32,390 bases of DNA from IMG/VR virus record IMGVR_UViG_3300042691_031213, positions 1 to 32,390 of that record. The stretch is one strand, 5' to 3'. The translations under genes were made by a program, and so were the position numbers. This DNA is from a virus. Positions 1 to 32,390 of the stretch are shown piece after piece. The notes beneath the pieces were generated by a model. The model was not told the origin of the DNA. It searched no databases and saw nothing but the letters and a program-made list of their open reading frames with translations. Every line of letters begins with the position of its first letter. Position 1 is the first letter of the stretch.

Positions 1-2
1 CA

Positions 3-920
3 GCACCAAATCTTTCAGATAATGGTGACCATATTGGAGGCATAGTCGGTACACTTAAAAGTATCGGCTTTGCAATCCGTACAATTAACCCTACAAGAGT
101 TATTATTACTTTTGATGGTAAGGGTGGTTCCAAAAGCAGACAAAATATTTACGCAGGATATAAGGCGGATAGAGCTAAAAACAAAATCCGTCTTAATCGT
201 GCTATTACTGGTGGTGATATGAATCCTGAAGATGAACAGGTTTCAATGCGCAGACAGATGGTAGCATTAGCAGAACTTCTAACACATTTACCTGTAACCA
301 TTATGTTATATGATGGTATTGAAGCAGATGATGTTATGGGTTATATTGCAACTCAACTACGACAAGATGGTGAGAAGGTAGTTCTCATGTCCTCTGATAA
401 AGATTTCTTACAATTAGTAAATAAAGATGTTAGTGTTTATTCTCCTTCTAAAAAGAAAATATACACACCTGAAGTAGTATTAGAAGAATTTGGAATTCAT
501 CCACACAATTTTATTAATTTCAGAATGATTGATGGTGATAAATCGGATAACATTAGTGGAATCAATGGATTGGGTATCAAATCTATTATAAAAGCATTTC
601 CAATTCTTGCAGAAGAAACATATCATACAACCGAAAGTATGTTAGAATATGTTGGAAAGTTGGATAAAAAATCGAAAGCTCACGAATTATTTGAAAGTAA
701 TTTGGCAATTTGCGAAAGAAATCGTAGATTAATGCAGTTAGCGGAACCAGAGTTTAGTGGTAATCTTCGTATGAAAATTATGGATAGATATGATGAACCA
801 GTTCCTAAATTGGATAAGCAAAGTTTTCTAAAAGTAGGATTAAAAGCTGGTGTAATAGATGCTTTCAAAGATATAAATGATTGGTTACAATCGACATTTG
901 GACATATTTCAAAATTTTAA
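3..920 (+). CDS. 5'-3' exonuclease / flap endonuclease (T4 RNase H-like), 5' partial
   Basis: The reading frame is open from the first bases of the window, so the gene begins upstream; 305 residues are visible. It is a FEN/PIN-like 5' nuclease that would remove RNA primers and trim 5' flaps during lagging-strand synthesis. Visible family motifs are FDGKGGSKSR with following basic residues (about 110-180), the acidic pair in GIEADDVMGY, the acidic SSDKDFLQL block, and the helix-3-turn-helix segment GDKSDNISGINGLGIKS that grips duplex DNA. The first in-frame ATG at 219 lies inside the conserved core, so it is not the true start. It fits the replication genes downstream (helicase, polymerase, clamp). 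The family is clear; assignment to the T4 rnh lineage rather than a polymerase I-type 5' nuclease rests on context. Confidence 0.9.
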   Translation, partial: APNLSDNGDHIGGIVGTLKSIGFAIRTINPTRVIITFDGKGGSKSRQNIYAGYKADRAKNKIRLNRAITGGDMNPEDEQVSMRRQMVALAELLTHLPVTIMLYDGIEADDVMGYIATQLRQDGEKVVLMSSDKDFLQLVNKDVSVYSPSKKKIYTPEVVLEEFGIHPHNFINFRMIDGDKSDNISGINGLGIKSIIKAFPILAEETYHTTESMLEYVGKLDKKSKAHELFESNLAICERNRRLMQLAEPEFSGNLRMKIMDRYDEPVPKLDKQSFLKVGLKAGVIDAFKDINDWLQSTFGHISKF

Positions 921-923
921 TTG

Positions 924-2081
924 ATGAAAAATAAAAAAGGTTTTTGTGTGGCACCATTTAGAAATGCAGAATTCCTTTCAAACGGGGAGGTTTGGCAATG
1001 TGTTTCTGGTGGATGGGATGAAACTCAAAAAAGATGGGTGAACGCTTGGGTTACATGTGGACCTGCGGGAAATGCACTTGCAACGGATTGGAAAGATATA
1101 TGGAATGGTGATACGGCAAAATCTTTAAGAGAATCTATGCATGATGGTAGTATGAGATATTGTGATGAAAACGAATGTGGATTCTTATATAGATGGAATA
1201 GAGAAGAAATAAATGATAGTGTTTATGATAATGGATATTTTCCTATTTTTGATGAAAAAACATTTCACAAACTTTGGAATAATAAAACAATAAACCCAGC
1301 AGGTAAAAAGAAGTTTAAAAAAATAATAGAAGAAAAACTAACAGAATTAGAATGGGGACCAGAATGTGTAATATTTTCACATGATAGAAGTTGTAATTTA
1401 AAATGTCCATCTTGTAGACATGATTTTATACAAACAACAGGTCAAGAAAGATTGATATCAGAAACTATACAAAATAAAATATTAAATTTTGCTCTAACAG
1501 ATGCAAATGAATTATACATAACAGCAAGTGGTGATGGGTTTGGTGGTGAGTTTTGGAGAACATTACTGAAATCTATTACAATGGAAAAATATCCTAATAC
1601 TAGAAATTTACACTTACATACAAATGGAAATGGATGGACTGAAAAAATGTGGAATGGTTTATCTAATTTACATTCTATACCGAGAATCACAGCTGAAATT
1701 AGTATAGATGCATGTTCTAAAGAAACGTATGAACGAATACGAGTTGGTGGTAATTGGAATATACTTTCTAAAAATTTGATATTCATATTTACAAAAATAC
1801 CTAATTTAGATTTTGTTAGATTAACATTTGTTGTTCAAAATAATAATTACAAAGAAATGATTGGGTTCGTTGAAATGGCTGATGCACTACAACGATTAAA
1901 TAATATGAAAACTGAAGTTAATTTTATTCATATAAACAATTGGGGGACATTTACATCCGATGAATTTAAAATTAAAAATATATTAGATTATGAACATCCA
2001 GAAAATAAACTTTTTTTATTAGAAGTTGAAAAATTAAAAAAATTAAATTATAAAAATTTACAAATATTTACAAACTTTTAA
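924..2081 (+). CDS. Radical SAM protein with N-terminal twitch/SPASM-like domain
   Basis: A 385-residue radical SAM enzyme. The [4Fe-4S]-SAM motif CNLKCPSC gives Cys157, Cys161 and Cys164, and a SGDGFGGEF segment (about 202-210) sits where the SAM-binding GGE-type motif is expected. Ahead of the radical core, Cys8-x12-Gly21-x4-Cys26 fits the Cx9-15Gx4C signature of twitch/SPASM auxiliary-cluster domains, with Cys80 and Cys85 as further candidate ligands. The auxiliary domain is therefore N-terminal, unlike typical SPASM enzymes. A TTG codon at 921 could also initiate, but ATG 924 is preferred. The 3' end is extremely AT-rich, more so than the flanking replication genes, which suggests separate acquisition. 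The substrate is unknown; a peptide, or the glycan made downstream, are both possible. Confidence 0.85.
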   Translation: MKNKKGFCVAPFRNAEFLSNGEVWQCVSGGWDETQKRWVNAWVTCGPAGNALATDWKDIWNGDTAKSLRESMHDGSMRYCDENECGFLYRWNREEINDSVYDNGYFPIFDEKTFHKLWNNKTINPAGKKKFKKIIEEKLTELEWGPECVIFSHDRSCNLKCPSCRHDFIQTTGQERLISETIQNKILNFALTDANELYITASGDGFGGEFWRTLLKSITMEKYPNTRNLHLHTNGNGWTEKMWNGLSNLHSIPRITAEISIDACSKETYERIRVGGNWNILSKNLIFIFTKIPNLDFVRLTFVVQNNNYKEMIGFVEMADALQRLNNMKTEVNFIHINNWGTFTSDEFKIKNILDYEHPENKLFLLEVEKLKKLNYKNLQIFTNF

Positions 2082-2089
2082 AATAAATT

Positions 2090-2395
2090 ATGAAAGAAAA
2101 ATTAGCAAAACCTTTAGGAGATAGAGTTCTTCTTACAGAAACAGACGCGCCAGCAGAAAAAACAATTGGAGGGATTATTATCCCAGACTCTGCAAGACAG
2201 GAAGATGTTAAAAGAGCAATAGTAGAAGCTGTGGGTGATGGATTATTTACACAGGCAGGTGTACCAATACCAATGAGTTTGAAAGTTGGTGATGAAGTAA
2301 TTCTTCCTGGATATCATCAAGGACAAGAAATTAAAGTGGGTGGTAAAAAATACATCCTTATTAGAGAATCAGAAATTTTAATGGTAATTAGATAA
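2090..2395 (+). CDS. groES: GroES-like co-chaperonin (10 kDa chaperonin)
   Basis: A 101-residue protein with the full GroES pattern: KPLGDRVLL at the N-terminus, the mobile loop that docks on GroEL (EKTIGGIIIPDSA, about 24-36), KVGDEVILPGY in the middle, and the C-terminal GGKKYILIRESEILMVI strand. It would cap the host GroEL chamber and help fold phage proteins, the role played in T4 by gp31. Unlike T4 gp31, which is divergent, this looks like an ordinary bacterial-type GroES, so it was probably taken from a bacterial host. It lies 8 bases after the radical SAM gene and 12 bases before the next small gene, in the same transcription direction. Confidence 0.95.
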   Translation: MKEKLAKPLGDRVLLTETDAPAEKTIGGIIIPDSARQEDVKRAIVEAVGDGLFTQAGVPIPMSLKVGDEVILPGYHQGQEIKVGGKKYILIRESEILMVIR

Positions 2396-2407
2396 AAAAT
2401 CAAAACT

Positions 2408-2623
2408 ATGAAGTGTATTAAAAACAACAAAACAGGCGATATCCAAAGAGTTACGGATAAAGAAGCCTACAATATGGTAGGTAACACATGGAGTTATGTA
2501 TCTAAATCGGAATGGAAAATGGTTACAAGAAAACCAAAAGTAGAAACAACCGAAGAAACTACGGAAGTTGTAGAAAAGATTAAATCAAAAAAACAATTAA
2601 GAAAAGAAAAAATTAAAGAATAA
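2408..2623 (+). CDS. Small lysine-rich phage protein of unknown function
   Basis: A 71-residue protein I do not recognise as a characterised family. The N-terminal half (MKCIKNNKTGDIQRVTDKEA, then a Trp-containing segment) looks like a small folded domain of about 45 residues. The C-terminal third is charged low-complexity sequence, with acidic Glu/Thr runs followed by a Lys/Arg-rich tail, and is probably disordered. Its stop codon TAA shares one base with the helicase start (TAATG), so translation of the two is probably coupled. It may be a helicase accessory factor, but nothing in the sequence shows this. Confidence 0.7.
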   Translation: MKCIKNNKTGDIQRVTDKEAYNMVGNTWSYVSKSEWKMVTRKPKVETTEETTEVVEKIKSKKQLRKEKIKE

Positions 2624-3981
2624 TGGAAGCAGTAGATACATTGGTAAAATATGGTCAATCGTATCAATCTAAAGTTGTTGCTTCATTTATTTCTGATGAA
2701 AAATTTCTAGAGCAGGTAAACGAAATTACTAAACCAGATTTCTTTGAATCTCAAGCAAACCAATGGATTGTAAAGGAAACGCAAACTTACTTTGATGAGT
2801 TTCGTAAGAGTCCGACCATGGAGGTTTTCAAAATCAAAGTGGGAGAGATTGAGGATAAGGTTTTAAAACAAACTGTCATAGAGCAGTTAAAGGGTGTTTA
2901 TCAGCAAATAGGAACGGATGATTTGCCTTATGTTAAAAAAGAATATCTTACCTTCGCCAAAAATCAAAAGGTTAAGGAAGCCCTCTTAAAATCTGTAGAT
3001 TTACTAAAGTCAGGACAATATGATAAGATTATAGATACAATGACTGCTGCATCTAAAGTAGGTGTAGAAAATGATTTGGGTTTAGATTTTATTGATGACT
3101 TTGAAAATATCCTAGAAGAAGTTAAAAGGGATTCAGTAGCTACCGGTTGGGAAGTTATTGATGAACTAATGGATGGTGGTTTAGGACCAGGTGAATTGGG
3201 TGTAGTTATGGCTCCATCCGGTATCGGTAAAAGTTGGTTCTTATCTAAAATTGCGTGTGCAGCATTGCAAAGAGGTATAAATGTATTACACTATACTTTG
3301 GAATTATCCGAAAGTTATGTTGGACAAAGATACATTACAATTCTTACGAATATACCAACGGCAGACCAAAAGTTAAGAAAAGATGATATTGTTCGTAAAG
3401 TAAAACAAACAGCAGGTAGAGTAAAAATCAAATACTATCCACCACAATTCGCATCAGCAAAAACCCTATCAGCACACATTGATAAAGTAAGAGCAAGTGG
3501 TTTCAATCCACAATTAATCATTATTGATTACGCTGATTTGTTAAAAAGTGGTAATAGAGCAAGTGATGGTTTATACGCTGAATTGGGTGGTATATACGAA
3601 GAATTAAGAGGATTAAGTGGTATGACTGGTATTCCAATTTGGACAGCAACTCAAACGAATAGAGCAGCAATTGACCACGAAGTTATTCAAGCAGATAGTG
3701 TGGGTGATTCATATAAGAAAGTTCAAACTGCAGATTTTATTATGAGTGTGAGTAGAAAGACCAAAGATAAATTATCCAACACAGGTCGTATCCACATTGT
3801 AAAAAACAGATTTGGACCAGATGGTATGACATTTCCTGCAAAGATTGATACTTTCACAGGTACAATGGATGTATTCGCAGCAACTTCGGTTGATGGAATG
3901 GCAGCAACAAAAGAAAGTAAAAATGGCGAAAGTTTAGAAAAGAAACTTCTACATAAAAAATATGTAGAAAATATGGGTTGA
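2623..3981 (+). CDS. 41: DnaB-like replicative DNA helicase (T4 gp41-like)
   Basis: A 452-residue hexameric RecA-fold helicase expected to unwind the replication fork 5' to 3'. An N-terminal helical domain (about 1-150) resembles the DnaB/gp41 N-terminal region. The ATPase core shows Walker A APSGIGKS (197-204), the catalytic-glutamate segment TLELSE (225-230), Walker B LIIIDYADLL (298-307) and a TATQTN sensor-like motif (341-346). A basic segment near 375-400 (SRKTKDK, KNRFG) is where the arginine finger and DNA-binding elements lie in this family. It starts with a TAATG overlap with the preceding small gene and is followed by the longest non-coding gap of the window. No primase is visible nearby. 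Confidence 0.93.
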   Translation: MEAVDTLVKYGQSYQSKVVASFISDEKFLEQVNEITKPDFFESQANQWIVKETQTYFDEFRKSPTMEVFKIKVGEIEDKVLKQTVIEQLKGVYQQIGTDDLPYVKKEYLTFAKNQKVKEALLKSVDLLKSGQYDKIIDTMTAASKVGVENDLGLDFIDDFENILEEVKRDSVATGWEVIDELMDGGLGPGELGVVMAPSGIGKSWFLSKIACAALQRGINVLHYTLELSESYVGQRYITILTNIPTADQKLRKDDIVRKVKQTAGRVKIKYYPPQFASAKTLSAHIDKVRASGFNPQLIIIDYADLLKSGNRASDGLYAELGGIYEELRGLSGMTGIPIWTATQTNRAAIDHEVIQADSVGDSYKKVQTADFIMSVSRKTKDKLSNTGRIHIVKNRFGPDGMTFPAKIDTFTGTMDVFAATSVDGMAATKESKNGESLEKKLLHKKYVENMG

Positions 3982-4053
3982 TAAGTATATAAAATATAAA
4001 AAAATAAGATAAAAATATTTTTCAAAAAACTCTAAAATTTACTAAAGAAAATG

Positions 4054-4075
4054 GGGGTGTTGTCCATAACACTCC
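4054..4075 (+). terminator. GC-rich hairpin downstream of the helicase gene
   Basis: Bases 4054-4061 pair with 4068-4075 (eight pairs including one G-T wobble) around the six-base loop GTCCAT. It is the most GC-rich element in a 165-base AT-rich gap. The bases after it are only moderately T-rich (ATATTTATCTTT), so it could be a weak terminator for the helicase operon or a structured element in the leader of the reductase gene. Function is inferred. Confidence 0.4.
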
Positions 4076-4080
4076 ATATT

Positions 4081-4146
4081 TATCTTTACATTTTCAGGTT
4101 TTTCTGAAAAAATTATTAACTAACAAAATTAAAAAAATTTACAAAA
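4081..4146 (+). promoter_or_regulatory. Leader of the ribonucleotide reductase gene with a second hairpin
   Basis: TATCTTTA (4081-4088) resembles the Bacteroidota -7 box TAnnTTTG, with GTTG 18 bases upstream (4059-4062) as a possible -33 element, so the match is weaker than at the four promoters listed elsewhere. A second hairpin, TTTTCAG/CTGAAAA with a GTTTTT loop (4091-4110), would lie in the transcript leader. The A-rich stretch just before the ATG at 4147 is typical of start sites in this window. There is no B12-box-like sequence, so I do not call a cobalamin riboswitch. Confidence 0.25.
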
Positions 4147-6003
4147 ATGGACATTTCACAAAGAATTTTATCGGACATCACAGTTTATATGAAGTATGCA
4201 AAATATAGACCCGAATTGAATAGAAGAGAAAGTTGGGAAGAATTGGTTACCCGTAATATGGAAATGCATATTAAAAAATATCCAAAATTAGAAACAGAGA
4301 TTAGAGAAAATTACAAATTTGTGTACGATAAAAAGGTTTTACCATCTATGCGTTCAATGCAATTCGCAGGTAAACCAATTGAAATAAGTCCAAATAGAAT
4401 TTACAATTGTGCATTTGCACCTATTGATGATTATAGAGTATTTGCAGAAATTATGTTCTTACTATTGGGTGGAACGGGTGTAGGATATTCAGTACAAAAA
4501 CACCACGTTGACCAATTGCCTGAAATCAGAAAACCAAATGCTGATAAGACAAGACGATTTCTTATTGGTGACTCTATTGAAGGATGGGCAGATGCAATTT
4601 CAGTATTGGTAAAAGCATATTTCTTTGGTGGTAGTAAACCTGTATTTGATTTTAGAGATATTCGTGCAAAAGGTGCAAGACTTGTTACATCCGGTGGTAA
4701 AGCACCCGGTCCACAACCATTAAAAGAGTGTTTGATTAAATTAGAAGGTATTTTAGATGCAAAGCAAGATAGTGATAAATTAACACCAATTGAAGTACAT
4801 GATATGGTTTGTCATATTGCAGATGCAGTTTTAGCAGGTGGTATTCGTAGAGCAGCCCTAATTTGTTTATTCTCTGCAACGGATGAAGATATGATTAGTT
4901 GTAAGAGTGGCGCATGGTGGGAAACAAATCCACAAAGAGGTAGAGCTAATAACTCTGCGGTGTTAATGAGACACAAAATTGATAAAGAGTACTTTATGGA
5001 CTTATGGAAAAGAATTGAAGCAAGTGGAGCTGGTGAACCTGGTATCTATTTATCAAACGATAAAGATTGGGGAACTAATCCTTGTTGTGAGATTGCATTA
5101 AGACCTTTCCAATTCTGTAACTTATGTGAGGTAAATGTTTCAGATGTTGTAGACCAAAACGATTTAAACGAAAGAGTTAAAGCTGCATCATTCATCGGAA
5201 CATTACAGGCGGGTTATACCGATTTCCATTATTTAAGACCAATCTGGCAAAGAACAACTGAAAAGGATGCCTTAATCGGTGTATCTATGACGGGCATTGG
5301 TAGTGGTGCAGTATTGAAGTTGAATATGAAAGAAGCAGCAAAAGTAGTAAAAGTTGAAAATGCAAGAGTAGCAGATGTATTAGGTATCAACCACTCAGCA
5401 AGAACTACAACTGTTAAACCTGCAGGAACTACATCATTGACATTAGGAACATCTTCGGGCATTCACGCGTGGCACAATGATTACTACATTCGTAGAGTAA
5501 GAGTTGGTAAGAATGAATCAATCTATCAATACTTAATGTTAAATCATCCAGAGTTGGTAGAAGATGAATATTTTAGACCACACGATACCGCAGTAATTGG
5601 TATTCCACAAAAAGCACCTGAAACTGCAATCTTTAGAACCGAATCTCCAATTCAATTATTAGAAAGAGTTAAGAGAGTTCATAGTGAGTGGATTAAGCCA
5701 GGGCATAGAAGTGGTAACAATACTCACAATGTATCGGCAACCGTTTCAATCAGGGAGCATGAGTGGAAAGCAGTTGGTGAATGGATGTGGGAAAATAAAG
5801 ATTTCTACAACGGACTTTCAGTATTACCTTACGATGGTGGAACATATATTCAAGCACCATTTGAAGATTGTACAAAAGAAAAGTATGATGAATTAATGCA
5901 AACCCTACATGAGATTGATTTAAGTCAGGTTATTGAAATTGAAGATAACACGGATTTAAGTGGTGAATTAGCTTGTGCAGGAGGTGCGTGTGAAATTAAA
6001 TAA
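4147..6003 (+). CDS. nrdJ: Adenosylcobalamin-dependent ribonucleoside-triphosphate reductase (class II, monomeric type)
   Basis: A 618-residue enzyme that makes dNTPs from rNTPs using a B12-derived radical. It resembles the monomeric Lactobacillus leichmannii RTPR: SMRSMQFAGKPIEISPNRIY (67-86), LLLGGTGVGYSVQKHH (105-120) and NPQRGRANNSAV (261-272). Active-site residues line up: Cys88 (partner of Cys324), the Asn311-Pro-Cys313-Cys-Glu315 cluster with the thiyl-radical cysteine, and Cys324 eleven residues later, the same spacing as Cys408/Cys419 in the Lactobacillus enzyme. The C-terminal CAGGAC motif (Cys610, Cys615) is the swinging redox pair re-reduced by thioredoxin, encoded three genes downstream. 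It is shorter than the roughly 740-residue Lactobacillus enzyme. Activity would depend on host or environmental cobalamin. Confidence 0.95.
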   Translation: MDISQRILSDITVYMKYAKYRPELNRRESWEELVTRNMEMHIKKYPKLETEIRENYKFVYDKKVLPSMRSMQFAGKPIEISPNRIYNCAFAPIDDYRVFAEIMFLLLGGTGVGYSVQKHHVDQLPEIRKPNADKTRRFLIGDSIEGWADAISVLVKAYFFGGSKPVFDFRDIRAKGARLVTSGGKAPGPQPLKECLIKLEGILDAKQDSDKLTPIEVHDMVCHIADAVLAGGIRRAALICLFSATDEDMISCKSGAWWETNPQRGRANNSAVLMRHKIDKEYFMDLWKRIEASGAGEPGIYLSNDKDWGTNPCCEIALRPFQFCNLCEVNVSDVVDQNDLNERVKAASFIGTLQAGYTDFHYLRPIWQRTTEKDALIGVSMTGIGSGAVLKLNMKEAAKVVKVENARVADVLGINHSARTTTVKPAGTTSLTLGTSSGIHAWHNDYYIRRVRVGKNESIYQYLMLNHPELVEDEYFRPHDTAVIGIPQKAPETAIFRTESPIQLLERVKRVHSEWIKPGHRSGNNTHNVSATVSIREHEWKAVGEWMWENKDFYNGLSVLPYDGGTYIQAPFEDCTKEKYDELMQTLHEIDLSQVIEIEDNTDLSGELACAGGACEIK

Positions 6004-6190
6004 AGATAATGAATCATTATATTATTTGGAAAATGGTAAGGTGGTTTTTACCCCTAACTATCATATTGAACGAGGGTATTGTTGTGGCAATGGTTGTCGC
6101 CATTGCCCATATTACCCGAAACATTTAAAGGGGAATAATAAATTAGACCAGTTATGGGAGAAAATCAATCATCAAAACACAAAGAGTTGA
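5990..6190 (+). CDS. DUF5522-like small cysteine-rich protein
   Basis: A 66-residue protein with no in-frame ATG upstream of its conserved part. GTG at 5990 is the likeliest start, with GTG at 5975 or 5984 as alternatives, all inside the 3' end of the reductase gene. The signature RGYCCGNGCRHCPY (28-41) has four cysteines (31, 32, 36, 39) plus a histidine and matches the DUF5522 family, which I associate with Bacteroidota chromosomes. The preceding segment VVFTPNYHIE is also typical. A metal or iron-sulfur site is plausible, but no function is established. The overlap with the reductase gene suggests coupled translation. Its 3' end overlaps the PhoH-like gene by 37 bases. Confidence 0.75.
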   Translation: MKLNKDNESLYYLENGKVVFTPNYHIERGYCCGNGCRHCPYYPKHLKGNNKLDQLWEKINHQNTKS

Positions 6191-6885
6191 CAGACAAAAT
6201 TAGAGAAGAAAAACAGAAACCCAAAGGACCAATTAAATTTCAACTTCAATTAAATGAAGAACAAAAGGTAGCAAAAGAAAAAATACTCAATAACGCAGTA
6301 ACTATATTGAGTGGTAAAGCCGGTAGCGGTAAGACCCTTTTAGCTTGTCAAATTGCATTGGACCTTCTATTTAAAAAAGTTATTCAAAAAATTATCATAA
6401 CAAGGCCTACTGTAAGTAAAGAAGAAATTGGATTTTTACCAGGAGACCTTCGAGAAAAGATGGAACCTTGGATGCAACCAATCTACGCAAACTTTTATCA
6501 ACTTTACAACAAAGAAAAGATTGATGAAATCCTCGAAAGTGGGGTGATTGAAATTGTACCAGTTGCATTTATGAGAGGTAGAACATTTTTAGATTCATTT
6601 GTAATTGTAGATGAAGCGCAAAATTGTACTACGGACCAAATGGAAATGATTGTGAGTAGATTGGGATTGAGAAGTAAAATGGTAATATGTGGTGATACAC
6701 AGCAGGTAGATTTAAAAACAAGAGGAGAAAGTGGGTTTAAATTTTTGATATCAATAGCAACAAAAGTAAAAGATATGGCATCACAAACTCTATTAACAAA
6801 TCATAGACACCCAATTGTAGATGCCCTATTGGATGAATATGAATATTTAAAACAAATAACAAATGGTAACGGTAAAAAAATTTAG
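6154..6885 (+). CDS. phoH: PhoH-like ATPase
   Basis: A 243-residue P-loop ATPase of the PhoH family, common in marine and freshwater T4-like phages. Walker A is GKAGSGKT (54-61), preceded by the typical NAVTILSGKAG strand. ITRPTVSKEEIGFLPGDL (82-99) is a characteristic PhoH block, and Walker B/DEAQ is VIVDEAQN (150-157). A GDTQQVDL segment and a C-terminal NHRHPIVDALL complete the helicase-like core. A role in RNA metabolism, possibly as an RNA helicase, is proposed for relatives, but the job in phages is unsettled. The first 37 bases overlap the DUF5522-like gene and the last 23 bases overlap the thioredoxin gene. Confidence 0.92.
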   Translation: MGENQSSKHKELTDKIREEKQKPKGPIKFQLQLNEEQKVAKEKILNNAVTILSGKAGSGKTLLACQIALDLLFKKVIQKIIITRPTVSKEEIGFLPGDLREKMEPWMQPIYANFYQLYNKEKIDEILESGVIEIVPVAFMRGRTFLDSFVIVDEAQNCTTDQMEMIVSRLGLRSKMVICGDTQQVDLKTRGESGFKFLISIATKVKDMASQTLLTNHRHPIVDALLDEYEYLKQITNGNGKKI

Positions 6886-7126
6886 CGCAGTATGGTGTGG
6901 TCCTTGTAGAGCTCTTGCACCGGTAATGAATGAAATCAAAGGTAATTTTTCAAATGTTAAGTTTGAAGAATACGATATTGATGAGTATAGTGAAATAACA
7001 GAAAAATACGGAGTCCGTTCAGTACCGACTGTAATTATAGAAAAAAATGGTATTGAATTACAAAGATTTACAGGATTATCATCAAAACTTGCATACACAA
7101 ACGCAATTAACGAAGCTATAAAATAG
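6863..7126 (+). CDS. Thioredoxin
   Basis: A compact 87-residue thioredoxin with the active site WCGPC (11-15) and the cis-proline segment RSVPTVII (52-59). The fold's first strand is trimmed compared with the usual ~105 residues, as in other small phage thioredoxins or glutaredoxin-like proteins. It would act as cytoplasmic disulfide reductant. The obvious partner is the cobalamin-dependent reductase encoded just upstream, whose C-terminal Cys610/Cys615 pair needs reduction each turnover. The gene overlaps phoH by 23 bases, and its stop codon lies one base before a promoter -33 element. Confidence 0.93.
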   Translation: MVTVKKFSAVWCGPCRALAPVMNEIKGNFSNVKFEEYDIDEYSEITEKYGVRSVPTVIIEKNGIELQRFTGLSSKLAYTNAINEAIK

Positions 7127-7127
7127 A

Positions 7128-7159
7128 TTTGTTAAAATGAAAAAAGTTACTTATATTAG
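7128..7159 (+). promoter_or_regulatory. Bacteroidota-type promoter TTTG-N20-TATATTAG (site 1)
   Basis: TTTG at 7128-7131 and TATATTAG at 7152-7159 are separated by exactly 20 bases, with an A-rich spacer. This matches the known Bacteroidota -33/-7 consensus (TTTG / TAnnTTTG) at all but one position of the -7 box. The -7 box ends four bases before ATG 7164, so the transcript should start at or next to the start codon. It would drive the HTH and Mom-like genes. Confidence 0.7.
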
Positions 7160-7163
7160 GGTT

Positions 7164-7364
7164 ATGTTAAAGGGCGAAGCACATCCAATGAGCAAACTTA
7201 CTGAAAAGCAAGTTGAAACGATTAGAGAACTATGGAAAGTTGGACATCGAAATATTAAAGTATTGGCTCAGAATCACAAAGTTTCCCCTGCTAACATTAA
7301 GAAAATAGTTACAAACCAAACCTGGCAGCACATGCTAAAGTGGCCATATGAAAGTAGAAAATAA
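7164..7364 (+). CDS. Small helix-turn-helix DNA-binding protein
   Basis: A 66-residue protein beginning GEAHPMSKLTEKQVETIREL, followed by LAQNHKVSPANIKKIVTNQTW: a HTH fold (about 12-56) of the type often attached to phage homing or HNH endonucleases and to small regulators (GE-HP-KLT-xQV pattern, then a recognition helix). No nuclease domain is present. ATG 7137 is in frame and would add nine residues, but it lies in the spacer of the promoter at 7128-7159, so ATG 7164 is chosen. It overlaps the next gene by 17 bases. It may regulate, or guide to DNA, the modification-type protein encoded behind it; that is inference. Confidence 0.7.
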   Translation: MLKGEAHPMSKLTEKQVETIRELWKVGHRNIKVLAQNHKVSPANIKKIVTNQTWQHMLKWPYESRK

Positions 7365-8151
7365 GTTATATTGTGATGTATCCAGAGTTACAATTAGAGA
7401 AATAAGTCCATCGGTTGCAAAAGAAATTATAGTTAAAAAACACTATACTCACGCGTGGACTGCATGTAGATACTCATTGGGCATATTTTACAGAACAGAT
7501 GAAGTAAACGCATTGGGTGATAATGAAAAACTCATCGGATGTTTGGTTTATGGATTTCCAGTAGGTGCAAGAGCAGCACTTTCAATTTCCGAATTACTTA
7601 CGAAAGATAATGTATTAGAACTTACTCGTCTCTATTGTGATGATGGGTATGGTTCTAACATAGAAAGTTATGCAATCGGACAATCATTTAAATGGTTTAG
7701 AGAAAATGATAAAGCAATAAAGGTCCTAATTTCATACGCAGATAACGGACAAGAACATTTGGGTGGAATATACCAAGCTACTAACTGGATATATCAGGGA
7801 ATGAACACAGAAATTGCTTTAATGCCAAACTATGGTATATCTCTGACAAAAGACCCTTACGATTGGATTCATAGTAGGACAGTGTTTTCAATGTGGGGTA
7901 GTGGTAATTTGGAACATCTTCGTAGAGAAATTGGTAAGCAAGGATATACAGAATTTTGGAGAAGAGAAGAACCACCGAAGCATAGATATGTGCAAGTAAT
8001 TACAGGTGATAAAAAAGAAAAGAAAGCAATATTAAAATCCTTAAAGCATGAAGTTAGAGAATATCCAAAGAATGCAAAGGAATTTAATAAAAGTATAGAA
8101 CATCATTTAACAATCGCACCTGAAACCGAATTAGCAAGTAAGTTTTGGTAG
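7348..8151 (+). CDS. Mom-like GNAT-fold acyltransferase (putative DNA modification protein)
   Basis: A 267-residue protein resembling the phage Mu Mom family, which adds an acyl-derived group to adenine in phage DNA and blocks restriction enzymes. Matching segments are VKKHYTHAW (29-37), LIGCLVYGFPVG (62-73), ELTRLYCDDGYG (91-102) and the hallmark SYADNGQEHLGGIYQATNW (129-147). The C-terminal ~90 residues are basic and may bind DNA. It overlaps the HTH gene by 17 bases and is followed by a DUF4338-like gene with its own promoter. The Mom link is by remembered motif similarity; substrate and chemistry are inferred. A generic N-acetyltransferase is the alternative. Confidence 0.7.
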   Translation: MKVENKLYCDVSRVTIREISPSVAKEIIVKKHYTHAWTACRYSLGIFYRTDEVNALGDNEKLIGCLVYGFPVGARAALSISELLTKDNVLELTRLYCDDGYGSNIESYAIGQSFKWFRENDKAIKVLISYADNGQEHLGGIYQATNWIYQGMNTEIALMPNYGISLTKDPYDWIHSRTVFSMWGSGNLEHLRREIGKQGYTEFWRREEPPKHRYVQVITGDKKEKKAILKSLKHEVREYPKNAKEFNKSIEHHLTIAPETELASKFW

Positions 8152-8175
8152 TATGCGAAAAAATTAGTATATTAG
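8144..8175 (+). promoter_or_regulatory. Bacteroidota-type promoter TTTG-N20-TATATTAG (site 2)
   Basis: TTTG at 8144-8147, inside the last codons of the Mom-like gene, and TATATTAG at 8168-8175 are again exactly 20 bases apart, with an A-rich spacer. The start codon ATG 8179 follows after only three bases, predicting a leaderless transcript for the DUF4338-like gene. Confidence 0.7.
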
Positions 8176-8178
8176 GAT

Positions 8179-9405
8179 ATGAAATTTTGGGACACAGGCG
8201 AAGTAGCCGTAAAAAAAGAAGGTTTTGATTTTGATAAAGAGAAAGCAGCATTGATTGCAAACTTGGATTATCTCTTTGCAATGTCAGTTCAGGAACAAAC
8301 TCTCTACAAAAAGTGGTTAGAGTGGAATGAAGATTTGCATGCAAGTATGAAAACTTTACCTGCATTACATGCTCAATACGATAAGATTTGGAAACCTAAA
8401 GATATAAACGATAAAGCCGGAACTATTGCAGAAATAGAAGGGATGCAACCTTATGTAGAATTGGTTGAGGAAGGTGATGAAGCAACGAAGTGGACTTATA
8501 TGAGAAAATTAATAAGTTCTATGGAGTTCACACCAAACCCAGGTCGAAATGTAAAAGCATTTGTTAAAGATAGAATATCAGGAAAAGTGTTGGGTGTTAT
8601 ATCATTGGGTTCGGATATTACCAGTTTGGGTGTAAGAGATGAATATATTGGTTGGACCAAAGAAGATAAATTTGAAAAAGGTAAATTAAATTGTACAGCA
8701 ATTGGAACTTCTATTATTGCAACACAACCTTTAGGTTATAATTTTTTAGGTGGTAAGTTGGTATCAGCATTAACTACATCACCTACATTTAGAGAGCATT
8801 GGAAACAAAAATATAATAATACCTTAATTGCAGTTGGAACAACTTCTCTTTATGGTATTCATTCACAATACAATGCTATTCCGCATTTTAAAACATTGGG
8901 TGAAAGTAAAGGTAAAATTAGTATAAAACCCGATGATAAATTCTATGACCCGTGGCATCAATGGTTAAAAGAAAATCGTTCAGAATGGTATCAAAATAAT
9001 ATTACAAATGAACGTATTCGTAATGGTGCTAATATGGGATATGAAGCTAACGGACCTGTTAGTGGTATCAAACAAAAAATCCTAACACAAATATTCAGAG
9101 AATGTGGTATCAAAGCAGACCAATATCATCATGGGTTTAAAAGAGGTGTATACTTTGCAATGATGTATGATAACGGATGTGAGTATCTTTGTGATAAGAT
9201 TACGGAAGACCAATTGGTAATGAAAGATAAATTTGTGGAAGGTGATGAATATACAATTCGTTGGTGGAAAAAACAAGCAATCAAACGATATACAAAATTA
9301 CACGAAGAAGGTAGATTAAAAGATGAAACCCTATTTTACGCAGACGCAATCGGATTGACTTGGGAACAAATGAAAGAAAAATTTTTAGCAGACGTAGGAA
9401 GATAA
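8179..9405 (+). CDS. DUF4338 (DruA)-like protein
   Basis: A 408-residue protein. Residues about 105-235 resemble the DUF4338 domain of DruA, a component of Druantia anti-phage systems: VLGVISLGSDITSLGVRDEY (137-156) followed by IGW (157-159), a central segment with LNCTAIGTSIIATQPLGYN (170-188), LGGKLVSAL (190-198) and WKQKYNNTLIAVGTTSLYG (208-226). The C-terminal ~170 residues are basic and aromatic-rich and unassigned. Start ATG 8179 lies three bases after a -7 box. The neighbouring Mom-like gene suggests a shared DNA-directed or counter-defence role. The DUF4338 link is from pattern memory and is moderate; no catalytic residues can be named with confidence. Confidence 0.6.
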   Translation: MKFWDTGEVAVKKEGFDFDKEKAALIANLDYLFAMSVQEQTLYKKWLEWNEDLHASMKTLPALHAQYDKIWKPKDINDKAGTIAEIEGMQPYVELVEEGDEATKWTYMRKLISSMEFTPNPGRNVKAFVKDRISGKVLGVISLGSDITSLGVRDEYIGWTKEDKFEKGKLNCTAIGTSIIATQPLGYNFLGGKLVSALTTSPTFREHWKQKYNNTLIAVGTTSLYGIHSQYNAIPHFKTLGESKGKISIKPDDKFYDPWHQWLKENRSEWYQNNITNERIRNGANMGYEANGPVSGIKQKILTQIFRECGIKADQYHHGFKRGVYFAMMYDNGCEYLCDKITEDQLVMKDKFVEGDEYTIRWWKKQAIKRYTKLHEEGRLKDETLFYADAIGLTWEQMKEKFLADVGR

Positions 9406-9408
9406 AAT

Positions 9409-11964
9409 ATGTATCAGAACATTTATTACGAAAGACAAAAAAACTTAATACATCTTTGGGATGATGAGAGAGGTTATACTACCTTTCCATATCGTAAGTA
9501 TGCTTATAAAAAAGACCCATACGGACAATATCGTTCTATGAATGGTGATAAGTTAAGTAAAATTGGTAAGTGGGAAAAGGATGAAACGGATGAATTATTT
9601 GAAAGTGATGTTCCTGAAACTACAAGAGTATTGGTAGATATTTACGATAGTGATATCCCATCAACCGGCCACCGAATAATGACATTTGACATTGAGGTTG
9701 AAATGATATCAGGTCTACCAAACACAAAAGAAGCTCAAAACGAAATCACAGCAATTGCAGCACATGATAGTGCAACTAAATTGTTTGATGTTTTCGTATT
9801 AGATAAACAAAGAAAAGTTAAAAAAAATGCGGACAAATTTAGCAAAGATGGTAGAGAGGTTAGTGTTCACATTTTCGATAACGAGAAAAATCTCTTACTT
9901 GCTTTCCTTAATTACTACGAAGAAGTTAATGCGTCTATTCTTACGGGATGGAATATAGATTTTTTTGATATTCCATATTTGTATAATCGCATAAAAAATG
10001 TATGTGGTGAAGGACACGCAAAAAGATTATCTCGTATCGGACAATGTTTTTACTCACCATACAGAGACAAATGGAGTTTTGGTGGTGTAGCTATTTTAGA
10101 TTATATCAATTTGTATAAACAATACAACTTTGGTTTGGAAAGTAGTTACACACTAAATCATATTGCAACAAAAGAATTGGGTAGAGGTAAGGTTGAATAT
10201 GAAGGAAGTTTGGATGACCTATTTGAGAATGATTTAGAAAAGTTTATTGAGTATAACATTGTTGACGTTGACTTGGTGGTAACAATGGATAATAAATTAA
10301 AATTTATTGAGTTATGTAGGGCGATATGCCACGCTGGTTACGTTCCATATGAAGATTACATTTATTCTTCAAAATGGTTGGAAGGTGCGTGTTTATCATA
10401 TCTCAAAGCAAAGGGATTGGTAGCTACAAACAAACCAAAAGATAGACAAGAAAGAATGCAAGCACTTCGTGACAACAACGAAGAGAAGTTTATCGGAGCA
10501 TATGTAAAAGAACCTATCGTTGGTAAGTATGATTGGATTTATGATTTGGATTTGACATCTCTATATCCATCAATCATTATGACTCTTAATATTTCACCTG
10601 AAACAAAAATTGGTAAGATTGATAATTGGGATGCGGAAGCATGGATTAAAGGTGAAGATTATGGAACATACCGAATAGTTGGTAAAGATGATACATACGA
10701 ATACAACCGTCAGGAATTAGAAGAAGTAATCAAAGATAGTAATTTGGGTGTAGCAGCAAATGGGGTTCTCTATACGCAAGACAAACCGGGTCTAATCGCA
10801 GATATTCTTAACACATGGTTTCAAAAGAGAGTTGAATATCGTAAGTTGGAAAAGAAATATGGTGAAGAAGGAAACACAGACCAATATGAATTCTATGGTA
10901 AAAGACAACACGTTCAGAAAATCTTATTGAACTCAATGTATGGAGTGTTGGGTTTACCGGCCTTTCGTTTCTATGATGTGGATAATGCAGAAGCAGTAAC
11001 TCTAACCGGACAAGTGGTGATTAAAAAAACCGCTGAAATGGCAAACATAAAGTATTGGAAGGAGTTAGGAACAAAAGAAGATTATAATGTTTATATTGAT
11101 ACGGACTCAATTTATATGATGGCAGAACCTTTGGTAAAACATAGATACCCAGAATATAAAGAGTTTGATGAAAAAAGAATGGCACAGGAAGTAAATACGA
11201 TTGCGGAAGAAACTCAATCATTCTTAAATAAATTCTATGATATATTGGCGGAAAGATTCTTCTTTATTCCAAAAGATAAACACAGATTTGAGATTAAAAA
11301 AGAATATATCAGTAAAGCAGGATTTTGGGTAGCAAAGAAAAGATATGCACAATGGATGATATTGAAAAATGGTATCCCTTGTGATAAATTGGATGTGAAA
11401 GGTTTGGATGTGGTTCGTTCATCATTCCCCAAAGCATTTCAGGAGTTTATGGCAAGAACTCTAAAAGATATCCTAATGGGTAAAGATAATGCATTCATAG
11501 ATGATTCATTACTAACATTCAAAAAAAGTATGGTAGGATTGCCTGTAAATAAAATAGCAAAAGGTGGAGCAATCAAAGAATTGAGTAAATACGATAGTGG
11601 TAATTGGCAAAAGGGTAAAGCAATTGCAGATTTTGAAAAAGGAACACCTGCACACGTTAAAGCCGGAATAGCATATAACCGATTATTAAAATTCTTCAAT
11701 TGCCCATATAAGCACGAACCAATTAGAGACGGTGATAAAGTGAAATGGGTATATCTTAAAACTAACCCGTTGGGATTGGAAGGTTTGGCCTTCAAAGATT
11801 ATAACGACCCAACAGAAATTATAGAATTCATTGAAACATATATTGATAGAGATGAGATTTACAAAGCAGAATTAGAAAATAAGATTGATGATTTCTACAA
11901 CGCTTTGAAATGGGAGAAAGCAACAACAGAAACAAAAACAGCTAAAAAGTTTTTCGCATTTTAA
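9409..11964 (+). CDS. 43: Family B DNA polymerase with 3'-5' exonuclease (T4 gp43-like)
   Basis: The 851-residue replicative polymerase (T4 gp43 is about 900). The proofreading domain shows ExoI MTFDIEVEM (Asp94, Glu96), ExoII TGWNIDFFDIPY (179-190, Asp184) and ExoIII EYNIVDVDLV (281-290, Asp286). Polymerase motif A is DLDLTSLYPSI (379-389, Asp381), motif B KILLNSMYG (504-512) and motif C YIDTDSIY (562-569, Asp565/Asp567), followed by a KKRY motif in AKKRYAQWM. All metal-binding aspartates are present. The protein ends KKFFAF, which looks like a clamp-binding peptide. It starts three bases after the DUF4338-like gene, and an SGNH gene follows two bases after its stop codon. Confidence 0.97.
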   Translation: MYQNIYYERQKNLIHLWDDERGYTTFPYRKYAYKKDPYGQYRSMNGDKLSKIGKWEKDETDELFESDVPETTRVLVDIYDSDIPSTGHRIMTFDIEVEMISGLPNTKEAQNEITAIAAHDSATKLFDVFVLDKQRKVKKNADKFSKDGREVSVHIFDNEKNLLLAFLNYYEEVNASILTGWNIDFFDIPYLYNRIKNVCGEGHAKRLSRIGQCFYSPYRDKWSFGGVAILDYINLYKQYNFGLESSYTLNHIATKELGRGKVEYEGSLDDLFENDLEKFIEYNIVDVDLVVTMDNKLKFIELCRAICHAGYVPYEDYIYSSKWLEGACLSYLKAKGLVATNKPKDRQERMQALRDNNEEKFIGAYVKEPIVGKYDWIYDLDLTSLYPSIIMTLNISPETKIGKIDNWDAEAWIKGEDYGTYRIVGKDDTYEYNRQELEEVIKDSNLGVAANGVLYTQDKPGLIADILNTWFQKRVEYRKLEKKYGEEGNTDQYEFYGKRQHVQKILLNSMYGVLGLPAFRFYDVDNAEAVTLTGQVVIKKTAEMANIKYWKELGTKEDYNVYIDTDSIYMMAEPLVKHRYPEYKEFDEKRMAQEVNTIAEETQSFLNKFYDILAERFFFIPKDKHRFEIKKEYISKAGFWVAKKRYAQWMILKNGIPCDKLDVKGLDVVRSSFPKAFQEFMARTLKDILMGKDNAFIDDSLLTFKKSMVGLPVNKIAKGGAIKELSKYDSGNWQKGKAIADFEKGTPAHVKAGIAYNRLLKFFNCPYKHEPIRDGDKVKWVYLKTNPLGLEGLAFKDYNDPTEIIEFIETYIDRDEIYKAELENKIDDFYNALKWEKATTETKTAKKFFAF

Positions 11965-11966
11965 TT

Positions 11967-12713
11967 ATGAATAGTTTAAAATATTGGTCAACAGAAGATT
12001 TCGATATTGCTTCTTTTAAATGGAGTATAAAAGAAAGAATTGATAAGGAGATTTTAGGAAACGGCTCTGATAAAGGTAATTGTTATTATACATTTAACGA
12101 ATTGGGTTTCAGAGGTGATTCACCGAAAAAGAAAGGAATACGAATCATGTCTGTCGGATGTTCTCATACTGAAGGTATTAATGTTCATAATCATCAGACA
12201 TGGCCACATTTAGTATCGAGAAAAATACCAAATGGAGTAGACCTTAATTTAGGAATTAGTGGAAGAAGTAATGATTATATAAGTAGAACAATTTTAACTT
12301 GGGCGGATACACTAAAACCATCTTTAGTTTTAGTAATGTATACTTACCCAAATCGTAGAGAGTATTATAGAGAAACGGCAGAAATAGAACCATATCACCC
12401 AACTCCTTGGGGGTACTTTGATGAAGATATGGAAGGTAGAAAGAAGTGGGTTAATATTATAGAATCGAATAATTCTGAAGAAGATTTTATAAACTGGTAT
12501 AAAAATCATCAACTCATTACATATTATCTTAAATCAAAAGATATTCCATTTATTTGGAACGGAACATTTGTCGGAACGGATTATACGGATGAAAATCGAT
12601 TTGATGGTAATTATCCAAATTATCCAGATGGAGATAGACAAGCTACGCAGGGTGAAAACGAAGCATATGCTACTCAATTATTTAAACATATAAAAGAAAA
12701 ATTTGAAATTTAG
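11967..12713 (+). CDS. SGNH/GDSL-like hydrolase (variant, catalytic His not seen)
   Basis: A 248-residue SGNH-fold protein. Block I is MSVGCSHTEG (61-70) with candidate nucleophile Ser66, and NLGISGRSND (94-103) resembles the oxyanion Gly/Asn blocks. The final DxxH block is not recognisable: the C-terminal region reads DGDRQATQG (221-229) with no histidine at the expected place. Related phage proteins are esterase or acyltransferase-like, and this one may be divergent or inactive as a hydrolase. It is inserted between polymerase and clamp genes with only a two-base gap to the polymerase, and its 3' end carries the promoter for the clamp gene. A glycan O-acyl esterase role is plausible, given two further SGNH proteins and the glycan locus. 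Confidence 0.7.
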   Translation: MNSLKYWSTEDFDIASFKWSIKERIDKEILGNGSDKGNCYYTFNELGFRGDSPKKKGIRIMSVGCSHTEGINVHNHQTWPHLVSRKIPNGVDLNLGISGRSNDYISRTILTWADTLKPSLVLVMYTYPNRREYYRETAEIEPYHPTPWGYFDEDMEGRKKWVNIIESNNSEEDFINWYKNHQLITYYLKSKDIPFIWNGTFVGTDYTDENRFDGNYPNYPDGDRQATQGENEAYATQLFKHIKEKFEI

Positions 12714-12733
12714 AAATATTTTTCGTATATTTA
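12702..12733 (+). promoter_or_regulatory. Bacteroidota-type promoter TTTG-N20-TATATTTA (site 4)
   Basis: TTTG (12702-12705, inside the end of the SGNH gene) and TATATTTA (12726-12733) are separated by 20 bases, the same spacing as the other three sites. Here the clamp start codon is 22 bases further down, leaving an ordinary short A-rich leader rather than a leaderless start. Confidence 0.65.
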
Positions 12734-12755
12734 ACAAACATAAAATTTAAAACAA

Positions 12756-13469
12756 ATGAACAAAAACAATTTATTAAAATTCATTCAAAAGTATTCATTA
12801 GGTGGACTTATTGAATCGGTAGCATGGAACGCAGAAGGAACAAAGTTATCAGTTAGATTTATTTCCGATGATAAAACATTATTAGGTGAGGTAGAATTTA
12901 ATGCATTCACTTCGACACCTTTTAATGTGGGTATTTATACAACATCTCTATTGAAAAATATGATTGGTGTATTAGATAGTGATATCGCATTGAAAGTAGA
13001 TAAAGTAGGAGATAAAGCAGTTAGTTTGAAATTGAGTTCAGATGATACTGAAACTTCTTATCAATTAGCAGATTTAGGTGTTATTCCACCTGTACCAGAT
13101 TTGAAAGCATTGCCTGATTTTGGTATTGCAGTTGATATGACATCGCAAATGGTAGACCGTTTTATCAAAGCAAAGGGAGCATTGAGTGATGTAGATACAT
13201 TTACAATCTTTACAGAAGGTGGAGATTTAAAATTGGCAATCGGTTATTCATCAATTTCAACAAATCGTGTAACATTTACAGCAATTAAAGGATTTGATGG
13301 TGAAGTAAAACCAATTTCATTCTCTTCAAAATATCTTAAGGAAATCTTAACTGCAAACAAAGAAGCAACTAACGCTAAGTTAAAAGTATCGGTTGATGGT
13401 TTGGCCCACGTTGAATTCCAAATTGATGATTTTATATGTAAATATTATTTAGTAGAAATTTCAAATTAA
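12756..13469 (+). CDS. 45: DNA polymerase sliding clamp (T4 gp45-like)
   Basis: A 237-residue protein of the length and layout of the T4 gp45 trimeric clamp (228 residues): two PCNA-like halves joined near residues 115-125 (PPVPDLKALPDFGIAVDM). The N-terminal half contains LLKNMIGVLDSDIALKV and the C-terminal half ISFSSKYLKEIL, both typical clamp elements. It encircles DNA and tethers the polymerase, and in T4 also supports late transcription. It has its own promoter and an A-rich leader. Identification rests on layout, length and position beside polymerase and clamp loader genes. Confidence 0.85.
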   Translation: MNKNNLLKFIQKYSLGGLIESVAWNAEGTKLSVRFISDDKTLLGEVEFNAFTSTPFNVGIYTTSLLKNMIGVLDSDIALKVDKVGDKAVSLKLSSDDTETSYQLADLGVIPPVPDLKALPDFGIAVDMTSQMVDRFIKAKGALSDVDTFTIFTEGGDLKLAIGYSSISTNRVTFTAIKGFDGEVKPISFSSKYLKEILTANKEATNAKLKVSVDGLAHVEFQIDDFICKYYLVEISN

Positions 13470-13473
13470 TAAA

Positions 13474-13815
13474 ATGACAGACGAACAAACAAAAGAAATG
13501 TTAGAATCAACATTAGGACCAGAAATAGAAGTAATGGCACAAGAAGTTTTACAACCACAAGGTAGTGTAGAATTGCCTGCACAAATTCAAATAAAAGATG
13601 CAGAATGGTGTTTTCAATTTTTTAATAATGAACCAGTAGTATTTGGTTGGCAAACTGAAAATACAGAACCTTCTCCGTTAGTTTTACAATTACAACCTGC
13701 AGAGGGTGATGTATTAACCTTTAAGCAAAATGGTATGGAATTTAAAATATTTGCAAGACCTATTTCAGAAGAAACCAAAAAAATTAGAAAAGAGCAAGAT
13801 GCAAGTCAAAATTAA
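13474..13815 (+). CDS. Conserved-looking acidic protein of unknown function
   Basis: A 113-residue acidic protein I do not recognise. The N-terminal third is Glu/Gln-rich (MTDEQTKEMLESTLGPEIEV) and may be flexible. The remainder, with WCFQFFNNEPVVFGWQTEN and GDVLTFKQNGMEFKIFA, looks like a small beta-rich domain. It begins four bases after the clamp stop codon and overlaps the dUTPase start by 17 bases, so it is probably co-transcribed with both. Its position suggests an accessory replication role, but there is no motif evidence. Confidence 0.65.
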   Translation: MTDEQTKEMLESTLGPEIEVMAQEVLQPQGSVELPAQIQIKDAEWCFQFFNNEPVVFGWQTENTEPSPLVLQLQPAEGDVLTFKQNGMEFKIFARPISEETKKIRKEQDASQN

Positions 13816-14224
13816 AAGATTAGACAGAGATGCGGTAATACCAAAATACTCTAAAATAGGAGATGCGGGGTTAGATTTAGTAGCAACAAACATTAAAGAA
13901 AACACAACATTTCAAATTACTTATGGATTGGGTATTGCTTTGGAAATACCTGAAGGGTTTGTTGGATTAGTGTTCCCACGTTCTTCAATCCGAAATACAG
14001 AACTAACATTAAGTAATTGTGTGGGAGTAATTGATAGTGGATATAGAGGAGAACTACAAGCAACTTTTAATAAATCAAATGGACTCGATTCTATTTCATA
14101 TAACATAGGTGATAGAGTTTGTCAAATCCTTATTATTCCGTATCCACAAATTGAATTTGTAGAAGTAGAAGAATTATCTAACACCGAAAGAGGTGAAGGT
14201 GGATTTGGTTCAACTGGAAAATAA
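13799..14224 (+). CDS. dut: dUTP diphosphatase (trimeric dUTPase)
   Basis: A 141-residue homotrimeric dUTPase that converts dUTP to dUMP and PPi, keeping uracil out of DNA and feeding dTMP synthesis. All five family motifs are visible: GDAGLDLVA (21-29), PRSSIRN (60-66), GVIDSGYRGEL (76-86, catalytic Asp79), GDRVCQILI (104-112) and the C-terminal RGEGGFGSTG (131-140) that closes over the nucleotide. The frame is open further upstream to an ATG at 13730, but that extension is out of keeping with the family; ATG 13799 gives the normal N-terminus. The gene implies ordinary thymine-type DNA rather than uracil DNA. Confidence 0.96.
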   Translation: MQVKIKRLDRDAVIPKYSKIGDAGLDLVATNIKENTTFQITYGLGIALEIPEGFVGLVFPRSSIRNTELTLSNCVGVIDSGYRGELQATFNKSNGLDSISYNIGDRVCQILIIPYPQIEFVEVEELSNTERGEGGFGSTGK

Positions 14225-14225
14225 T

Positions 14226-14927
14226 ATGAAAAAAATATATTTTGATGGATGTTCATATACTTGGGGGCAAGGATTAGAATTGTATTGCAACTCTTTAGAT
14301 ATTTTTAATGAACACCGTATGAGTAAATATGGTTTCAAAAAAAGTGATATAGATTTCATTACAAAAAATAGATATAGTGCGATTGTTTCTAATCATTTTG
14401 ATTTTGTTGAAACGAATAAATCTTTAAGCAGCAAATCAAATGGAAGAATATTGAATGATTTGAAATCTGTAAAAATAGATGAATATGAATATTTTATAAT
14501 TCAGCTTACACATTTTAATAGATATTTTACAAATGGTTGGGAATGGCAAGGATTGCCGGTAACTATCAAATCATTAATAAGAGAAAAACGTATAACACAG
14601 GAAGATGTTAATTATACGATTGAGAATATTGAAAAAATCCAATTAGAATACTTTTTACAATTAGAAAAAATTTTTGTAAATTATCCTAATAAATTGAAAA
14701 TTATATTTCATAGTGATGAATGGGAAAGCATACTAACAAAAGAACAAATTGAAAAATACGGATTATCGGTTGATAGTGAATATATGATTAGAAGATGGGC
14801 TGAAAAAAATAATCTATTTATAAATCAGCAAGAAGAATTTAAATACCATATAGCTACTTCAAATGATACTCATTTATGTATGGAAGGACACAAAATATTA
14901 GCAGAATCAATAATTAAACAACTATGA
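14226..14927 (+). CDS. SGNH/GDSL-like hydrolase
   Basis: A 233-residue SGNH-fold protein with block I FDGCSYTWGQG (6-16, nucleophile Ser10) and a C-terminal SNDTHLCMEGHKIL with Asp214 and His216 as the rest of the triad. The middle is AT-rich in codon choice and contains a FIIQLTHFNRY segment where the oxyanion region is expected. An in-frame ATG at 14193 lies inside dut and would add 11 unrelated residues, so ATG 14226, one base after the dut stop codon, is chosen. It overlaps the clamp loader gene by ATGA, so cargo and core gene are translationally coupled. Substrate is unknown; an acyl ester on a glycan is plausible. Confidence 0.75.
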   Translation: MKKIYFDGCSYTWGQGLELYCNSLDIFNEHRMSKYGFKKSDIDFITKNRYSAIVSNHFDFVETNKSLSSKSNGRILNDLKSVKIDEYEYFIIQLTHFNRYFTNGWEWQGLPVTIKSLIREKRITQEDVNYTIENIEKIQLEYFLQLEKIFVNYPNKLKIIFHSDEWESILTKEQIEKYGLSVDSEYMIRRWAEKNNLFINQQEEFKYHIATSNDTHLCMEGHKILAESIIKQL

Positions 14928-15871
14928 GTTTTTTCGCAAACGATATAAGCAAAAGAGAACATACTTTGTGGGTGGAGAAATACCGACCACAAACACTTGC
15001 AGATTATGTAGGAAATGAGCAAGTAAAAGAAACAATCCAACAATATTTAGATACTCACGACATTCCACATTTATTATTTTATGGTAAAGCAGGTACGGGT
15101 AAAACCACACTTGCAAAACTTATCGTAAACACAATTAAGTGTGATAGTATGATTATCAACGCATCGGATGAAAACAATGTAGATACAGTAAGAACAAAAG
15201 TTAAAAACTTTGCATCATCAGTAGGTTTCGCAGGATTTAAGGTGATTATTTTGGATGAGTTTGATTATATGACTCCAAACGCACAGGCAATCCTTCGTAA
15301 CTTAATGGAAACATTTAGTAAACATTGTAGATTTATTTTGACTTGTAATTACATTGAGAAAATTATTGACCCTATCCAAAGTAGATGTCAATCATTCGCA
15401 ATCACTCCACCAACTAAAAAAGATGTGGCAGTACAAGTTAGTAAGATATTGGATGAAGAAAAGATTAAATATGATATTAAGAATGTTGCAGACATCATTA
15501 ATTCTTACTATCCAGATATTCGTAGAGTTTTAAATACCTGTCAATTACAATCAGCAAAAGGAGAATTGAAAGTAGACCATAAAGTAATGGTTGAATCAAA
15601 CTTCCAAACTAAATTGATTGACTTGTTAAAATCAAATGATGACAAACGTAATTTGTTTATGAAGATTAGACAAGCAGTAGCAGATAATCATCTAAACGAT
15701 TATTCAGAAATGTATTCAATGTTATACGATAAGGTAGATGATTACGCAGCAGGTAATACTGCAAATGTAATCTTAACTATTGCAGATGGGTTATCAAAAG
15801 ATGCATTGGTAGTAGATAAAGAAATAGTGTTTATGAGCACAATTATTCAAATTTTAAATATTATAAAATAA
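14924..15871 (+). CDS. 44: Clamp loader large subunit, AAA+ ATPase (T4 gp44 / RFC-small-like)
   Basis: A 315-residue AAA+ ATPase that opens and loads the sliding clamp at primer-template junctions. It begins with the RFC signature LWVEKYRPQTLADYVGNEQV (15-34), then Walker A GKAGTGKT (54-61), Walker B VIILDEFD (107-114), sensor-1 TCNY (140-143) and the SRC arginine-finger motif (153-155). The C-terminal third is the helical collar. It overlaps the preceding SGNH gene by four bases (ATGA) and the next small gene by one base (TAATG). Together with the 16113 gene it should form a gp44/gp62-type complex. Confidence 0.95.
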   Translation: MSFFANDISKREHTLWVEKYRPQTLADYVGNEQVKETIQQYLDTHDIPHLLFYGKAGTGKTTLAKLIVNTIKCDSMIINASDENNVDTVRTKVKNFASSVGFAGFKVIILDEFDYMTPNAQAILRNLMETFSKHCRFILTCNYIEKIIDPIQSRCQSFAITPPTKKDVAVQVSKILDEEKIKYDIKNVADIINSYYPDIRRVLNTCQLQSAKGELKVDHKVMVESNFQTKLIDLLKSNDDKRNLFMKIRQAVADNHLNDYSEMYSMLYDKVDDYAAGNTANVILTIADGLSKDALVVDKEIVFMSTIIQILNIIK

Positions 15872-16113
15872 TGGAACAACAAATGAATCAATTACCGCCG
15901 AATTTTAATTTAAATGACGCGAGAGATATGGATTGTGAATGTGGTGGAAAAATCTTCTTACCAGGTTACAGATTTAAAAAAATTAGTAGATTATTAACTG
16001 GTGCACCAAAAGATTCGGTTATGCCAATTGAATTGTATGTGTGTGCAAGTTGTGGTAAACCATTGAATGAATTATTACCACAAGAATTGCAAGAAACTAA
16101 AATAGTAGGATAA
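15871..16113 (+). CDS. Zinc-ribbon-like small protein between clamp loader genes
   Basis: An 80-residue protein with two cysteine pairs, Cys22-x-Cys24 (DCECGGKIFL) and Cys58-x2-Cys61 (YVCASCGKPL), forming a probable zinc ribbon. Between them FKKISRLLTG (35-44) is basic and may touch nucleic acid or protein. The N-terminal ~20 residues look flexible. One-base TAATG overlaps with both the gp44-like and gp62-like genes point to coupled translation and perhaps a place in, or near, the clamp loader. I do not know a characterised homologue. Confidence 0.7.
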   Translation: MEQQMNQLPPNFNLNDARDMDCECGGKIFLPGYRFKKISRLLTGAPKDSVMPIELYVCASCGKPLNELLPQELQETKIVG

Positions 16114-16565
16114 TGGCTGCAAAAAAGTTATTTGACCATTTAAACGCAATAACTGCAGAACAAGACCCAAAGTATTTTGAAAAACTTTCAGAAGAGGATT
16201 TAAAATCATGGAGTAATTTTATGATTAATAGGTTTCTTTCAATGAAACCAGAATGGGTTGAATTGATTGCAACCCTTTTGCCTTTAACACAAACTTTACA
16301 ACCAAAAGAAATGTATAAGTTGTATATTAGTGTAATACCAAAAGGAAAGTATTTTCTCAAATATGTAAAGGGTAAATCTGCAGATAAGTACGAAGATTTT
16401 TTAGTTGATTTAATTAAAACAGATTTTCAATGTTCTGAAAAAGAAGCATTGGAGTATATAGAAGTTCTTTACTCAACACGAGAAGGTAGAGAAAATATAA
16501 AATACATTTGTGAAAAATATGGTACTGATAAAAAACAAATAACTAAATTGAAATTAAAAATTTGA
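16113..16565 (+). CDS. 62: Clamp loader small subunit (T4 gp62-like)
   Basis: A 150-residue protein assigned mainly by position next to the gp44-like ATPase and by gp62-like features: KLFDHLNAI at the start, SWSNFMINRFLSM (32-44), a leucine-rich helix, and MYKLYISVIPKGKYFLKYVK (about 72-91), resembling the conserved 'pK-x-flkyiK' block of T4-like small subunits. The C-terminal ~40 residues form a basic helical tail. In T4 one gp62 joins four gp44 subunits and helps open the clamp. It is shorter than T4 gp62 (187). No ATPase motif is present, as expected. Confidence 0.72.
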   Translation: MAAKKLFDHLNAITAEQDPKYFEKLSEEDLKSWSNFMINRFLSMKPEWVELIATLLPLTQTLQPKEMYKLYISVIPKGKYFLKYVKGKSADKYEDFLVDLIKTDFQCSEKEALEYIEVLYSTREGRENIKYICEKYGTDKKQITKLKLKI

Positions 16566-16592
16566 TAAATACAAAAAATTTAGTTATATTAG
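16561..16592 (+). promoter_or_regulatory. Bacteroidota-type promoter TTTG-N20-TATATTAG (site 3)
   Basis: TTTG (16561-16564, overlapping the end of the gp62-like gene) and TATATTAG (16585-16592) are 20 bases apart. ATG 16597 follows after four bases, again predicting a leaderless message. No other equally good promoter was found between here and the end of the window, so it may drive the nuclease gene and much of the glycan locus. Confidence 0.7.
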
Positions 16593-16596
16593 TTAT

Positions 16597-17481
16597 ATGG
16601 CAAGAGTATCATTTTCACAATATAGTATGTGGCATAGTTGCCCGCATCAATACAAATTAAGTTACATAGAAGGATTATCAGAATCCAGTTCAAACATCCA
16701 TAGTATCTTCGGAACAGCGATGCACGAAACTCTACAAAATTATTTAGAGAAGTGTTTAAGAATATCAAAGTCACAAGCTGATAAAATGATTGACTTAAAA
16801 GATTATCTAAAAGAAAGAATGAGAGATGCGTATTTAAAAGAAACCGGTGGAGAAATCGGAAATACTACCATATGTACTAAAGAAGAAATGGTAGAATTTT
16901 TAGAAGATGGGAATGTATTATTAGATTGGTTTCAAAAACCCAAAAATTTTAATAAATTTTTTTCATTGAAACATGATGAGTTAGTAGCAATTGAACAACC
17001 TATTAACACAAAGATTGCAGAAAATGTAAACTTCATGGGATTCATAGATTTGATTATCAGAGATACATTTACAGGCAAGTACAAAATTATAGATTTTAAA
17101 ACATCTACTAGAGGCTGGAGTAAATATCAAAAATCGGATCCTGTTAAAAATGCACAAATTCTTTTATACAAAAAATTCTATGCAGAGTTATTAAGTATTT
17201 CCGAAGATATGATTGATGTAGAATTTATCATATTGAAAAGAAAAGTAGAAGTTAGAGAAGATATTCCAACACATAGAATGAGTAAACATATACCCGCAAA
17301 TGGTAAAGTGTCTGTAAATAAGGCCTGGAAGGGTTTTACAGAGTTTGTAGAGAGTGTGTTTGACAAAGATGGTAATTATAGAAAGGATGTTGAATATCCT
17401 AAAAATGCAACGAAATTATGTGAATGGTGTGAATTTCACCATAGAGGATTGTGTGATAGAGGATTAAAAAATTTAGATTAA
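16597..17481 (+). CDS. PD-(D/E)XK nuclease, RecB/Cas4-like, with probable 4Fe-4S cluster
   Basis: A 294-residue nuclease of the RecB/Cas4 type. The N-terminal SFSQYSMWHSCPHQYKL is typical, FGTAMHE carries the family histidine (His43), GFIDL provides Asp151, and IIDFKTS the core Asp166/Lys168; Gln187 in AQILLYKKFY is motif IV. Cys15 together with Cys275, Cys278 and Cys286 (LCEWCEF then LC) reproduces the one-plus-three cysteine layout of the 'iron-staple' 4Fe-4S cluster of Cas4/AddB nucleases. It would act as an exonuclease in recombination, end processing or host DNA breakdown. It has its own promoter and follows the clamp loader genes. Confidence 0.88.
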   Translation: MARVSFSQYSMWHSCPHQYKLSYIEGLSESSSNIHSIFGTAMHETLQNYLEKCLRISKSQADKMIDLKDYLKERMRDAYLKETGGEIGNTTICTKEEMVEFLEDGNVLLDWFQKPKNFNKFFSLKHDELVAIEQPINTKIAENVNFMGFIDLIIRDTFTGKYKIIDFKTSTRGWSKYQKSDPVKNAQILLYKKFYAELLSISEDMIDVEFIILKRKVEVREDIPTHRMSKHIPANGKVSVNKAWKGFTEFVESVFDKDGNYRKDVEYPKNATKLCEWCEFHHRGLCDRGLKNLD

Positions 17482-17506
17482 AACATATATATTTTAAAAA
17501 TAAGTT

Positions 17507-18886
17507 ATGGCAAAAAAGAAGATTCTGTTACTTTCAGATGATTTAAGAATGGCAAGTGGTATTGCCAATGTTTCCAAACAATTAGTATTGGGAACAGTTG
17601 ATAAATACGATTGGGTTCAATTAGGAGCCGCAATCAAACATCCAGAAGCCGGTAAGGTTATGGATTTAAATGAAGATGTTCGTAAGAGAACAGGCGTTGC
17701 AGATGCAAATGTAAAAATTTATCCATTTGATGGTTATGGTAATCCTGATGTCATTAGACAACTACTTATGGTAGAGAAACCTGATGCTATCCTACACTTT
17801 ACTGACCCACGTTATTGGATTTGGTTATATGAAATGGCACATGAGATTCGCCAATCAGTACCCCTTTTCTTTTATCACATTTGGGATGATTTGCCAGACC
17901 CAAAATACAATAGAGATTACTATGAAAGTTGTGATTGGATTGGAACTATTTCAAAACAAACTTATGGTATTACTAAAAGAGTTTGGAGTTGGGATAAAGA
18001 AAAACATTGGACTAAACCCGAAGATTGGCAAGTAAGTTATGTACCACACGGTATTAATTCCGAAGATTATAAACCGATTGATGTTCCTGAAGATTTTAAG
18101 AAAAGTATTTTTGGTGATAAAGATTATGAATTTGTTCTCTATTGGTCAAATAGAAATATTCGCAGAAAACAACCAATTGATGCAATGCTTGCTTTTGAAG
18201 AGTTTAGACAAACATTGAGACCGGAACAAAGAGATAAAGTTTGTATGTTGATGCACACATCGCCGGTTGATGAAAATGGAACGGATTTACCAAAGGTAGC
18301 AGAACATTTGATGCCAGAAGCAAATATTATTTTTGCACCAAATAGATACACAGAAATAGAATTAAACTATCTTTATAATTTAGCAGATGTAACAATTAAT
18401 GTTGCATCAAACGAAGGATTTGGATTGGCAACCGCAGAATCAGTTATGGCTGGTACACCAATCATTGTAAACGTAACTGGTGGATTGCAAGACCAATGTG
18501 GATTTAGAGTTAAAGGAAGTGGAAAATTACTAACTGCTGAAGATTATGTGGAGATTGGTTCATTACATGATAGATACAAAAAGAATACTCATGTTTGGGG
18601 AGATTGGGTAACGCCTATTTGGCCGGTTCGTTCAACAACAGGTTCGGTTCCTACTCCATATATCTTTGATGATAGAATTGATTTTCAGGATGTAGCACCT
18701 TTACTTCGTTATTGGTATGATATGGGTAGAGAAGCTAGAAAAGAAGCAGGACTTAAAGGTAGAAAATGGATGTTAGGAGAAGGAAATTTAAGTAGAGAGT
18801 ATATGTGTCAATCTTTAGTAGAAGGTATGGAAGGCGCATTTGAAAATTGGAAACCTATTAAAAAATATCAATTAGTTACAATATGA
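17507..18886 (+). CDS. Glycosyltransferase, GT4-like (GT-B fold)
   Basis: A 459-residue GT-B glycosyltransferase and the first gene of the glycan locus. The C-terminal donor-binding domain contains NRYTEIELNYLYNLADV (279-295) and the retaining-GT E(x7)E motif EGFGLATAE (Glu303, Glu311), followed by AGTPIIVNVTGG. The N-terminal acceptor domain begins KKILLLSDD. It would transfer a sugar from a nucleotide donor in the cytoplasm; donor and acceptor are unknown. It starts 25 bases after the nuclease gene, with TATATTTT (17488-17495) in the gap but no TTTG at the proper distance, so read-through from the promoter at 16561 is likelier. It overlaps the next GT by ATGA. Confidence 0.88.
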   Translation: MAKKKILLLSDDLRMASGIANVSKQLVLGTVDKYDWVQLGAAIKHPEAGKVMDLNEDVRKRTGVADANVKIYPFDGYGNPDVIRQLLMVEKPDAILHFTDPRYWIWLYEMAHEIRQSVPLFFYHIWDDLPDPKYNRDYYESCDWIGTISKQTYGITKRVWSWDKEKHWTKPEDWQVSYVPHGINSEDYKPIDVPEDFKKSIFGDKDYEFVLYWSNRNIRRKQPIDAMLAFEEFRQTLRPEQRDKVCMLMHTSPVDENGTDLPKVAEHLMPEANIIFAPNRYTEIELNYLYNLADVTINVASNEGFGLATAESVMAGTPIIVNVTGGLQDQCGFRVKGSGKLLTAEDYVEIGSLHDRYKKNTHVWGDWVTPIWPVRSTTGSVPTPYIFDDRIDFQDVAPLLRYWYDMGREARKEAGLKGRKWMLGEGNLSREYMCQSLVEGMEGAFENWKPIKKYQLVTI

Positions 18887-20151
18887 AACCAACATTAGTA
18901 TTTCAAGCACCAATTGCAACAAGAAGTGGATATGGTGACCACGCGAGAGATTTGTTGCATTCATTATATAAGTTAGATAAATTTGATATCAAAGTAATCA
19001 GTACTCGTTGGGGTAATACTCCAATGGATGCTCTAAACTATTCGGATGATTTTCATAAATGGATTATAGAAAATATAATACCATCAATTCAACAAAAGCC
19101 CGATGTTTATATGCAAGTTACTGTTCCAAATGAGTTTCAAGCATTGGGACATTATAATATCGGAATTACAGCTGGTATTGAAACCACAGCATGTGCATTG
19201 GATTGGATACATGGGTGTAATAGAATGGATTTAATTATCACGCCGTCCGAACATGCGAAAGTAAGTTTAGTTGGAACAATCTATAATGAAGCAAATCAAC
19301 AAACCGGTCAATTAATTAAACAACATAAAATACAAAAACCAGTTGAAGTTCTTTTTGAAGGATTCAATGAAAATGATTTCGCAACTAATGAAATTAAACA
19401 TATTTCTGAATTAGATGCCGTTAAAGAAGATTTTGCATTCCTATTCGTAGGCCATTGGTTAAAGGGTGATTTGGGAGAGGATAGAAAGAATGTAGGTATG
19501 ATGATTAAAACATTTGCAATGGCTTTTAAAGATGAAAAAATTAAACCAGCATTGATTCTTAAAACATCATCTGCAACATTTAGTGTATTGGATAGAGAAG
19601 GAATTATATCTAAAATAAAATTTGCATTAGGTAAAGATTATGGAAAAGTTCCTGTATATTTGATACATGGTGATATGAGTGCATCTGAATTAAATGGTTT
19701 GTATGAACACCCAAAGGTAAAAGCAATGTTGAATTTCACAAAGGGTGAAGGATTTGGCAGACCTTTATTAGAATTTAGTTTGACAGGTAAACCTGTAATC
19801 GTTTCTAATTGGAGTGGTCATTTGGATTTCTTAAAAAGTGGAGCGGTATTATTGGATGGTGAATTAAAAGCCGTACATGAATCAGCTGCTGACCAATTCC
19901 TATTAAAAGAATCACAATGGTTTAATGTAAATATTTCTAAAGCATTACAAAGTATTAAAGATGTTTATAAGAATTATGATAAATACAAAGTAGCAGCATT
20001 CCAATTGGGCAAACAAAACAAACAAAACTTTAGTTTAGAAAAAATGACTAAATTGTTTGATAATATTTTAAATCAGTATGGTATTTATAGTAAAGTACAA
20101 CCAAAGTTTCAGCAATTACAATTACCTAAATTAAAAATGTTGAATAAATAA
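18883..20151 (+). CDS. Glycosyltransferase, GT4-like (GT-B fold)
   Basis: A 422-residue second GT-B enzyme, coupled to the first by an ATGA overlap. The retaining E(x7)E motif is EGFGRPLLE (Glu289, Glu297), followed by TGKPVIVSNWSGHLDFL, the usual donor-site segment. The N-terminal domain includes RSGYGDHARDL (14-24), as in GT4 enzymes, and ITAGIETTACALDW (95-108). The two adjacent GT4 genes probably add successive sugars to the same acceptor. The gene ends with a TAATG overlap with the following unknown gene. Confidence 0.88.
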   Translation: MKPTLVFQAPIATRSGYGDHARDLLHSLYKLDKFDIKVISTRWGNTPMDALNYSDDFHKWIIENIIPSIQQKPDVYMQVTVPNEFQALGHYNIGITAGIETTACALDWIHGCNRMDLIITPSEHAKVSLVGTIYNEANQQTGQLIKQHKIQKPVEVLFEGFNENDFATNEIKHISELDAVKEDFAFLFVGHWLKGDLGEDRKNVGMMIKTFAMAFKDEKIKPALILKTSSATFSVLDREGIISKIKFALGKDYGKVPVYLIHGDMSASELNGLYEHPKVKAMLNFTKGEGFGRPLLEFSLTGKPVIVSNWSGHLDFLKSGAVLLDGELKAVHESAADQFLLKESQWFNVNISKALQSIKDVYKNYDKYKVAAFQLGKQNKQNFSLEKMTKLFDNILNQYGIYSKVQPKFQQLQLPKLKMLNK

Positions 20152-20624
20152 TGAGTAATTTTAATCCCATATATCGTAAATTTGTAGATGATAGAAATGT
20201 AATATCCGCTAACAAAATGTCTAGAGGTAAATTCTATCTTATAAAAGAGTATGAGTATGTGGATGGTGAAAAGGGTAGATTTAGTGAAACTACAGCTCCT
20301 ATTGTTTTTACTTTATTCGTTTCAAAAGCAAAAGATATAATACATTGTATAAAAGTATCAAATGTAAATCCAAATCTAATTAAAAGATTCTTTGGAAAAT
20401 TTGTAAATGAAGATACTGAAAGGTTGCAGATGAGAGGAAATGCAAAACAAATATATTCAAAAACTATAAGTAAAATGCCAGCAATTACAGATGATTCATA
20501 TAGAACATATAAAATGAGTGGTTTAAGAAAAGTAATTGAATTAAATATGGATGTAAATCAAATTACACCTAAAAATAAAAACGTAATTGGAATAGATACA
20601 AAATCACAAAAAAGAAACGTATAA
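20151..20624 (+). CDS. Conserved-looking phage protein of unknown function
   Basis: A 157-residue basic protein I cannot place in a family. It contains SRGKFYLIKEYEYVDGEKG (24-42), ending just before RFSETTAPIVFTLFVSKAKD, and a later LIKRFFGKFVNEDTERLQM. It looks like a single compact alpha/beta domain without signal peptide or membrane segment. It has a one-base TAATG overlap with the upstream glycosyltransferase and lies six bases before an SGNH gene. Its codon use looks like the core phage genes rather than the most AT-rich glycan genes. It could be a structural or DNA-associated phage protein sitting within the glycan locus. Confidence 0.7.
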   Translation: MSNFNPIYRKFVDDRNVISANKMSRGKFYLIKEYEYVDGEKGRFSETTAPIVFTLFVSKAKDIIHCIKVSNVNPNLIKRFFGKFVNEDTERLQMRGNAKQIYSKTISKMPAITDDSYRTYKMSGLRKVIELNMDVNQITPKNKNVIGIDTKSQKRNV

Positions 20625-20630
20625 TAAGTT

Positions 20631-21287
20631 ATGAATTCAGTTTGGACTTTTGGAGACTCTATGACAGCTCCGATAGGCGGTGACGGCCCGTATACAGAAT
20701 GGTTAGGAAAATCGGCAAAAACACATTGTAATTTTGTTGCTGAATATTTTGGTTTTACACCGATAAATAAAGGTGTATCAGGATCATCACCAAATCAAAT
20801 ATTTGATGATTTTATGGCAAATCATACAGATATAAAATCAGGAGATATAGTTACATTCGGATGGTCGCCTATAATGCGATATAGAATTGCTCGTAAAAAC
20901 GATCATGGTATGGTTTGGCAACAGTTTTGGGCAACATCCTTTAAGGGTGGTGTAGAAAAAGCATGTGTAGATGGAACTTATATAACAGAAGAAGTTGCAC
21001 AGCACATTATTTTAAACCGATATGAATTTAAATATTTTTATAGTGAAGAAGTAAATAGATGGATATCGTTTATAAAAGAGTGGGCAAAATTAAAAGGAGT
21101 AAAAGTGGTAAATTGGACTTGGTGTGATTCCAATTTTGGTGGAGCTCATAGTATTAATGTTGATATCCCAATTCGTACGAGAACGGATATGTCAATGGAA
21201 ACAAATAATGTCGTAAAAGATGGGCACTATGGTGAAGTTGGGCACAAAGAATTAGCAAAAGAAATTATTGAATTTTTAAATAAATAG
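20631..21287 (+). CDS. SGNH/GDSL-like hydrolase
   Basis: A 218-residue SGNH hydrolase with a classic block I WTFGDSMTAP (4-13, nucleophile Ser10), a glycine-rich block NKGVSGSSPNQIF, a TFGWSPIMRYR segment, and a C-terminal KDGHYGEVGHKEL giving Asp197 and His199 for the triad. It would cleave, or transfer, acyl groups, for example sugar O-acetyl groups, in keeping with the surrounding glycosyltransferases. No signal peptide is seen, so action is cytoplasmic or on virion components. It is the third SGNH-type gene in the window and the only one with the canonical GDS. Confidence 0.82.
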   Translation: MNSVWTFGDSMTAPIGGDGPYTEWLGKSAKTHCNFVAEYFGFTPINKGVSGSSPNQIFDDFMANHTDIKSGDIVTFGWSPIMRYRIARKNDHGMVWQQFWATSFKGGVEKACVDGTYITEEVAQHIILNRYEFKYFYSEEVNRWISFIKEWAKLKGVKVVNWTWCDSNFGGAHSINVDIPIRTRTDMSMETNNVVKDGHYGEVGHKELAKEIIEFLNK

Positions 21288-21289
21288 TT

Positions 21290-21574
21290 ATGACATCAAA
21301 AGAATTTGTTATTTGGTTAAAGGGATTTTCAAAAGCAGCAAACTCATATAATATTACACCAGCACAATGGGATGAAATACAGGAAGAATTAGAAAAAGTT
21401 AGTGATGAATTTAAACCAATGGGTGTAGCAATTGGAAGTGGTGGATTTGGAACGACTACACCTGGATTTGCAGTTACAACTACTCCAGGTTATGGTTCTA
21501 TTTCATATAACCCATCTACATCAACTACATATGATTATCCAAGTGGAAGTGCTTGGCATTATACAAATAGTTAA
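21290..21574 (+). CDS. Small phage protein with Gly/Thr/Tyr-rich tail
   Basis: A 94-residue protein. The N-terminal part, KEFVIWLKGFSKAANSYNIT then PAQWDEIQEELEKV, matches a small helical family frequent in tailed phages whose function is unknown to me. From residue ~48 the sequence turns into low-complexity Gly, Thr, Ser, Tyr and Pro with imperfect repeats (GFGTTTPGFAVTTTPGYG). Such tails are flexible and could be glycosylation targets or adhesive; that is inference. It follows the SGNH gene after two bases and precedes a GT2 gene by one base. Confidence 0.65.
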   Translation: MTSKEFVIWLKGFSKAANSYNITPAQWDEIQEELEKVSDEFKPMGVAIGSGGFGTTTPGFAVTTTPGYGSISYNPSTSTTYDYPSGSAWHYTNS

Positions 21575-21575
21575 T

Positions 21576-22199
21576 ATGAAATTAAGTTACGCAATAACGG
21601 CTTGTAATGAGCATGAAGAAATTATTCGTTTAGTCACACAATTACTAAACTACAAAGGAGAAAATTCAGAAATTGTAGTTCTATTAGATACTCCAAAGGC
21701 ACCAACTGAAATGTTAGAGTATTTAGAATTACAAGCAAATGCTGACCATATTACTCTAATTGAATCTGAATTTGATAATGATTTTGCACAATGGAAAAAT
21801 CTATTAAATTCACAATGTAAAGGTGAGTGGATATTTCAATTAGATGCGGATGAGTATCTTACTCCAGATTTGATTGATAATTTAGAAGATATTTTAGATA
21901 ACAATGGTGATAAAGATATGATAGTTATTCCTCGTATCAATACCGTTGAAGGATTAACACAATCACATATTCAAAAATGGGGATGGAACGTAAATGAAAA
22001 AGGTTGGGTAAATTTTCCAGATGTACAAACACGTATCTACAAAAATTCAGATAAAATAGGATGGAGTGGTAAAGTACATGAAAGAATTGTAGGATTTCAA
22101 AACTATACGGCATTTCCTGCAGAAGAAATATATTGTATTTTACATCCTAAAACAATTGATAGACAAGAAAAACAAAATGATTATTACGAAACTTTATAA
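21576..22199 (+). CDS. Family 2 glycosyltransferase (GT-A fold)
   Basis: A 207-residue GT2 enzyme. It begins KLSYAITACNEHEEIIRLV, the usual nucleotide-binding start, and WIFQLDADEYL (85-95) contains the metal-binding DxD (Asp90, Asp92). GWSGKVHERIVGF near the C-terminus is typical of lipopolysaccharide-core GT2 relatives (WaaE-like). The frame is open further upstream, but ATG 21576 follows the stop codon of the previous gene by one base and gives the proper N-terminus. It ends with a TAATG overlap with the next gene. Confidence 0.85.
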   Translation: MKLSYAITACNEHEEIIRLVTQLLNYKGENSEIVVLLDTPKAPTEMLEYLELQANADHITLIESEFDNDFAQWKNLLNSQCKGEWIFQLDADEYLTPDLIDNLEDILDNNGDKDMIVIPRINTVEGLTQSHIQKWGWNVNEKGWVNFPDVQTRIYKNSDKIGWSGKVHERIVGFQNYTAFPAEEIYCILHPKTIDRQEKQNDYYETL

Positions 22200-22861
22200 T
22201 GGTACATGTTTATTATCACATATACGCAGTTGATGGTGTAGAATCTATAATCGATGAACAAATTGGTTTAATTAAAAAACAATTCGATTTCCCATATAAA
22301 TTAAATATTGGAATTTCTATAGCAAATGAAAATATATCATCTAGAAATATTATAGAAAAAATTTATAACTATAATAATCCGAATTACAAAATAGTTGATA
22401 TTAGATGTAAAGGACATGAATTTGTTACATTGGATTTGATAATGAATGATAGAGAATCATTTTCAGATAACGACTACATTTTATATTTTCACACAAAGGG
22501 TGCATCAAAACAAAAAGAAGCAATATATGAAAATGTGGTATCATGGAGAAAAATGATGCAATACTTTTTAATTGAAAAACATAAAAGTGTTTTTAGAATT
22601 TTTGATAATACAGAATTCAACACATACGGAGTTTTACTAAATCAAATACATAATTTTAAACTACACTATTCTGGTAATTTTTGGTGGTCAAAAGCATCAT
22701 ATATTAAAACAATTGATTTAGACGGAATTAAAGCAAATAGAAGTGCAGCTGAAGTTAATTTTATCCAAAACGGAATAGACTGGAATCCATATTCACCATA
22801 TAATAATGATGTATTAAATAACTATGAGGTAAAGTTTAAAAGAGAAGAATATGCAAAATAA
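22199..22861 (+). CDS. Glycosyltransferase-like protein (YFHTKG / WWSK family), copy A
   Basis: A 220-residue protein that shares two strong blocks with the protein encoded at 29915: YILYFHTKGAS (93-103) and HYSGNFWWSKASYIKT (156-171), plus a Glu in AEVNFI (184-189). The blocks and the glycan setting suggest a small GT-A-like transferase, but I see no clear DxD and call it only glycosyltransferase-like. It is coupled at both ends: TAATG from the GT2 gene and an 11-base overlap with the next. Confidence 0.65.
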   Translation: MVHVYYHIYAVDGVESIIDEQIGLIKKQFDFPYKLNIGISIANENISSRNIIEKIYNYNNPNYKIVDIRCKGHEFVTLDLIMNDRESFSDNDYILYFHTKGASKQKEAIYENVVSWRKMMQYFLIEKHKSVFRIFDNTEFNTYGVLLNQIHNFKLHYSGNFWWSKASYIKTIDLDGIKANRSAAEVNFIQNGIDWNPYSPYNNDVLNNYEVKFKREEYAK

Positions 22862-23738
22862 AATAACATTTATATACGATTATAAAGATGGTGAAGTATG
22901 GTCAACACCAATGTCTTTAATTAATGAATTTAAAAAAAGAAATTGGATTGTCGATATAATCAAAACAAATGATACTGATTTAAAGAATTGGATAGATTCC
23001 AAACCAAAAACGGATATTGTATTGTTTATGGATTGGGGTAGATTTGATTCGCAATATTTAAATAAAGATTTAGTTCCTGCATTTTGGATACAAGAAAGTG
23101 GAGATGACCCGCAAAACTTTGAAAGAAATTACCCAAAAGCAAATAGATTTCATTTAACAATTACACCTGCAGCAAATTCATACGAAGAATATAAAAGTAG
23201 AGGAATAAATACATTGTGGATTACGCATTGGGCAGATACAGCAGTTCAGTTTCCAATGAATGTAGAACCACAATATGTGGGGGTTACAACTAGAGGACCT
23301 GGTGGCTCTCAATTTCTTGATTATCTTACAAATTGGGCAGAAGGAGTAATTGGTAATAGGAATGGAATGGAGGCAAACGAGCATACGGAATTTATTAATA
23401 GTGGTTTGATGGTTATTCAAAATAGTCGTTGGAAAGAAGTGACTCGTAGATTATTTGAAGGAATGGCATGTGGAAAATTAGTAATAACAGACCGTTTACC
23501 CGAAGAAGCAAGATTGAATGAATTATTTATAGAGGGTGAGGAAATCATTTTATATAATGATATGTTTGATTGTATTGAAAAAATAAACTATTACAATGAG
23601 AATGAGCAGGAAAGGGAGAGGATAGCATTTAATGGAATGCAAAAAGTATTAAACAATTATACACAAATTCAAGTAGTAGACAAATTAATAAAAGAACATG
23701 AAAGTTTTAATAACAGGAGTAGCGGGTTTGTTGGGTAG
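22851..23738 (+). CDS. Glycosyltransferase, CgeB-like
   Basis: A 295-residue GT-B-like protein resembling the CgeB/YkvP group. The C-terminal segment has RLFEGMACGKLVITDRLPEE (200-219), the donor-site signature, and an acidic EGEEIILYNDM segment where sugar-nucleotide contacts are expected. The N-terminal domain, beginning ITFIYDYKDGEVWSTP, would hold the acceptor. It is shorter than typical two-domain CgeB proteins. Its 3' end overlaps the epimerase gene by 41 bases, the largest overlap in the window, which suggests tight co-expression. Confidence 0.78.
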   Translation: MQNKITFIYDYKDGEVWSTPMSLINEFKKRNWIVDIIKTNDTDLKNWIDSKPKTDIVLFMDWGRFDSQYLNKDLVPAFWIQESGDDPQNFERNYPKANRFHLTITPAANSYEEYKSRGINTLWITHWADTAVQFPMNVEPQYVGVTTRGPGGSQFLDYLTNWAEGVIGNRNGMEANEHTEFINSGLMVIQNSRWKEVTRRLFEGMACGKLVITDRLPEEARLNELFIEGEEIILYNDMFDCIEKINYYNENEQERERIAFNGMQKVLNNYTQIQVVDKLIKEHESFNNRSSGFVG

Positions 23739-24690
23739 TAGGCTGGCCGATTGGATAATAGAAAACCATCCGGAAGTTGAAGTAGTGGGGATAGATGATT
23801 TAAGTGGAGGCTACAGAGAAAATGTAAATTCAAAAGTCAATTTTTGGCAAATGAATTTGGTTGAACATCCAATTGAAAATTGTTTTCAAAATCATAAATT
23901 TGATTATGTATTTCATTTTGCAGCATACGCAGCAGAAGGATTATCACCATTTATTAGACAATATAATTACGAAAATAATTTGGTAGCAACTGCAAGAATT
24001 ATTAACGAATGTATAAAGCACGATGTTAAAAGATTGGTTTTTACATCAACACTTGCCGTATATGGACATGGTAATTATGGTATCTTTGATGAAGAACAAA
24101 CTCCGAAACCAATAGACCCATACGGAGTAGCAAAATATGCATGTGAAATGGATATACAAATAGCTGGAGAACAGCATGGGTTAGATTGGTGTATTATTCG
24201 TCCACACAATGTTTATGGCATTAAACAAAACATCTGGGATAAATACAGAAATGTATTAGGTATTTGGATGTATCAATATATGAATGGCGAACCAATGACT
24301 ATATTTGGTGATGGTGAACAAAAAAGAGCATTTAGTTATATTGATGATATATTAGAACCACTATGGAATGCGGCCGTGAAACCAGAAGCATCAAAAGAAA
24401 TAATTAATTTGGGTGGTGTTGAGGAATGGACAATTAACAATGCTAATAAAGTTTTAATGGAAGTTATTACAAACGGAGAAGTTGTTTATAAAGAAGGTAG
24501 ACATGAAGTAAAAAATTCAATACCAACGCATCAAAAATCGGTAGATATAATTGGTTTTAAACATAAAACTACATTAAAAGAAGGATTGACAAAAATGTGG
24601 AATTGGGCACAAAAGCAACCACAAAGAAATAGATTTCATTGGGAAAAATATGAAATAGATAAAGGCATTTATTCATTTTGGAAAAAATAA
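23698..24690 (+). CDS. NAD-dependent sugar epimerase/dehydratase (extended SDR)
   Basis: A 330-residue extended short-chain dehydrogenase acting on NDP-sugars, close in pattern to UDP-glucose 4-epimerase. The NAD-binding motif is TGVAGLLGS (6-14, Gly7, Gly10, Gly13) and the catalytic residues are Ser117/Thr118 in FTSTLAVYG and Tyr142-x3-Lys146 in PYGVAKYACE. The FGDGEQKRAFSYIDD block binds the sugar nucleotide. It would supply an epimerised donor to the transferases around it. It starts inside the end of the CgeB-like gene. Confidence 0.9.
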   Translation: MKVLITGVAGLLGSRLADWIIENHPEVEVVGIDDLSGGYRENVNSKVNFWQMNLVEHPIENCFQNHKFDYVFHFAAYAAEGLSPFIRQYNYENNLVATARIINECIKHDVKRLVFTSTLAVYGHGNYGIFDEEQTPKPIDPYGVAKYACEMDIQIAGEQHGLDWCIIRPHNVYGIKQNIWDKYRNVLGIWMYQYMNGEPMTIFGDGEQKRAFSYIDDILEPLWNAAVKPEASKEIINLGGVEEWTINNANKVLMEVITNGEVVYKEGRHEVKNSIPTHQKSVDIIGFKHKTTLKEGLTKMWNWAQKQPQRNRFHWEKYEIDKGIYSFWKK

Positions 24691-24694
24691 AAAT

Positions 24695-25438
24695 ATGAAA
24701 AAATTACCAATCAGTATAGGGATATTAAGTTGGAATAGTGGGCAAGTATTAGTAGATACATTAACAACATTTCACAATAACGGATTGTTTGACATGGTGA
24801 ATGATGTAACTATCCTATTTCAAGAATTCAATGAACAAGATTATCAAATAGCAAAACATTTTGGATTGAATATTATTGGTATGAATTCTAATATCGGAAT
24901 TGGAAAAGCATTCATCAAACTAACTGAAAATGCACAGTCCAATTATGTGTTGGTGTTAGAACATGATTGGAATTTAATAGAAGATAGAAATACTACACAC
25001 GAAAGATTGCAAAGAAGTATATCGGCAATTGAAATGGGAATGGATGTTGTTAGATTAAGACACAGAAAAAATCCAGGCCACCCACATTTTTCATTTCAAT
25101 ATAGAGGAAGAGAATTAGAATATTATGATAAAGAGATTGAATGTACATCACCACATTTGCTTGACTCCGTACATTGGTGTGAACCTGATATACAATTTCC
25201 AGAACAAATAAAAAAATCGGAAGATATGTTTTGGACAACTTCTAGATATGGTAATTGGACAAACAATCCTTGTTTATATAAAAAAGAATTCTATTTGGAT
25301 ATAGTTAGACCGTTTGCAGGAGAAGGTATTGGATTAGAAGGTAATATTAGTAAATGGTGGGCTCAAGAAAATTATAAAGTTGGACATAACGAAGGATTAT
25401 TCATGCATAACGATTGGCAAAAGTATGGTAGAGTATAA
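24695..25438 (+). CDS. Family 2 glycosyltransferase-like protein
   Basis: A 247-residue GT-A-type protein. ISIGILSWNSGQVLVDTL (6-23) is the usual GT2 start, a Rossmann-like half follows, and VLVLEHDW (85-92) takes the place of the DxD (Glu89-His-Asp91). The C-terminal part carries several Trp and His residues (HWCEPDIQF, KWWAQENYKVG) that may shape the acceptor site. The altered DxD makes metal use uncertain. It overlaps the kinase-aldolase gene by 14 bases, linking transferase and precursor synthesis. Confidence 0.78.
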   Translation: MKKLPISIGILSWNSGQVLVDTLTTFHNNGLFDMVNDVTILFQEFNEQDYQIAKHFGLNIIGMNSNIGIGKAFIKLTENAQSNYVLVLEHDWNLIEDRNTTHERLQRSISAIEMGMDVVRLRHRKNPGHPHFSFQYRGRELEYYDKEIECTSPHLLDSVHWCEPDIQFPEQIKKSEDMFWTTSRYGNWTNNPCLYKKEFYLDIVRPFAGEGIGLEGNISKWWAQENYKVGHNEGLFMHNDWQKYGRV

Positions 25439-26849
25439 ACCATATATAATCAGTATAGCTGGAGATTCTGGTTCAGGTAAATCAACTATATCAAATTTTA
25501 TTCGATTATATTACGGATACGAAAATACAACTTTGATATCTGGAGATGATTTACACAGATGGGAAAGGGGCGATAAAAATTGGGAAACGATAACTCACCT
25601 AAACCCAGAGGCAAACAATCTTAAATTGGGTGATTTGCAGTTATTAACTTTAAGGGAAGGTGTAAAGGTTTTAAGAAAAAAATACAATCATAAGACAGGT
25701 CAATTTGGGGATATGGTTACAATACACCCAAACAAATATATTATAAATGAAGGATTGCATGCTTTTTATACAATAAGAGCGGAAACTCTTTCTGATTTAA
25801 AAATTTATATTGATATAGATGAAGATTTGAGAATAGACTTAAAAATAAAAAGAGATACTATTGAAAGAGGTTACAAAAGAGATGATGTTTTAGATTTGAT
25901 TGAGAAAAGAAAAATAGATTCGGAAAGAATAAAAAAAGTACAATTAGAAAAAGCAGACGTTATTATAAAAATTAAAAGAGGTTCTGAAATCCAAATAGAT
26001 TGTAAAAAAGATGTTGATTATTTATTATTAGATTTTATAAAAAAACTACACAAAGAATTACATACGTTTGAATGGATAAATAAAACAATTGGAGAAAGTT
26101 TGCCATTAGTACAATCAAAGGGTGGAAATATTTCTACAAAGATAGATAATAGGCTTATAATAAAAGAAAGTGGCGGAAAAATTAAAAATGTAAATTATTC
26201 ATCTGGATATAGCATATTGAATTACAAAAATTTTAATATTGATATTATAAATTCAGATAAAGAATTACACGATTTTTTATTGAGTTCTGTAAAAAATTCA
26301 ATATACAAAAAACCATCTATGGAAACTGGATTTCATACTCATTTTAAAAAGTACGTTTTTCATTTACATCCAATTTATTTGAATTGTATTCTTTGTTTAG
26401 AAAACGCAGAACAAATAATTAAAAAAATATTTAGTAATTTATTTGAATATAGTTTGATAGATTACTTTAATCCTGGATATGAACTTACAAACGAAATTAT
26501 AAAAAGAAAAGATTTAAAAGATATTATTTTTTTAAAAAATCACGGATTAATTGTATCATGTGATGATTGTTATGATGGAATATATTATGTTTCGCAAATT
26601 AATAAAATTTCAAAAGAATATATTAGACAAGAAATAAATGGATTTGAAGAATTTTCAATAGACTGGAAAGATAAAACACAAATAGATTCTTATAGTTGGC
26701 CGGATTCGGTTATATTAAGCGATCATGAAACCATTGCTACAAATAATTACATAAATTACATTGGAAGTAAATTGGGAACAATCAAAAAATTAAAAAAAGA
26801 AGATATTGAATATTTAAGAAATATAGAAGCAGAAAAATATAGGTTATGA
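25425..26849 (+). CDS. Fusion: phosphoribulokinase-like kinase + class II aldolase/epimerase domain
   Basis: A 474-residue two-domain protein. Domain 1 (about 1-205) is a PRK/uridine-kinase-type P-loop kinase: GDSGSGKST (13-21), SGDDLHRWERGD (39-50), a PRK-like LNPEANNL (59-66), YNHKTGQFG (87-95), INEGLH (107-112) and KIKRDTIERGYKRDD (140-154). Domain 2 (about 212-440) is a class II aldolase/adducin fold: KGGNIS (232-237), the SxE glutamate Glu300, zinc ligands His313 and His315 in FHLHP, and His373 in KNHGLI. Members of the second family are sugar-phosphate aldolases or ribulose-phosphate epimerases. Together they suggest phosphorylation plus aldol or epimerase chemistry on one small sugar; substrate unknown. 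The upstream frame is open, but ATG 25425 fits the domain start. It overlaps the next gene by ATGA. Confidence 0.85.
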   Translation: MVEYKPYIISIAGDSGSGKSTISNFIRLYYGYENTTLISGDDLHRWERGDKNWETITHLNPEANNLKLGDLQLLTLREGVKVLRKKYNHKTGQFGDMVTIHPNKYIINEGLHAFYTIRAETLSDLKIYIDIDEDLRIDLKIKRDTIERGYKRDDVLDLIEKRKIDSERIKKVQLEKADVIIKIKRGSEIQIDCKKDVDYLLLDFIKKLHKELHTFEWINKTIGESLPLVQSKGGNISTKIDNRLIIKESGGKIKNVNYSSGYSILNYKNFNIDIINSDKELHDFLLSSVKNSIYKKPSMETGFHTHFKKYVFHLHPIYLNCILCLENAEQIIKKIFSNLFEYSLIDYFNPGYELTNEIIKRKDLKDIIFLKNHGLIVSCDDCYDGIYYVSQINKISKEYIRQEINGFEEFSIDWKDKTQIDSYSWPDSVILSDHETIATNNYINYIGSKLGTIKKLKKEDIEYLRNIEAEKYRL

Positions 26850-28213
26850 TAAAATTGATAATTTTTGATATGGATGGTGTATTGGTTGAAGCAAAGCAAA
26901 TACACTATGATACTTTAAACAAAGCTTTGTGGGAAATTGCACAAAGTGATAAATATGTTATTTCAGAAGCAGAACATCTTTCCATATACGATGGATTAAA
27001 AACCAATCAAAAATTAGAGTTACTAACTCAAAATAAAGGATTACATCCAAACACATACGAAACAGTTTGGAATAGAAAACAACAACTTACGATTGAAGCA
27101 ATATCACAATTAAATACGGATGAAAGATTAATTTCAGTATTTAAAGAATTGCGTGATAGAGGGTATAAGCTTGCATGTTGCTCAAACTCAATTAGGCGTT
27201 CAGTATTGGTAATACTTTCGAAGATAGGATTGATTGAGTATATGGATTTAATTATCTCTAATGAGGATGTAAAGAACTCTAAACCACATCCTGAAATGTA
27301 TTGGAAGGCTATGAGTATGATGGGAGTATTACCGGAAGAAACCCTAATTGTAGAAGATTCACCTCCTGGTCTTTTAGCAGCAAGTAGAAGTAGAGCAAAT
27401 GTATTAAGAGTAGATAATCCAAAAGATTTGGTGTTATCAAAAATATTTAGTAAATTAGAAAAAACAGATAATATGAATATTCCAAAATGGCAAGGTGGAA
27501 AATTAAATGTACTTATACCAATGGCAGGAGCCGGTAGTAGATTTGAAAAAGCCGGATATACTTTTCCAAAACCATTAATAGATGTAAATGGTAAACCAAT
27601 GATTCAAGTTGTTATTGATAATTTGAATATCGAAGCTAATTACATATATGTAGTACAAAAAGAACATAGAGCAAAATATAATTTAGATACCCTTCTCAAT
27701 CTAATTACACCTGGTTGTAAGATTGTTGAAGTTGATGGCCTGACGGAAGGAGCAGCGTGTACAACCCTTTTAGCAAAAGAACATATTGATAACGATGCAC
27801 CTTTGTTGATGGCAAACTCTGACCAGTTTGTTGAATGGGATAGTAATGAGTTTATGTATAAAATGCTTGAACAAAAATTAGATGGTGGGTTTCTTACATT
27901 TAAAGCAACACATCCAAAGTGGTCATTTACAAAAGTAGATGAAAACGGATATGCAACTGAATTGGCTGAAAAAAATCCAATATCGGATATAGCAATTGTT
28001 GGTATTTACTATTGGGCAAGTGGTGCGGAATATGTGAAATATGCAGAACAAATGATTAGTAAAAATATCAGAACTAATAATGAGTTCTATGTTAGCCCCG
28101 TTTATAATGAAGCAATTGGTGATGGTAAAAAAATAAAACCATTTCACATAGAAAAAATGTGGGGATTAGGAACACCTGAAGATTTAGTTTATTATTTAGA
28201 AAATCACAAATGA
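26846..28213 (+). CDS. Fusion: HAD phosphatase/phosphomutase + sugar nucleotidyltransferase
   Basis: A 455-residue bifunctional protein. The HAD domain (1-205) has DMDGV with Asp8 and Asp10, the CSNS motif II (112-115), Lys146 in NSKPHPE and the acidic VEDSPPG (169-175), as in beta-phosphoglucomutase-like enzymes. The nucleotidyltransferase domain (218-455) begins LNVLIPMAGAGSRF with the nucleotide loop GAGSRF (228-233), then FPKPLIDVNGKPMI (240-253, Lys242), and ANSDQFV (323-329) with candidate metal ligand Asp326. It could dephosphorylate or isomerise a sugar phosphate and then make the NDP-sugar or NDP-polyol. ATGA overlaps on both sides couple it to the kinase-aldolase and GDPD-like genes. 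Confidence 0.92.
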   Translation: MIKLIIFDMDGVLVEAKQIHYDTLNKALWEIAQSDKYVISEAEHLSIYDGLKTNQKLELLTQNKGLHPNTYETVWNRKQQLTIEAISQLNTDERLISVFKELRDRGYKLACCSNSIRRSVLVILSKIGLIEYMDLIISNEDVKNSKPHPEMYWKAMSMMGVLPEETLIVEDSPPGLLAASRSRANVLRVDNPKDLVLSKIFSKLEKTDNMNIPKWQGGKLNVLIPMAGAGSRFEKAGYTFPKPLIDVNGKPMIQVVIDNLNIEANYIYVVQKEHRAKYNLDTLLNLITPGCKIVEVDGLTEGAACTTLLAKEHIDNDAPLLMANSDQFVEWDSNEFMYKMLEQKLDGGFLTFKATHPKWSFTKVDENGYATELAEKNPISDIAIVGIYYWASGAEYVKYAEQMISKNIRTNNEFYVSPVYNEAIGDGKKIKPFHIEKMWGLGTPEDLVYYLENHK

Positions 28214-28650
28214 TATTAATAGCACATAGAGGAAATATTGATGGAAGAATACCAAGTAGAGAAAATCATCCAGATTATATCAACGAAGCAATTAAAGAAG
28301 GATATGATGTAGAGATTGATGTTTGGTGGACTTCTGATGGTTGGTATTTGGGACACGATGAACCACAATATAAAGTGTATTCGGATTTCTTTTTTAATCC
28401 AAAATTTTGGATACATTGTAAAAATGCAGCAGCATTAGAAAGATTTAATAAGTGGAATAATCTTAAATACTTTTGGCACGCAAATGATGATTATACGTTA
28501 ATATCAAATGCAATGATTTGGGTATATCCAGGAAAAGAATTATTAAAAAATTCAATATGTTGTATGCCTGAATGGGGATTTAGTGGGGATTTATCAATTT
28601 GCCACGCAATCTGTACAGATGAGATTTTAAAATACAAAGAATTAATATGA
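28210..28650 (+). CDS. Short GDPD-like phosphodiesterase
   Basis: A 146-residue protein with the start of a glycerophosphodiester phosphodiesterase barrel: IAHRGN (4-9, His6/Arg7), SRENHPDYINEAIKEGYDVE with Glu18, EIDVWWTSDG (35-44; Glu35 and Asp37 as metal ligands) and GHD with His49 as second catalytic histidine. Normal GDPD barrels are about 240 residues or more, so the C-terminal strands are missing or replaced. CMPEWGFSG and ICTDEIL near the end may be the last barrel strands. It may cleave, or form, a phosphodiester in the glycan precursor. ATGA overlaps join it to both neighbours. Confidence 0.8.
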   Translation: MILIAHRGNIDGRIPSRENHPDYINEAIKEGYDVEIDVWWTSDGWYLGHDEPQYKVYSDFFFNPKFWIHCKNAAALERFNKWNNLKYFWHANDDYTLISNAMIWVYPGKELLKNSICCMPEWGFSGDLSICHAICTDEILKYKELI

Positions 28651-29348
28651 ATATAGCAATTTGTTTTTATGGACAACCGAGAAAATATAAGCAAGTATTA
28701 TCTCAATGGAAAAAAATTATATCGGAATTAAATGCCGATGTTTTTATTCATACTTGGTACGGACAAGATAGGGGTAGAGTTGATATAGATATAAATGAAT
28801 TAATTGAAGATTTTTCACCAAAAGAAATTGAAGTTTCATCACCGCATAAATTTACAGAATTAATACCTGAAGATTCAAAATATGAAAATCAATCATATCA
28901 TGGAATGAATCAAGCATATACTATAAATAAATCAATTCAATTGTTAGAAAGTTATTCATATAATTTTAAAAAATCTTATGATGTAGTAATAAAAACTAGA
29001 TTTGATATTACTTTACAAAATGTTGATGATTTTATAGAATTTGTAAAAACTAAAATTGAAAATAACAAATTATATGTTGCAGCAAATCATTGGGTAGGCT
29101 CGGAAATGTTTGATGATAACATAATGGTTGGAAAAGCAAGAGAAGTAATTTATATTTCGCATAGATATTTTCAGCATACAATTGAGTATATAAATAATAC
29201 AAAAGTAATACCAGGTGGTGAACAAAATGTTTTTAGATATATAAATTCAAATGGATTATTACAAACAATACAAAAAACTGATAATATAAATTTTAGTTTA
29301 ATACCATTACCATTTAACGAAATAATTTTAAATCAAAATGAAAAATAG
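28647..29348 (+). CDS. Glycosyltransferase-like protein (ICFYGQPR family)
   Basis: A 233-residue protein with IAICFYGQPRKY (3-14), DVFIHTWYGQ (31-40) and DVVIKTRFDI (about 111-120). This set is common in small glycosyltransferase-like proteins of bacterial and phage polysaccharide loci; the IKTRFD block probably replaces the DxD. The assignment as a transferase is by context and pattern. It overlaps the GDPD-like gene by ATGA and the following methyltransferase gene by 11 bases. It is among the most AT-rich genes in the window. Confidence 0.68.
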   Translation: MNIAICFYGQPRKYKQVLSQWKKIISELNADVFIHTWYGQDRGRVDIDINELIEDFSPKEIEVSSPHKFTELIPEDSKYENQSYHGMNQAYTINKSIQLLESYSYNFKKSYDVVIKTRFDITLQNVDDFIEFVKTKIENNKLYVAANHWVGSEMFDDNIMVGKAREVIYISHRYFQHTIEYINNTKVIPGGEQNVFRYINSNGLLQTIQKTDNINFSLIPLPFNEIILNQNEK

Positions 29349-29922
29349 ATATATAGAAACTTTATTAAGATACGACTCTGCTTGGAAGGGTCATGGATTG
29401 TTTGCTATGAAATTAGTTGAAACATTTAATCCAAATGTAGTAGTGGATTTGGGAGTTGATTATGGTTTTTCAACATTCTGTTTTGGTTATCCACAAATAG
29501 GTAGTGTATATGGAATAGATTGGTTTCAAGGTGATGACCACGCCGGTCATAGAGATACATTAAATGAAGTAGATAATTTATATCAAGATTTGATAAAATG
29601 GTATGGCGTATCCAATATAGAATTTATAAAATCCGATTTTGCAGAAGCAGCAAAGAAATGGGATAAAGAAATCGATATATTACACATTGATGGATTCCAC
29701 TCATATGAAGCAGTTAAAAAAGATTACGAAAATTGGATAGGATTTTGCAAAGAAGATTCTATCATATTGTTTCACGATACTGAATCTTTTACTGAAACCG
29801 TTGGTAAATTTTTTAATGAATTGGAAGGTTATAAGTTTAATAGAACGAACTCTGCCGGTCTTGGTGTATTGACAAAATCAAAAATCGTTTATGAAAAAAT
29901 AAAACAATTTATAAATGAATAA
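29338..29922 (+). CDS. Class I SAM-dependent methyltransferase (Methyltransf_24-like)
   Basis: A 194-residue Rossmann-fold methyltransferase. SAM-binding motif I is VVDLGVDYGFST (35-46), YGIDWFQGD (58-66) carries the acidic residue after strand 2, and LHIDGFHSYEAVKKDYENW (115-133) is the family's hallmark, with metal-binding type Asp/His residues as in O-methyltransferases. It probably methylates a sugar hydroxyl. It overlaps the upstream gene by 11 bases and the downstream gene by 8, in keeping with one coupled operon. Confidence 0.87.
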   Translation: MKNRYIETLLRYDSAWKGHGLFAMKLVETFNPNVVVDLGVDYGFSTFCFGYPQIGSVYGIDWFQGDDHAGHRDTLNEVDNLYQDLIKWYGVSNIEFIKSDFAEAAKKWDKEIDILHIDGFHSYEAVKKDYENWIGFCKEDSIILFHDTESFTETVGKFFNELEGYKFNRTNSAGLGVLTKSKIVYEKIKQFINE

Positions 29923-30583
29923 AGTTATATTTTGGCATACATATTTGGTTGGTGATTATAAATTGGTAGTACAAGAGCAGATTACAAAATTAATAACATC
30001 AGGATTATATAATGAAGTAGATTATATATTCACTGGCATTTCCGCAAAAGTTATAGAAGATATAAATTGGTTTGTAGAACTATTAAAAAGTTACAAAAAA
30101 TTCTTTCCAATAATTCATACCGACACGGATGGAGAAAAACCAACTATGAGGTTACTATCAAATTATGCAAAAGAAAATGATTGTTACATAATGTATTTTC
30201 ATACAAAAGCAGTTTCAACTACGGGTATAAATAACACTATGTGGAGATATTCTATGGATTATAATTTAATATATAGATGGAAAGAATGTGTTCAATTATT
30301 GGATAGTGGCAGTGATGCTGTCGGTTGTAATTTAAGAAAAGATACGCATGTTGGGTATTATCCACATTTTAGCGGAACATATTGGTGGTCTAAATCTAAT
30401 TACATAAAAACGTTGGATGAAACATATTTGTATGATACACAGCTATTAGGTGATGCAAATCCATTGACTGTTGAATTTTTTATAGGTTCCAATCATAATG
30501 GAAATCTAACATCAATTTTTGAATGTAAAGATGAAGCACCTTACAGAGTAGAATGTTTAATTAATGAATATATAAAAATATAA
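29915..30583 (+). CDS. Glycosyltransferase-like protein (YFHTKA / WWSK family), copy B
   Basis: A 222-residue paralogue of the protein at 22199. Shared blocks are YIMYFHTKAVS (91-101), HFSGTYWWSKSNYIKT (151-166) and a Glu in LTVEFFIG (184-191). Identity outside these blocks is low by eye, so the duplication is old or the two were acquired separately. The transferase assignment is inference. It sits directly before the C-methyltransferase gene with no gap. Confidence 0.65.
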   Translation: MNKVIFWHTYLVGDYKLVVQEQITKLITSGLYNEVDYIFTGISAKVIEDINWFVELLKSYKKFFPIIHTDTDGEKPTMRLLSNYAKENDCYIMYFHTKAVSTTGINNTMWRYSMDYNLIYRWKECVQLLDSGSDAVGCNLRKDTHVGYYPHFSGTYWWSKSNYIKTLDETYLYDTQLLGDANPLTVEFFIGSNHNGNLTSIFECKDEAPYRVECLINEYIKI

Positions 30584-31819
30584 ATGAAAGAAGTTACAGA
30601 GGTTACAAACTGTCCAATCACAGGTGATTCGGATAGATTTACATACATTGATTTAGGATTGATGCCATTGGTAAATAATTTGTCTACTACTAGAGAAGAA
30701 TCCATCAATTGTAAAAAGTATCCACTAACGGTTCAGTATTTTAAAAAGAGCAAATTATCATGCCTTACTGAAAATGTAGACCCAAATTTAATGTTTTCAC
30801 AGTACGCATATAAATCAGGTGTTGTAAAAGCATTTGCAAGACATTGTGAAGAAATGTATGGATTTGTAAATACCTATCTATCTTTAAAGGCCGGAGATAA
30901 AGTATTAGATATCGGTGGAAATGATGGAACGCTATTACAAACATTCTTAAAAAAGAATTCAGAATTAGATGTTCTAAATGTTGATGCATCTAAAAATCTT
31001 ACAAAATTAAGTGAGGCAAAAGGAGTACCTACATATAATGCATTTTGGGGTGTTGAAACTGCTAAAAAATTAAATAAAAAATTTAGATTGATTACATCAA
31101 CTAATGTATTTCAACACACCCCACCAATCGTAGATTTTGTAGAAGCAATATCAATCAGCCTTGATAAATTTGGAATATGGTGTTTAGAATTTCCATATTG
31201 GAAAACTAATATGGAAACAAAACAATTTGACCAAATATATCATGAACATGTTTATTTTTATTTGGTAGAACCATTAAAACAATTAGTTGAACAATTTGGA
31301 TTAAGAATAATAAAAGTAGTTCCACAATCAATACATGGTGGTAGTTTAAGATTATTAATTTCCCATAAAGGAGATTTGGGAGAGGCTTGGCAACCGTGTT
31401 GGGGAGTTGATGAAGCAATAAAAAAAGAACAAACCATAACTGAAGAATATTATAGGGAATGGGGAAGTGTAATTGAAAACCACATTTCAGATTGTAACCT
31501 ATTTTTAAAATCTATAAAAAAAGATAATAAAACAATATTTGGGTTTGGAGCTGCAGCAAAGGGATGTATATTTTTGAATAGTGCTAATATAGACCATACA
31601 ATTTTAGATGTAGTAATAGATGATACCGATTTGAAACAAGAAAAGTTCATTCCAGGAACAGGTATTCAAATTAAAAGTAGAGAGTATTTAAAGAATAATA
31701 AACCGGATTACATTTTAATATTAGCACATAATTTTAAAGATGTTATTATTGATAGTTTAAAAAATGATGGATATGATGGAAAGTTTATTATATTATTTCC
31801 CACAATAACAATTGAATAA
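30584..31819 (+). CDS. Sugar C-methyltransferase-like protein (NovU/TylC3-type architecture)
   Basis: A 411-residue three-part methyltransferase. Motif I is VLDIGGNDGTLL (107-118). QIYHEHVYFY (217-226), SIHGGSLRLL (249-258) and the C-terminal GFGAAAKG (320-327) are diagnostic of the NDP-sugar C-methyltransferase family, which normally methylates C3 of a ketosugar. The N-terminal zinc-finger is degenerate: Cys10, Cys43 and Cys60 are present, but the usual CxxC pairs are not. A branched-chain sugar in the final glycan is therefore likely. It begins right at the stop of the previous gene and ends at the base before the next ATG. Confidence 0.87.
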   Translation: MKEVTEVTNCPITGDSDRFTYIDLGLMPLVNNLSTTREESINCKKYPLTVQYFKKSKLSCLTENVDPNLMFSQYAYKSGVVKAFARHCEEMYGFVNTYLSLKAGDKVLDIGGNDGTLLQTFLKKNSELDVLNVDASKNLTKLSEAKGVPTYNAFWGVETAKKLNKKFRLITSTNVFQHTPPIVDFVEAISISLDKFGIWCLEFPYWKTNMETKQFDQIYHEHVYFYLVEPLKQLVEQFGLRIIKVVPQSIHGGSLRLLISHKGDLGEAWQPCWGVDEAIKKEQTITEEYYREWGSVIENHISDCNLFLKSIKKDNKTIFGFGAAAKGCIFLNSANIDHTILDVVIDDTDLKQEKFIPGTGIQIKSREYLKNNKPDYILILAHNFKDVIIDSLKNDGYDGKFIILFPTITIE

Positions 31820-32390
31820 ATGAAACTTTTAAATGCATATTTGTGGGGATATAAAAACTGGGAAGCAGCAGACCATTCTTTAAGAAAATTTAGAGAGTTC
31901 TATTCTGATGGTGATATTTTTATAACAGTCGATGATGGTGGTGATTATCAAAACTATGAAACGATTGCAAAAAAATGGAATGCAAGGATTAAAAAAAATC
32001 CATTTAAAATAGGATATCCAGGAAATCATCAGCAACACAATGTTGGTAGAGAATGTTGGCCAAAAGACAACTCAATACTTTGGTGTGATAACATATATTG
32101 GGCATGTAAAGAGTCTGATTCTAAATTTATGATTATTTTAGAGGAAGATAGTTTTATTTTAAAACCAATTTCTATTTTAGATAAAGAATTTGGAATTGCA
32201 GGGTTTGAATATAATACAAATGTGATGCCTGCTGTACTATTGGATGTTATTAGGCAGTTAGGCGGAAATACTGATATATCTTTAAACATATTTGGAAATA
32301 AGGGATATGGAGCAGGAGGCGGATTTATAATTGATTGTGAAAAGTGGATTAAGAGTTGGGAAAAATTTAGACCAATATTGGAATTAAATT
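31820..32390 (+). CDS. Glycosyltransferase-like protein, 3' partial
   Basis: An open frame running off the window end; 190 residues are visible from ATG 31820, immediately after the preceding stop codon. It begins MKLLNAYLWGYKNWEAADHS and carries KFMIILEEDSFILKPI (102-117), where Glu108-Glu-Asp110 looks like a GT-A acidic metal motif, as in glycosyltransferase-like proteins of capsule loci. GNKGYGAGGGFIIDC follows further down. No family can be named with certainty. Confidence 0.6.
   Translation, partial: MKLLNAYLWGYKNWEAADHSLRKFREFYSDGDIFITVDDGGDYQNYETIAKKWNARIKKNPFKIGYPGNHQQHNVGRECWPKDNSILWCDNIYWACKESDSKFMIILEEDSFILKPISILDKEFGIAGFEYNTNVMPAVLLDVIRQLGGNTDISLNIFGNKGYGAGGGFIIDCEKWIKSWEKFRPILELN

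What the first reader, a model, noticed from the sequence alone, without database searches (positions are those of the whole stretch)
7128..9405. HTH / Mom-like / DUF4338-like trio with matching promoters
A small HTH protein overlaps a Mom-like acyltransferase gene, and a DUF4338 (DruA)-like gene follows. The two transcription units carry the same TTTG-N20-TATATTAG promoter with near-zero leaders. Mom modifies adenine to evade restriction; DUF4338 is known from Druantia defence. A phage set combining both could be a new DNA modification or counter-defence module.
Basis: partly seen in the sequence, partly recalled or inferred. Interest (0 to 1): 0.72.

Follow-up and report, generated by a model that had tools for sequence, protein, structure and literature searches.

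The report
Phage DNA-acylation operon beside DNA polymerase
An uncultured T4-like virus of bacteria, and many of its relatives, carry next to their DNA polymerase gene a small DNA-binding protein and two distantly related acyl-transfer enzymes: one very likely disguises viral DNA chemically from restriction enzymes, and the other links an unexplained bacterial defence protein (DruA) to the same enzyme group.

Summary
The window is a fragment of a T4-like phage. Orf 7348-8151 is a true Mom: Pfam Mom E 1e-41, matches the Mu Mom crystal 8BV8 (E 2e-33; fold Z 21.4), catalytic serine kept (S107; 151/152 relatives). Orf 8179-9405 is a DUF4338/DruA-like protein (PF14236 1e-17). The promoter TTTG-N20-TATATTAG is real (3 copies, 0.025 expected) and conserved upstream of the HTH gene in 52/58 distinct relatives; it moves the HTH start to 7164 (66 aa, 4-nt leader). 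The set is kept by purifying selection: 51 of 58 sequence-independent Mom groups also carry DUF4338, in the replication operon. Relatives often have two Moms; three groups place a short DUF4338 in the slot right after HTH. That short form links the families: its profile matches Mom (E 5e-7; 11 unrelated or reversed profiles at most 2% probability) and DUF4338 (2e-15). The DruA model has a GNAT fold whose best (tied) match is Mom. So this is a replication-linked DNA-acylation module with two related acyltransferase families, not a Druantia system. Mom identity is firm; DruA acting on DNA is plausible, unproven. Relatives also carry nuclease-like or methyltransferase genes between the two.

The parts
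7128..7159 (+). promoter TTTG-N20-TATATTAG driving HTH-Mom; 4 nt before the HTH start
   Evidence: exact motif, 0.025 expected in the window; conserved in 52/58 distinct relatives
7164..7364 (+). small HTH protein, 66 aa (start revised from 7137); leader gene of the operon, overlaps the Mom start
   Evidence: dN/dS 0.03-0.14 against nine relatives
7348..8151 (+). Mom-type DNA adenine acyltransferase (GNAT fold), 267 aa; S107 = catalytic S124 of Mu Mom
   Evidence: PF25680 1.2e-41; 8BV8 1.9e-33; fold Z 21.4 over 189 aa; S107 in 151/152 relatives
8144..8175 (+). second promoter TTTG-N20-TATATTAG, overlapping the Mom stop, 3 nt before DruA
8179..9405 (+). DUF4338/DruA-like protein, 408 aa; predicted GNAT core at about residues 85-354
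   Evidence: PF14236 1.1e-17; model pLDDT 84.6; best VIA row 8BV8 Mom Z 10.1 over 181 aa; PADLOC DruA 4e-18
9409..11964 (+). family B DNA polymerase directly downstream; places the module in the replication operon

Best explanation
A DNA-modification operon built into the replication gene cluster of a lineage of T4-like phages. Mom transfers a small acyl group (methylcarbamoyl in Mu) from an activated donor to N6 of adenine in newly made phage DNA, so host restriction enzymes no longer cut it. The DUF4338/DruA-like protein is a second GNAT-fold acyltransferase, remotely homologous to Mom, that most likely also acts on phage DNA, at another site or base or on Mom's product, made together with the DNA polymerase from its own copy of the same promoter. 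The small HTH protein, translated first and overlapping Mom as Com does in Mu, most likely binds DNA to control the operon or to guide the enzymes. Shown: identities, folds, active-site conservation, promoters, purifying selection, conserved linkage, profile link Mom - short DUF4338 - DruA. Inferred: the modification itself, DruA's substrate, the role of HTH.
For: Mom: Pfam 1e-41; 8BV8 2e-33; Z 21.4; all 16 motif residues checked, including the serine aligned with S124, kept in at least 150 of 152 proteins. DruA-like: PF14236; GNAT core, with Mom the top, though tied, row and the longest alignment (181 aa vs 131-160 for the others, Z 10.1 vs up to 9.8); a phage Mom is the best viral fold hit outside DUF4338 (rank 6, E 0.011). 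Bridge: the short DUF4338 matches DruA (E 2e-15, prob 98.5) and Mom (E 5e-7, prob 92.4) over whole domains, while nine unrelated families and two reversed profiles give at most 2.2%; its HMM hits only Mom proteins among bacterial loci. Linkage: Mom with (s)DruA in 51/58 groups; HTH is followed by Mom in 45 groups and by the short DUF4338 in 3; 14/15 long contigs carry both. In distant phages DUF4338 sits by clamp and clamp-loader genes. dN/dS 0.03-0.24.
Against: No virion DNA has been analysed. Long DruA against Mom by sequence alone is not significant (E 0.008, prob 5%), and DruA lacks Mom's ELxRL / NxES / SxAD motifs, so its chemistry may differ. GNATs also acylate proteins and small molecules. 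No DUF4338 lies within about 5 kb of Mom in the 69 bacterial loci, so the pairing is confined to this phage lineage and could be shared ancestry. DruA evolves faster than Mom or PolB.
Confidence: 0.62

Rival explanations
1. Only Mom modifies DNA. The DruA-like GNAT acylates a protein, for example a replisome part or a host factor, and sits there because it serves replication.
For: Most GNAT matches of the model are small-molecule or protein acetyltransferases with Z within 1 of Mom; in cyanophages and marine relatives DUF4338 lies between clamp and clamp-loader genes, in the cyanophage without Mom nearby; Mom's catalytic motif is absent from DruA.
Against: The short DUF4338 sits in the Mom operon straight after HTH and matches Mom by profile.
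Confidence: 0.23
2. A phage-borne restriction-modification arrangement: Mom (and DruA) mark phage DNA as self, and the variable nuclease-like proteins encoded next to Mom destroy unmodified host or rival phage DNA.
For: In 48 of 158 loci a gene of at least eight unrelated families follows Mom, several with ParB-like or HNH parts or a DNA methyltransferase, and a GmrSD_N-HNH gene follows DruA in others. Mom fused to a nuclease was proposed as such a system in jumbo phages (PMC7824862).
Against: The window itself has no such gene between Mom and DruA; most relatives lack it; at least one insert is a GIY-YIG homing endonuclease, so the site may be a landing place for homing genes.
Confidence: 0.2
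3. The genes are neighbours by inheritance only: separate functions that ended up in one replication operon of one phage lineage.
For: DruA has its own promoter and in another clade lies after the clamp gene, about 3 kb or more from Mom; no pairing in bacterial loci.
Against: Repeated reshuffling keeps both genes (51/58 groups), and short DUF4338 replaces or joins Mom in the same slot.
Confidence: 0.2

Closest known systems
Phage Mu Mom (methylcarbamoylase, PDB 8BV8; Pfam PF25680; phrog_1384)
   Same: Full-length sequence and fold match, catalytic serine, short gene overlapping the mom start upstream (Com in Mu, own knowledge)
   Different: About 24% identity; extra C-terminal stretch; upstream protein is an HTH, not the zinc-finger Com (Com: PMC6483171); often tandem Mom copies in relatives; in a T4-like replication operon under TTTG/TATATTAG promoters
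DruA of Druantia type I / Pfam PF14236 (DUF4338); phrog_19197
   Same: Passes the PF14236 cut-off and matches the PADLOC DruA models over the GNAT core
   Different: Phage replication-operon gene, no Druantia partners seen; phage-specific long and short subfamilies. DruA-like proteins in cyanophages were noted by Phold (PMC12774648); DUF4338 was called a GNAT in PMC10853773
Mom-nuclease fusions of jumbo phages (PMC7824862)
   Same: Mom placed with nucleases in large phages, proposed modification plus restriction
   Different: Here separate, variable neighbouring genes, absent from the window itself
Polaribacter phage P12002L Mom
   Same: Closest Mom in an isolate, 43% identity; a DNA methylase gene lies just upstream
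   Different: 48.7-kb phage, no DUF4338 found in the 10.6-kb stretch read, no T4-like replication operon

Membership tests
Mom (PF25680) | profile score above curated cut-off | tested here: met
   143.1 vs 27.1 bits
Mom (PF25680) | GNAT fold like the Mu Mom crystal | tested here: met
   Z 21.4, 189 aa, next best 12.1
Mom (PF25680) | catalytic serine (S124 in Mu, mutated to A in 8BV8) | tested here: met
   S107 aligned to the mutated A; 151/152 Ser
Mom (PF25680) | acylated adenine in DNA | not testable with these tools
   needs mass spectrometry
DUF4338 / DruA (PF14236) | profile score above curated cut-off | tested here: met
   64.5 vs 27 bits
DUF4338 / DruA (PF14236) | GNAT fold of the core | tested here: met
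   model 85-354 matches GNATs, Z 8.6-10.1; DUF4338 described as GNAT
Druantia defence system | partner genes, in particular the large DruE helicase | tested here: not met
   no ORF over 851 aa in the window and no such family among the window ORFs scanned; the rest of the genome was not available
DruA as a member of the Mom family | Mom motifs ELxRL, NxES, SxAD | tested here: not met
   absent from the DruA alignment
DruA as a distant homologue of Mom | significant profile or fold similarity | tested here: inconclusive
   direct profile match not significant; bridge through short DUF4338 significant; fold match tied with other GNATs
Mu-type com-mom pair | zinc-finger RNA-binding Com overlapping mom | tested here: not met
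   overlapping 66-aa protein resembles HTH proteins; its sequence holds no cysteine

The most novel reading that the evidence does not exclude
DUF4338 proteins, DruA of Druantia included, are Mom-related DNA-base acyltransferases; these phages use two or three such enzymes to install a compound DNA hypermodification during replication, and bacteria have turned one branch into a defence component.
Probability: 0.33. Interest if true: 0.78.

Novelty: new variant of a known kind. Interest (0 to 1): 0.56.

Why it matters
DruA has no established biochemical activity in the papers found here. A phage operon in which a short DUF4338 takes its place beside Mom under the same HTH leader, and matches Mom by profile, gives a direct, testable proposal: DUF4338 enzymes acylate DNA. 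It also suggests that a widespread uncultured T4-like lineage carries chemically modified DNA, which would affect restriction, sequencing and cloning of these phages.

Tried and rejected
Direct profile comparison of long DruA and Mom: not significant (the compare tool itself failed). Mom/DruA pairing in bacterial genomes: a scan for short DUF4338 found none and no DUF4338 lies near Mom in 69 bacterial loci. Solved-structure sequence search with the DruA profile: only chance-level hits. Druantia reading: no partner genes in the window. HTH as remnant of a homing endonuclease: weak similarity to endonuclease-linked HTH domains, but it is a conserved free-standing gene with dN/dS down to 0.03, so rejected. 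DUF5522 as host clue: found in none of the 14 control genomes. Host: the promoter resembles the Bacteroidota -33 TTTG / -7 TAnnTTTG type (own knowledge), but the nearest polymerase among isolates is from Microcystis phage Mel-JY01 (49.5%), so the host is left open. One search was a script error, repeated.

Full report
Setting. The window is a 32.4-kb viral record with T4-like replication genes: DnaB-like helicase, ribonucleotide reductase, PhoH, thioredoxin, then HTH, Mom, DUF4338, family B DNA polymerase, a clamp-like protein, dUTPase, clamp loader.

Observation. All three genes and both promoters exist as described. The exact motif TTTG-N20-TATATTAG occurs three times (7128, 8144, 16561) against 0.025 expected. 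Across distinct relatives a slightly looser form (spacer 19-21, TAnnTTnG) precedes HTH in 52/58, DruA in 23/71, the clamp gene in 37/65, and Mom, PolB, PhoH, RNR in none. Because the -7 box lies inside the first codons of the 75-aa ORF, the HTH start is the ATG at 7164, giving a 4-nt leader.

Mom. Pfam Mom 1e-41 and phrog_1384 4e-44. The family profile finds one solved structure, Mu Mom 8BV8 (S124A), at 2e-33. The predicted model (pLDDT 84.6) matches 8BV8 at Z 21.4; the next structure has Z 12.1. Numbering the alignment puts mutated residue 124 on S107, which is Ser in 151 of 152 unique family members; the other 15 motif positions checked are as constant.

DruA-like. PF14236 1e-17, PADLOC DruA 4e-18, phrog_19197 7e-30. 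The model (pLDDT 84.6) has a GNAT core at about 85-354; among re-aligned PDB chains Mom ranks first (Z 10.1, 181 aa), tied within 1 with other GNATs that align over 131-160 aa. Foldseek alone gave no PDB match below E 0.001. Viral fold hits are phage and giant-virus homologues and, at rank 6 (E 0.011), a phage Mom. Its alignment keeps Q183-x-x-G186-x-N188, close to the CoA-loop motif of GNATs (inference), but not the Mom motifs.

Bridge. A short DUF4338 (about 240-250 aa; PF14236 7e-23) lies between HTH and Mom in some relatives. With 21 unique members its profile matches long DruA (prob 98.5, E 2e-15) and Mom (prob 92.4, E 5e-7, 184 columns). Nine unrelated families and two reversed profiles give at most 2.2% probability. 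Its HMM, run on ORFs of 69 bacterial Mom loci, hits only ORFs at the Mom positions (E about 1e-3). PHROGs gives the same two families. So Mom and DUF4338 are connected through the short form, although long DruA and Mom do not match directly.

Conservation. After merging overlapping identical loci, 107 groups remain: 58 with Mom, 51 of these also with DUF4338, 42 with two or more Moms, 18 with the short DUF4338, 40 with the glycosyltransferase-like gene. The order is Trx-HTH-(sDruA)-(Mom2)-Mom1-(insert)-DruA-(GT)-PolB, or HTH-Mom2-Mom1-(GT)-PolB-clamp-DruA-clamp loader. Fifteen long contigs (65-365 kb) hold one to three Moms; 14 hold one to three DUF4338. dN/dS against nine relatives is 0.03-0.14 for HTH, 0.03-0.15 for Mom, 0.08-0.24 for DruA.

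Inserts. In 48 of 158 overlapping loci another gene lies directly after Mom: ParB-like proteins, HNH- or GIY-YIG-bearing proteins, an N6/N4 DNA methyltransferase, and families without match; a GmrSD_N-HNH protein lies after DruA in others. They may be restriction partners or homing genes; I cannot tell.

Literature. In the open library DUF4338 appears in three papers, one calling it a GNAT; DruA-like cyanophage proteins were seen by structure search; Mom-nuclease fusions are known in jumbo phages. A DUF4338 gene of phage S-SCSM2R is annotated 'methylcarbamoylase mom', so the resemblance has been met by an annotator. I found no paper on the operon or on DruA acting on DNA; subscription journals were not searched.

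Verdict. The Mom half is a new member of a known kind. The operon with HTH leader, tandem and short forms, and the DUF4338-Mom link is a new variant. That DruA acts on DNA is a good hypothesis and not a result.

Noticed in passing
window 17507-31819: Sugar/glycan gene cluster in the phage: two GT4-type glycosyltransferases, an NAD epimerase, a uridine-kinase/aldolase fusion, a HAD/nucleotidyltransferase fusion and a C-methyltransferase.
   Followed up: partly
window 921-2081: SPASM-domain radical SAM-like protein next to the 5'-3' exonuclease gene.
   Followed up: no
window 16561-16592: Third copy of the same promoter, 4 nt before a PD-(D/E)XK nuclease gene.
   Followed up: partly
L004:2786-3424, L066:2178-2990: Additional, more distant Mom genes outside the module in relatives, near the helicase gene and upstream of ribonucleotide reductase.
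   Followed up: partly
L171 (365-kb contig, G012): A jumbo-sized viral contig with three Mom and three DUF4338 genes.
   Followed up: no
BFVD A0A3G4ZXG3, A0A5K0UAJ3, A0A3G4ZRA1: Predicted proteins of giant viruses (Faunusvirus, Yasminevirus, Dasosvirus) match the DUF4338 model (E 8e-17 to 4e-9).
   Followed up: no
L053:10234-11793 and six similar loci: GmrSD_N plus HNH protein, like a type IV restriction enzyme, encoded by the phage just after DruA.
   Followed up: partly
window 5975-6190: DUF5522 protein overlapping the end of the ribonucleotide reductase gene.
   Followed up: partly

Follow-up and report, generated by a model that had tools for sequence, protein, structure and literature searches.

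A phage protein joining a phosphoribulokinase-like kinase to a class II aldolase, and the conserved gene cassette around it

The fusion gene within a viral glycan locus

The window, by which we mean the whole stretch of DNA analysed, is a virus record of 32,390 bases, whose replication genes include a DnaB-like helicase, ribonucleotide reductase, a DNA polymerase and clamp-loader genes. The DNA polymerase has its nearest relative in Microcystis phage Mel-JY01 (49.5%), then in cyanophages, so that the host, as judged from this kinship, may be a cyanobacterium. Locus L105 has no 31-mers in common with the window and is a separate record. Four other genes, all on the + strand, deserve a mention: a 386-residue protein (921-2081) with a match to a SPASM iron-sulfur domain near its N-terminus (1.4e-5), a phage-encoded GroES-like co-chaperonin (2090-2395; Cpn10, 4.3e-24), a Mom-family protein which would modify the phage DNA (7348-8151; 1.2e-41) and, within the replication region, a 408-residue protein (8179-9405) matching DruA, of the Druantia defence family (1.1e-17).

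A glycan locus occupies positions 17507-31819 (+), as established by Pfam and by PHROGs glycosyltransferase matches: it holds several glycosyltransferases, an SDR, methyltransferases and the cassette described below, so that the glycan setting that the earlier note gave to the fusion gene holds. An NAD-dependent epimerase/dehydratase, GalE-like (23698-24690, +; Pfam Epimerase, 1e-44), lies outside the conserved cassette. The fusion gene itself (25425-26849, +) runs from ATG to TGA, encodes 474 residues, and shares 14 nt with the gene before it and 4 nt with the gene after it, an operon-like arrangement. The downstream gene (26846-28213, +) is a second fusion, of a HAD phosphatase of the beta-phosphoglucomutase-like subfamily (HAD_2, 1.1e-28; TIGR02009, 2.2e-27) with an NTP_transferase (1.6e-9); it is followed by a 146-residue protein resembling a miniature glycerophosphodiester phosphodiesterase, hereafter GDPD-like (28210-28650, +), with HRGN, ExD and GHD motifs.

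In the fusion protein the kinase extends over residues ~5-195 and the aldolase over ~207-408, followed by a C-terminal helical tail that ends in ExxR. The earlier note had read the protein as a kinase of the phosphoribulokinase (PRK) type joined to a class II aldolase, and had proposed to check this by profile and structure-prediction searches. These were run, and they agree: PF00485 (PRK/uridine kinase) matches residues 8-183 (2.8e-35; 122.4 bits for a gathering score of 22) and PF00596 (Aldolase_II) residues 228-384 (1.5e-8; 35.2 bits for a gathering score of 22.2), while an AF2 model computed from an input of 34 fused viral homologues shows two confident domains (pLDDT 93.0, pTM 0.89), each with its own structural matches (best Z of 25.2 and 20.7, detailed below). 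Besides, the pairing had been presented as without known characterised phage counterpart; indeed none of 50,697 annotated phages encodes this protein, the single match there being a partial kinase at 32%.

Active sites of the kinase and of the aldolase

The kinase domain (25437-25973, +) was examined by column counts over the 169 loci of the census presented below and by comparing its profile with the PDB. The motifs quoted earlier are all in place, GDSGSGKST at residue 13, LNPEANNL at 59, YNHKTG at 87 and INEGLH at 107, and with them the active-site set of PRK: Walker A (13-21), Asp41, His44, Arg48, Tyr87, His89, His112, Lys140, Arg143, Asp144, Arg148, Arg162, Asp165 and Gln173. At the catalytic and substrate positions from Walker A to Asp165 the window has the residues of all or nearly all “lone” PRKs, i.e. 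those encoded away from any cassette; Glu109 of the GLH motif, kept in the window, gives way to Ser or Cys in the majority of cellular cassette kinases. Three positions are proper to the cassette kinases: Trp46 and Trp53, invariant or nearly so, and position 58, occupied by His; lone PRKs vary there or have Pro or Ala.

The kinase profile reached PRK in the PDB at 2.7e-59 and uridine kinase at 3.7e-24, and the AF2 model matched the PRKs 9qko (Z 25.2, rmsd 2.0 over 205 residues) and 5b3f (Z 21.6). By these matches the kinase is specifically PRK-like, a closer assignment than “PRK/uridine-kinase family”. The NCBIfam model PRK07429 was matched below its cut-off (184.3 bits for 236), over positions 7-196 of its 326.

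In the aldolase domain (26022-26846, +), the phosphate site is formed by GGNIS (233-237) and SG (249-250), the PSME motif holds Glu300, His304 is also present, and the metal ligands are His313, His315 and His373; the Glu/three-His site described in the earlier note is thus correctly numbered and intact. The three metal ligands are invariant in the 34 fused viral homologues, whose identity goes down to 33%, and Glu300 is found in 33 of them, the remaining one having a gap. More widely, 15 diverse cassette aldolases show no variation in the residues of the phosphate site, in the FucA-type Glu, in His304 or in the metal-binding His. Among solved structures, the AF2 model matched 3m4r, a class II aldolase domain from Thermoplasma (Z 20.7, rmsd 2.1 over 188), as well as FucA of B. 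thetaiotaomicron (Z 18.3), and the cassette aldolases match FucA/RhaD-type aldolases as well as the ribulose-1-phosphate (Ru1P) aldolase model (1e-11 in L148).

The domain had been labelled “aldolase/epimerase”. AraD, the L-ribulose-5-phosphate 4-epimerase, has Asp where FucA has Glu; the window has Glu300, and Glu is the residue of all 15 cassette aldolases. The first half of the label therefore stands, whereas the second is not given by the sequence, because the aldolase keeps the FucA-type Glu. For an aldolase of another family, 4-epimerase activity is reported (PMC5434028).

These residues bear on another reading of the protein, an ordinary uridine or nucleoside kinase carrying an inactive aldolase-like domain. 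The automatic label “uridine kinase” borne by a homologue on an E. coli plasmid speaks for it; nevertheless the match to uridine kinase is 35 orders of magnitude below that to PRK, and the aldolase retains its catalytic and metal residues, so that we consider this reading very improbable.

A cassette found across phages, bacteria and at least one archaeon

Relatives of the kinase were gathered among viral contigs as well as genomes of bacteria and archaea, and neighbour profiles were run over the 169 sequences, which reduce by dereplication to 45 viral and 74 cellular clusters, the latter divided into 28 lone PRKs and 46 others. For those loci that were retrieved by the kinase alone, the association with neighbours is not built into the search. 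Beside the kinase, the recurrent members are the aldolase, one or more NTP_transferases, a HAD phosphatase and the mini GDPD-like protein. With profiles that were seeded from a few census loci, then iterated, and so tuned to the same set, aldolase, NTP_transferase and GDPD-like protein are found all together in 40/45 viral and 35/46 non-lone cellular clusters. Taken separately, the viral clusters have the aldolase in 43 cases, the NTP_transferase in 41, the GDPD-like protein in 42 and some HAD in 30 (our models detect none in the other 15); GtrA is found in 0/45. The non-lone cellular clusters have the aldolase in 41 cases, NTP_transferase in 43, HAD in 43, GDPD-like protein in 40, a GtrB-like GT2 glycosyltransferase in 44 and GtrA in 28. 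The lone PRKs, ~300-390 residues long and mostly from methanogens, act as an internal negative control: cassette neighbours are found in 0/28. The kinase-aldolase fusion reported at first is real, but too narrow a description, being one form of a widespread cassette of phages, bacteria and at least one archaeon; the earlier interpretation was right in outline and is partly supported.

The carriers include Pseudomonas, Massilia, Lysobacter, Acetobacter, Legionella, Lachnospiraceae, Acidobacteria, a woesearchaeon and an E. coli IncR plasmid. Frequencies are low: 3/295 genomes in the Regiella family, 9/198 in the Lysobacter family, 2/199 in the genus Pseudomonas, and 2/5,426 in E. coli, both on plasmids, the chromosomes being without cassette. 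Such sporadic spread is a pattern typical of accessory surface-glycan genes. The first of these E. coli plasmids, a small IncR replicon from human stool (cassette at L010:6022-14984), has an IS26 transposase 1.6 kb downstream; the host of the second is given as a bullfrog. Open-access papers yielded no account of this gene combination, and the cassette is apparently an undescribed assembly of known protein families.

The kinase has several fusion partners. All kinases fused to an aldolase fall in one clade (support 0.99), which also includes the unfused L104 and L141, the former truncated because its locus stops there; the fusion thus most likely arose once, as a monophyletic viral event. In the phages L007 to L009, the aldolase has a gene of its own and the kinase carries a different N-terminal domain, possibly a glycosyltransferase; in L007 its sole match is a weak one, to DUF7796. 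This domain begins “VALLISGYLRSY” in L007:7344-8801 and L009:7344-8801, and similarly in L008:7215-8657. In most bacterial cassettes a membrane domain of ~390 residues precedes the kinase in the same protein. The predicted structure of the one from Massilia (L016; AF2, pLDDT 89.6) matches the GT-C enzymes PIG-M, ALG6, PimE and ArnT, and on this model the domain has a GT-C glycosyltransferase fold. GT-C enzymes such as PIG-M, ALG6 and ArnT use polyprenyl-phosphate sugars, and the structures of these three have polyprenyl-phosphate ligands according to their entry titles.

The tree separates the cassette kinases from the lone PRKs (support 0.995), which matters for another reading, auxiliary carbon fixation, where a cyanophage-like virus would have acquired a PRK for the Calvin cycle. 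PRKs are indeed the nearest relatives of the kinase, and the DNA polymerase has the affinities to Mel-JY01 and cyanophages given above. On the other hand the kinase clade leaves out the sampled genuine PRKs, the aldolase takes the place of the PRK C-terminal domain, and the gene belongs to a glycan cassette whose association with nucleotidyltransferases is seen in other phages as well; we give this reading hardly any credit.

The remaining partners are more diverse. For the HADs of bacterial-type cassettes, NF053830 (ribulose-1,5-bisphosphate 5-phosphatase) is the best of 18,950 models in 5/5 cases (2e-49, 3.5e-52, 1.3e-58, 6.4e-41 and 1e-31), at 110-198 bits, i.e. under the curated cut-off of 330. 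For the window HAD, NF053830 is not among the best 25 models, the top one being TIGR02009, and other phages have a third type, short and EcbF-BcbF-like. The nucleotidyltransferases form two classes: most phages carry the first only, and the window copy is intermediate. In the GDPD-like family the HRG, ExD and GHD motifs are invariant and the family profile matches a solved GDPD weakly (7e-4); the window protein has no Pfam match, and the bacterial homologues match no GDPD. The idea that a GDPD and two nucleotidyltransferases, by way of a cyclic phosphate, would place the phosphate on the anomeric carbon is unsupported by the counts, because most phages that keep the GDPD-like protein have only one nucleotidyltransferase.

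A candidate donor-sugar pathway and its nearest known relatives

The kinase residues, the HAD model and the aldolase residues together point to a sequence from ribulose-5-phosphate to ribulose-1,5-bisphosphate (RuBP), to Ru1P and to an aldolase step. We propose, at about even chances, that the fusion protein provides the first and third enzymes of a pathway turning ribulose-5-phosphate into a nucleotide-activated ketopentose-derived sugar for glycans, to which the HAD and NTP_transferase encoded directly downstream in the window would also belong. The domains with their residues and folds, the recurrent company of genes and the GT-C fold of one kinase partner are observed; the substrates, the order of the steps, the product and any part taken by the GDPD-like protein are inferred. 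As a first step, which the conserved PRK active-site residues suggest, the kinase would add a phosphate at C1 of D-ribulose-5-phosphate or of a closely related ketopentose phosphate, and so form the 1,5-bisphosphate. The HAD phosphatase would then strip the 5-phosphate, leaving a pentulose-1-phosphate; this is suggested by the bacterial cassette HAD, closest to the RuBP 5-phosphatase, the window HAD being of another subfamily. The aldolase would apply FucA-type Zn chemistry to the ketose-1-phosphate and remodel it by retro-aldol/aldol reactions, e.g. turning D-ribulose into L-xylulose by epimerisation at C4, or exchanging the aldehyde; we favour remodelling because mere cleavage to DHAP and glycolaldehyde leaves the cassette no sugar to activate. 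The NTP_transferase would next activate the phosphate, and glycosyltransferases would use the donor: in phages those of the same locus, in bacteria the kinase-fused GT-C domain and the GtrB-like GT2, which a GtrA flippase often accompanies. In the L010 cassette, GtrA and GT2 match at 9.8e-19 and 9.8e-25 respectively (Pfam).

Several observations count against this pathway: the window HAD is beta-phosphoglucomutase-like, other phages have the short HAD type or, in 15/45 viral clusters, no HAD by our models, Glu109 is mostly replaced in the cellular kinases, the aldolase has the FucA Glu rather than the AraD Asp, and the pathway gives no step to the GDPD-like protein. Besides, we know of no precedent for a ketose that receives its nucleotide at a non-anomeric phosphate. 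As both HAD and kinase miss the equivalog cut-offs, the substrates may differ from ribulose phosphates. A glycan cassette acting on another kinase/aldolase substrate (a tetrulose, a ketohexose phosphate or a small polyol), and leading to a different activated sugar, accounts for these missed cut-offs, and Trp46, Trp53 and His58 would fit an altered substrate pocket; it agrees less well with the complete PRK active-site set of the cassette kinases and with their HAD being closest to the RuBP 5-phosphatase. We regard it as possible but rather unlikely.

Three kinds of enzymes of the cassette are also those of a catabolic route: biochemical work has established in haloarchaea a pathway that employs an RuBP phosphatase together with a FucA-like Ru1P aldolase (PMC9700705), and the cassette aldolases do match the Ru1P aldolase model. 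A catabolic role is nevertheless very improbable for the cassette: its upstream enzyme is a PRK and not an R1P kinase or R15P isomerase, and what is conserved beside it are nucleotidyltransferases, a GT2, GtrA and GT-C domains, not catabolic enzymes. This company argues for an aldolase that would remodel a sugar rather than feed catabolism.

Returning to the donor-sugar pathway, we suggest, more tentatively than for the pathway itself, a new nucleotide-sugar route starting from RuBP, in which the aldolase would alter the stereochemistry and which would have spread between phages and bacteria. If true, such a route could supply rare O-antigen pentoses, e.g. L-xylulose or L-xylose, the biosynthesis of which is, to our knowledge, not described. 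The O-antigen side chains of Y. enterocolitica O:10 contain L-xylulose; the link with the cassette stays a guess, because the O:10 O-antigen cluster is without cassette-type genes. A Xylella paper mentions xylulose, but only within the name of a plant gene. RuBP is an intermediate of the Calvin cycle; known from carbon fixation and archaeal nucleoside breakdown, it would in that case serve glycan synthesis too, and an accessory set of genes present in phages, bacteria and an archaeon would make an as yet unnamed donor sugar. Many genes labelled “uridine kinase” or “class II aldolase” in the neighbourhood of polysaccharide genes would then be re-annotated, and the fused phage enzyme offers a convenient single protein for the first steps of the pathway.

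Several elements of the cassette have known relatives from which they depart. The kinase shares with the class II PRKs of plants, cyanobacteria and archaea (9qko, 6hzk, 5b3f) the fold, the full active-site motifs and 33-34% core identity, but it has an aldolase in place of the PRK C-terminal domain, and on the cassette side additional conserved Trp, a separate clade and scores under the PRK07429 cut-off. The aldolase resembles FucA/RhaD-type aldolases (3m4r, 2opi) and the haloarchaeal Ru1P aldolase (NF053831) by its fold, Glu, three His, GN.S and SG, and differs by its position behind a kinase, an insert, the ExxR tail and the missed equivalog cut-offs. In ADP- and GDP-heptose pathways, a kinase makes a bisphosphate, a HAD trims it and nucleotide transfer follows; the cassette would obey, by analogy, the same logic, with a kinase of an unrelated family, and with an aldolase and a GDPD-like protein that have no equivalent there. 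Bacterial cassettes recall the GtrA/GtrB/GT-C modules of O-antigen modification by their GtrA, GtrB-like GT2 and GT-C-fold domain; they differ in including donor-making enzymes and in joining the kinase to the GT-C domain, and the phage loci in being devoid of GtrA. Finally, the non-carboxylating pentose bisphosphate pathway of haloarchaea (PMC9700705) has in common with the cassette the families of the RuBP 5-phosphatase and of the FucA-like Ru1P aldolase, with RuBP as presumed intermediate; but that pathway is catabolic and starts from an R1P kinase and an R15P isomerase, whereas the cassette has a PRK-like kinase, nucleotidyltransferases and glycosyltransferases.
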